This document shows, piece by piece, positions 1 through 64,000 of a DNA stretch of 64,000 nucleotides; the stretch's first letter is position 1, and each line of letters begins with the position of its first letter. The stretch lies in NCBI GenBank assembly GCA_964017155.1, contig OZ024854.1, forward strand, positions 46,767,423-46,831,422, written 5' to 3'. The translations under genes and the position numbers were made by a program. The notes beneath the pieces were generated by a model that saw only the letters and a list, made by a program, of their open reading frames with translations, was not told the origin of the DNA and searched no databases. The stretch is from Oasisia sp. SBJ-2009 (lineage: Eukaryota; Annelida; Polychaeta; Sabellida; Siboglinidae).

Positions 1-1394
1 TGACTGGCATCAAGAATTAGAAGTTGCGTTAAACCGACAAGAATACCACCGCTGCGTGCAATGGAGCGCGATCCAGATATGTTGAGGACCAAAACGTTGT
101 TTTCACGGCTGAATGAAAACACTCCGGAATTAGTCGATGTACTCCTAAAATTCGAATCGCTGACATCTACGATATTAACTGAAGACGGGATATAGAACTG
201 TACTTGATGTGTGCTTGTAACAGCATTCGCACGGAAAGCGGTTACATTAACTTCCGGAAACTGGTGAGGATATTGTGTAATATAGTTTTCAGTGTGAAAC
301 TGTGTCCTGCCCGATGTACGACAATATTTATATTGGTAGCCCGGTCCTGGAACGTTCGAATATGTCATAACCACTTTCTTTAGATGTTTCAAGTAATGAG
401 TCAAGTTTGGTTGAAGTGTCACTGGTAAAATCAACGGATTGTAGTCGATGTAGATTTCTTGCAGTCCAGAAAGACAATTAGCGTCTCGCGGTATGAAAGT
501 TCTCAATCCGATAGATCGCAAGCTGAGTGTTTTTACGTTTTGCCAAAACAGACCACCATCGCAGAAATAATTGATGTCGTATATATCTTTACCATTCGTA
601 CCGTCCAGAATCACCGTGTCGATGCTATTGTTTTCGGATTTCCCGAGTGAGAGAACCACTTGTTTCAAGTCCATGTAATCGTTGCAGCAGAGATTCAAGA
701 CTCGGAGTTTCTTGAAGTTAGAAAAGGCCCCAAGTTCAATACGCTTGACGAAAGCATGACGCAACATCTACGTGGACACATTGGAATTACGGAGGACGGC
801 AAATGTGTTCACCGTAACTGTTGACAAATCGTAAGATTGATGTGTTCCGTCTAAGATGAGAGTGGTCAGTTTAGGTAGCCTGCCGTAGATCTCTGGCAAA
901 GACACGTTTTGGTTAGTCACAGACAGAGTTCGTAGTTCGATGAGCGGTTCTATGATAGCCAGAGGGTAGTGTCCGCCTTTTCCCTGGAATGCAATGGCTA
1001 GAACTTGTAGAGACGGTAAACCCGCAAAAGTCTCCCTCGGAAGACGGATCGGGTCGAGTTTGTTTTCCGGCATGATCAGCTCTCGCAAATTTACAAGTCC
1101 GACGAAGCAATATTTCTGCAAATTTTTAATTTCATTATTCGAGAGGTCTAAGTGCACTAGGTTTGGCAGATGTATGAAGGCGTTCTCCAGAACAACGGTG
1201 ATATCGTTGTCTGCCAGATTCAGCTGAGTAGCTCGACTGGAGATGTTTATGGGAAGTCGGGCGATATTGCGAGCGCTGCAGTCGAACACAAACATGGCGA
1301 TCTCCCCGGCAGTGTGCGACTCGTTACAGTGGCGACACAGCAGCCTTGTTAACAGTGCGCAAAGCACACTCGTATAGAGTAACGTCGACGTCAT
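1..1394 (-). pseudogene. TLR1: Toll-like receptor, partial at window edge, with nonsense codon
   Basis: This is the N-terminal part of a Toll-like receptor reading from the ATG at 1392-1394 towards position 1; the TIR end lies outside the window. A hydrophobic signal peptide of about 20 residues is followed by leucine-rich repeats nearly identical to those of the three other TLRs here. After residue 208 a TAG (768-770) replaces a leucine codon. The same frame then remains LRR-like down to position 1, so this is one nonsense change in an otherwise preserved reading frame. The ectodomain text and 5' flank are closest to TLR3 (both have Glu-Ile-Ala-Met at residues 31-34, where TLR2 and TLR4 have Asp-Val-Ala-Arg). 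It may be a pseudogene or a null allele; the missing 3' half prevents a firm decision. Confidence 0.85.
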
Positions 1395-2013
1395 CGTGGC
1401 GCTGACAGATTGTCTGGAAATAGAGAAAGTTGAATGGATTAACGGGAAACAAAAGGCTTCTTCTTGACGTGATGCGCGTAAACGTTTTAATGTAAATTAA
1501 AACGTTGTCACTACAGTTAACAATTTCCAATCAGCAGAACGCAGCGTGAAAATGATAGCTTCTGATAAACATTTTATGTCAGATATTTCGGAGGCAAATA
1601 ACTGGTTTATGGAGTTTAGATTGTCAAAACAAGTGCGAGTCGTGAAATTGGCTATGACGCCACAGGATCGTAGTTTCTATTGACATGTAGGGAAAAACTG
1701 TTTTGTTGCATACTGCTGGCGTAATAGTTTTGTGTGTACACTTGCAAATTGTTAGGGTTTGTTAATACACCTAGATGCATATATCTAAAACGTTGCCTTT
1801 TGTAGCCATGGAAATTGTTACTATGTAATTTAAGAGATGCTAGTCAGTAATCGCTCTGGACAAAACCGACTCCGGACGAAAAACCCAGGACATTAGTCCC
1901 CGGAATAAAACCAACTTGGGCAAAATTACCCTGGACACCGCTAGTTCACTTTGCTTGTTTGGTATATTATAACTGCAATTAGCCAATTGTGTTTTAATTT
2001 ATACTCAAATGTA
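1395..2013. other. 5' flank of TLR1
   Basis: This AT-rich flank is shared with TLR3 and TLR4 and more loosely with TLR2. It contains the conserved pyrimidine tract plus CAG described at the intact genes, about 20 nt upstream of the ATG. No coding region was recognised in it. It runs up to the target duplication of the first Gypsy element. Confidence 0.5.
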
Positions 2014-2018
2014 ACCGT

Positions 2019-2249
2019 TGAAACGTGTCGTCTTAGCCTTCCTCGTGTGTACTAAGATTCTTCGCTTCATCTCGCATTCATACATCGGTATCTGATTCAA
2101 CACACAGAAGTAAGGAACTAATCAATTTATTCTGATTACACGCGAGAGGAATACAGCGATTGACACTCTAGTCTCGTCACCTCCATAGCCTCGATCTGCC
2201 AACTGTGTATATCGTTCTATGCATTTACGTGTATTGACATAATATCACA
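2019..2249 (-). repeat. 3' LTR of Gypsy copy 1
   Basis: This copy begins TGAAACGTGTCG on the plus strand and ends ATCACA, matching the repeat at 5362-5593. A pyrimidine-rich stretch just inside (from 2250) is a polypurine tract on the element's own strand, which fixes the minus orientation. Confidence 0.85.
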
Positions 2250-2393
2250 TCCCTCGTCTTTTACAAAAGATAAACAAAATAACTAATCTACTAAAGTCCG
2301 CATGTAGGAGAGATCAGAACATTAAGGAATTCTAAACTACTAACCATAATGTTCGTGTAAACTAGAATAGACTAATTACTTTTATGAACGCAA

Positions 2394-3450
2394 TTACAGG
2401 TCCAAACGTTGTCGGCGTTTCACTCGTCTTCCGGAGCTGGTGTATTGTTCTGGTGGTGGGAGCTGGAAACGGACCGACTTCTTCTGGGGTAACGGTTCGT
2501 TACGCGGAGATGGTACGACATGCGTGTCGACTCTTCGCGTCAAGTCGTCTGTTCGTGTATTGTGCATCATTTTTTTCCGGAACGTACTAGTATGTCGTTC
2601 AGTCGGCTCACTGAGGTATCGACGGTTACGCCTAGGGACATTGCCTGTCGGAGTCAAGACGTTTTACGACCGCGGGTGTACGTCAGTTGATATCACGTTG
2701 ACAGGCTGCCAGGTGTCTGTCTGAATGTCTCTCACGCGAACGTCCTGTCCTGGTATTAGCGGTGCAAGTGGTTGCGTAGCTTGCTTATCGTGGTTGAGAC
2801 TTTGGATTTCTCGCCTCTCGTCGATACGACGTCTGATTTCGTCTCTCGACCAGTGTTCATTTCTGATGATTACGGGGAGGTTCGACTTGTACTTGCGGGC
2901 AATTAGCATCTCTGCCGGTGACTGTAAATGGTTGTCGATCGGTGTGGATGTCAACGAAAGCAGTGCTTTCTGCGTGTTAGATCTCGACATCGCTGCCTTC
3001 TTCAGGGTATACTTCACCGTCTGAACTTGACGTTCGATGAATCCATTCGATTGAGCGAAGTGTGGGATGGACGTTACATGGTCAAAGCACCACTCAGGGG
3101 CGAAGTTTCGAAAAGCCTGACTGCTATAGTGCCCGCCGTTGTCGCTCATAAGCTTGTTTGGCGATCCATTCTCCGCAAACACCTCACTCATCTTCGATAT
3201 GATAGCGTCACTCGGCACCTTCCCCTCGATGCGGTATACAAAAGGGAATTTCGAGTAGTAGTCACAGATCAGTAGATACGTGTCCTCTCGTATGGCAAAC
3301 AGGTCTGTGCCGACGATCTGCCACGGACGTGTCGGTAACTCATGCTGCATCAACGGCTCGTGCGCCTGACGTTTCTGTAACCGTTGACACGTGTCGCACT
3401 TCCTCACGATGTCGTCGATGTCCTTGTTGATATACTTCTAGTAGACATAG
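2394..3450 (-). pseudogene. Gypsy copy 1 integrase region (broken)
   Basis: This is the retroviral-type integrase of Gypsy copy 1. The zinc-binding end is visible as Cys-Asp-Thr-Cys, followed by a DDE-type core with the segment Ser-Asp-Asn-Gly-Gly-His and a basic C-terminal tail rich in Arg and Gln. A TAG near 3436 and a TAA near 2661 interrupt a frame that is continuous at these points in the copy at 46369-51005. A frameshift near 3535 separates it from the upstream part. It is dead. Confidence 0.8.
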
Positions 3451-3526
3451 GACCTCGCTCACAGCCGGGTCTTCTCTATGCCCTGGTGAGCCTCGTGCAG
3501 TTTGCTCAACACTTCCGCAGGTAGAC

Positions 3527-4336
3527 TTAGCGGATCACCAGACGGTCGCATGACCAGTAGGGTCGCAACGGTGCAGCTAGATGGCGTTGGCTATCTGGCC
3601 ATCCATCCACAACGACGGCTCCCAGCGGACACAGCTCATAGTCGGATTGTGTCGCTTCTCTAATCGACTGTAGTTTCACCCCGAGTTCCACTATCTGGTT
3701 GATCTCATTCCTCACGTCGTCTTTCATGTGGATCGGACATCGTCTGGGTGCATGTACAACTGGGGTCACAGCAGGGTCTAGTTTGATGTGGAACGTTTCG
3801 CAGAACTTCCCGATGCCCTTAAAACAATCTGGATACAGCCGCTGCAGATCTTCTTTCGAGTTCAACGGCGGTAGATGCTCGCTGACTGCACAGTTCAAGG
3901 TCACAAAGTTAAGCTTTCGGCAGGAAGGTAGTCCCAAGATCATTGGACCTGGCGTGTCAGCTACAAAAAACTCTGCTTCGTATGTGGTTGTCTCGTGCGC
4001 ACACTTCAGTCGCGTAGTACCATACTGCCGGATCAGCTGTCCGTTGTAGGCAGTTAGGATCGTGTATCGATGCTGAAGGCTGCCTCGCACTGGTATTCCT
4101 TCTGTGTCGATGTCTGACGGATACATGCGCTGGGACGTTCTCAGCGGCATTACGGTACCCTGCGCACCTGTGTCGACCTTGACACGAAGTGTCGCTGGGG
4201 TATCAGGCCTGTCTTTCAGTGTGATCCCGAGAGTCGCATATACCTCGTCCCTCTCGACGGCATTGATGTTAACAGTATTAAAAGCAAGCGGCTCGAAGTT
4301 GTCGCTGAGCTGATCGAAGCTGGCGTTGGCGCTCAT
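3527..4336 (-). pseudogene. Gypsy copy 1 aspartic protease and truncated pol
   Basis: The 269-codon frame carries the retropepsin signature Val-Asp-Thr-Gly-Ala around residue 53, then a linker rich in conserved Cys and His. It jumps from the segment before the reverse transcriptase straight to the segment before the integrase, so no Tyr/Ile-X-Asp-Asp polymerase motif exists. The same join is present in the unit 4 copy, so the deletion predates the copying of the units. Confidence 0.8.
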
Positions 4337-4760
4337 CTCGGTTGGTCCTTCGTCTTGGCATAGCTCGAGATCTTGGTCGCCCAGAAGAGTGTGGTCTTCC
4401 TCCGGCGCCAGACGTCCAACGTGTAGTCTGCTGACATACTCGCTGCCAGTGATTTAGTTTACCACATGCATTACACTTACTGCCCTCTGCTGGACATCGA
4501 TCTGTGGGCACATGATGACGTCCACATTTTGCGCACGTAGGTACCCCCTCTCGACGTCCACTTGGCACATATGTTCCCCGCGACCGGCTGACATCACTGA
4601 TGCTGCTAGCGTTTCCTGAAAACTGCTGCATATTAGCCAGTGTTGTCCCATGCGTCCTACCAACGTCCATCGCCGCGTCAAGTGTTAGCGTCTCGTCACG
4701 GCATAATGGCTTTTCCTGCACTTTCCCATGTCGGACACCCACTACTAACTGTTCGATCAA
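4278..4760 (-). pseudogene. Gypsy copy 1 gag zinc-knuckle region
   Basis: This is the C-terminal part of Gag, a nucleocapsid-like region with two Cys clusters (Cys-X2-Cys-X3-His-X4-Cys-like, then Cys-X2-Cys-X4-His-X4-Cys). It overlaps the start of the protease frame by about 60 nt in another frame. The same overlap occurs in the other copies, which suggests gag and pol were originally joined by ribosomal frameshifting. Upstream gag coding (4760 to about 5080) is broken. Confidence 0.7.
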
Positions 4761-5361
4761 CCTCTCCTCGGTCTATGTAGCATCACGGAGCTTGCATTTA
4801 CGCGCTGCGTCTTGCAGCGTGTCATGAACTCGTCAACTGTCTCAGAGCTCAACTGCCTGAAGGTTTGGAGATGAAAACGACTCAGCCTGTAATTAGACTT
4901 GGGTTCTATCAGAGCCTGGAATTTAGCCCAAATAACCTAAACATCTTTCTTAAAAGTTTCACTGAGGTCCCAAGTGTTGTACATTCGCAGATCCTCCTGT
5001 CCTACCCATAGCAGGATATAGGTCACTCGTTCACTTTGCCCTTTTTTTGGCTTTTTCGGCAAAAGGACCCACTGAACATTAGTTCACAGTATTGAAAGAA
5101 TGAATTAACGAAACTCCGTAGGTTGATCAGTGGCTAACACAGTTCATGCGGGGCGGCTCGATTCCTGACCGATCACCCATAGCTGCCTATTAATGGCAAT
5201 GGCCAATTACTTACACAGTGAGAACAAATCGGGTCTGGAACGGCGAACATTCGGACGCACGCCGAAGTGGAGTGGCGTCTCAACAGCGTCGACGGTGCGT
5301 GTTGACCTAGTTTAAGTATATACGAAACTCGAAAGCGCCGGCTTCAGCATAGCTGCCACCA

Positions 5362-5593
5362 TGAAACGTGTCATCTTGGCCTTCCTTGTGGGTACTAAGA
5401 TTCTTCGCCTCATCTCGCATTCATACATCGGTATCTGATTCAACACACAGAAGTACGGAACTAATCGAGTTATTCTGATCACAAGCGACAGAGGAATACA
5501 GCGATTGACACTCTAGTCTCGTCATCTCCAAAGCCTCCATCTCCCAACTGCGTATATCGTTCTATGTTCTACGTGTATTGACATAATATCACA
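5362..5593 (-). repeat. 5' LTR of Gypsy copy 1
   Basis: This is the partner of the LTR at 2019-2249. Just inside it the sequence GCTGCCACCA (5352-5361) reads as TGGTGGCAGC on the element strand. It begins TGG, as tRNA primer-binding sites do. Confidence 0.85.
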
Positions 5594-5776
5594 ACCGTGA
5601 GCTAGGCCGTTTAAGGGGTACATTAACTATCCCTCTAGAACAAACTGTTCAAATTCAAAACGTATGACTGCCTGGCTTTGAGATGTTTGTTGACAGTAGA
5701 GAGTGTGGTAACTGAACTGATACAGTGTGTGTTAACTGGAATAAGACATTATATTATAATTATGTTAAAATGATTG
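5594..5776. other. Unit spacer between Gypsy copy 1 and SINE
   Basis: This is unit sequence following the ACCGT target duplication. It matches unit 2 from 18520 on and unit 3 from 30487 on. No gene was seen. Confidence 0.5.
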
Positions 5777-6039
5777 TTCTCAGTTCTCAGTTCTCAGGTT
5801 ATTAACTCCAAACAGCCCAATCTTGGGCTAACGCAGGAGTCACTGAGGATGGTCACTGCCAGGGTGCTTGTCGTCCTCAGTGGTTCTTTTACGTCCCAAA
5901 TTAAGACGGGACCGACATTAACGTGATTCTCCGATTCACGAGGGATACACAGTCCCCAATGTTGCCTGCCGGTACCGGGATCGAACCCGTGCGGCCGGCG
6001 TCAGAGGCGGATGTGGTAACCACTACTCCACCGCTCTCT
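5777..6039 (-). mobile_element. tRNA-derived SINE
   Basis: On the minus strand the head resembles a tRNA gene. It has an A-box-like segment (GTAGTGGTTACCAC) and a good B box (GGGTTCGATCCC) near 5970-5990. The body contains TTTGGGACG and ends in a short TGAGAAC repeat at 5777-5800. The corresponding place in unit 3 (about 30640) lacks the insert, with at most a 3-bp overlap (TTG) at the edges. There is no full cloverleaf, so it is a SINE rather than a working tRNA. It is the only copy seen in the window. Confidence 0.8.
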
Positions 6040-6042
6040 TTG

Positions 6043-6361
6043 AGTCAATGTATTAACTGCAATAAGACAGTGTGTGTAAGTAGATTGATAAGACGCCGTG
6101 AGAACATTAATAGTGTGTCAACTGAATTGTGAGTTTTTTTAACTGGACAGAGGAAGTGAAATTGTTATGTGTGTGTATATGTGTTTGTTTGTATGTTTGA
6201 GTGTGTGTTTGTTTGTGTTTGGTTGTGTGAATGCGTTTGTGTGAGTGTGTAGTTTACATGTGCTGTCCGGGTTGATATAATGTGTGTTGGCTGGACGGAG
6301 ATAGTGTGTTGACTGGATTGGGTGTATCCCTACCAAGTGCACTGATGTATATTATGTTAAT
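6043..6361. other. Unit spacer, GT-rich
   Basis: This unit spacer has short GTGT/TTTG-rich tracts. It is repeated at 19090-19390, 30650-30967 and 46110-46368. Open frames across it are low-complexity and not credible genes. Confidence 0.5.
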
Positions 6362-7022
6362 AGGCTATGTAAGTCTCGCGCTCGAAAACGAGGTTGGGGG
6401 CAGGAAGTTTTCTCCATGTTGATATATAGGATTGTTTTGGTTATATTAATCGGACTGTCCCAAAATAGTGTATTATGGTTATATTTTACGAAGGATAATT
6501 ACAAGCAGAAGCAGTGGAACACTTTGCCGGTGACAATGATCACATATATCATGCATTTTAATCGATTATTATGGTGGTTGCCATGACATCGGCAGCTAGT
6601 ACTTGGTGGTTTTGACTAGTAGACTCCTAATGAAGAATGCCATCTTCCGCGCAGTACAACTTGTTTTGGGCATGTGTTATGATTACGAACATTTCGACAA
6701 CTTTTCAGATGTAAGTGCTTATCGAACTGTTGTTAAGCCACAACGTACAGCAATGTAAAATGCAAATCACGTAAAAGACACATACGGCCTAAAATTGTGT
6801 ATACTATCTGCGCTAGCTACGAAAATCGCTATATGTATATGGCAGTGTGGTAGTCTCAATATTTAATCGGACATTTAAGATATGAAAGGTATAACGCAAG
6901 ATATTCATCGGTCGGAATCTACAACTGTCTTCCGTCGTTAGAATAATATTCATGTGTCCAGTCCCCAATCAGCTCCAGTTGCGCGGAGTCTCGTCATGTA
7001 TCGTGACCCACTTACACGCCCT
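6362..7022 (+). mobile_element. MITE-like non-autonomous DNA transposon, unit 1 copy
   Basis: This 661-bp element starts AGGCTATGTAAGTCTCGCG and ends CACTTACACGCCCT, flanked by AT on both sides. The ends are imperfect inverted repeats (AGGGC...GTAAGT against ACTTAC...GCCCT), clearer in the inverted copies inside Gypsy LTRs at 29839-30383 and 40491-45854. No transposase is encoded. A 2-bp AT target duplication with such short ends is reminiscent of the Harbinger/ISL2EU group, but the family is not proved. Confidence 0.7.
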
Positions 7023-7127
7023 ATTGCTAGGGAGCAATAGTGTGCTGGCTGGATTGACACAGAATGAATATAGCAGTCGTCACCGTATGTCTTTGTGTGT
7101 GTTGATTGTGACCGTCGATAAGTTTTA

Positions 7128-8668
7128 GGGTAACCTGGGGCAGCGCGGCCCCCCTAAGGGAAAAGTTGTGTATTTTTTTATCCATAACTTGTCGATGCAT
7201 AATTGTGCATTAATAGTATTGAGGTATACATACTTTGCGTATGACACAAGTCTCTGAACGAATGAATAACCAAAACGTTAGTTATAGCAAGTTTAAAATA
7301 AAAATAAAACCGTCTTGCCCCATGCCTGGGGCAAAACGGCCCCTCGCCTGGGGTAAAACGGCCCCTCGCCTATTTACTCTAATATTAGGTTTAACCGTTG
7401 TAATTATATAAAAACAATGTGTTTTATCCATTATTTATTTAAACCGTCATTAACTACTACTATTATTATCACTCATCGTGAACAGAAATAATCACCACTC
7501 CGCGTCACTCATCGTGAATTACATTAGACTCATCATTATTATGTCCGTCTTCTATTGCCTCTTCGACAATACGCCACGGTCATATAATACTGATAATATT
7601 TGTTACACTTCTACAGTTCTCCCGCTATATTGATCTTACACCCGGGACATCCCGGTTTCTACCTATCAGCTCCTGTCTATATTACTAGACATTACGATCA
7701 CCTTTGGCTTCTGCATCATCACAGGCATTAAAATCATTATAGTGTTGAACATATTACACTAAAGTAATGGCATGCAGATACTTCGCGGCAGATACAATAG
7801 CCTAATCACCAATCGAAACCACTCATCATTAATTACAATGTCAAAAAATTACAGTTGTCATTAGAAGCAATATTCTGCATTATCATTACACTCGTCACTG
7901 AAAACACTTATTAGCTAGCTTTGGAATTTGCATCATCACAAGCCTTAAATTCATTAACATTAACTGTATTAACGAATGGCTTGCACATACTCTACTGTCT
8001 AATCACACTCTGATTCGCGGTTGGGACACATGCAATACGGGAGCCCTGGTGTGCACTCACTATGAGCCCAATTATTGCATTCGTAGCATTGAACCCAGAC
8101 TTCTCGTGGCCGACTGCAACTGAATGGTTCTCCGGACACCAAACAAGGCCATTCCTCTTCATCGCTGCTTTCGTCAACTTGTTTTGTGTATGCTATAAAT
8201 ACATCACAGCTTTATTGCGTTTACATACCATATTCGTACTGCATGGCGGGGCAAGATGGCCCCGGGGCCGTCTTGCCCCGTACTGACGGGGCCGTCTTAC
8301 CCCACACACACCAGTGCTGACTTTTTCACCTTCACACATAATCCTTTAATATCGCTTCCATTTTCGATTAAAGTTATTGAAAACGTGTAAAGTTGTAAGT
8401 GCATTAGTACCAGTCACTGGCTTAACATCACACGGTGGACATGTTAGCATCAATTTGACCGAAGAGTGATTATTAGATCACAGCGTACGTAAAACTTTAA
8501 AAACAGTTTGTGAACTTATTTTTGGTAGCGTTTGGCCTTGCGGTCGCTACGAGTGTTTGCTAGGTAGCAGCATCATGCTACACTATTCAATGTTAGTTTG
8601 GGTTCACTCGTTTTTCAGATAAGACGGGGCCGTCTTACCCCCAGGGGCCGTCTTGCCCCAGGTTACCC
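7128..8668 (-). mobile_element. Pogo-like DNA transposon remnant (1541 bp)
   Basis: The 1541-bp element is absent from units 2, 3 and 4, which read straight through this point. It has about 25-bp terminal inverted repeats starting GGGTAACCTGGGGC, with TA on each side (7126-7127 and 8669-8670), the target duplication of the Tc1/mariner/pogo superfamily. Subterminal motifs of the GGGGCAAGACGGCCCC type recur at both ends. On the minus strand near 8160-8000, one frame reads as a Cys-rich PHD-like zinc finger (Cys-Tyr-Glu-Cys-Asn-Asn-Trp-Ala-His...Cys...Cys-Met-Cys) of the sort found at the C-terminus of some pogo/Tigger-type transposases. The rest of the transposase was not recognised. Confidence 0.75.
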
Positions 8669-8670
8669 TA

Positions 8671-9423
<753 letters not shown>

Positions 9424-9579
9424 CTTACTGAACTAGTATCGACATTGTATCTGGATGATCTTTGTAGATTGCACATGTCCTAATGACACCTTGCCGTTCA
9501 TCGAATCGCCATTATCCGCCTGTGTGCAGTATTTACTATTCATTTTGTTCATAATACAAAACACTCCGAGGTAAGGCTC

Positions 9580-9822
9580 CTATGTACGATGCAACTAGTC
9601 ACGCCACGGAGCACGGGTAATCGAGGCATAGCACCTGCGCCGATCCCGCACCCAGACTTGGCCAAATGGATCGGTACAGGGAGAAACGACCAGCCCAGAC
9701 AAGGTGGTAGAAGGCACAGGTCCAACTATGAAGCTTCCAACTGTTCCTGCTTTGGGTATACAAACGGTCCAACTGTACAGCATTTAGCTCGTCAACAATC
9801 TCCACCTACACCTGACTAGGAA
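9580..9822. other. Conserved block with opposed short open frames, unit 1 copy
   Basis: A segment of about 70 codons is open on both strands (plus strand ending TAG at 9820-9822). It recurs at 20879-21088, 32521-32730 and about 52596-52801. No homology is recognised and no promoter or start context distinguishes a coding strand. Copies differ at amino-acid-changing as well as silent positions. Confidence 0.35.
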
Positions 9823-10064
9823 CTGACGAAACACGTCATCATATTGCACACTACTCACCCGTGAGAATCAAAATTCAAATTCCACCTCCCTGAGACAGGC
9901 ACACACACTCATGCGCACGTCCGAGTAAAACGTCTAGATGTTACGGTTTCAACTTCTTTATGTTCGTCAAGTCTTGTACCAAATGGTCTACCTGTTTCAC
10001 CAATGTAACACATATTGCATGTCTTACATGGAATTTGGTACACACATTCGGTCTTGTAAATGCA

Positions 10065-12366
10065 TGCCACAATAAAAACAATTCATATCGACTATTCCTT
10101 AAAGACAGAACAAGGTATGCTGAACACAGATATAAGGCATATAAATATAAATTGACAACTATCTTGAGATGTGAAAAAAAGAAACACTACTGTACTTTGC
10201 TGCTAAAGAAAAAAAACAAAATTGCTGGAACATGGAAAATACTCCGAACAATAATGGGTAAAATGCAGAAGGAGCATACATATCCGGAACTGTTCCATCA
10301 AGATGAAAAGGTAATCGAATGTAAAGAAAATATTGCCAACTTGTTTAATAGGTTCTTTACCAGTGTTGGTCCAGACCTAGCCAAACAAATTAACCCTCCT
10401 GCTGGTGCACCTGTATTTGATTATCTAAAAAACCGAAATGATAACAGTATGTTCTTGTCACCAGTTGATGAAAATGAAGTTATTAGGGTAGTGGAAAGAT
10501 GCAAAAACAAAAGCTCAACTTATGCGGAAGGGTTGAGTATGAATATTGTTAAACATATAATCACATCAATCATTACGCCACTCACCCATATTTGTAACAC
10601 ATCTTTCAAAACTGGGGTATTCCCAGATAAATAAAAAAAATGCTAAAGTAATCCCAGTGTTCAAGTCGGGAATCAAAGAAGATTGTTCTAACTATAGACC
10701 AATTTCACTATTTCCACAATTTTCCAAAATGCTAGAAAAACTTTTTAACAGTAGGCTAAGTGCATTTATTGATAACAAATGACATTATTAACCCTAGTCA
10801 GTATGGATTAAGTGAAACTATGTCTACATCCTACGCTTTAACTGAGTTAATAAATGAAATAACTTCATCTGTAAATAACAAAATGTATTCTATTGGTGTA
10901 TTCATTGACTTGAAAAAAGCCTTTGACACAGTAGATCATGAGTTGCTCTGTGAAAAAATGTATTTCTATGGTACCAGAGGTGTGGCACACAAATGGATAA
11001 GCAGTTACTTACCCCAATTTGTTTGCTACAATGAATTCCACTCAGACCTGTTAAATATATCATGTGGTGTCCCACAGGGCTCAATTTTAGTGCCGAAACT
11101 GTTTATACTGTATATTAATGATTTGTGTAACATATCTAGGCTTGTGAAATATATACTGTTTGCTGACGACACTAATTTATTTTGTGCAGACAAAAAACAT
11201 CAACCAACTTGTTACAACAGTATCGACAGTTCTTGACAAATTGTGTATATGGTTTGCTGTAAATAAGCTTTCTTTAAATGTTTCGAAAACAAGCTACATG
11301 TTATTTGGTAATTTGAATGCACAGTTTGACATAGCTATCAATGGTATAAGCATTAACAGAGTGCGTGTGGCTAAATTTCTTGGAGTATTAATTGATGAGA
11401 AATTGAATTGGAAAGATCATATAGCAAATGTTAAATCAAAGCTCTCTAAGAGTACAGTTATATTATATAAGTGTAGCCATGTAATAGACTCACAGTCTAT
11501 GTATTTTCTGTATAGTTCATTAATCTCTACCACACATTAGTTATTGTTCTGAAATATGGGGAAACACATATCCTTCTAATGTCAATTGCCTTGTTGTACT
11601 TCAAAAAAGAGCAATTAGACTTCTGTTTGGGGCAGGTCGTCTTGACCACACAACTCCTCTTTTCTACAGGTCGCATGTATTAAAATTTCCAGATCTAGTG
11701 AAATTCAAAACAGCTATGTTTATGTATAAAGCATACTACTGCATGTTACCAGCTAATTTACAACAGCATTTTGTGAAAAAAGGTATCTCGGTAATAACAC
11801 GTCTCAAAATTCAATTAGTAAGGCGCTGATCGAGTCACCTTGAATGTTAAAGCGATGTATCTTCCTATGTATGGCATAAGTCTTTGGAACTCCTTGCATG
11901 TTGATCTAACTAACGTAAAAACAATAAGGTCTTTTAGACACAGGTACAAGTCAATACTCAGGAATGAATATATATAATTGCAACTTTCATTGCAACTGAT
12001 TCAGATTACTAATGTATCTGAATTTCTAAGTAAAATTCCTTGTATGCATCCATTTATTTTGAATAAGTGAGATTAGTGCGACTAATGAACTATGGATTGT
12101 ATCATTAATTATGTTTATGTTATTTTATTTTATTTCCTAGTCATGTATATAGGATGTGTGCAATATTTACATTATAATAATTCTTTCTTTCTTATATTAT
12201 GGTTGTGCCTACAAATATAGTGTGCGGGGATACATACTACTACAAGTTTTTAACTTCTTGTGTATTCCTTTCAAACAACATTACGTGTATAGCATGTTTG
12301 TTTAGTCTTAAATGTGTATTGTTTGTTGTATGTTGTTTGAATAAATCATATTGAATTGAATTGAAT
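10065..12366 (+). mobile_element. Non-LTR retrotransposon (LINE), 5'-truncated, inside Penelope-like element
   Basis: This reverse transcriptase reads 9960-10634, 10760-11236 and 11160-11540 in different frames, so it is broken by at least two frameshifts. Recognisable motifs are Ile-Asp-Leu-Lys-Lys-Ala-Phe-Asp-Thr-Val, Gly-Val-Pro-Gln-Gly-Ser and the catalytic Phe-Ala-Asp-Asp. No endonuclease domain is present, so the 5' end is missing. The 3' end is a short ATTGA-type repeat at 12345-12367, as in several CR1/L2/Daphne-like groups. The exact clade is uncertain. Confidence 0.85.
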
Positions 12367-13674
12367 TGTGTCTGTCTTCCACTTTGTCTTTTGGATGCAC
12401 CAGTATTTGTGTGAGGTGTCTGTGTGGTCTGACATCTGGAGTTGTATCATGATGTTTTAGGATACGCTATACCGGTTCCGTCACACCTTGGACATATGGT
12501 AGTGTAACCATACACCTTGACTTCTCTTTGTTCTTATCTTTGGACTTTCTTTGTTGGTTTTTCAGCTTTTCTCTTATTGTCTGTATAGTTCACTTAGGGT
12601 AGCCACACTTCTGAAGAGCCTTGGTGACGTACTCTTCTTCTTTCCGTCTGTCCTCTGGGTCTGTGACAATGTTAAAAAATTGTTGCATCTGTTTACTAGT
12701 GGTTTTATGACTCCCAGTTTCCTGTGTAGCGGGTGATGTGAACTAAAGTTCAGATACTGTTTTTTTTTCGGTACACGAGGAGTTTGATCGGACCATCCCC
12801 TTTCCGTACCATGAGTGTGTCAAGGAAAGGCAGTGACCCCCCACTCTCTTCTTCGTACGTGAACTTGATATTGCCTGTGGTATCAATGGTGTTTAGTTGC
12901 GCTGCCAGTTGTTGTTCATACCCTTTCTTCACGATCTCCATTACGTCATCCACGCTTCCATAGTCGAGGCTGACACGTTGCTGGAGCTGTGGCGATGGCT
13001 TGTTGTTCCAGCCATTCCATAAATAGATTGGCTATCACCGGTGACACTGGGCTTCCTTCCCATCGCTGTGCCAAACTTCTCTTGGTAAATAGTGCCCCTG
13101 AAGATAAAGTATGTTGTTGTGACGACAAACAGCAACAACTCCGTAATGTCCCCCACCTAGTCGTTTCCTGATGATGTGTAATGTGTCATCAATTGGGGTG
13201 TTGGTGAACAGAGACACAACATCATGTGACAGGAACATTTCATCTTGTTCGATGATCACACATGCCATTTCACTAGCTAAGTGCTTTGAGTTTGTGATGT
13301 TGTGTGTTGTCTTCCCGACAATAGGTGCTAGCAGGTCCGCCAGTTATCTGGACACGTTGTACCCTATATACCATGTGTAGTCAACTATCGGTCTAAGAGG
13401 GTTGTCTGGCTTATGGAATTTTTGAGTGCAATATATTCTTGGTACATTCTCTGCTGTAGGGTACAGGTACTTGTGCTGTTCATCTGTTATATTGTCCTCC
13501 TCTTTCAATTTCTTTATTATTGACACCAACTTCCTCTAATATTTAGGAGTAGGATCTTTATTCAGTTTCTCATAACCCTTGTTATCAGATAACATTGTTA
13601 TAACTTTCTGTTCATATTATTTACAGACTAAGTCACGTGTGGGAGAGTCTGCTCGCAACGCCATCTAGCGAGCA

Positions 13675-13735
13675 GTGACCACTGAACATTCAGTTCCCGA
13701 AGAAGGCCGACGATGTTGGTCGAAACGTAGAAGTA
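13675..13735 (+). ncRNA. Possible hammerhead-ribozyme-like motif
   Basis: CCGAAGA (13698-13704) is followed by a predicted 7-bp stem (GGCCGAC / GTTGGTC with a GAT loop) and then GAAAC. This resembles the hammerhead core CUGANGA, stem II, GAAA, but with C in place of the expected U. Penelope-like elements are known to carry hammerhead ribozymes. Here the motif is on the strand opposite to the element's coding sense, so the call is tentative. Confidence 0.25.
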
Positions 13736-13811
13736 AGTAGATTAATGCTAGTTGTGTAATTCAGAAATTTGTTTGTAATAATATACTGCCAACTTGATGA
13801 ACATTTTCAGG

Positions 13812-15079
<1,268 letters not shown>

Positions 15080-17713
15080 TTATCCGTCTAATTCATTGAT
15101 ACGCTCGCGTTGTAATAATTCCGTGTAAGAATATTCTGGCAGTGACGTGGACGTGACGCTTCGCCCACTTCCAACACAACAACGCCAACTGGTGCTCCCG
15201 AAGTTCTGTTGAAAGTGTCGCCAAAACATATCTTCAGCTCGCGGTTCCAAGTTCAATCGAACTGCTGGACTTTCGAAAATAAGTTGTTTTAACACATTTT
15301 CACAATCCCTCGGTACATAGGATTTCAGCACATTTCGAAATTTCTGCGATTCACGAGAAGTCTCAAATGTCACAAATATATATTTATGATGTGGTCTGCT
15401 GTCGGCCAAATCAATTAGAAATTGTTTTCTTATTATGGGCAATTCCAAGACGTGCTGGGACAGACAGAGTATCAGTTTGTCACTCTGCGCAATTCCACGC
15501 GCCAGTGCTTCAATTTCACCCCCCTCTGATTCACCGACACGACCCATGGTAAAAAGTTTCATTTGCCATTGATTCTCCACCTTTTCAACAAGATTGTTCT
15601 CCACCCAGCGTCTTACATAGACATCCTCTTCATCGTATAGGACCGCGGCATCATACCGCATTTGGCTCCTCCTGACTTTGTGACAGGGACGTCGATAAAT
15701 GACACAGAACAGTCCCAACATGACAACAAGTACACTTACACAACCTATAAGGATGTGCGACAATGTACGAGAAAAAAATGTATCACTGCATTCGCTCTCC
15801 AGATTTCCTAAATCTATGTGCTCGAGTCGCGTATTAGACTTGTGGAACAAGCACGTCATTTCCGTTTTATCAACAATGTTTACTGCAGTCGTTTGCAGCC
15901 AGCGAATGAAAGGAACAGAGTCACAGTTACATGTCAACGGATTGCGGCGCATGTCAATTGCGAACGTTGCGCTCAGCATGTCCAATTCCTGCATGAAACT
16001 GCTCGTTATAAATGGCAAGCGATTTTCAGAGACGTCGAGTAATTCGAGTGACGTCAAACTGTTCATTTGAATATCGAAATGTCTGAAGGCATTATTTCCT
16101 AATTTAATCAGCTTTAGCTTGGTAAGTTTATCAAATGCGTTGCGATTAATATATCTCAAACCGTTCGTTGAAAGGTCAATATCTTCCAGTAGCCGAGCAA
16201 AGCTAAATATTGCAAAGAAGTCATTATCTGCTGCACCAATCTTGTTGTGTGACTGGTTTAGCACGCGAAGAGACGGTAACTGTTTGAGAAATTCTGGATG
16301 GATGGATTCGACGATTCCGTGACTGGCATCAAGAATCTGAAGTTGCGTTAAGCCGACAAGAATACCACCGCTGCGTACAATGGAGCGCGTTCCAGATATG
16401 TTGAGGAACAAAACGTTGTTTTCACGGCTGAATGACAATACTCCGGAATTAGTCGATGTACTCCTAAAATTCGAATCGCTGACATCTACGATATTAACTG
16501 AAGACGGGATATAAAAGTGTACTGGGTGTGTGCTTGTAACCGCATTCGCACGTAAAGCGGTTACATTAACTTCCGGAATCTGGTGAAGATATTGTGTGAT
16601 ATAGTGTTCAATGTTAAACTGTGTTCTGCGCGACGCACGACAATATTTATATATGTAGTCCGGTCCTGGAACGTTCGAATATGTCATAACAACTTTCTTT
16701 AGATTTGTTAAGCAACGAGTCAACTTTGGTTGAAATGTCACTGGTGAAGTCAACGGATTATAGTCGATGTAGATTTCTTGCAGTCCAGAAAGACAATTAG
16801 CGTCTCGCGGTATGAAAGTTGTTAATCCGACAGATCGCAAGCTGAGTGTTTTTACGTTTTGCCAAAACAGACCACCATCGCAGAAATAATTGATGTCGAT
16901 TATATCGTTTCTATTCGTACCGTCCAGAATCACTGTGTCGATGCTATTGTTTTCCGATTTCCCGAGTGACATAACCACTTGTTTCAAGTCCATGTAATAG
17001 TTGCAACAGAGATTCAAGACTCGGAGATTCTTGAAGTTAGAAAAGGCCCCAAGTTCAATACGCTTGACGAATACGCGACGCAGCATTAACGTGGACACTT
17101 TGGAATTACGGAGGACGGCAAATGTGTTCGCCGTAACTGTTGACAAATCGTAAGATTTATCTGTTCCGTCTGAGATGAGAGTGGTTAGTTTAGGTAGCCT
17201 GCCGTAGTTCTCTGGCAAAGACACGTTTTGGCTGGTCACAGACAGAGTTTGTAGTTCGATGAGCGGTTCTAGGATAGCCTCAGGGTAGTGTTCGTCTTTT
17301 CCCTGGTATGCAATGGCTAGAAGTTGTAGAGACGGCAAACCCGCAAAAGTCTCCCTCGGAAGACGGATCGGGTCGAGTTTGTTTTCCGGCATGATCAGCT
17401 CTCGCAAATTTTCAAGTTCGGCGAAGCAATGTTTCTGCAAAATTATAATTTCATTATTCGAGAGGTCTAAGCGCACTAGGTTTGGCAGATGTATGAAGGC
17501 GTTCTCCGGAACAACGGTGATATCGTTGTCTGCCAGATTCAGCTGAGTAGCTCGACTGGAGATGTTTATGGGAAGTCGGGCGATATTGCGAGCGCTGCAG
17601 TCGAACGCAAACCTGGCGACGTCCCCGGCAGTGTGCGACTCGTCACAGTGGTGACACAGCAGCCTTGTTAACAGTGCGCAAAGCACACTCGTATAGAGTA
17701 ACGTCGACGTCAT
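15080..17713 (-). CDS. TLR2: intact intronless Toll-like receptor, 877 aa
   Basis: This is a predicted type I membrane pattern-recognition receptor. Residues 1-20 form a signal peptide. About 18 leucine-rich repeats run from residue 54 to about 580, the first reading Leu-Asn-Leu-Ala-Asp-Asn. A C-terminal Cys-rich cap (Cys-Asn-Cys...Cys...Cys) lies at about 588-640, a membrane helix at 650-672, and a TIR domain at about 684-840. TIR box 1 is Arg-Tyr-Asp-Ala-Ala-Val-Leu-Tyr-Asp-Glu-Glu-Asp and box 3 is Phe-Trp at about 829. Box 2 is unusual: Gly-Arg-Val-Gly-Glu-Ser-Glu-Gly-Gly has neither the usual Arg-Asp pair nor the BB-loop proline. The ATG at 17711-17713 is shared by all four copies and has A at -3. 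TLR4 is nearly the same protein. The ligand is unknown. Confidence 0.95.
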   Translation of the reverse strand: MTSTLLYTSVLCALLTRLLCHHCDESHTAGDVARFAFDCSARNIARLPINISSRATQLNLADNDITVVPENAFIHLPNLVRLDLSNNEIIILQKHCFAELENLRELIMPENKLDPIRLPRETFAGLPSLQLLAIAYQGKDEHYPEAILEPLIELQTLSVTSQNVSLPENYGRLPKLTTLISDGTDKSYDLSTVTANTFAVLRNSKVSTLMLRRVFVKRIELGAFSNFKNLRVLNLCCNYYMDLKQVVMSLGKSENNSIDTVILDGTNRNDIIDINYFCDGGLFWQNVKTLSLRSVGLTTFIPRDANCLSGLQEIYIDYNPLTSPVTFQPKLTRCLTNLKKVVMTYSNVPGPDYIYKYCRASRRTQFNIEHYITQYLHQIPEVNVTALRANAVTSTHPVHFYIPSSVNIVDVSDSNFRSTSTNSGVLSFSRENNVLFLNISGTRSIVRSGGILVGLTQLQILDASHGIVESIHPEFLKQLPSLRVLNQSHNKIGAADNDFFAIFSFARLLEDIDLSTNGLRYINRNAFDKLTKLKLIKLGNNAFRHFDIQMNSLTSLELLDVSENRLPFITSSFMQELDMLSATFAIDMRRNPLTCNCDSVPFIRWLQTTAVNIVDKTEMTCLFHKSNTRLEHIDLGNLESECSDTFFSRTLSHILIGCVSVLVVMLGLFCVIYRRPCHKVRRSQMRYDAAVLYDEEDVYVRRWVENNLVEKVENQWQMKLFTMGRVGESEGGEIEALARGIAQSDKLILCLSQHVLELPIIRKQFLIDLADSRPHHKYIFVTFETSRESQKFRNVLKSYVPRDCENVLKQLIFESPAVRLNLEPRAEDMFWRHFQQNFGSTSWRCCVGSGRSVTSTSLPEYSYTELLQRERINELDG

Positions 17714-17732
17714 CGTGGCGCTGACAGATTGT

Positions 17733-17748
17733 CTGGAAATAGAGAAAG
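17733..17748 (-). promoter_or_regulatory. Candidate 5'UTR splice acceptor of TLR2
   Basis: On the minus strand CTTTCTCTATTTCCAG lies about 20 nt upstream of the ATG. It is a pyrimidine tract ending in CAG, as at a 3' splice site. It is conserved at all four TLR copies, so the genes may have a non-coding first exon further upstream and an uninterrupted coding exon. Confidence 0.45.
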
Positions 17749-18629
17749 TTGAATGGATTAACGGGAATCAAAAGGCTTCTTCTTGACGTGCTGCGCGTAA
17801 ACGTTTTAATGCAAACTAACACGTTGTCACTACAGTTAACAATTTCTAATCAGCAGAACGCTGTGTGAAAGTGGTAGCTTCTCATGTCATAAACTATTTT
17901 ATGTCAGATATTTCGGAGGCAAACATCTTGGTCATAGCTTGTCAAAAAAGGTCGAGTCGTGAAGTTGGTTACGACGCGGTAGGATCGTAGTGTTTATTGA
18001 CATGTATATAAATACGCCATTTACTGGTTTGTCATAGGGCGTACACATTTAGACTCACAAGTTGATTAATCACTTTCCCAGTCATAAACAACTTGCATAG
18101 TAGAACACCATTCGCCACGCGGACGCAATTTTTCTGTAAAAAAAGGAATTATAGCGAACAAGTAAATTTGACGATTATTTAAGTTGTAGGCTATGGGGTT
18201 TGGGAAATAAAAAATCTCACAACACACATAGAACACTATTGATGGAAAGTGACATGATCTGATCAGCCAATGCCAACTGATAGATGCCCCCAACATACAG
18301 TTTCTCCGAGCATCTTCAACTAGGCTAGTATTCCTACTTCGGCGACCAGCTAACAGACTTTCTATGAAAAAGGCGTTATCCAGTCAACATGAATTAGTCT
18401 CCGGAATAAAACCAACTAGGGCAAAATTACTATGGACACCGCTAGTTCATACTTTGTTTCTTTGGTATATATCTGCAATTAACCAAATATATTTTAATAT
18501 TTATCCTCAAAGTAACCGTGAGCTGCTCCGTCTGAGGGGTACATTAACTGTCCCACTAGAAAGAACCAGTTCAAATTCAAAACGTATTACTGCCTGGCTT
18601 CGAGATGTTCGTTGGCAGGGAAGAGTGTG
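17749..18629. other. 5' flank of TLR2 with empty Gypsy site
   Basis: No gene was seen. The sequence AGTAACCGTGAGC at 18511-18523 contains a single ACCGT (18515-18519). At this exact place units 1 and 4 carry a Gypsy element flanked by ACCGT on both sides. Unit 2 therefore shows the uninserted state. Confidence 0.75.
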
Positions 18630-18630
18630 A

Positions 18631-18700
<70 letters not shown>

Positions 18701-19000
18701 TGTGGTGTGGTGTGGTGTGGTGTGGTGTGTGTGGTGTGTGTGGTGTGTGTGGTGTGTGTGGTGTGTGTGGTGTGTGTGGTGTGTGTGGTGTGTGTGGTGT
18801 GTGTGGTGTGTGTGGCGTGTGGCGTGTGGCGTGTGGCGTGTGGCGTGTGTGGTGTGTGGTGTGTGGTGTGTGGTGTGTGGTGTGTGGTGTGTGGTGTGTG
18901 GTGTGTGGTGTGTGTGGTGTGTGTGGTGTGTGGTGTGTGTGTGCGTGTGCGTGTGCGTGTGCGTGTGCGTGTGCGTGTGCGTGTGCGTGTGTGTGTGAAA
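18630..19000. repeat. GT-rich compound microsatellite with higher-order structure
   Basis: A pure (GT)n run is followed by TGTGG-type, GTGTGTGTG-G-type and GTGTGGC-type variants and then (GTGTGC)n. The blocks are internally homogenised. Long open frames on both strands result only from the short period. Confidence 0.95.
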
Positions 19001-20277
19001 ACACACGCTGTCTTATTCCAGTTAACACACACTGTTTCAGTGTGTTTTAACCGGAATAAGACATCGTGTGTTAACATGATTGAGTCAATGTATTAACTGG
19101 AATAAGACAGCGTGTGTAAATTGACTGTCGTGACGCCGTGAGTACATTATTAGTGTGTCAAATGATTTGTTACAGTTTGTTTTAATTGGACCGAGGAAGT
19201 GAAATTGGTATGTCTGTATTTGTGTTTGTTTGTATGTTTGAGTGTGTGTTTATTTGTGTATGCATGAGAACATGCATGTGTGTGTTTGTGTTTGCCTGTG
19301 TGAATGTGTTTGTATGTTTGTATGAGTGTGTGGTTTACATGTGCTGTCCGAATTGATAACATGTGTGTTGGCTGGACTGAGATAGTGTGTGGAAAGGGAA
19401 CAGGAAATCCACATTCTGCATATTGACATATAGGACTTTGTTTTGTTTTTGGTTGTATTGATCTGACTGTCCCCAAATAGTATTTAATTGTCCGAATGAT
19501 ATTTACAAGCAGAAACTGGTAACAATGATCATGGAAATCATGCATTTTAATTGATTAATATGGTGGTTGCCATGGCATCGGCAGCAAGTATTTTTGTTTG
19601 GCGATCTTAACTAGTAATGAAGAATGCCATCTTCCGCGTAGTACAACCTGTTTTGGGTATGTATTATGATTATGTGCATTTAGACAACTTGTCAGATATA
19701 AGTGCTTATAAAAAGTACTGTTGTGAAACCACAAAGTACAGCAATATGAAATGCAAATCCCGCAAAAGACATTTACGACCTAAAATTCTATATACTATCT
19801 GCGCTACGTAAATCGCTATGTGTCAATGACGGTGTGGTAAATTCAGTATTAAACCGGACATTTAAGATAACTATAACGCAATATATTTATGACCTAATTT
19901 TTCAAGTTTTCATCGGTCAGAAGCTACAATTGTCTTCCGTCGTTTGAATAATATTAATTTGTCCAGTCCCCAATCAGCTTCAGTTGCGCGGAGTCTCGTC
20001 ACGTATCGTGACCCACTTACACGCCCTATTGGCTGGGGCCAATAGTGTGCTGGCTGGATTGACACAGAATGAATATAGCAGTCGTCACCGTATGTCTTTG
20101 TGTGTGTTGATTGTGACCGTCGATAAGCTTTGTGCTACGTGGCGATCTGCCACACGAAGGCCTAGTTACAGTCCTTGGGCAACCGTGAATCAAACCGTGC
20201 ACAGATGCCTAAATAGCACGTGTACAACAAGTGTGAATGATAGTAATGTAGTAATGTATTGACAGCTCCCTATGCCT

Positions 20278-20279
<2 letters not shown>
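19001..20279. other. Unit 2 spacer with truncated MITE copy
   Basis: This unit spacer contains a copy of the 661-bp MITE-like element that has lost its left end (start near 19404, end at 20027, ACTTACACGCCCT). No coding region was recognised. Confidence 0.55.

Positions 20280-20361
<82 letters not shown>
20280..20361. repeat. (TA)n microsatellite, unit 2 spacer
   Basis: An 82-bp TA run lies at a place where unit 1 and the tail of unit 4 have ordinary sequence. Unit 3 has an equivalent run at 31893-31996. Confidence 0.95.
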
Positions 20362-20363
<2 letters not shown>

Positions 20364-21165
20364 CTACGACCTACATAATCCAACCAGCTCTGAGCACTCG
20401 CTAACGAACTTGCTCACGCACATGCTCAAACGCGTACACGCACGCATGGTGCACTTGACGCGTGATGTCAGATTTACTTACGCCCGACGAGACAAGTCCG
20501 AAATGTAACGACGCCAACCAAACACGTAGGAGTGACTCGTTCTCAATCGTTCGGATCCACGCAGCAACGCATGAACAATTCTGGCGACGTGTAATGTTTT
20601 CAATAGGGCTATTGACGAGACTTGCGGCAACACACGCTGAAGTAGTCTGTAGCAGAAGTAGGTCACTACTTCGTGTCCGTTGAACTTACTGAACTAGTAT
20701 CGACATTGTATCTGGACGATCTTTGTAGATTGCAAATGTGCTAATGACACCTTGCCGTTCATCGGATCGCTATTATTCCCCTGTGTGCAGTATTTACTAT
20801 TTACTTTGTTCATAATGCAAAACATCCCGAGGTAAGGCTCCTATGTGCGATGCAACTAGTGGCGTCACGTAACGGAGCATGGGTAATCGAGGCATAGCAC
20901 CTGCGTCGATTCCGCACCCAGACTTGGCCAAAGGCATCGGTACAGGGAGAAACGACCAGCCCAGACAAGGTGGAAGAAGGAACAGGTCCAACTCTGAAGC
21001 CTCCAACTGCTCCTGCTTTGGGTATACAAACGGTCCAACTGTACAGCATTTAGCTCGTCAACAAACTCCACCTACCCCTGACTAGGAACTGACAAAACAT
21101 GTCATCATATTGCACACTACTCACCCGTGAGAATCAAAATTCAAATTCCACCTCCCTGAAACAGG
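20362..21165. other. Conserved unit block, unit 2 copy
   Basis: This block is collinear with 8890-9920, 31997-32810 and 52070-52900. It contains the bidirectionally open segment at 20879-21088. No protein family was recognised. Confidence 0.45.
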
Positions 21166-21169
21166 CAAA

Positions 21170-21430
21170 CACACTCATACGCACGTCCATGCCAACGGGT
21201 GCAAACACACACCACACATACAGAGAAACACACACACACGTACGCACGCACGCACGCACACAGACACCCAATCGCACTCACACACATGTGCACTCACTCA
21301 CTCACTCGCTCGCTCGCTCGCTCACTCACTCACTCACTCACTCACTCACTCACTCACACACTTACACAAACTCACACACGGACGCACGCATGCCCACACA
21401 CATATATTCACACACATTATATATGTATAT
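21170..21430. repeat. CA / ACGC / ACTC compound microsatellite
   Basis: CA-rich, (ACGC)n and (ACTC)n blocks precede the unit junction. Equivalent tracts are at 32810-33150 and 52895-53105. Open frames here are artefacts of the 4-bp periodicity. Confidence 0.9.
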
Positions 21431-23122
21431 ATATCATCATGCTGTCGGTCGCGAAGCGACAAAGACTGCTTCCATCACTTGACTCTTGCTCTCCATTTGT
21501 CTCTCTGCTGTGAGAGTGATGTCCAGGAGTCGATCTTTATGTCTCTCAGCTTCAGGTTTCTCTTGATGGTATCTTTGAACCGGAGACGAGGGCGCCCTCT
21601 CTTTCTGTGACCAGAAGACAGTTGGGAGTAGAGAACCTGCTTCGGTAGCCTGTCTGATGACATCCTCATGAGGTGTCCAGTCCACCGGAGATTCTTTCTG
21701 ATCAGAAGATCTTCCATAGATGGCAGCCCTGTCCGTTCGAGTATTTCCTTGTTTGTCACTTTGTCCATCCAGGTTATCCTCATGATCGAACGCAGATGTC
21801 GCATCATGAAGGCATGCAACTTTTTCACCTGTCGTCTGTACACTGTCCAGGCCTCGGCTCCGTATAGGAGGGTGGACAGCACAATTGCACGGTATATCTT
21901 GCCTTTAACCCGCATGGACACATGGTGGTTGTTCCAGAGTCTCTGGCGTAGTCGGCCGAAAGATGCACTAGCCTTGGCCATCCTCCTCTGTATTTCATCG
22001 TCAATGCATCCGTCACTTGATATAGTGCTTCCGAGGTAGGTGAATTCCATAACAGAGTTCAGCTTGTTTCCATCAACCATGATATCCTCCTCTCGGGTTC
22101 TTGTAGAGTTGGGTTGGTACAGCACCTCGGTCTTCTTGATGTTAATCTTCAGGCCGAACTTCTTTGACGCATTGGAAAAAGCATCCACTATTTTCTGGAT
22201 CTCTTCAGCAGAGTGTGCAACCAGTGCACTGTCATCTGCGAATAGCAGCTCCCTCATCAGTATCCGTGTAGTCTTGGTCTTCGCTCTGAAGTGTGCGACA
22301 TTGAATAGGTCAGCGCTCTGTCTGGACTGTATGTAGATGCCATCCCCCATGTCTCGGAAAGCATTGTCGAGCATTGCTGATAGGAAGATGGAAAAGAGCG
22401 TGGGCGCCAGTACACAGCCTTGCTTGACCCCATTTGTGACCCTGAACGATTCCGAGACTTCCCCTCCAACATTAACAGTCGCCATCATTCCGGTATGTAG
22501 TGCCTCGATCATTGTTGTGAACTTCTCTGGGCAGCCATACTTCTTCAGTAGCTGCCATAGTCCGGTCCTCCCAACTGTATCGAACGCCTTACTGAAGTCG
22601 ACAAATACCATGTACAGTGGTCGGTCCTGCTCAATGCACTTTTCTTGTAGTTGTCGGAGACAAAATATCATATCCACGGTGCTCCGGTTACCTCTGAAGC
22701 CACATTGTGTCTCCGGAACTACCTCTGGTGTTAGGTGGGTAGATAGTCTGTTGAGGAGGATCCTGGCGAAGATCTTGCCTGCTATGGAAAGAAGAGAGAT
22801 TCCTCTATAGTTCCCACAGTCTGTTCGATCACCTTTCTTGTAGATGGTTATAATGCTTGCATCCTTCCATGCTTGTGGTACAGAACCCATCTCCCAGGCA
22901 TTGGTGATTAGTTGGTGCAGTCTGCTGAACAGATTGTCTCCTCCATGCTTCCATACTTCTGCAGGAATTCCATCTCCTCCAGGTGCTTTGCCATCTTTCA
23001 GGCTGGCGATTGCTCTAGCCATCTCATCCATAGTTGGAATCTCATCAAGGCTTGTCTTGGTAATGCGCTGCGGGATGTTGTCCAGAGCTTCGTGATCTAT
23101 GTCGCCAGGGACGTTGAGTAGC

Positions 23123-23127
<5 letters not shown>
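21431..23127 (-). mobile_element. LINE at unit 2/3 junction with long open reverse transcriptase
   Basis: This is a non-LTR retrotransposon, 5'-truncated against the (TA)n run at about 23127. Its reverse transcriptase frame is open from there to the stop at 21475; the first internal Met is at 23031 (518 aa). Motifs in order are Lys-Ala-Pro-Gly-Gly-Asp-Gly, Asn-Tyr-Arg-Gly-Ile-Ser-Leu-Leu, Val-Asp-Phe-Ser-Lys-Ala-Phe-Asp, Gly-Val-Lys-Gln-Gly-Cys and Phe-Ala-Asp-Asp. A C-terminal Arg-Trp-Thr-Gly-His segment and a Gly-Arg-Pro-Arg tail follow. The apurinic endonuclease domain is missing. The clade is probably RTE- or CR1-related. No stop interrupts the kept part, which suggests a fairly recent insertion. 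Confidence 0.9.

Positions 23128-23201
<74 letters not shown>
23128..23201. repeat. (TA)n microsatellite at unit 2/3 junction
   Basis: This TA run stands immediately before ACTGCGTGTTTTTT, the start of unit 3. Confidence 0.95.
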
Positions 23202-23202
<1 letters not shown>

Positions 23203-24338
23203 TGCGTGTTTTTTATCTTCGGTAACAGGTGCGCGTATCATTTACGACATTGTTTGCGGCATCGTTTACTTTCTTTGACTGGGGAGTTCCATTGGTAAAA
23301 ATATATCGACATCTTGGGGAAACATAGCGTAGTTATTTGTTGCAGTCATATTTGATCAAATAACGTGTAAAACCACAACGTAAGACATGGTGTGGAAAGA
23401 ATACTAATAAGCATATATCGTTCATAGTGTACATTCACGTTGCATTACAAATGGGGATTTTAAGTCAGAATGCAAATTATCAACACAAATTATATAATAA
23501 CCATAATAATATTATAATTATAACCATAATATTTATTATTCATTAGACCAACAATATATACAAACGTGTGTACATATAGTAATTAATGTTGTACCAAAGA
23601 ACCACATTTATATCACTTTTACCAAATGGGGTCGGTAGCTTGTATTAAGAAAATAATGTCCCTGTCATATGAGCCACCATAATTTCATGGTAAAAGGTAA
23701 TATGGTCCTTTAAACAAGGTGTCTATCTCATGTTTATTTGGAAGTATCTCTTTGAAGTGATAAAGTGTATGGTGATGTGGGTGTGTGCTAAACGTACGAA
23801 CATACAAATATATTGTATTTATTGATTCAGTTGACATATATAACAATTTGATAAAGTGTATATATCAATGTAGTTATTTAGCAAACATAAAACAATTGCA
23901 CATAGTAGCTAAAACATATGATCTACTCGATTTTCAACAGGGTAGTTGGAACATCATGTCGTGAATATATACATTTTAACAGTTAGCAACATTATACGTT
24001 GTGACATTACTGGTTGAAAGCCACCGACTTATCAATGTTACGATACTAATATTTAATTACTGTTTCTTCGTTGTCAACCTCACAAGCCAGGATTGTATGC
24101 CACGAAACTAGCCAAGACAGATCCTCTACGAGATGTACAGAATTTAGGCGAATCGAACTAATTGATTGACTTTCCAAGTCGTCAGTGCGTCACCAGTGAG
24201 AACAACGCAAATACTCGCTTCAATTTGAAGACGGTTAAATAACTTGTGGGAATTCGAGAATAACGACCCGACCACCATGCATGTAACAAGAACAAAGTCA
24301 CCAACAATTACATCACATGACCGGAGTCCGCATTTTAG
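23202..24338. other. 3' flank of TLR3
   Basis: This flank is collinear with the flank of TLR2 (13912-15079). No gene was seen. Confidence 0.5.
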
Positions 24339-26922
24339 TTATCCGTCTAATTCATCGTTACGCTCGCGTTGTAATAATTCCGTGTAAGAATATTCTGGCA
24401 GTGACGTGGACGTGGCGCTTCGCCCACTTCCAACACAACAACGCCAACTGGTACTCCCGAAGTTCTGTTGAAAGTGTCGCCAAAACATATCTTCAGCTCG
24501 CGGGTCCAAGTTCAGTCGAATAGCTGGACTTTCGAAAATAAGTTGTTTTAACACATTTCGAAATTTCTGCGATTCACGAGAAGTCTCAAATGTCACAAAT
24601 ATATATTTATGATGTGGTCTGCTGCCGGCCAAAGCAATTCGAAATTGTTCTCATATTATGGGCAATTCCAAGACGTGTTGGGACAGACAGAGTATCAGTT
24701 TGTCACTCTGCTCAATCCCACGCGCCAGTGCTTCAATTTCAACCCCATCTGTTTCACCGTCCCGACCCATGATAAAAAGTTTCATTTGCCACTGATTCAC
24801 CACCTTTTCAACAAGATTGTTCTCCACCCAGCGTCTTACGTAGTCATCGTCTTCATCGTATAGGACCGCGGCGTCATATTGCATTTGGCTTCTCCCGACT
24901 ATGTGACAGGGACGTCGATAAATGACACAGAACATTCCCAACAAGACAACAACTACACTTACACAACCTATAAGGATGTGCGACGACTAACGAGAAAAAA
25001 ATGTCTCAGTGCATTCGCGCTCCAAATTTCCTAAATCTATGTGCTCAATTCGCGTATTAGACTTGTGGAACAAACACGTCATTTCCGTTTTATCAACAAT
25101 GTTTACTGCAGTCGTTTGCAGCCAGCGAATGAAAGGAACAGAGTCACAGTTACATGTCAACGGATTGCGGCGCATGTCAATTGCGAACGTTGCGTTCAGC
25201 ATGTCCAATTCCAGCATGAAATTGCTCGTTAGAAATGGCAAGCGATTTTCAGAGAGGTCGAGCAATTCGAGTGACGTCAAACTGTTCATTTGAATATCGA
25301 AATGTCTGAAGGCATTATTTCCTAAATTAATCAGCTTTAGCTTGGTAAGTTTATAAAATGCGTTGCGATTAATATATCTCAAACCGTTCGTTGAAAGGTC
25401 AATATCTTCCATTAGCTGAGCAGAGCTAAATATTGCAAAGAAGTCATTATCTGCTGCACCAATCTTGTTGTGTGACTGGTTTAGCACGCGAAGAGACGGT
25501 AACTGTTTGAGAAATTCTGGATGGATGGATTCGACGATTCCGTGACTGGCATCAAGAATTTGAAGTTGCGTTAAACCGACAAGAATACCACCGCTGCGTG
25601 CAATGGAGCGCGTTCCAAATATGTTGAGGAGCAAAACGTTGTTTTCACGGCTGAATGAAAACAATCCTGAATTAGTCGATGTACTCCTAAAATTCGAATC
25701 GCTGACATCTACCATATTAACTGAAGACGGGATATAGAACTGTACTTGATGTGTGCTTGTAACAGCATTCGCACGGAAAGCGGTTACATTAAATTCGGGA
25801 ATCTGGTGAGGATATTGTGTAATATAGTATTCAATGTGAAATTGTGTCCTGCGCCAGTTATAACAATATTTGTATAGGTAGCCCGGTCCTGGAACGTTCG
25901 AATATGTCATAACCACTTTCTTTAGATGTTTGAAGTAATGAGTCAAGTTTGATTGAAGTGTCACTGGTAAAATCAACGGATTGTAGTCGATGTAGATTTC
26001 TTGCAGTCCAGAAAGACAATTAGCGTCTCGCGGTATGAAAGTTGTCAATCCGATAGATCGCAAGCTGAGTGTTTTTACGTTTTGCCAAAACAGACCACCA
26101 TCGCAGAAATAATTGAGGTCGTATATATCTTTGCCATTCGTACCGTCCAGAATCACCGTGTCGATGCTATTGTTTTCGGATTTCCCGAGTGAGAGAACCA
26201 CTTGTTTCAAGTCCATGTAATCGTTGCAGCAGAGATTCAAGACTCGGAATTTCTTGAAGTTAGAAAAGGCCCCAAGTTCTGTACGCTTGACGAAAGCATG
26301 ACGCAACGTCAACGTGGACACATTGGAATTACGGAGGACGGCAAATGTGTTCACCGTAACTGTTGACAAATCGTAAGATTGATGTGTTCCGTTTAAAATG
26401 AGAGTGGTCAGTTTAGGTAGCCTGCCGTAGATCTCTGGCAAAGACACGTTTTGGCTAGTCACAGACAGAGTTCGTAGTTCGATGAGCGGTTCTAGGATAG
26501 CCAGAGGGTAGTGTCCGCCTTTTCCCTGGAATGCAATGGCTAGAACTTGTATAGACGGTAAACCCGCAAAAGTCTCCCTCGGAAGACGGATCGGGTCGAG
26601 TATGTTTTCCGGCATGATCAGCTCTCGCAAATTTACAAGTCCGACGAAGCAATTTTTCTGCAAATTTTTAATTTCATTATTCGAGAGGTCTAAACGCACT
26701 AGTTTTGGCGTTCTCCGGAACAACGGTGATATCGTTGTCTGCCAGATTCAGCTGAGTAGCTCCACTGGAGATGTTTATGGGAAGTCGGGCGATATTGCGA
26801 GCGCTGCAGTCGAACACAAACATGGCGATCTCCCCGGCAGTGTGCGACTCGTTACAGTGGCGACACAGCAGCCTTGTTAACAGTGCGCAAAGCACACTCG
26901 TATAGAGTAACGTCGACGTCAT
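24339..26922 (-). pseudogene. TLR3: Toll-like receptor pseudogene
   Basis: All parts of the receptor are recognisable: signal peptide, LRRs, Cys-rich cap, membrane helix and TIR. Four lesions break it. A short deletion near 26705-26710 shifts the frame within the first LRRs. A TAG at 24987-24989 lies just before the membrane helix. A stop falls inside the TIR near 24648-24650, where TLR4 has Arg. A 30-bp in-frame deletion near 24557 removes the Ser-Tyr-Val-Pro-Arg-Asp segment between two copies of a CACATTT-like repeat. The ectodomain is closest to TLR1. A LINE sits in its 5' flank. No functional receptor could be made; a truncated secreted ectodomain is unlikely because of the early frameshift. 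Confidence 0.93.
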
Positions 26923-27290
26923 CGTGGCGCTGACAGATTGTCTGGAAATAGAGAAAGTTGAATGGATTAACGGGAAACAAAAGGCTTCTTCTTGACGTGA
27001 TGCGCGTAAACGTTTTAATGTAAATTAAAACGTTGTCACTACAGTTAACAATTTCCAATCAGCAGAACGCAGCGTGAAAATGATAGCTTCTGATAAACAT
27101 TTTATGTCAGATATTTCGGAGGCAAATAACTGGTTTATGGAGTTTAGATTGTCAAAACAAGTGCGAGTCGTGAAATTGGCTATGACGCCACAGGATCGTA
27201 GTTTCTATTGACATGTAGGGAAACACTGTTTTGTTGCATACTGCTGGCGTAATAGTTTTGTGTGTACACTTGCAAATTGTTAGGGTTTGT
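26923..27290. other. 5' flank of TLR3
   Basis: This flank is nearly identical to the 5' flank of TLR1 (1395-1764), including the candidate acceptor tract upstream of the ATG. No gene was seen. Confidence 0.5.
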
Positions 27291-27297
27291 TAATACA

Positions 27298-28046
27298 TGT
27301 TATACCCAGGAGCCACTCCTGGTGTTCAAGCGTATCTTTATAAATGTATATGTCAACCAACGTTAACATACGGTTTAGAGTGTATGGGCAGCACCGCCAT
27401 CCAAATGCGTCGACTTGAATCTGCACAGGGTAAATTAATTAAACAAAGTCTTGGATTAAGCAAACTATCCCACAACACAGCCTTACTTAAAGCACTAAAT
27501 ATTGAAAAGATCGAAGATATTGTAAATAGAAATGTTTTATCCTTGTATAGTAGAATATTTAATGTGGAAAGTCCAGCGCGTCGACTGATGCAGCACTTAC
27601 TGTCTCGTTTTATATGTTATAGTGAAACGGTACCTGGAACCCTGTTGTATAAAGTAGTATCTATGGGCGAGTCACCCAGTAAACGAGCCTTTAATTTAAA
27701 TCAACATGTACCACAAAGTAGTGCGACAAATGATGGTCTTGTTGACTCGATTAGACACCTTTTATTTACTGATAATTTTAACAGACCATATTCACATGAA
27801 CATCTTTTAGTTCATCTCTTAACCACTGCACTCTAATATATTACGCGTCTCTTTATTTTAACTGATATACACAATATACACTGAATTTTATATATTATAC
27901 CATGCCACTGTATGTATTGTTGTTATTTATTTTATTTTATCAGGTTTTTATTCTCCACCGTGTGTCTTTTATATGTGATTGCACGTATGAATATGTATGT
28001 AATGTTTCTTCTCCGGCAACGGAGGCTGAATAAATAATTTTAATTT
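27298..28046 (+). mobile_element. LINE 3' fragment inserted 5' of TLR3
   Basis: A 5'-truncated non-LTR insertion carries about 180 codons from the C-terminal part of a LINE protein (27297-27836) plus an AT-rich 3' end. It is flanked by the direct repeat TTAATACA (27290-27297 and 28046-28053). Units 1 and 4 have the uninterrupted sequence, so the insertion is specific to unit 3. It lies about 370 bp upstream of the TLR3 ATG. Confidence 0.8.
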
Positions 28047-28149
28047 TAATACACCTAGATGCATATATCTAAAACGTTGCCTTTTGTAGCCATGGAAATT
28101 GTTACTATGTAATTTAAGAGATGCTAGTCAGTAATCGCTCTGGACAAAA

Positions 28150-28680
28150 CTTCCCGATGCCCTTAAAACAATCTGGATACAGCCGCTGCAGATCTTCTTT
28201 CGAGTTCAACGGCGGTAGATGCTCGCTGACTGCACAGTTCAAGGTCACAAAGTTAAGCTTTCGGCAGGAAGGTAGTCCCAAGATCATTGGACCTGGCGTG
28301 TCAGCTACAAAAAACTCTGCTTCGTATGTGGTTGTCTCGTGCGCACACTTCAGTCGCGTAGTACCATACTGCCGGATCAGCTGTCCGTTGTAGGCAGTTA
28401 GGATCGTGTATCGATGCTGAAGGCTGCCTCGCACTGGTATTCCTTCTGTGTCGATGTCTGACGGATACATGCGCTGGGACGTTCTCAGCGGCATTACGGT
28501 ACCCTGCGCACCTGTGTCGACCTTGACACGAAGTGTCGCTGGGGTATCAGGCCTGTCTTTCAGTGTGATCCCGAGAGTCGCATATACCTCGTCCCTCTCG
28601 ACGGCATTGATGTTAACAGTATTAAAAGCAAGCGGCTCGAAGTTGTCGCTGAGCTGATCGAAGCTGGCGTTGGCGCTCAT
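28150..28680 (-). pseudogene. Gypsy copy 2 aspartic protease fragment
   Basis: The retropepsin segment with Val-Asp-Thr-Gly-Ala is nearly identical to copy 1. The frame runs out of the element across the deletion junction, so about ten terminal residues come from flank DNA. It is non-functional. Confidence 0.75.
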
Positions 28681-29402
28681 CTCGGTTGGTCCTTCGTCTT
28701 GGCATAGCTCGAGATCTTGGTCGCCCAGAAGAGTGTGGTCTTCCTCCGGCGCCAGACGTCCAACGTGTAGTCTGCTGACATACTCGCTGCCAGTGATTTA
28801 GTTTACCACATGCATTACACTTACTGCCCTCTGCTGGACATCGATCTGTGGGCACATGATGACGTCCACATTTTGCGCACGTAGGTACCCCCTCTCGACG
28901 TCCACTTGGCTCATATGTTCCCCGCGACCGGCTGACGTGACTGATGCTGCTAGCGTTTCCTGAAAACTGCTGCATATTAGCCAGTGTTGTCCCATGCGTC
29001 CTACCAACGTCCATCGCCGCGTCAAGTGTTAGCGTCTCATCACGGCATAATGGCTTTTCCTGCACTTTCCCATGCGGACACCCACTACTAACTGTTCGAT
29101 CAACCTCTTCTCGGTCTCTGTAGCATCACGGAACTTGCATTTACGCCCTGCGTCTTGCAGCGTGTCATGAACTCGTCAACTGTCTCAGAGCTCAACTGCC
29201 TGAAGGTTTGGAGATGAAAACGACTCAGCCTGTAATTTGACTTGGGTTCTATCAGAGCCTGGAATTTAGCCCAAATAACCTTAACATCTTTCTTAAACGT
29301 TTCACTGAGGTCCCAAGTTTTGTACATTCGCAGATCCTCCTGTCCTACCCATAGCAGGATGTAGGTCACTCGTTCACTTTGCATTTTTGGCTTTTTCGGC
29401 AA
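28622..29402 (-). pseudogene. Gypsy copy 2 gag fragments
   Basis: A zinc-knuckle frame (28622-29065) and an upstream gag core frame (29100-29402) belong together but are out of frame with each other. The core contains Trp-Ala-Lys-Phe-Gln-Ala-Leu-Ile and Arg-Phe-His-Leu-Gln, as in copy 4. The gene is broken. Confidence 0.7.
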
Positions 29403-29838
29403 AAGGACCCACTGAACATTAGTTCACAGTATTGAAAGAATGAATTAACGAAACTCCGTAGGTAGATCAGTGTTTAACCAGTTCATGCGGGGCGACTCGA
29501 TGCCTGACCGATCACGCATAGTTACCTATTAATGGCAATGGCCAATCACTTACACAGGGAGAACAAATCGGGTCTGGAACGGCGAACATTCGGACGCACG
29601 CCGAAGTGGAGTGGCGTCTCAAGAGCGTCGACGGTGCGTGTTGACCTAGTTTAAGTATTTACGAAATTCGAAAGCGCCGGCTTCAGCATAGCTGCCACCA
29701 TGAAACGTGTCGTCTTGGCCTTCCTAGTGGGTACTAAGATATTTTTCGCCTCATCTCGCATTCATACATCGGTATCTGATTCAACACACAGAAGTACGGA
29801 ACTAATCAATTTATTCTGATCACAAGCGACAGAGGAAT

Positions 29839-30383
29839 AGGGCCCGTAAGTGTGTCACGATAAATGGCGTAACTCCGCGCGATTGGAGCTCATTGGGGTC
29901 TAAGCGGGACAATTGGGGACTGGTCACAAGAATAATACACAATAAAATAGTTTACGGGATTTGCATTTTACATTGCTGTACATTGTGGTTTCGATAAGCA
30001 CTTATATCTGACAAGTTGTCTAAATTCGCATAATCATAACACATGTGTACGTTTGCCCCAAACAGGTTGTACTACGCGAAAATTTGCACTTTTCATTATT
30101 AGTCAAGATCGCCAAACGCAAGTACTTGCCGCTATTGCCATGGCAACCACCATTATAATCGTTTACATTTTGTGATTTCCGTGATCATTGTCACCGGCAA
30201 AGTGTTCCACTGCTTCTGCTTCTAATAATCCTTCGGACAGTGTAACTGAAATAGTTAGACTGGAACAGTTCGATTATTACTACCAAACACAAAACGAAGT
30301 CCTATACGTTAACATGGAGAATATGGACCTCCTGCCCTCCACTGCCCCCAGCCTCGTTTTCGCGCGCGAGACTTACACGCCCT
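29839..30383 (-). mobile_element. MITE-like element inserted in the Gypsy copy 2 LTR
   Basis: A 545-bp inverted relative of the unit MITE (6362-7022) lies between GAGGAAT and ATACAGCG. The uninterrupted copy 1 LTR reads GAGGAATACAGCG. The ends are AGGGCCCGTAAGT and ACTTACACGCCCT and the duplicated target is AT (or ATA). This gives the cleanest definition of the family's ends. Confidence 0.85.
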
Positions 30384-30486
30384 ATACAGCGATTGACACT
30401 CTAGTCTCATCATCTCCAAAGCCTCGATCTCCCAATTGCGTATATCGTTCTATGTTCTACGTGTATTGACATAATATCACAACCGT

Positions 30487-30967
30487 GAGCTACGCCGTTT
30501 AAGGGGTACATTAACTATCCCTCTAGAACAAACTGTTCAAATTCAAAACGTATGACTGCCTGGCTTTGAAATGTTTGTTGACAGTAGAGAGTGGGGTGAC
30601 TGAACTGTTAACTGGAATAAGACATTATATTATGTTAAAATGATTGAGTCAATGTATTAACTGCAATAAGACAGTGTGTGTAAGTAGATTAATAAGACGC
30701 CGTGAGAATATTAATAGTGTGTCAACTGAATTGTTAGTTTTTTTTTAACTGGACAGAGGAAATGAAATTGTTATGTGTGTGTATGTGTGTTTGTTTGTAT
30801 GCTTGAGTGTGTGTTTGTTTGTGTTTGGTTGTGTGAATGCGTTTGTGTGAGTGTGTAGTTTACATGTGCTGTCAGGGTTGATATAATATGTGTTGGCTGG
30901 ACGGAGATAGTGTGTTGACTGGATTGGGTGTATCCGTACCAAGTGCACTTATGTATATTATGTTAAT
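30487..30967. other. Unit 3 spacer
   Basis: This is GT-rich unit spacer as in unit 1, without the SINE. No gene was seen. Confidence 0.5.
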
Positions 30968-31633
30968 AGGCTATGTAAGTCTCGCGCTCGAAAACGAGGT
31001 TGGGGGCAGGAAGTCCATTTTCTCCATGTTGAAATATAGGATTTTATTTTTATGAATCGGACTGTCCCAAAATAGTGTATTATGGTTATATTTTACGCAG
31101 GATAATTACAAGCAGAAGCAGTGGAACACTTTGCCGGTGACAATGATCACATCTATCATGCATTTTAATCGATTATTATGGTGGTTGCCATGACATCGGC
31201 AGCTAGTACTTGGTGGTTTTGACTAGTAGACTCCTAAAGAAGAATGCCATCTTCCGCGCAGTACAACTTGTTTTGGGCATGTGTTATGATTACGAACATT
31301 TCGACAACTTTTCAGATATCAGTGCTTATCGAACTGTTGCTAAACCACAACGTACAGCAATATGTAAAATGCAAATCACGTAAAAGACACATACGGCCTA
31401 AAAAATTGTGTATACTATCTGCGCTAGCTACGAAAATCGCTATATGTATATGGCACTGTGGTAGTCTCAATATGTAATCGGACATTTAAGATATGAAAGG
31501 TATAACGCAAGATATTCATCGGTCGGAATCTACAACTGTTTTCCGTCGTTAGAATAATATTCATGTGTCCAGTTCCCAATCAGCTCCAGTTGCGCGGAGT
31601 CTCGTCATGTATCGTGACCAACTTACACGCCCT
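30968..31633 (+). mobile_element. MITE-like element, unit 3 native copy
   Basis: This is collinear with 6362-7022 and flanked by AT. It lies only 0.6 kb from an inverted relative at 29839-30383, so the two could pair as a long hairpin. Confidence 0.7.
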
Positions 31634-32810
<1,177 letters not shown>

Positions 32811-32882
32811 ACACACTCATACGCACGTCCATGCCAACGGGTGCAAACACACACCACACATACAGAGATACACACACACGGA

Positions 32883-32914
<32 letters not shown>

Positions 32915-33004
32915 CACACATGTGCACTCACTCACTCACTTACTCACTCACTCATTCGCTCACTCACTCACTCACTCACTCACACACTTACACAAACTCA
33001 CACA

Positions 33005-33036
<32 letters not shown>

Positions 33037-33055
33037 TGCCCACATACGCACACGC

Positions 33056-33103
<48 letters not shown>

Positions 33104-33143
33104 ACACACACACATATTCACACACATATATTCACACACATTA

Positions 33144-33228
<85 letters not shown>
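32811..33228. repeat. CA / ACGC / ACTC / TA compound microsatellite at unit 3/4 junction
   Basis: CA, (ACGC)n, (ACTC)n and finally (TA)n follow one another and lead straight into ACTGCGTGTTTTTT of unit 4. This junction has no inserted element and so shows the basic joint between units. Confidence 0.95.
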
Positions 33229-34005
33229 TGCGTGTTTTTTTTACCTTCGGTAACAGGTCCGCGTATCATTTACGACATTGTTTGCGGCATCGTTTACTTT
33301 CTTTGACAAGGGAGTTCCTTTGGTAAAAATATTTCGACATCTTGGGGAAACATAGCGTAGTTATTTGTTGCAGTTATATTTGATCAAATAACGTATAAAA
33401 CCACAACGTAAGACATGGTGTGGAAAGAATACTAATAAGCATATATCGTTCATAGTGTACATTCACATTCACAAATATATTGTATTTATTGATTCAGTTG
33501 ACATGTATAACAATTTGATAAAGTGCATATATCACTGTAGTTATTTAGCAAACATAAAAAAATTGCACATAGTAGCTAAAACAAATGATCTACTCGATTT
33601 TCAACAGGGTAGTTGGAACATCCTGTCGTGAATATATACATTTTAACAGGTAGCAACATTGTACGTTGTGACCATACTGGTTGAACGCCACCGACTTATC
33701 CATGTTAAGATACTAATATTTAATTACTGTTTCTTCGTTGTCAACCTCACAAGCCAGGATTGTATGCCACGAAACTAGCCAAGACAGATCCTCTTCGAGA
33801 TGTACAGAATTTAGGCGAGTCGAACTAATTGATTGACTTTGCCAGTCGTCAGTGCGTCACCAGTGAGAACAACGCAAATACTCGCTTCAATTTGAAGACG
33901 GTTAAATAACGTGTGGGAATTCGAGAATAACGACCCGACCACCATACATGTAACAAGAACAAAGTCACCAACCATTACATCACATGACCGGAGTCCGCAT
34001 TTTAG
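33229..34005. other. 3' flank of TLR4
   Basis: This is a shortened version of the flanks at 13912-15079 and 23202-24338; an internal piece of about 350 bp is missing. A candidate minus-strand ATTAAA lies at 33719-33724. No gene was seen. Confidence 0.5.
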
Positions 34006-36639
34006 TTATCCGTCTAATTCATTGTTACGCTCGCGTTGTAATAATTCCGTGTAAGAATATTCTGGCAGTGACATGGACGTGGCGCTTCGCCCACTTCCAA
34101 CACAACAACGCCATCTGGTGCTCCCGAAGTTCTGTTGAAAGTGTCGCCAAAATATATCTTCAGCTCGCGAGTCAAAGTGCAGTCGAATAGCTGGACTTTC
34201 GAAAATAAGTTGTTTTATCACATTTTCACAATCCCTCGGTACATAGGATTTCAGCACATTTCGAAATTTCTGCGATTCACGAGAAGTCTCAAATGTCACA
34301 AATATATATTTATGATGTGGTCTGCTGCCGGCCAAAGCAATTCGAAATTGATCTCTTATTATGGGCAATTCCAAGACGTGTTGGGACAGACAGAGTATCA
34401 GTGTGTCACTCTGCTCAATCCCACGCGCCAGTGCTTCAATTTCACCCCCCTCTGTTTCACCGTCCCGACCCATGATAAAAAGTTTCATTTGCCACTGATT
34501 CTCCACGTTTTCAACAAGATCGTTCTCCACCCAGCGTCTTACGTAGTCATCCTCTTCATCGTATAGGACCGCGGCATCATACCGCATTTGGCTCCTCCTG
34601 ACTTTGTGACAGGGACGTCGATAAATGACACAGAACAGTCCCAACATGACAACAAGTACACTTACACAACCTATAAGGATGTGGGACCATTTACGAGAAA
34701 AAAATGTATCACTGCATTCTCTCTCCAAATGTCCTAAATCTATGTGCTCGAGTCGCGTATTAGACTTGTGGAACAAGCACGTCATTTCCGTTTTATCAAC
34801 AATGTTTACTGCAGTCGTTTGCAGCCAGCGAATGAAAGGAACAGAGTCACAGTTACATGTCAACGGATTGCGGCGCATGTCAATTGCGAACGTTGCGTTC
34901 AGCATGTCCAATTCCTTCATGAAACTGCTCGTTAGAAATGGCAAGCGATTTTCAGAGAGGTCGAGCAATTCGAGTGACGTCAAACTGTTCATTTGAATAT
35001 CGAAATGTCTGAAGGCATTATTTCCTAATTTAATCAGCTTTAGCTTGGTAAGTTTATAAAATGCGTTGCGATTAATATATCTCAAACCGTTCGTTGAAAG
35101 GTCAATATCTTCCAGTAGCCGAGCAAAGCTAAATATTGCAAAGAAGTCATTATGTGCTGCACCAATCTTGTTGTGTGACTGGTTTAGCACGCGAAGAGAC
35201 GGTAACTGTTTCAGAAATTCTGGATGGATGGATTCGACGATTCCGTGACTGGCATCAAGAATCTGAAGTTGCGTTAAACCAACAAGAATACCACCGCTGC
35301 GTGCAATGGAGCGCGTTCCAGATATGTTGAGGAACAAAACGTTGTTTTCACGACTGAATGACAATACTCCGGAATTAGTTGACGTACTCCTAAAATTCGA
35401 ATCGCTGACATCTACGATATTAATTGAAGACGGGATATAGAACTGTACTTGATGTGTGCTTGTAACCGCATTCGCACGTAAAGCGGTTACATTAACTTCC
35501 GGAAACTGGTGAGGATATTGTGTAATATAGTTTTCCGTGTGAAACTGTGTCCTGCCCGATGTACGACAATATTTATATTTGTAGCCCGGTCCTGGAACGT
35601 TCGAATATGTCATAACCACTTTCTTTAGATTTTTGAAGTAATGAGTCAAGTTTGGTTGAAATGTCACTGGTAAAATCAACGGATTGTAGTCGATGTAGAT
35701 TTCTTGCAGTCCAGAAAGACAATTAGCGTCTCGCGGTATGAAAGTTGTCAATCCGACAGATCGCAAGCTGAGTCTTTTTACGTTTTGCCAAAACAGACCA
35801 CCATCGCAGAAATAATTGATGTCGTATATATCTTTACCATTCGTACCGTCCAGAATCACCGTGTCGATGCTATTGTTTTCGGATTTCCCGAGTGAGAGAA
35901 CCACTTGTTTCAAGTCCATGTCATCGTTGCAGCAGAGATTCAAGACTCGGAGTTTCTTGAAGTTAGAAAAGGCCCCAAGTTCAATACGCTTGACTAAAGC
36001 ATGACGCAACATCAACGTGGACACATTGGAATTACGCAGGACGGCAAATGTGCTCACCGTAACTGTTGACAAATCGTAAGACATAGATGCTCCGTCTAAG
36101 ACGAGAGTGGTTAGCTTAGGTAGCCTGCCGTATATTTCTGGCAAAGACACGTTTTGGCTAGTCACAGACAGAGTTCGTAGTTCGATGAGCGGTTCTAGGA
36201 TAGCCAGAGGGTAGTGTCCGCCTTTTCCAAGGTATGGAATGGCTAGAAGTTGTAGAGACGGCAGACCCGCAAAAGTCTTCCTCGGAAGACGGATCGGGTC
36301 GAGTTTGTTTTCCGGCATGATCAGCTCTCGCAAATTTACAAGTCCGACGAAGCAATTTTTCTGCAAATTTATAATTCCATTATTCGAGAGGTCTAAGCGC
36401 ACTAGGTTTGGCAGATGTATGAAGGCGTTCTCCGGAACAACGGTGATATCGTTGTCTGCCAGATTCAGCTGAGTAGCTCGACTGGAGATGTTTATGGGAA
36501 GTCGGGCGATATTTCGAGCGCTGCAGTCGAACGCAAATCTGGCGACGTCCCCGGCAGTGTGCGACTCGTCACAGTGGCGACACAGCAGCCTTGTTGACAG
36601 TGCGCAAAGCACACTCGTATAGAGTAACGTCGACGTCAT
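34006..36639 (-). CDS. TLR4: intact intronless Toll-like receptor, 877 aa
   Basis: This is a predicted membrane TLR with the same length and layout as TLR2: signal peptide 1-20, LRRs about 54-580, Cys-rich cap about 588-640, membrane helix 650-672, TIR about 684-840 and a short Ser/Glu-rich tail. It retains Arg-Asp in box 2 (Gly-Arg-Asp-Gly-Glu-Thr-Glu-Gly-Gly) but, like its neighbours, lacks the BB-loop Pro. The ectodomain differs from TLR2 at scattered positions, mainly in the first ten repeats. The ATG at 36637-36639 is conserved. With TLR2 it is one of two copies in the window able to make a receptor. Confidence 0.95.
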   Translation of the reverse strand: MTSTLLYTSVLCALSTRLLCRHCDESHTAGDVARFAFDCSARNIARLPINISSRATQLNLADNDITVVPENAFIHLPNLVRLDLSNNGIINLQKNCFVGLVNLRELIMPENKLDPIRLPRKTFAGLPSLQLLAIPYLGKGGHYPLAILEPLIELRTLSVTSQNVSLPEIYGRLPKLTTLVLDGASMSYDLSTVTVSTFAVLRNSNVSTLMLRHALVKRIELGAFSNFKKLRVLNLCCNDDMDLKQVVLSLGKSENNSIDTVILDGTNGKDIYDINYFCDGGLFWQNVKRLSLRSVGLTTFIPRDANCLSGLQEIYIDYNPLILPVTFQPNLTHYFKNLKKVVMTYSNVPGPGYKYKYCRTSGRTQFHTENYITQYPHQFPEVNVTALRANAVTSTHQVQFYIPSSINIVDVSDSNFRSTSTNSGVLSFSRENNVLFLNISGTRSIARSGGILVGLTQLQILDASHGIVESIHPEFLKQLPSLRVLNQSHNKIGAAHNDFFAIFSFARLLEDIDLSTNGLRYINRNAFYKLTKLKLIKLGNNAFRHFDIQMNSLTSLELLDLSENRLPFLTSSFMKELDMLNATFAIDMRRNPLTCNCDSVPFIRWLQTTAVNIVDKTEMTCLFHKSNTRLEHIDLGHLERECSDTFFSRKWSHILIGCVSVLVVMLGLFCVIYRRPCHKVRRSQMRYDAAVLYDEEDDYVRRWVENDLVENVENQWQMKLFIMGRDGETEGGEIEALARGIEQSDTLILCLSQHVLELPIIRDQFRIALAGSRPHHKYIFVTFETSRESQKFRNVLKSYVPRDCENVIKQLIFESPAIRLHFDSRAEDIFWRHFQQNFGSTRWRCCVGSGRSATSMSLPEYSYTELLQRERNNELDG

Positions 36640-36658
36640 CGTGGCGCTGACTGATTGT

Positions 36659-36674
36659 CTGGAAATAGATAAAG
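36659..36674 (-). promoter_or_regulatory. Candidate 5'UTR splice acceptor of TLR4
   Basis: On the minus strand CTTTATCTATTTCCAG lies about 20 nt upstream of the ATG and differs from TLR2 by one base. A non-coding upstream exon is therefore possible. Confidence 0.4.
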
Positions 36675-37258
36675 TTGAATGGATTAACGGGAAACAAAAG
36701 GCTTCTTCTTGACGTGATGCGCATAAACGTTTTAATGTAAATTAAAACGTTGTCACTACAGTTAACAATTTCCAATCAGCAGAACGCAGCGTGAAAATGA
36801 TAGCTTCTGATAAACATTTGATGTCAGATATTTCGGAGGCAAATAACTGGTTTATGGAGTTTAGCTTGTCAAAACAATTGCGAGTCGTGACATTGGCTAT
36901 GACGCGACAGGATCGTAGTTTCTATTGACATGTAGGGAAAAAAAGTGTTGTTGCATACTGCTGGCGTAATAGTTTTGTGTGTACACTTGCAAATTGTTAG
37001 GGTTTGTTAATACACCTAGATGCATAGATCCAAAACGTTGCCTTTTGTAACCATGGAAATTGTTACTATGTAATTTAAGATATTCTAGTCGGTAATCGCT
37101 CTGGACAAAACCGACTCCGGACGAAAAACCCAGGACATTAGTCCCCGGAATAAAACCAACTTGGGCAAAATTACCCTGGACACCGCTAGTTCACTTTGCT
37201 TGTTTGGTATATTATAACTGCAATTAGCCAATTGTGTTTTAATTTATACTCAAATGTA
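36675..37258. other. 5' flank of TLR4
   Basis: This flank is collinear with 1430-2013. No gene was seen. Confidence 0.5.
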
Positions 37259-37631
37259 ACCGTTGAAACGTGTCGTCTTAGCCTTCCTCATGTGTACTAA
37301 GATTCTTCGTTTCATCTCGCATCGGTATCTGATTCAACACACAAAAGTAAGGAACTAATCAATTTATTCTGATTACACGCGAGAGGAATACAGCGATTGA
37401 CACTCTAGTCTCGTCACCTCCATAGCCTCGATCTGCCAACTGTGTATATCGTTCTATGCATTTACGTGTATTGACATAATATCACATCCCTCGTCTTTTA
37501 CAAAAGATAAACAAAATAACTAATCTACTAAAGTCCGCATGTAGGAGAGATCAGAACATTAAGGAATTCTAAACTACTAACCATAATGTTCGTGTAAATT
37601 AGAATAGACTACACTACTTTTATGAACGCAA

Positions 37632-38948
37632 TTACAGGTCCAAACGTTGTCGGCGTTTCACTCGTCTTCCGGAGCTGGTGTATTGTTCTGGTGGTGGGAG
37701 CTGGAAACGGACCGACTTCTTCTGGGGTAACGGGTCGTTACGCGGAGGTGGTACGACATGCGTGTCGACTCTTCGCGTCAAGTCGTCTGTTTTTGTATTG
37801 TGCATCATTTTTTTTCGGAACGTACTAGTATGTCGTTCAGTCGGCTCACGGAGGTAGCGACGGTTACGCCTAGGGACATTGCCTGTCGGAGTCAAGACGT
37901 TTTACGACCGCGGGTGTACGTCAGTTGATACCACGTTGACAGGCTGCCAGGTGTCTGTCTGAATGTCTCTCACGCGAACGTCCTGTCCTGGTATTAGCGG
38001 TGCAAGTGGTTGCGTAGCTTGCTTATCGTGGTTGAGACTTTGGATTTCTCGCCTCTCGCCGATACGACGTCTGATTTCGTCTCTCGACCAGTGTTCATTT
38101 CTGATGATTACGGGGAGGTTCGACTTGTACTTGCGGGCATTTAGTAGCATCTCTGCCGGTGACTGTAAATGGTTGTCGATCGGTGTGGATGTCAACGAAA
38201 GCAGTGCTTTCTGCGTGTTGGATCTCGACATCGCTGCCTTCTTCAGGGTATACTTCACCGTCTGAACTTGACGTTCGATGAATCCATTCGATTGAGCGAA
38301 GTGTGGGATGGACGTTACATGGTCAAAGTACCACTCAGGGGCGACGTTTCGAAAAGCCTGACTGCTATAGTGCCCACCGTTGTCGCTCATAGGCTTGTTT
38401 GGCGATCCATTCTCCGCAAACACCTCACTCATCTTCGATATGATAGCGTCACTCGGCACCTTCCCCTCGATGCGGTAGACAAAAGGGAATTTCGAGTAGT
38501 AGTCACATATCAGTAGATACGTGTCCTCTCGTATGGCAAACAGGTCTGTGCCGACGATCTGCCACGGACGCAACGGTGCAGCTAGATGGCGTTGGCTATC
38601 TGGCCATCCATCCACAACGACGGCTCCCAGCGCACACAGCTCATAGTCGGCTTGTGTCGCTTCTCTAATCGACTGTAGTTTCACCCCGAGTTCCACTATC
38701 TGGTTGATCTCATTCCTCACGTCGTCTTTCATGTGGATCGGACATCGTCTGGGTGCATGTACAACTGGGGTCACAGCAGGGTCTAGTTTGATGTGGAACG
38801 TTTCGCAGAACTTCCCGATGCCCTTAAAACAATCTGGATACAGCCGCTGCAGATCTTCTTTCGAGTTCAACGGCGGTAGATGCTCGCTGACTGCACAGTT
38901 CAAGGTCACAAAGTTAAGTTTTCGGCAGGAAGGTAGTCCCAAGATCAT
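37632..38948 (-). pseudogene. Gypsy copy 3 fused pol remnant
   Basis: A 348-codon frame (37902-38948) joins the end of the protease region to the integrase core (Ser-Asp-Asn-Gly-Gly-His), with two internal deletions and no polymerase. A TAA separates it from the tail at 37632-37895. The long open frame is a by-product of in-frame deletions. Confidence 0.75.
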
Positions 38949-39725
38949 TGGACCTGGCGTGTCAGCAACAAAAAACTCTGCTTCGCATGCGTCTCATGCG
39001 CACACTTCAGTCGCGTAGTACCATACTGCCGGATCAGCTGTCCGTTGTAGGCAGTTAGGATCGTGTATCGATGCTGAAGGCTGCCTCGCACTGGTATTCC
39101 TTCTGTGTCGATGTCTGACGGATACATGCGCTGGGACGTTCTCAGCGGCATTACGGTACCCTGCGCACCTGTGTCGACCTTGACACGAAGTGTCGCTGGG
39201 GTATCAGGCCTGTCTTTCAATGTGATCCCGAGAGTCGCATATACCTCGTCCCTCTCGACGACGGCATTGATGTTAACAGTATTAAATGCAAGCGGCTCGA
39301 AGTTGTCGCTGAGCTGATCGAAGCTGGCGTTGGCGCTCATCTCGGTTGGTCCTTCGTCTTGGCATAGCTCGAGATCTTGGTCGCCCAGAAGAGTGTGGTC
39401 TTCCTCCGGCGCCATACGTCCAACGTGTAGTCTGCCGACATACTCGCTGCCAGTGATTTAGTTGACCACATGCATTACACTTACTGCCCTCTGCTGGACA
39501 TCGAACTGTGGGCACATGATGACGTCCACATTGTGCGCACGTAGGTACCCCCTCTCGACGTCCACTTGGCTCATGTGTTCCCCGCCACCGGCTGACGTGA
39601 CTGATGCTGCTAGCGTTTCCTGAAAACTGCTGCATATTAGCCAGTGTTGTCCCATGCGTCCTACCAACGTCCATCGCCGCGTCAAGTGTTAGCGTCTCAT
39701 CACGGCATAATGGCTTTTCCTGCAC
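38945..39725 (-). pseudogene. Gypsy copy 3 gag end and protease
   Basis: A zinc-knuckle frame (39282-39725) overlaps a protease frame (38945-39415, with Val-Asp-Thr-Gly-Ala) by about 130 nt in a different frame, which again points to frameshifted expression in the ancestor. A small deletion near 38990 breaks the protease frame. Confidence 0.7.
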
Positions 39726-40935
39726 TTTCCCATGCGGACACCCACTACTAACTGTTCGATCAACCTCTTCTCGGTCTCTGTAGCATCACGGAACTTGCAT
39801 TTACGCCCTGCGGCTTGCAGCGTGTCATGAACTAGTCAACTGTCTCAGAGCTCAACTGCCTGAAGGTTTGGAGATGAAAACGACTCAGCCTGTAATTTGA
39901 CTTGGGTTCTATCAGAGCCTGGAATTTAGCCCAAATAACCTAAACATCTTTCTTAAAAGTTTCACTGAGGTCCCAAGTGTTGTACATTCGCAGATCCTCC
40001 TGTCCTACCCATAGCAGGATATAGGTCACTCGTTCACTTTGCTCTTTTGGCTTTTTCGGCAAAAGAACCCACTGAACATTAGTTCACAGTATTGAAAGAA
40101 TGAATTAACGAAACTCCGTAGGTAGATCAGTGGCTAACCAGTTCATGCGCGGCGGCTCGATTCCTGAACGATCACCCATAGCTGCCTATTAATGGCAATG
40201 GTCAATCACTTACACAGTGAGAACAAATCGGGTCTGGAACGGCGAACATTCGAACGCACACCGAAGTGGATTGGCGTGCGTGTGTGCGTGCGTGTTGACC
40301 TAGTTTAAGTATTTACGAAACTCGAAAGCGCCGGCTTCAGCATAGCTGCCACCATGAAACGTGTCGTCTTGGCCTTCCTAGTGGGTACTAAGATTCTTCG
40401 CCTCATCTCGCATTCATACATCGGTATCTGATTCAACACACAGAAGTACGGAACTAATCAATTTATTCTGATCACAAGCGACAGAGGAATAGGGCCCGTA
40501 AGTGTGTCACGATAAATGGCGTAACTCCGCGCGATTGGAGCTCATTGGGGTCTAAGCGAGACAATTGGGGACTGGTCACAAGAATAATACACAATAAAAT
40601 AGTTTACGGGATTTGCATTTTACATTGCTGTACATTGTGGTTTCGATAAACACTTATATCTGACAAGTTGTCTAAATTCGCATAATCATAACACATGTGT
40701 ACCTTTGCCCCAAACAGGTTGTACTACGCGAAAATTGGCACTTTTCATTATTAGTCAAGATCGCCAAACGCAAGTACTTGCCGCTATTGCCATGGCAACC
40801 ACCATTATAATCGATTAACATTCATTATTTCCGTGATCACTGTCACCGGCAAAGTTTTCCACTGCTTCTGCTTATAATAATCCTTCGGACTATATAACTG
40901 AAATAGTTAGACTGGAACCGTTCGATTATTACAAC

Positions 40936-41101
40936 TGTCATATATTGCGATTGTCACATAAGGTAAAAATGCAGAGCTGGGAGTAACGCAGTTTATTAGT
41001 GTAATCGGATACAGCAACAACTAGGCCACCCAGGCTCGATAGTCTCCGTTCTGTTGTTCATTATTTGTCCGTTGGATGGCGCAACAGTGCCATACATCAC
41101 A
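40936..41101 (-). repeat. 3' LTR of Gypsy family B
   Basis: This 166-bp TG...CA repeat differs from 45584-45749 by two substitutions, GTCAC/GTGAC near the start and CATTATTT/CATGATTT near the end. Confidence 0.9.
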
Positions 41102-41366
41102 TTCCTCCCTCTTTAGATTCGTCATAATCTATTGTCCATAAACTATCACTGGTTTTTCAACAACATCTCAAAGATTATAATGACAGTCTTCCCAACAGTT
41201 ATGTTGTGTGAATGCTAATCATATTACTACTACATCTATTTCTTAACTGGCTTGAAAATGAACAGGGGTAGACTACCCTGTATCATTCTATGGTGAGGAG
41301 GTGTTATTCTGACCTCATGTATTCTCACCATGAACTGACTAGTTCTAGTTCACTACTACAGCCAGT

Positions 41367-43022
41367 TCACATGTCGAGGCGCTGTACTGGTCTTCGCACT
41401 CGTTGAGACCTTCGCAACTGCGGAGTCACTGGTTGTAACTCTACAGTGGCATCAGAGGTCGCATGGTTATCCTTGCTGTTCATCTCAGCCGTCGAGTGTT
41501 GTGTGCTGTCAGTTGTGCTGTCAGTTGTCGCACGGGATGTCTCTGTCGATGACTCCTGATCAGATGAAATGGCTGGCACAATTCGTTCCTCCGTTGTGCT
41601 CTCCTTCTCTTCCCCCACAACCGGCTGAACCTCCACGTCAGGTGGATATATCATATGCTGTGTATAGCGTGCCCTGGTGTGGTCTTGGTGACGTCGAACA
41701 GTGCGACCATCTTGCAGTTTCACAACGAACGATACTGGTCCAGATTGACTCACCACTACTCCAGGAAGCCAACATGGCCCGCTACTGAAGTTCCTCACGT
41801 AGACCTTGTCGCCCTCATCTATCCGTCTGTCTTTGGCGTGGTTGTCATGGTAACGTTTCTGTAGGCGTTGTTGCTCTTCGACAGCGCTGGCTTCATCAGG
41901 GTGACATAGATCAAGATGTGTTCGAGCTTTTCTTCCTAGCAACAATTCCGATGGTGATCTGCCCGTGGTTGCATGTGGTGTATTTCGGTATTTGAACAAA
42001 TACCTCGCCAACTTGGTTTCCAGGTTTCCCTGTGACATCCGATTTAGACCCTCCTTGACCGACTGTACAGCTCGTTCAGCAAGTCCGTTTGAAGCAGGAT
42101 GTTTCGGGGCAACCTTGATGTGTTTGATGCCATTCCGACTCATGAACGTCTGGAACACTTCACCCACGAAACATGTGCCGTTATCGGAAACCACCGTATC
42201 TGGAATCCCAAAAGCTGCAAATGTTGTTCTCAGTTTCTCCACAGTGGCTTCTGCAGTGCTAGAAGTCATCACATGTACTTCTACCCATTTGATGAAGGCG
42301 TCCACGATGATTAACAACATTTTGCCACAGTACGGCCCGGCATAGTCCACGTGTAGTCGACTCCATGGTCTCTTCGGGTCCTCCCATGGATGGAGCAAGG
42401 CCTTTGGTGGTTGGTGTCTCTTGCACTGACATTTCTCACAGCTTCGGACTTTTGTTTCGAGATCTTGGTCTAACTTTGGCCACCACACATAATTTCTGGC
42501 AAATGTCTTCATTCGCACGATTCCTGGATGTCCTTCATGGATCATCGCAATGACTCTGTCTCGCGCCTTGAGTGGGACAACTACCCGTGCTCCCCAGAGT
42601 ATGCACCCACTCTGGATAGACAACTCTTCTTGTCTTGTGAAGTACGGCTTCAGCTGGTCATTGTTGTCGATTGAGTCAGGCCATCCCGAGGTGATGAATC
42701 TACGGACTCTCGACAACAGAGGATCTTTGTCTGTCAACTGCTTGATCATCCGCACATCGATTGGCGATGAGTCGAAGAACTCGAGCAGGCAAACGATCTC
42801 TGCTGGCATCGGTACTTCAGTTGGCAACTGTGGCAATGGCAGGCGACTCATTGCGTCCGCATTCCCCAGTTTTTCTCCTGACTTGTATTTGAAACAGTAG
42901 TCGTACGCACTCAAAGCTAGTGCCCAGCGTTGGATTCTGCCAGATGCTCTCGGTGGCACAGCTTTGTCTTCATGACCCTTCGAGTGGCTTGTGGTCATTG
43001 CAGATGACAAAGTGTCTTCCAT
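41367..43022 (-). pseudogene. Gypsy B RNase H end and integrase
   Basis: A 551-codon frame includes the end of the RNase H region, the integrase zinc module (His-X4-His-like plus Cys-Glu-Lys-Cys), the DDE core with Asp-Tyr-Ala-Gly and Ser-Asp-Asn-Gly-Thr, and a Ser/Thr/Glu-rich C-terminal tail ending in basic residues. A frameshift near 43000 separates it from the upstream frame. Confidence 0.9.
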
Positions 43023-43971
43023 ACAGGTAGGAGTGAAACTTCTTCACGCCCCACACCACTGCCAATGCCTCCTTCTCGAGTTGCGAGTAGTTCTTTTCTG
43101 CCGGAGCAAGTGTTCTCGATGGAAAGCTTATGGGTCGCTCGGAGCCATCTTCCATCCTGTGAGCCAAGACGGCACCGATCCCATATGGTGAGGCATCACA
43201 AGACAGGATCAACGCCTTCTCTGGATCGTAGTGGACGAGCACGTTGGATGACTGAAGGAGGTCCTTTGAGCGCTGAAACGCTTGCTCTTCTTCAGCTCCC
43301 CACTCGTAACTGGCGTTCTTGTTCAACAGTTTGTTGAGGGGTGCTATTTCAGTCGACAAGTTCGGAATAAATCTTCCGTAGTAGTTCAAGCAGCCCAAGT
43401 AACTTCGTAGTTCCTTGGTGTTCCTCGGTGCTGGTGCCATCGATACTGCCTGGACCTTCTCCTTGACTGCGTGTAGACCTTCTTTGTCGATACGGTACCC
43501 CAGGTAGGTCACTTCTGGAGCCATGAAAGTGCACTTGTCCACGTTCAGCCTTAATCCAGCTGTTGACAGTCGCGGAAACACTCGGTCCAGGTTTTGCAAG
43601 TGTTCTTCTTGTGTCCGGCCCGTGACCAGAATGTCATCCAGGTAGGCACACACACCTGGAATTCCTTGCAAGACATTGTCGACGACTCGCTGGAAGATGG
43701 CAGGCGCAGAACTGACGCAAAACGGAAGTCGGTTGTATTGGAACAATCATCGGGATGTGTTGATTGTCACGTACTTCTTGGACATCTCATCCAGTTCCAC
43801 CTGCAGGTAGGCGTTCTTCAATTCCAGTTTCGTGAAACTGTGCCCTCCAGCCAGGCTTGCGTAGAGGTCTTCGATTCGTGGCAATGGATAGGTGTCGACT
43901 CTGGACGCTCGATTCACAGTCAATTTGAAGTCACCGCAGATTCGCACACTCTCTCCTTTTCCCTTGAGCAC
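42970..43971 (-). pseudogene. Gypsy B reverse transcriptase and RNase H
   Basis: The polymerase palm has Tyr-Leu-Asp-Asp, and RNase H begins with Ser-Cys-Asp-Ala-Ser. A TGA at about 43747 splits the fingers from the palm, and the frame closes at 42970 by a frameshift. It belongs to the Ty3/Gypsy superfamily, probably near the Mag-type elements. Confidence 0.88.
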
Positions 43972-44103
43972 TGGGACTATCGGCGCTGCCCAGTCTGCAT
44001 ATTTGACTGGTTCGATTATCCCTTCGTCCTGTAGTCGGGTGAGCTCCTGGTCTACTTTTTCACGTAGTGCATAGGGAATGTTTCTCGGTTTGTAGAAACG
44101 CGG

Positions 44104-44811
44104 TTAGGCATCATGGTCCACTTGGAAATGCCCTTTCACCCCATGGATGGTCCCTATGTTTGATTTCAGAAGTTCTGGATACCTCTGAAGAAGCGTGTCG
44201 GCCGACATCACCAGGGTATTATCGGTACTCATCCGGTATATCTCCCTCCAATTGAGAGTGAGCTTCCTGAGCCAGTTTCTTCCAAGCAGGGTTGGCCCAC
44301 TGCCTGCTACTACCAACAATGGAAGTCGTTCCTGCTGTCCTTCATACCCCACTTCCACATGGGCTGTTCCCATGGTTGGCATAATTTCCCCTGTGTACGT
44401 TCTTAATGTCGAGCTTGTATCCTCGATGGGGATGTCTTCAAAACACTCATGAACTGTTTCTTCACTTATAATGGAAACTGATGCTCCAGTGTCAATTTCC
44501 ATTCTCAACTCTTTGCCGTTCACCTTTAGCATGGCCCAGAATGCTGAAGGTTTATCTTTTTCTGTATCAACTGTGTACAGTTGATATGTTTCATGTTGGT
44601 TCTCAACATGATGGACCGATGATGGATCCCTTGGTCTTATTTTTGATTTCTTTTTGAATGGTGTCCTACCATCACTATATACTTTCTTGCTGCGACACAC
44701 ACGCTGGAGATGACCCTTTTTGTTGCACTGGTGGCATACAGCATTCGCATAACGACACTGGTCGGGCTTGTGGTTATTCCCTCCACAGTGGTAACAGGGA
44801 CTTGTTATCAT
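44104..44811 (-). pseudogene. Gypsy B zinc knuckles and aspartic protease
   Basis: Two CCHC knuckles (Cys-Tyr-His-Cys... and Cys-His-Gln-Cys...) precede a retropepsin with Ile-Asp-Thr-Gly-Ala near residue 105. A TAA at about 44104 separates it from the reverse transcriptase in the same frame. Confidence 0.88.
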
Positions 44812-44848
44812 CTTCCGAATGCCTCCTGAACTGCTGGCACTTGGTTTC

Positions 44849-45382
44849 TCACCTCTTCTGGCTACATAGTTGACAGCTGACTTGGCAGAACCTATCGATT
44901 GCCTTGTGGTAGGTGAGCGCTGTCTCAGCCAGCAGCCGACGCTGTATCGCTTCGCTTCTGATGCCTACCACCAGTTGGTCACGTAGGCGTTCGCTCAGTG
45001 TCTCGCTAAAGTCATACGTACTGCTCAGTTGTTTTAGCTGGGTGTTGTATTTCAGCACCGTCTCCCCCTCGACTTGGTACCGCTTCATAAATCGAAAACG
45101 TTCAACAATGACCAGGGGCTTCGGACAGTAGTTGGCTTTTAACACGTCGATACACTGTTGAAGTGTCTTTTCACTAGGCGGCGTTGGCGACACCAGCGAT
45201 TTCAGTACGCCGTAGGTTTGGCTTCCAATAATCGACAGGAAAGCCGGCAATCGCTTATCATCGGCAATGTCATTTACTTGAAAGTACAACAGCAGTCTTT
45301 CAACATATGCCTCCCAACTTTCATCTTCCGTGAAAGGACCTATTGTTCCTATCAGCCCAGCCATATTACCGAACTGACGCAC
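44849..45382 (-). pseudogene. Gypsy B gag core
   Basis: A 177-codon Gag capsid-like segment contains Trp-Glu-Ala-Tyr-Val-Glu-Arg and Lys-Arg-Tyr-Gln-Val-Glu-Gly-Glu. It is followed by a frameshift near 44885, after which the knuckle region continues in another frame. Confidence 0.8.
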
Positions 45383-45583
45383 TACCGCCGGCGCTGTATT
45401 GTCGCTCAGCTGTCACTTGAGGACACGTCAGGTCAACGGCCTCACGTTTCGTCGCTGCCTGATGCCGGTCGGTCGACCAAAGTTCGCAGAATTTCGCTTC
45501 TGTCACGCGGGTTGTTCTTGTCTTTCACTTCCCACCTACCCTTTCTTGTTTAGTGAGTGGATCCCGGCCTCGTCGCCATTTTA

Positions 45584-45749
45584 TGTCATATATTGCGATT
45601 GTGACATAAGGTAAAAATGCAGAGCTGGGAGTAACGCAGTTTATTAGTGTAATCGGATACAGCAACAACTAGGCCACCCAGGCTCGATAGTCTCCGTTCT
45701 GTTGTTCATGATTTGTCCGTTGGATGGCGCAACAGTGCCATACATCACA
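45584..45749 (-). repeat. 5' LTR of Gypsy family B
   Basis: This is the partner of 40936-41101 and is followed by the second ACAAC. Confidence 0.9.
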
Positions 45750-45957
45750 ACAACCAAAAACAAAATGAAGTCCTATACGTTAACATGGAGAATATGGACC
45801 TCCTGCCCTCCACTGCCCCCAGCCTCGTTTTCGCGCGCGAGACTTACACGCCCTATACAGCGATTGACACTCTAGTCTCGTCATCTCCAAAGCCTCGATC
45901 TCCCAACTGCGTATACCGTTCTATGTTCTACGTGTATTGACATAATATCACAACCGT

Positions 45958-46368
45958 GAGCTACGCCGTTTAAGGGTTACATTAACTATCCCTCTAGAAC
46001 AAACTGTTCAAATTCAAAACGTATGACTGCCTGGCTTTGAGATGTTTGTTGACAGTAGTGAGTGTGGTGACTTAACTGTTAACTGGAATAAGACGTTATA
46101 TTATGTTAAAATGATTGAGTCAATGTATTAACTGCAATAAGACAGTGTGTGTAAGTAGATTGATAAGACGCCGTGAGAATATTAATAGTGTGTCAACTGA
46201 ATTGTTAGTTTTTTTAACTGGACAGAGGAAGTGAAATTGTTATGTGTGTGTATGTGTGTTTGTTTGTATGTTTGAGTGTGTGTTTGTTTGTGTTTGGTTG
46301 TGTGAATGCGTTTGTGTGAGTGTGTAGTCTACATGTGCTGTCCGGGTTGATATAATATGTGTTGGCTG
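45958..46368. other. Unit 4 spacer before Gypsy copy 4
   Basis: This is ordinary unit spacer matching 30487-30900. No gene was seen. Confidence 0.5.
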
Positions 46369-46593
46369 TGAAACGTGTCGTCTTGGCCTGACATCTGTGT
46401 AGTCGGATTGTCCGACTCATCTCGGTTTCATACATATCTGATTCGACACCAGAAGTACTGAACAAATCACTTTATTACAATTACAAGCAGAGAGAGGGAT
46501 AACAGTGATCGACCTCGAGTCTCGTCATCTTCCAAGACTGATCTCTTCGACTGCATATGTCGTTCTATGCATTTACATTGGCATACCATCACA
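46369..46593 (-). repeat. 3' LTR of Gypsy copy 4
   Basis: This 225-bp TG...CA repeat reads identically to 50781-51005. Confidence 0.92.
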
Positions 46594-46710
46594 TCCCTCT
46601 TTCTTCAAAACATAAAGCCAAAATAACTAACTTACTAATGTCCGTATGTAAGAGAAATCAAATCATTATTCTAACTATTAGCCATAATGTTCGTGTAAAC
46701 TAGAACACAA

Positions 46711-49690
46711 TTACAGGTCCAATCGTTGTGGGCGTTTCACTCGTCTTCCGGAGCTAGTGTATTGTTCCGACTGTGGAAGCTGGAAACGGACTGACTTCTT
46801 CTGGGGTAACACGGAGTTACACGGAGGTGGTACGACTTGCATGTCGTCTCTTCGCGTCAAGTCGTCTGTATCGTCCACATTGTCTTGTTGGAACGTATGT
46901 CGTTCAGTCGTCTCACGGAGGTGACGACGGTTACGCCTAAGCACATTGCCTGTCGGAGTCAAGACGTTGTACGACCGCGGCTGTACATCAGTTGATATCA
47001 CCTTGGCAGGCTGCCAGGTGTCTGTCTGAGTGTCTCTCACACGAACGTCCTGTCCTGGTATTAGCGGTGCAAGTGGTTGCAAGGGTGCAAGTGGTTGCAA
47101 GACGACGTCTGATTTCGTCTTTCGACCAGTGTTCATTTCTGATGATCACGGGGAGGTTCGACTTGTACTTGCGGGCATATAGCATCTCTGCCGGTGACGG
47201 TAAGTGGCTGTCGATTGGTGTGGATCTCAACGCGAGCAGTGCTTTCTGCGGGTTGGATCTCGACATCGCTGCCTTCTTCAGGGTATTCTTCACCGTCTGA
47301 ACTTGACGTTCGATGAATCCATTCGATTGTGGGAAGTGTGGGCTGGACGTTACGTGGTCGAAGCACCACTCGGCGGCGAAGTTTCGAAAAGCCTGACTGC
47401 TATAGTGTCCACCGTTGTCGCTCACAACCTTGCTTGGCGATCAATTCTCCGCAAACACCTCACTCATCTTCGATATGATGCGGTCACTCGTCACCTTCCC
47501 CTCGATGCGGTAGACAAAGGGGAATTTCGAGTAGTAGTCACAGATGAGAAGATACGTGTCCTCTCGTATGGCAAACAGGTCTGTGCCGACGATCTGCCAC
47601 GGACGTGTCGGTAACTCATGCTGCATCAGCGGTTCGTGCGCCTGACGTTTCTGTAACCGTTGACACGCGTCGCACTTCCTCACGATGTCGTCGATGTCCT
47701 TGTTGATCGCCTTCCAGTAGACACAGGACCTCGCTCGCAGCCGGGTCTTCTCTATGCCCTGGTGAGCCTCGTGCAGTTTGCTCAACACTTCCGCCTGTAG
47801 ACTTAGGGGAATCACCAGACGGTCGCCCTTCATGATAAGACCGTCCTCAACTGCCAACTCGTCTCGGCATGACCAGTAGGGTCGCAACGGTGCAGCTAGG
47901 TGGCGTTGGCTATCTGGCCATCCATCCACGATGACGGCTCTCAGCGAACACAGTTCATCGTCGGCCTGTGTCGCCTCTCTGATCGACTGTAGTTTCTGCG
48001 TTGAAAACTGTACGAATGACACTTGTATGTCAAGGTCGATCTGCGTCGACTCGCTACTCGGTTGTCTTGACATGGCGTCGGCCAGCATCATTTGCTTTCC
48101 TGGCTTGTAGCGTAACACAAAGTCATACGGTTGTACTCGCAGGAACATTCTCTGTAATCTCTGCGGTGCTGCTGCAAGGTTCTTCAAGTTGATCATCTCG
48201 AGAGGTTTGTGGTCCGACTCGAGAACGAACGATTTTCCGTAGACATACATGTGGAACCTCTCGCAGCCGAAGACGACTGCGAGCATCTCACGTTCAATGT
48301 TGGCGTATCGCTGTTCGCAATCACTAAGGGACTTGCTGGCAAACGCGATGGGCTTCCCGTGTTGAATGAGAACAGCGCCGAATCCTCGGCTGGAGGCGTC
48401 GACCAGGATGACACTCTCAGCCTGTGGGTCGAAGTACACAAGGGTCACTTCACGACAGATGAGAGACTTCGTCGCTTCAAACGCTGCGTTGTGAGATTCC
48501 GCCCAGATGAACTCGGCGTCCTTCTTCACTAGATCACGCAGGGTTGCGGTTTGCTGTGACAGGTTTGGAATGAATGACGACATGTACGTGGCTATGCCCA
48601 GAAATTCCTGAAGTTGTGCGACGTTTTGCGGTTCTTTCATTCGCTGGATGTCCGCGGCTTTGCCTGGGTCTGGACGTACGCCGTCTGCGCTGAATTCCAA
48701 CCCGAAGAACTTCATGTTCGCCTGTTTGATGTCGCATTTATCAATGTTGAACACCAACCCATGCTGCAGTGCTACTCTCATCAAGTTGTGCAGATGTTTG
48801 TCGTGTTCGGCTTCTGTCTTCCCGAACACACCCACGTCGTCAGCAATACTTATCGTTCCTGGGCACTTCTCAAGGATGCAGTCCATCCTCTCTTGGAACA
48901 CGTCTTGGCTGAGGTTCAGGCCAAACGGTAGTCTTCTGAAACAGTACCGGCCGAAGGGACTGTTGAACGTTGTCAGACGCTTAGACTCGTCGTCTAACTG
49001 CACGGACCAGTATCCGTGACGTGCGTCTAGCTTGGAGAAGATCATTGACCCAGCAAGCTTGTGGGTAATTCCCTCCAAGGTCGGTGTTGGGTGGTGCGGA
49101 CGCTTGATAGCTGTGTTCAAGTCTTTGGGATCCAAGCAGATGCGCAACTTTCCGTTCGACTTCCTGCTGTATACGATGCTTGATACCCAATCTGTAGGCT
49201 CCTCGACCTTCTCGATCACCCCGAGTTCTACCATCTGGTTGATCTCATTCCTCACGTCGTCTTTGATGTGGATCGGACATCGTCTGGGCGCATGTACGAC
49301 TGGGGTCACAGCAGGGTCTAGTGTGATGTGGAACGTTTCGCGGAACTTTCCGATGCCCTTAAAACAATCTGGATACAGCCGCTGGAGATCTTCCTTCGAG
49401 TTCAACGGCGGTTGATGTTCGCTGACTGCACAGTTCAAGGTCACCAAGTTGAGCTTGCGGCAGGAAGGTAGTCCCAAGATCACTGGACCTGGTGTGTCAG
49501 CAACAAAGAACTCTGCTTCGTGTGTGGTTGTCTCATGCACACACTTCAGTCGCGTAGTACCGTACTGCCGGATCAATTGTCCGTTGTAGGCAGTTACGAT
49601 CGTGTCTCGATGCTCAAGGCTGCCTCGCACAGGTATTCCTTCTGTGTCGATGTTTGACGGGTACATGCGCTGGAACGTTCTCAGCGGCAT
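46711..49690 (-). pseudogene. Gypsy copy 4 pol polyprotein
   Basis: A 749-codon frame (47441-49690) continues in the same frame at 46988-47425 after one TGA. In order it has the protease end, reverse transcriptase (Phe-Gly-Arg-Tyr-Cys-Phe and catalytic Ile-Ala-Asp-Asp), RNase H (Val-Asp-Ala-Ser), the integrase zinc module and the integrase core (Gly-Thr-Asp-Leu; Ser-Asp-Asn-Gly-Gly). A frame change near 47100, at a duplicated GGGTGCAAGTGGTTGCAA, leads to the basic tail at 46711-47136. The protease active-site part lies upstream in another frame. Confidence 0.9.
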
Positions 49691-49742
49691 TACGTTACCC
49701 TGCGCACCTGTGTCGACCTTGACACGAAGTGTCGTTGGGATG

Positions 49743-50640
49743 TCAGATGTCAGGCCTGTCTTTCAGCGTGATCCTGAGAGTCGCATATACCTCGTCCCTC
49801 TCGACGGCATTGATGTTGACGGTATTAAAAGCAAGCGGCTCGAAGTTGCCGCTGAGCTGATCGAATCTGGCGTCTTGACTGATGGAGTGAACACCACCTC
49901 GTTGGCGCTCATCTCGGTTGGTCCTTCGTCTTGACCTAGCTCGGGATTTTGGTCGCCCAGAAGAGTGTCGTCTTCCTCCGGCGCCAGACGTCCAACCTGT
50001 AGCCTGCCGACATACTCGCTGCCAGTGATTGCGTTTCCCACATGCGTTACACCTACTGCCCTCTGCTGGACATCGATCTGTGGGCGCATGATGACGTCCA
50101 CATTTTGCGCACGTAGGTGCCTCCTCTCGTCGTCCGCTTGGCTCATGTGTTCTCCGCAACCAGCTGACGTGACTGATGCTGCTAGCGTCTCCTGAGAACT
50201 GCTGCATGTTGGCCCACTACTAACTGTTCGATCAACCTCTCCTCGGTTTCTGTAGTATCACGGAACTTGCATTTACGCGCCTGCGTCTTGCAGCGTGTCA
50301 TAAATTCGTCAACTGTCTCAGAGCTCAACTGCCTGAATTTATGCAGATGAAAACGGCTCAGCCTGTAATTAGACTTGGGTTCTATCAGAGCCTGGAATTT
50401 AGCCCAAATGACCTCAACGGCTTTCTTATCAGTTTCACTGAGGTCCCACGTATTGTACATTCGCCGACCCTCCTGTCCTACCCATAGCAGGATATAGGTC
50501 ACTCGTTCACTCTGCCCTTTTTCAGCAAAGGGCCCACTGAAAATCAGTTCGCAATATTGACGGAATGAACGAAACTCCGTGGATAAATCAGTGGCTAACC
50601 AGTTCATGCGGGGCGGCTCTATACCTGACAGATCACCCAT
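49743..50640 (-). pseudogene. Gypsy copy 4 gag
   Basis: The gag core (50182-50640) and the zinc-knuckle segment (49743-50207, two Cys/His clusters) overlap out of frame near 50200. A short repeat (GTCAGATGTCAGG) near 49745 shifts the frame into pol. Confidence 0.8.
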
Positions 50641-50780
50641 AGCTGCCTATTAATGGCAATGTCTATCACTTACGCAGTGAGAACACATTGGAGCTGGCCA
50701 GCGTCGACTCGACGGTGCCGCGTGCGTGTTGACCTATTTACGAATGTCGAAAGCGCCGGATTCAACCGTAGCTGCCACCA

Positions 50781-51005
50781 TGAAACGTGTCGTCTTGGCC
50801 TGACATCTGTGTAGTCGGATTGTCCGACTCATCTCGGTTTCATACATATCTGATTCGACACCAGAAGTACTGAACAAATCACTTTATTACAATTACAAGC
50901 AGAGAGAGGGATAACAGTGATCGACCTCGAGTCTCGTCATCTTCCAAGACTGATCTCTTCGACTGCATATGTCGTTCTATGCATTTACATTGGCATACCA
51001 TCACA
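50781..51005 (-). repeat. 5' LTR of Gypsy copy 4
   Basis: This repeat reads identically to 46369-46593 and is followed by GGCTGGACGG of the unit spacer. Confidence 0.92.
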
Positions 51006-51078
51006 GGCTGGACGGAGATAGTGTGTTGACTGGATTGGGTGTATCCGTACCAAGTGCACTGGTGTATATTATGTTAAT
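51006..51078. other. Unit 4 spacer, right of Gypsy copy 4
   Basis: This is the continuation of the spacer interrupted at 46368. Confidence 0.5.
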
Positions 51079-51744
51079 AGGCTATGTAAATATCGCGCTC
51101 GAAAACGAGGTTGGGGGCCTGAAGTCCATTTTCTCCATGTTGATATATAGGATTGTTTTTTTATTAATCGGACTGTCCCAAAATAATGTATTATGGTTAT
51201 ATTTTACGAAGGATAATTACAAGCAGAAGCAGTGGAACACTTTGCCGGTGACAATGATCACATCTATCATGCATTTTAATCGATTATTATGGTGGTTGCC
51301 ATGACATCGGCAGCTAGTAATTGGTGGTTTTGACTAGTAGACTCCTAATGAAGAATGCCATCTTCCGCACAGTACAACTTGTTTTGGGCATGTGTTATGA
51401 TTACGAACATTTCGACAACTTTTCAGATATCAGTGCTTATCGAACTGTTGCTAAGCCACAACGTACAGCAATATGTAAAATGCAAATCACGTAGAAGACA
51501 CATACGGCCTAAAAAATTGTGTATACTATCTGCGCTAGCTACGAAAATCGCTATATGTATATGGCAGTGTGGTAGTCTCAATATGTAATCGGACATTTAA
51601 GATATGAAAGGTATAACGCAATATATTCATCGGTCGGAATCTACAACTGTCTTCCGTCGTTAGAATAATATTCATGTGTCCAGTCCCCAATCAGCTCCAG
51701 TTGCGCGGAGTCTCGTCATGTATCGTGACCCACTTACACGCCCT
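51079..51744 (+). mobile_element. MITE-like element, unit 4 native copy
   Basis: This is collinear with 6362-7022 and 30968-31633, with flanking AT. Confidence 0.7.
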
Positions 51745-51764
51745 ATTGCCAGGGGGCAATAGTG
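51743..51764. repeat. Small perfect hairpin next to the MITE end
   Basis: TATTGCC-AGGG-GGCAATA can form a 7-bp stem. The same place in unit 1 is TATTGCT-AGGG-AGCAATA and in unit 2 TATTGGC-TGGG-GCCAATA. Differences between units are matched on both arms. Unit 3 keeps a 6-bp stem. Confidence 0.5.
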
Positions 51765-52894
51765 TGCTGGCTGGATTGATATAATTAATATAGCAGCCGT
51801 CACCGTATGTCTTTGTGTGTGTTGATTGTGACCGTCGATAAGCTTTATGCTACGTGGCGATCTACCACACGAAGGCTTACGCCCTAGTTATAGTCCTTGG
51901 ACAACTGCATGTGAATCAAACCGTGCACAGACGCCTAAAATAGCATGTGTACAACAAGTGTGGGTGATAGTAATGTAGTAATGTATTGACAACTCCCAAT
52001 GCTTTGTCCATTGGTCAACCACGCTACCTTAAAAGAGTTCCAATTATACATACTAACCTACATCGCTACGACCTACATAATCCAACCAGCTCTGAACACT
52101 CGCTAACGAACTTGCTCACGTTCACACTCAGTCACGTACACACACGCATTCGCACAGTGCGCCTGACGAGTGATGTCAGGTTTACTTACACTCAATATGC
52201 CAAGTCCGAAATGTAACGACGCGAGCCGAACACACGTTCAAGTAGGAGTGACTCGTTCTCAATTGTTCGGATCCACGCAGCAACGAATGAACAATTCTGG
52301 CGACGTGTAATGTTTTCAATAGGGCTATTGTCGAGACTTGCGGCTACACACGCGGAAGTAGTCTGTAGCAGAAGTAGGTCACTACTTCGTGTCCGTTGAA
52401 CTTACTGAACTAGTATCGACAATGTATCTGGATGATCTTTGTAGATTGCACATGTGCTAATGACACCTTGCCGTTCATCGAATCGCCATTATCCGCCTGT
52501 GTGCAGTATTTACTATTTACTTTGTTCATAATGCAAAACACTCCGAGATAAGGCTCCTATATGCGATGCAACTAGTGGCGTCACGCCACGGAGCACGGGT
52601 AATCGAGGTATAGCACCTGCGCCGATCCCGCACCCAGACTTGGCCAAAGGGATCGGTACAGGGAGAAATGACCAGCCCAGACAAGGTGGAAGAAGGAACA
52701 GGTCCAACTCTGAAGCCTCCAACTGCTCCTGCTTTGGGTATACAAACGGTCCAACTGTACAGCATTTAGCTCGTCAACAAACTCCACCTACACCTGACTA
52801 GGAACTGACAAAACACGTCATCATATTGCACACTACTCACCCGTGAGAATCAAAATTCAAATTCCACCTCCCTGAGACAGGCATACACACTCAT
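51765..52894. other. Unit 4 tail: spacer and conserved block
   Basis: This is the last copy of the unit spacer, with the bidirectionally open block at about 52596-52801. No gene was recognised. Confidence 0.45.
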
Positions 52895-53058
52895 ACGCAC
52901 GTCCATGCCAACGGGTGCAAACACACACCACACATACAGAGAAACACATACGCACGCACGCACTCACGCACACAGACACACACGCGCACTCACTCACTCA
53001 CTCTCTCTCACTCACTCACTCACTCACTCACTCACTCACTCACTCACTCACTCACTCA

Positions 53059-53105
<47 letters not shown>
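52895..53105. repeat. CA / ACTC compound microsatellite at the end of the TLR array
   Basis: These are the same repeat types as at the other unit ends. After 53105 the sequence no longer matches any unit, so this is the right edge of the array. Confidence 0.9.
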
Positions 53106-53108
<3 letters not shown>

Positions 53109-53532
53109 CAACAGGGTGCTCACATTTCCTCTCCAGGGGATGCCACATATTCGTGAGGATGGGTTTTACTTGTATAGGGCGCCATATACACGCGAATTTT
53201 GTAAATCAGATGATTAGGACTCAAACTTGAAAGTAAATAATTAACGCGGCAGGTGGGGTGTGAGGTTGGTCGACTGTGTACACACAGTGTTTTGTGTGTA
53301 GCGTGGTATCAGAGGTATCAGTTTATGACAAATGTCAGTCGGTGTTTTTCTGCGGTCAGTTTCATTAGTGATGTCATCACGACATATCACTGTCTGGTTC
53401 TGGCAGCAGTGAAGGGGTGTCTGGTTGGAAAGTGGTTGGTGGGAAACGAATGCACGCTAATTTCACGAACTTTCCAGAGCACTTCTGTCAGCAGAGCTTG
53501 AATATATTGTGAAATTATCAATAAAAGTTACA

Positions 53533-53533
<1 letters not shown>
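53106..53533. other. Unique sequence after the array
   Basis: Nothing recognisable. Short open frames lack any family resemblance. Confidence 0.4.

Positions 53534-53605
<72 letters not shown>
53534..53605. repeat. (TA)n microsatellite
   Basis: A TA run of about 72 bp, next to the LINE remnant that follows. Confidence 0.95.
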
Positions 53606-53608
<3 letters not shown>

Positions 53609-53639
53609 TATATAAAGTATACACTATAATTAGTTTTTT

Positions 53640-54180
53640 TTTACAATATCCGCGATCCTTCGCCGTATTCGCTGGTTTATATCACTTTCCGTTGCTAAAA
53701 CCATCGCAACGCCTCTAGTAAGCAACATACTTGACTACTGCAATTCCCCCCTCTACAATACCGCAAACAAGGATGCAGCAAAACTTCAGCATGTCTAAGA
53801 TTATTGTTTAGCAAGGGTAGTCACGTGTTTTCCTAGTTTTTCTCGCTCGGTGTCGCTTCTAAGATCATTGCATTGGCTGTCTGTGCACTATCACATTATT
53901 TTAAAGATGTGTACAATAGCCTATCAAGCACTCTCATCTACACAACCAGCATATCTAAATTCGATGCTAACACTAGCAAGAAATTCCAGACAGCTACGCT
54001 CAACCAGTAGTAATCCTCTTTACATTCCTCGGGTGAAAACGAAAGCTGGGACCCGAGCTTTCTCGGTTGCCGCACCAGCTGTGTGGAATTCGCTTCCTGC
54101 CAGTGTTATACCAGAAGGTAGTAATAGCTTCATTTCGCCGACGTCTAAAAACCTATCTATTTAATGCTTCTTGTCCTCCT
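53640..54180 (+). mobile_element. CR1-type LINE 3' remnant
   Basis: The frame 53850-54164 reads like the C-terminus of CR1-type LINE proteins: Leu-His-Trp-Leu-Ser-Val, then Gln-Leu-Arg-Ser-Thr, then Gly-Thr-Arg-Ala-Phe-Ser-Val-Ala-Ala-Pro with Trp-Asn-Ser-Leu-Pro. Upstream codons (53650-53850) are in other frames. Only the 3' end of the element is left. Confidence 0.75.
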
Positions 54181-54310
54181 TAGCTTACTAGCATCTTCAT
54201 CCATCCATTGATGACTCACGCATTGTTCTACGATGACGAATTTGCTTAATCCCTTGGTTTTGTCGCGCCACTGAGCTTGATCTTCGAGAATATTGGCGCA
54301 AAAGAATCCC

Positions 54311-54312
<2 letters not shown>

Positions 54313-54398
<86 letters not shown>
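54313..54398. repeat. (TA)n microsatellite
   Basis: An 86-bp TA run. Confidence 0.95.
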
Positions 54399-54401
<3 letters not shown>

Positions 54402-54906
54402 GCCTTCTTTTGGGCGACATGTGTGTACTTCGCAATACATCTCAAGCTTGCGTGCCTCTGTGTATTAATTATGTTTCCTTGTGGGAAGTGGAGGCCCATG
54501 TGCCGTGCTACTTCGAAGTCATTAGTGCCGGCGGTAACACCTGAAGTCACCGCGGATCCACGGTTGTCGGGACATGAGAACCACAGACGCCTCGCCAGCC
54601 GTCCCCGACCGCGATCTGGCGGGGAGAACACGCGCGCACGGACACGCAATCGTATCGTTTACGGATCCACACTTGCCAGTTGGCGTTGCCGCGTCTAACG
54701 AGGCATCGACGGGTCCTTTAAAGTTTAATGGAACGCCGTTGCCAGAAATCACTGTCTAATTGCGTAAGGTACCCCTCTGCAAAATCGGATAGCCGTCGCG
54801 TGTTGTACTTCAGTCAAGTAAAGTATTTGTGAAAAATGACCTTCCCTGCCTCGTGTGTCTCGAAGAGATAGGGTTTTATGTACCATGTTAATTGGAATTG
54901 TTCGTG
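54399..54906. other. Unassigned sequence
   Basis: GC-richer DNA (54530-54760) with overlapping open frames on both strands but no recognisable protein. Confidence 0.35.
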
Positions 54907-55207
54907 TTATTGCTGCCCTCCACTGCCCGCAATCAGCAACCCCTTGTCTTCATGTATCGTGACACCTCGTAGTGAACACCGTCTCCGTGTAGTCCTCCCA
55001 TCGCAGCCGGGGACTCCTTCGTTTCCTGCTGCGTCGTCGATCATACTCCGCCGTGTTCTCTTGTGTAGTTTTCCGATATCCATTCGTATCAACCTCACCA
55101 AGCCTCATCCTGGATTCTAGTCTTTCCCTAGATGACCGTAAACTCTCCCTTGGAGTAATCCATTCTCCTTCAGTCCACATTGTCTGCGTCCGTGACTGTG
55201 ACAGCAT
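54885..55207 (-). pseudogene. Possible LINE C-terminal remnant
   Basis: An 85-codon minus-strand frame (54950-55207) has a Lys-Arg-Arg-Ser-Pro-Arg-Leu-Arg-Trp-Glu-Asp-Tyr segment. In another frame it continues with Gln-Trp-Arg-Ala-Ala-Ile. This pattern is common at the end of LINE polyproteins. The match is short and the call is weak. Confidence 0.4.
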
Positions 55208-55399
55208 GGCGGCACTCTGAGTGTCCAGTTACGGACACCAGGGGACGGGAGACATCCCTATCTATAATACCGATGCTTTCGCCGATCTCCCAGTCTCACC
55301 AATCATTCTGGATGAACTGTTGATGAACAACGCAATGTTGACAAAGCAATGTATTAGTGCAATCGGTCAGCGTAGCACGCAGTCATAATTAATTCAGCC

Positions 55400-55703
55400 A
55401 TCGTTCCGCAAACCCCCCGGCCGGCGGCCGTCGTTATCGAGTGCGTTGGTCGCCCCGGGGGATCTGGCGGGCCATGCGCGGTGCGTCCTCATAGCGACGG
55501 GAGACGGCTAGGCAGAGGCGGAGGCAGGGGCAGAACCGACGGACGCTCAACCAGGAGTGAACGCTTCATTCGTGTCTCTGGCACACGGCTTATAGCGGCG
55601 TGTCGAATTGGTGGTTCAGGACAGCGCGTCTTCTTCTGCGGAACACAACAGCGGCACGCAACCGTATCTCTCCAGTTGGTCGCACGATGGCGTAGGGGAG
55701 CGG
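55400..55703 (+). promoter_or_regulatory. CpG-rich 5' region of the CARD/coiled-coil gene
   Basis: The DNA turns strongly GC- and CpG-rich from about 55415 (CCCCCCGGCCGGCGGCCG) up to the first coding exon, unlike the AT-rich surroundings. This suits a TATA-less promoter and 5'UTR. An in-frame TAG at 55593-55595, with no ATG between it and 55704, supports the chosen start. A further upstream exon cannot be excluded. Confidence 0.4.
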
Positions 55704-55946
55704 ATGTCGAAGGGTGTTCATCGCCTTCCGCCCATGGTGAAGCACCCGCGCAAGACCCCCGGCGGTGCCGCGGCATCTGCGGCCGCTGTGGAGGAGGAGG
55801 ATGGGGGCAGCATGGACCGCGACGAGCAGAAGGTGCTGCGCCGGAAGAAGAACGTCCTCGCCAACCACATCCAGCTCGACGCCGACTGGGTGCAGGGGCT
55901 GACCGTGAACGGACTCATCAACGACGGCATGATGGCGCAGATCAAG
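55704..55946 (+). CDS. Exon 1: start, acidic linker, CARD helices 1-3
   Basis: This exon encodes 81 codons from the ATG. A basic N-terminus and an Ala/Glu-rich linker lead to the first half of the CARD (Val-Leu-Arg-Arg-Lys-Lys-Asn-Val-Leu-Ala-Asn-His-Ile, then Trp-Val-Gln-Gly-Leu). It ends AAG|GTAGTC. A second in-frame ATG at 55734 is an alternative start. Confidence 0.8.
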
Positions 55947-58900
55947 GTAGTCTACGCTGTCGTTGTGTTGGTCCGCCTGTTTGTGTATATGCTTGTGCAC
56001 GGCACATCAATAAATACATAAATGATAAATAAATAAATAAGCCAGCCAGCCAACCAATCTAACTAGTAATCATACTCAAAATCATACTCAAACGAACGAT
56101 CGACCGAACGACCGAACGACCGAACGATCGACCGAACGACCGAACGACCGAACGACCGAACGACCGAACGACCGAACGACAGAACGACCGATCCATCGAT
56201 CGATCGATCGATCGGTCGAACGAACGAACGAACGAACGAGCGAGCGAGCGAACGAACGAACGAACGAACGAACGAACGAACGAACGAACGAACGAACGAA
56301 CGAACGAACGAACGAACGAACGAACGAACGAACGAACGAACGAACGAACGAACGAACGAACGAACGAACGAACGAACGAACGAACGAACGAACGAACGAA
56401 CGAACGAACGAACGAACGAACGAACGAACGAACGAACGAACGAACGAACGAAGTAATTTCGTGGTCGCTATGTTGGTCGTTCAGTTGAATAAGTTTCGAG
56501 ATGTCAAATATGTGATGATAATAAAAAACCTAATTTTAAGATACGTAACTACTGTAAAGAATTACAACAGTGTTAAGGTGGATAACCCTCACACATCTAG
56601 GTTTAGAAATATTTACATTTTTGGCGAGCAGAGGTTTTTATTGAGGTCACAATGCAACATGCTTTCCCTGTGGGAAATGGGATGGGCACGGACGTTTCAG
56701 TTCATTTGCAACCGAGCATCCCTCAGTATACGCCATCATTCACCAGTAAGCATTTATGCATGCGTGAAACCATTGGTAAACGTGTAAACATGCGCTAGGT
56801 GTCTAACGTGCGTTTGTTCTGATTTTAACGATTTTAAAGCATTGCATTACTCGCTCCCATACCTGCCATCAATAAGACATCACGTAAGTTGCACGCTAGC
56901 TACCAGAGCACACGTTGAATCATTGTTGAATAATTTACGTGCCGCTCCTATTGATTAGCACGATAACTCATGCGGAAAACAAAGGCCGGATGTGTCTGAA
57001 TACAAAAACGCATCATTTCAGACCTTCGGCGAACTCCGTGCATTATAAATGAACCTTTGCTTTAAGCTGTGAGTCGGCTTTGTTACGAGCTAGCCACTCG
57101 AGAATTCCCTGGAAACGGCGAGACAAACGTAACTTTGTTCATTTCACGCCTACATATGTCGAGTCAAACACAGAGTGTCACATATTCACAACTATAGGTG
57201 GCGTGGTCGTATGATAGTATAATTCATTTTTGTTTTCAATCATGACGTGCAACCTGTAGTTAGATGTCAGACTTCCACGGAATAACGCGTCTGTAGGTGC
57301 GAAGACGTTGGCTCTATAATATAAAGGCGATTGTAAATTATCCTAAGTTGAAATGTGCGGACATGATAAACAAGTTTATCATGCGGGGATTAAAGCAAGG
57401 GAGCCAGCTCCTAGGTTTATTATTTTCGTTTAATACTACGTTCTTGTGACTACAAAGTGCATGTTTAAGGTTTACTGCATGCCGATTTGTGTTTAGTTAC
57501 TTTATTAAGCTCGGAGCAATGTTCAAAATTTGAAAGATTTTACCTGCAACACGTTCGACTAATCACCAAAACATCCAGTATATAAACTAAATTGAATTGG
57601 CAATAATGCCGAGGTGACCAGAGTTAACCGAAATACCCTTTGATGCTTAACTTTCCCACGTACTAGACAGCAGATTTCCCGTCACAAAGAACTGCTCGGC
57701 CAACTCTGGGCAGAGGAGCTTGCCCCCTCTCTTTAAACCATGATTATAAAACTAGAGTTTGGTCAAGGGTACTGGGTAGTAGTCGTGTAGCACCTTTGTA
57801 AAAACCTCGACACCGTCGAAGACTTCAACAGTTCTTGTCCTGAAACAACGCCCTCATCGCGTAGTGCACTAAACCATCTTCATGATTTTTGTCTCCGCCG
57901 GTGAACAACTTGTCATAATACACTTATTATAATAATATAAGTTTTATTGGCAGCTCAACTGAGTTGGATTGACATTATATAATAAAATACAATTAACGCA
58001 TAAAAACATCATAAAATATAAATACATATCATACCGTATTAATAGACTTGTTTACTGGCAGTTGTATAAAGCCCACGGAAGGCCCTATAAAGGTGTTACG
58101 GAATCTATTCGTTCTAGTAACTGGTAACGGGTACACATTTTCTCGTCTAGTATTATATTCGGTATGTCTTTTGTCAGGCAGCAGATAACTTAATCTATGT
58201 GTGCCGACTTTAGTTTTATAAAAAATATTTATGACAAATCCTGTTCCGTCTTACATTCAACGTATCCAGGTTAACACGTCTAAGTATCTCCGTGTAACCC
58301 AATCCAGGAGAAATACATTTTAATGCCCTTTTTGTATTACTTCAATATTGTCAGACACATATTGCGGCAAGTTAGTGTGCCATACAGGACATGCATATTG
58401 GTTTCATCACACTAGCATATACACTGACCAGATCTTTCTGTGTAATACCTGCATGCTTTAACTGATATAACATGTACAATCGTTTACCTGCCTTTTTCAT
58501 AATATTTTCCACGTGTTTGTTCCATGTTAGATCCTGAGAAATGGTCACACCTAACAGATTGGCATGGCAAACGTGTGCCATATCCCGCCCAACAATCTTT
58601 ATATTCGGGATAGTGCTTCTGAAATTGTCATCTTGTGCAAAACTAATGATTATTTCTTTTGCTTTTTCCGAATTAATGTTCATGTCATTCGGTTCTGTTC
58701 AGCTAGCAGCAATATCAACCGACTCTTGTAAAACATATGCACTCTTTCTGTCGCATTTTTCAAATACCGTATTGCCATCTACATACTTATATAATGGAAC
58801 AGTCGTTCTTAAATCATTTATATAAACAAGGAAACGTTTAGGTCCAGACAATGTTCCTTGCGGTACTTCCCATTGGCCAGAATGGGAATATTCATTTCCT

Positions 58901-61813
58901 ATTTTTACTCGTTGAGCTCTGTCTAATAGAAATGTTGCCATCCATCTTAAAATAGGTGCGGGCAACCCATACGATTGTAGCTTATCTAGTAACAAATGAT
59001 GATAAAATCAAACGTTTTGCTAAAGTCTAGCATTACAACTCTGACATAAGCATTCAGTTTATCTGTCGCCTTATACCACCTAGGAACCATTTCGACAAGA
59101 AATTAGGGTTATACTCAGGTGTGTCTGGAATGAAGGCCTGTGCCCTACATATGGATGTTATCATTAAATAATAAATGACTGTTAAGACGATATCAGGTTT
59201 CATCTGGCCGAACGAACTAAAAATATGTGCAGTCATTATATTAATCATACGAACGGGCAAAACGTGCCAGGCATCGATCGGAAGTCATTTTACCGCGAGT
59301 TCAAATCCAGTATGAAGAAAGTATTTTCAGTAGGTCTTCAGTGTTTTGTTTTTCTCAACCTTATGTATTTTTCATCCAAAATGCACGCACGAATGTACAA
59401 ATATACGTACGTGCATACGCACACAAAGTCCAAAAGACACGCGCGCGCACACATATATACATACATGAACGCACGCACGCACGCGCACGCGCACGCGCAC
59501 ACGCACACGCACACGCACACGCACACGCACACGCACACGCACACGCACACGCACACGCACACGCACACGCACACGCACACGCACACGCACACGCACACGC
59601 ACACGCACACGCACACGCACACGCACACGCACACGCACACGCACACGCACACGCACACGCACACGCACACGCACACGCACACGCACACGCACACGCACAC
59701 GCACACGCACACGCACACGCACACGCACACGCACACGCACACGCACACGCACACGCACACGCACACGCACACGCACACGCACACGCACACGCACACGCAC
59801 ACGCACACGCACACGCACACGCACACGCACACGCACACGCACACGCACACGCACACGCACACGCACACGCACACGCACACGCACACGCACACGCACACGC
59901 ACACGCACACGCACACGCACACGCACACGCACACGCACACGCACACGCACACGCACACGCACACGCACACGCACACGCACACGCACACGCACACGCACAC
60001 GCACACGCACACGCACACGCACACGCACACGCACACGCACACGCACACGCACACGCACACGCACACGCACACGCACACGCACACGCACACGCACACGCAC
60101 ACGCACACGCACACGCACACGCACACGCACACGCACACGCACACGCACACGCACACGCACACGCACACGCACACGCACACGCACACGCACACGCACACGC
60201 ACACGCACACGCACACGCACACGCACACGCACACGCACACGCACACGCACACGCACACGCACACGCACACGCACACGCACACGCACACGCACACGCACAC
60301 AATGTCTTTATGTACTTTTATAAAATGTAGGTTTTGTAGTTATACGTTTGGATTTTTTTTTATGTAAAGCGCCTGCATATATGTTTTAGCTATATTTGGC
60401 GCTATATAAGTTTATTTATTTGTTTATTAATGCATCTCACGCCGGCTAACTAAGCAAACGGTAGTTAGCCTACACACAGCTGACCGTGCTTGCGCGACGT
60501 TCCGTTGGCCAGGACGAGGGCAGTGGCTACAACAAGGTGGTGCGGCTGCTGGAGCTGATGACGACGCAGTGCGAGGGCCCTGGAGCCTTCCAACGTCTCT
60601 GTGACGTCCTCGAGACGCGCCACCCGTGGCTCAGTCAGGAGCTCATCGCAGAACTCAAGGTGTGTTTCGCGGCCTCTGATTCGTCAGCGCGATGTTACAA
60701 CAATTTCCATTGGCTGTAGACACCTGATGCAATATATGGCACGTTATTTCATGTGGGGTACGCGCGATGGAACTAGGTCAATTATCGGCGTAAGACTGTG
60801 ATTTAATTGAATTTTGATTCAACGGGGGGAGTTTAAATACGCACCCATCGCACTTCTGAAGCTATTTGACCGGTATGTAGGAACAATTTCCACCCAAATG
60901 CTAACCAAAACCATGACTCGGTAGATTCCAGTCCTAAGTTAACGGAAGTGACGTGTTGTTCCCGGCAGGCCGAGCGAGGGGAGCTCAAGGTGGAGCGCTA
61001 CGTGGAGCACGAAGCGGGACTGATCGTGCGTCGCGCGTTCGGCGCCAGCAAACGTCTCTCGCAGGCCGAGAAGAACGACATTCACCGCCTGGTGGCACTG
61101 CGCACGCAGTACGCCAAGGAGGTGTGGCAGGTCCGTGCTGTTTCTGGCTAACATTCACATTTCCACAGCTACAGTGACTAACGAGATCCAAGATGTATTT
61201 CGCTTGTATAATAATTATTATCCGTGAGAATGTATTTCACAGAAGGGGCCGGTTTAACGAAGCGTTCGTACTATACGAACGTTCCTCCGGGGACGTTTGG
61301 CTTTGATGCGGAGCTCACGAATTCACGAAAGGTACAAACGAATATTCCGTGATGCCGGCCCCAAATACTGAGGCTTGGTGCTAAACTCTATTTATTATAA
61401 CATATATGACGTTAACTTAACTTTAGATTTAGTGGGTTGAGGAGGGGAGGGGACCGGTTAGAGTGATTTGACATTACTCAACAGTGTACGCAATTTTGAC
61501 TTCGTGGACTTGTATCAGTGGACCCGTTATCTGTAGCGCCTCTGTCGTTGACCTGTCGTTGACCTGTCCACTGTAGACGATGCTGGAGCGGACGAAGGAC
61601 GAGCTGAGTCGGCAGAGACACGTCGGGGCCGAGCAGCAGGCGTACGCCGGCGACCTGCTGCGTAAGGTGGGCGGACGGCAACAGGACAGAAGTATTAATT
61701 CTCTCTCTCTCTCCCTCGCTCTCTCTTTCTCTCCCTGTTTGTGTGTGTCTGTCTTCTGTCTTCTGTCTCTCTCTCTCACTCTCTCTCTGTCTGTCTCAAA
61801 TTATCTCTTTCAA

Positions 61814-61883
<70 letters not shown>

Positions 61884-63247
61884 ACCTTGTCTGTCTGTCT
61901 CTCTGTGTGTGTCTCTCTCTCTCGGTCTGTCTCTTTCTTTTAAACCTTATTAAAAATGTTTTATATAAAACAAATTTTACAAAATTAAAGTATGCTAAAG
62001 CATGGTTAAATCTAGTTAACATCTGGCTCTAAATTCGGCCGTAGGTGACGGACTTCGTGCGCGTGCAGCAAGGTCGTCTACGTCACAACCTGCGCGAGGC
62101 GGCCGAGGCGTCGACGACGACCCAGCAGCTGCTGAGTGACGGCGATGACGACCGGCCGCTGCTGAAGCGACTCGAGCACCAGATCTCACTGCTCGAGGAG
62201 CTCACTACGCAGGCGCTACTCGAGAAAGAGGCTCTGCTCGAGGAACGCAAGCGCGCCCTGGCGGTACTCGGTGTCACTGATGGCATAGGCACCAAGTTGG
62301 ACACCGAGGTATGTATTTAGGTGACATGACGTACGTAAGCACGCGTGACCTGATATACGTTTTCACTGTTTACTTGTTTATGGCGCATAGGTGTGATATA
62401 CACAGAGTGTATTGGTGGATTGTTATCCCAATTGACCAGCTTTAGTCCAATAGAAGCACTTGTGAAGAATTATTGTAGTTCAGATAAAATACACTAGAAA
62501 ACAGTAGAGCATGTTTGTATAGGCTTCATGAATCACATCGCCATTTCCTCAGTTTGATAAGTTGATCGATATATGTCCATCCGTCTGTCCGTCCCCTCCC
62601 CCCTCTCTCTCCTTCACCCCTTCCCTTTTTGTCCGTCCGTCACTCACACACACGCATGCGCGCGCGCGCACATACACCCACACAGCCTCCGTTCCCAACC
62701 CCCATTCCTCTCACCGCCGTCTGTCCCTCTTCTTTGTCTTTTAACTCTCCAACCTCTCATAGACAACCTCCACATCGCCAACCACCAACCCACTAACCGC
62801 AATCGCCCCTCGCTACAGATCCAGACGGCCCTGAACAAGGCGACGGCCGAGCTGTCGAGCAGCCGCGCCGAGCTGAAGCGACGCGACACGAAGCTGGAGA
62901 ACCTGGACAACGAGATCCGCTCCCTGCGCTCTGTTACGGAGCAGGAGATCGACTGGCGGGACCGCGCCATCGAGACGCTCAAGGAACACCTGCAGCAGAG
63001 CCACGAGCGCGTGCGACAGACGCACGAGACGGCCGGCGACCTCGAGCGCCGGCTCAAGGTGAGCAAGGCCGAGGTGAAGAAGTACAAGGCCAAGGCCGAA
63101 CAGCTGGAGAAGAACCGGCGCCTCGGCTACCTGCACGACAAGGGCTCGGAGGCGGACGACACGTCGGTCGGCGGGGCGTCCGGCATGTCCCGTGGCGGCA
63201 CTTCTCTGCAGAGGAGAGGAGCGACAGGGAAGGCTGTGAGAAAGTGA
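55704..63247 (+). CDS. CARD and coiled-coil protein gene, six coding exons, 444 aa predicted
   Basis: Exons are 55704-55946, 60513-60659, 60969-61130, 61577-61666, 62045-62308 and 62819-63247. Each is a multiple of three, so every intron is phase 0, with GT donors and AG acceptors throughout. Residues about 44-130 fit a CARD (six amphipathic helices). Residues 131-214 are charged and helical. Residues about 240-425 are long heptad-rich coiled coils, followed by a Gly/Ser-rich tail. CARDs drive assembly of caspase-activating or NF-kB-activating signalling complexes, and coiled coils give oligomers. The order CARD then coiled coil resembles CARD9/CARD11, but I see no sequence match beyond the fold. 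Coding exons are GC-rich in AT-rich introns. It lies on the opposite strand about 19 kb from TLR4. Exact orthology and any role in TLR signalling are unproven. Confidence 0.8.
56090..56452. repeat. (CGAA)n and CGACCGAA tetranucleotide array in intron 1
   Basis: Variant CGACCGAA-type units (56095-56190) and GATC-type units pass into a pure (CGAA)n run of about 200 bp ending at 56452. Variant units lie only at the left end. Confidence 0.95.
56453..57929. other. Intron 1 sequence
   Basis: AT-rich with no recognisable gene. The frame 56461-56787 has no family resemblance. Confidence 0.4.
57930..59110 (-). mobile_element. LINE remnant in intron 1 of the CARD gene
   Basis: Minus-strand reverse transcriptase pieces read 58699-58995 (Val-Pro-Gln-Gly-Thr-Leu-Ser-Gly-Pro and the catalytic position Tyr-Val-Asp-Gly) and 58372-58683 (the following thumb segment). 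The second catalytic Asp is replaced by Gly and several stops split the frame, so it is dead. A C-terminal tail reads on in broken frames to about 58030. It lies antisense to the host gene. Confidence 0.8.
59473..60300. repeat. (GCACAC)n hexanucleotide array, about 820 bp, intron 1
   Basis: About 135 nearly perfect hexamer copies, preceded by GCGCAC and ACGC variants. Because the unit is a strict pyrimidine-purine alternation, it is a candidate for Z-DNA. Open frames of 300 or more codons in several frames on both strands follow from the 6-bp period and are not genes. Confidence 0.97.
60513..60659 (+). CDS. Exon 2: CARD helices 4-6
   Basis: The acceptor is TTGGCCAG|GAC and the donor AAG|GTGTGT. 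The 49 codons include Val-Val-Arg-Leu-Leu-Glu-Leu-Met and Gly-Pro-Gly-Ala-Phe-Gln-Arg-Leu-Cys-Asp-Val-Leu. The Gly-X-X-Ala-Phe...Leu pattern is typical of CARD helix 5. They end with Trp-Leu-Ser-Gln-Glu-Leu. Confidence 0.85.
60969..61130 (+). CDS. Exon 3: charged helical segment
   Basis: The acceptor is CCCGGCAG|GCC and the donor CAG|GTCCGT. The 54 codons are rich in Arg, Glu, Ala and Leu. No domain is recognised; it is likely helical. Confidence 0.8.
61131..61576. other. Intron 3 of the CARD gene
   Basis: Ordinary intron sequence; nothing else seen. Confidence 0.6.
61577..61666 (+). CDS. Exon 4: short helical segment
   Basis: The acceptor is CACTGTAG|ACG and the donor AAG|GTGGGC. It encodes thirty codons, beginning Thr-Met-Leu-Glu-Arg-Thr-Lys-Asp-Glu-Leu. 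It is predicted to be helical. Confidence 0.75.
61700..61935. repeat. (TC)n and TCTG-rich microsatellite in intron 4
   Basis: Pyrimidine-rich (CT)n, with a pure run at about 61818-61880, lies about 110 bp upstream of the exon 5 acceptor. Confidence 0.93.
62045..62308 (+). CDS. Exon 5: coiled coil
   Basis: The acceptor is GGCCGTAG|GTG and the donor GAG|GTATGT. It encodes 88 codons. Leu-Lys-Arg-Leu-Glu-His-Gln-Ile-Ser-Leu-Leu-Glu-Glu-Leu opens a heptad pattern that runs to the end of the long Glu/Lys/Leu-rich helix. Confidence 0.82.
62309..62818. other. Intron 5 of the CARD gene
   Basis: AT-rich first half, then a C/T- and CA-rich low-complexity stretch (62575-62700) before the exon 6 acceptor. 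Confidence 0.6.
62819..63247 (+). CDS. Exon 6: coiled coil, Gly/Ser-rich tail and stop
   Basis: The acceptor is TCGCTACAG|ATC and the stop is TGA at 63245-63247. It encodes 142 residues. The first 100 or so are a strongly charged coiled coil (Leu-Glu-Asn-Leu-Asp-Asn-Glu-Ile-Arg-Ser-Leu and later Leu-Glu-Arg-Arg-Leu-Lys). The rest is a flexible Gly/Ser/Thr tail with basic end residues. Confidence 0.85.
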   Translation: MQTALNKATAELSSSRAELKRRDTKLENLDNEIRSLRSVTEQEIDWRDRAIETLKEHLQQSHERVRQTHETAGDLERRLKVSKAEVKKYKAKAEQLEKNRRLGYLHDKGSEADDTSVGGASGMSRGGTSLQRRGATGKAVRK

Positions 63248-64000
63248 CGTCGTCAAGAACTGGGATTACGCAACAACAAACTGGTTCGTTCAGAAAACGA
63301 CGCCATCACGGCATCAGAGTTGTGTCGGCGTTCTACAAAAGTATTACTCGTCATGTCCGCATTACCGACTGTCACATGCAAGATTTAGACCCCCTGTGTA
63401 TCATTGGGAACGGAAATGTTAATGTCTTTCACGATAAATATATTGTGTATGATTTATCACGAAAACAAACGGAACAATTTTTATTTTTTATTTATTTTCC
63501 CTTGTCATCGGTGATCATGATTGATCGGGCAAAATGATGCATTAATTATTACTAATTAACTGTGATATGGCTAAAAATAGGCGAGTATGTAGGTAATTAT
63601 TATATTAAAATATTGATAGACTTAGACCTACTGATTAAAAACATAACAAGAAATTGGCAAACGTTGTCTTTCGGTAAGTGCCAGTAATAGGGTCTATTGT
63701 TGTGGGCTCTTACCAGTTTCATATATGCATCTGCATACGCATAATGTAAGAACTAAAAAGTCGTTACCTAATGGAAATATTCACCATTCACCAATTCGCT
63801 CGATAATTTTGGAAATTGTACGGCCAGTGAAATCATAATTGAAGCGTATTTGGTTGTTGTGTGATATTTTACTTCTAATTAAAAACAATGTGTGTAGTCT
63901 TAAGTTAGAGGTGCAGGAATACTGGAAATAGCAATCACAGCAGCGTTATGTTATATTGAGACAACTTCACCATATGTGTGGTTCCCGTATCTTTGGAACC
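63248..64000. other. 3' flank of the CARD gene
   Basis: AT-rich and likely to contain the 3'UTR. No canonical AATAAA stands out near the stop. ATTAAA occurs within ATATTAAAATA (about 63603) and GATTAAAAA (about 63633). No further gene was seen. Confidence 0.45.

What the first reader, a model, noticed from the sequence alone, without database searches (positions are those of the whole stretch)
55704..63247. CARD/coiled-coil gene beside a TLR array: candidate adaptor
Six GC-rich exons with clean phase-0 GT/AG borders join into a 444-residue frame. Exons 1 and 2 together form a convincing CARD (the helix 5 Gly-X-X-Ala-Phe pattern is present), and exons 3 to 6 are almost entirely helical or coiled-coil. 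CARD plus coiled coil is the architecture of filament-forming scaffolds such as CARD9 and CARD11, but the sequence shows no further likeness, and there is no PDZ/SH3/GUK tail. The gene lies next to a recently expanded TLR cluster. A lineage-specific receptor-plus-adaptor neighbourhood would be new if it holds.
Basis: partly seen in the sequence, partly recalled or inferred. Interest (0 to 1): 0.75.

Follow-up and report, generated by a model that had tools for sequence, protein, structure and literature searches.

The report
Tubeworm CARD coiled-coil scaffold gene
This is a real deep-sea tubeworm gene whose protein joins a death-fold recruitment domain (CARD) to long helices, the build of a signalling scaffold, but nothing beyond its position ties it to the Toll-like receptors nearby.

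Summary
Six phase-0 exons join into a 444-residue frame, and Lamellibrachia satsuma has an ortholog, LSAT2_025008, at 78% identity over the full length, so the host is a siboglinid annelid. Residues 43-125 are a CARD: the isolated segment scores 26.7 bits against Pfam CARD (cut-off 23.9), while 0 of 7 shuffles hit CARD. The nearest solved sequence is the RAIDD CARD. For the better model, 29 of Foldseek's first 32 rows are natural CARD proteins. The rest is predicted helical, but a heptad excess shows only in residues 301-405.

The TLR-adaptor reading is not supported. The gene lies about 19 kb from the nearest TLR copy, on the other strand, outside the duplicated unit, single-copy in the window, with no TIR or death domain. 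TLR expansion in these worms is already published.

Best reading: a self-assembling CARD scaffold recruiting a CARD partner (caspase, CARD-NLR or BCL10-like protein). It is a new, divergent member of a known kind. The host genome could not be searched.

The parts
55704..55946 (+). exon 1: start Met, basic/low-complexity N-terminus, CARD helices 1-3 (residues 1-81)
   Evidence: ortholog keeps the start (16 of the first 17 residues)
60513..60659 (+). exon 2: CARD helices 4-6 (residues 82-130)
60969..61130 (+). exon 3: conserved helical linker behind the CARD, 96% identical to the L. satsuma ortholog; true 3' end may be 61121
61577..61666 (+). exon 4: helical
62045..62308 (+). exon 5: helical, heptad signal not above shuffles
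62819..63247 (+). exon 6: heptad-patterned coiled coil (to about residue 405) and a basic, low-complexity tail, stop codon
   Evidence: pLDDT 83-94 over ortholog residues 301-400

Best explanation
The gene encodes a CARD-coiled-coil scaffold of siboglinid tubeworms. The long helices, at least the coil of exon 6, would bring copies together. The clustered CARDs would then nucleate a CARD oligomer or filament that recruits a CARD-bearing partner, such as an initiator caspase, a CARD-NLR or a BCL10-like protein. Shown here: the gene, its ortholog, the CARD and the exon 6 heptad pattern. Inferred: cytoplasmic location, self-assembly, the partner and any immune or cell-death role. Its position beside the TLR array is most likely incidental.
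Confidence: 0.6

Rival explanations
1. Dedicated adaptor of the neighbouring TLR array.
For: Adjacency in the window; TLR expansion in vestimentiferans (PMC6862839, passages; PMC8476170, passages).
Against: Opposite strand, about 19 kb away, outside the duplicated unit and single-copy in the window; no TIR or death domain; the ortholog's contig size is listed for 0 of 48 TLR relatives. That last point is weak: only 7987 candidates were scored, one contig is named per cluster, one row names none, and no row names L. satsuma.
Confidence: 0.05
2. A divergent annelid ortholog of the CARD-CC family (CARD9/10/11/14) acting through BCL10 and paracaspase.
For: Same order of parts: CARD, then helices and coil. 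CARD-CC homologs are reported only in species with BCL10, and annelids are placed in that branch (PMC5978004, passages). CARD9 and CARMA1 CARDs are among the structural matches.
Against: No CARD9/11 chain at E <= 10 by sequence, whereas RAIDD is found; no heptad excess directly behind the CARD; no PDZ, SH3 or guanylate kinase match at E <= 1, although CARD9 lacks these too (recalled).
Confidence: 0.2
3. A structural (ciliary, centrosomal or cytoskeletal) coiled-coil protein in which the CARD fold serves another purpose.
For: Strong conservation of the helical part (exon 3 96%, exon 5 85%). Weak, below-cut-off Pfam matches to sperm-tail and CCDC families and weak structural matches to axonemal coils.
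Against: The CARD is supported by sequence. Long helices tend to match axonemal coils by default (inference). No ortholog with a ciliary role was listed in either protein search, which reach only close relatives.
Confidence: 0.15

Closest known systems
RAIDD/CRADD (CARD + death domain adaptor of caspase-2)
   Same: Its CARD is the best solved sequence match, E 0.0003-0.03, aligned over about 83-87 of its 100 residues; an adaptor with an N-terminal CARD (recalled).
   Different: RAIDD has a C-terminal death domain (recalled); here no death domain is found and the remainder is modelled as long helices.
CARD-CC family (CARD9, CARD10, CARD11, CARD14)
   Same: CARD followed by long helices and coiled coil; CARD fold matches CARD9 and CARMA1 CARDs among others.
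   Different: No sequence match to CARD9/CARD11 at E <= 10; heptad excess only in residues 301-405; no PDZ/SH3/GUK match.
Lamellibrachia satsuma hypothetical protein LSAT2_025008
   Same: Ortholog: 78% identity, full length, same start.
   Different: 3 residues fewer at the exon 3/4 joint; its CARD falls below Pfam detection as a whole protein; the source calls it hypothetical and no Pfam domain is recorded for it.

Membership tests
CARD domain (PF00619) | profile match over the whole domain | tested here: met
   Window segment 26.7 bits against cut-off 23.9, E 5.9e-6, profile 1-82 of 85. Whole window protein 21.4, below cut-off. Ortholog segment 15.7, below cut-off; whole ortholog not listed at E <= 0.1.
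CARD domain (PF00619) | six-helix death fold | tested here: met
CARD-CC family (CARD9/10/11/14) | CARD followed by coiled coil | tested here: inconclusive
   CARD present; helices 140-407 modelled, heptad excess only in 301-405.
CARD-CC family (CARD9/10/11/14) | CARD sequence closer to CARD9/CARD11 than to other CARDs | tested here: not met
   RAIDD is the only CARD listed in the PDB at E <= 10 or E <= 1.
CARD-CC family (CARD9/10/11/14) | BCL10 recruitment and filament nucleation | not testable with these tools
   needs binding and assembly assays
RAIDD/CRADD | C-terminal death domain | tested here: not met
   No Death match at E <= 1; remainder modelled as long helices.
TLR adaptor (MyD88-like) | TIR and/or death domain | tested here: not met
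   No TIR or Death match in the window protein (E <= 1) or its ortholog (E <= 0.1).

The most novel reading that the evidence does not exclude
A siboglinid-specific CARD-coiled-coil scaffold that stands in for ASC, which is reported only in craniates. It would link the expanded CARD-NLRs of vestimentiferans to CARD caspases and so set how the worm reacts to its symbionts and to pathogens.
Probability: 0.08. Interest if true: 0.7.

Novelty: new member of a known kind. Interest (0 to 1): 0.33.

Why it matters
ASC is reported only in craniates (PMC11508797, passages), and vestimentiferans carry many NLRs (20 in Paraescarpia echinospica and 68 in L. luymesi; PMC8476170, passages). A conserved CARD scaffold with no near relative found outside the group is a concrete candidate for how such receptors could signal. 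It is also a gene called hypothetical in a deposited tubeworm genome that can now be named as CARD-bearing. Without partner or expression data it remains a candidate.

Tried and rejected
Whole-genome counts: the same genome search (Pfam CARD in the window's own genome) was made fifteen times. It was answered 'busy or cannot be reached' every time, so nothing is claimed about the rest of the genome; searches for TLR, MyD88 and BCL10 that were to follow were never made.

More distant relatives: a full-length search (the 7998 candidates sharing most words were scored) and a search restricted to residues 36-215 of the ortholog (691 candidates) listed only L. satsuma. These searches need shared exact 5-residue words and a candidate length of 0.55-1.75 times the query. 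They therefore speak against a close, full-length relative in that database but not against a distant ortholog or a fragmentary gene model. Some annotated Ridgeia piscesae proteins are in that database (two rows), and none was listed for this gene.

Synteny through contig sizes: the ortholog's contig size (253015) is listed for 0 of 48 TLR relatives. Of the 48, sixteen (P0002-P0017) match about half or more of the query at 36-93% identity; the rest are mostly distant LRR proteins. One row lists no contig, and none names L. satsuma, so this is weak.

NCBIfam on the ortholog gave only matches far below cut-off. A PDB search with exons 3-5 alone gave no informative relative. The first structure model (single sequence) gave no CARD in Foldseek, and VIA-align on it returned generic helical matches. 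On the second model, families not listed by VIA-align are not excluded by that.

Papers: siboglinid + CARD domain returned 0. Tubeworm + caspase recruitment domain returned 1, an NLR survey. Caspase recruitment domain + lophotrochozoan + coiled coil returned 0. In the listings (36, 41 and 82 show 20 of 38, 20 of 86 and 12 of 27) I saw no title or abstract start that treats this gene. Six papers were opened, passages only: PMC6862839, PMC5978004, PMC8789280, PMC8476170, PMC10192322, PMC11508797. The word CARD does not occur in the main text of the four siboglinid genome papers among them.

Full report
Observation. The upstream in-frame stop is at 55593 with no ATG between it and the chosen start. 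One protein in a database of 5.77 billion was listed for the joined frame: L. satsuma LSAT2_025008, 449 aa, 78% identity over 100% of the query. It was predicted from another genome, starts with the same residues and runs through all five junctions, so the gene model is real. It also places the window in a siboglinid annelid (inference). The close TLR relatives come from unnamed records or, at about 50% identity, from Ridgeia piscesae; the species is not settled. Per-exon identity to the ortholog is 74, 84, 96, 73, 85 and 81%. The ortholog lacks three residues at the exon 3/4 joint, so the donor may be 61121; the two donors match the consensus at 6/9 and 7/9 positions.

The remainder. Helices are modelled in the ortholog at 140-158, 164-242, 248-286 and 292-407. 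A heptad test on the window protein shows an excess only in 301-405: the mean score is reached by 0 of 500 shuffles and the best-window score by 24 of 500. Residues 131-215 and 216-300 do not exceed shuffles (228 and 140 of 500 reach the mean). 'CARD plus coiled coil' therefore holds, but the coil lies in exon 6, and the most conserved stretch is the helical linker behind the CARD.

Surroundings. Four TLR-like copies lie on the minus strand at 1-1496, 15080-17815, 24339-27024 and 34006-36741; the other three are 94-96% identical in DNA to the last. Flanking sequence of the duplicated unit recurs at 52001-53101 (the query began at 52001), at 91-98% identity to stretches near 8.8-9.9, 20.4-21.4 and 32.0-33.0 kb. 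So the duplications stop about 2.6 kb before the CARD gene, which has no second copy in the window. Two of the four copies are interrupted. Between the last TLR and the gene lie retrotransposon-like reading frames (label recalled). TLR expansion in these worms is published: 33 TLRs in L. luymesi against 5 in Capitella (PMC6862839, passages), and TLRs and NLRs expanded in vestimentiferans (PMC8476170, passages). In Riftia the TLR/MyD88 genes are reported as down in the trophosome (PMC8789280, passages). Nothing here links the CARD gene to the TLRs except distance.

Mechanism. The best-supported reading is a scaffold whose helices oligomerise it and whose CARD recruits a CARD partner. Tubeworm NLRs with CARD-NACHT-LRR order and the absence of ASC outside craniates are reported (PMC11508797, passages), so CARD-NLRs or caspases are more natural partners than TLRs, which signal through TIR and death domains (recalled). 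The CARD-CC/BCL10/paracaspase branch is reported to include annelids (PMC5978004, passages), which keeps the CARD-CC rival alive, although sequence does not favour it. A structural role remains possible.

Verdict. The gene and domain are real, and the ortholog is deposited only as a hypothetical protein; the protein is a divergent new member of a known kind. The receptor-plus-adaptor neighbourhood is not supported. The host genome, which would have told how many CARD proteins it has, could not be searched (15 unanswered requests, listed under Tried and rejected).

Noticed in passing
1-36741, minus strand: Four TLR-like copies (LRR; a TIR match above cut-off only in the copy at 34006-36741), three of them 94-96% identical in DNA to that copy; two (1-1496 and 24339-27024) are interrupted by a stop or frameshifts, so the array mixes open and broken copies.
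   Followed up: partly
52001-53101: Flank of the TLR duplication unit without a TLR, 91-98% identical to stretches near 8.8-9.9, 20.4-21.4 and 32.0-33.0 kb: the array's edge or a lost copy.
   Followed up: partly
37902-50646, minus strand: Reading frames that look like gag/protease/RT/integrase of LTR retrotransposons (label recalled).
   Followed up: no
58000-59150, minus strand, and 53650-54250, plus strand: Fragments that look like non-LTR reverse transcriptases, the first inside intron 1 of the CARD gene (label recalled).
   Followed up: partly
56080-56450 and 59470-60300: Long simple repeats (GAAC and CACACG units) in intron 1 of the CARD gene, about 370 and 830 bases.
   Followed up: no
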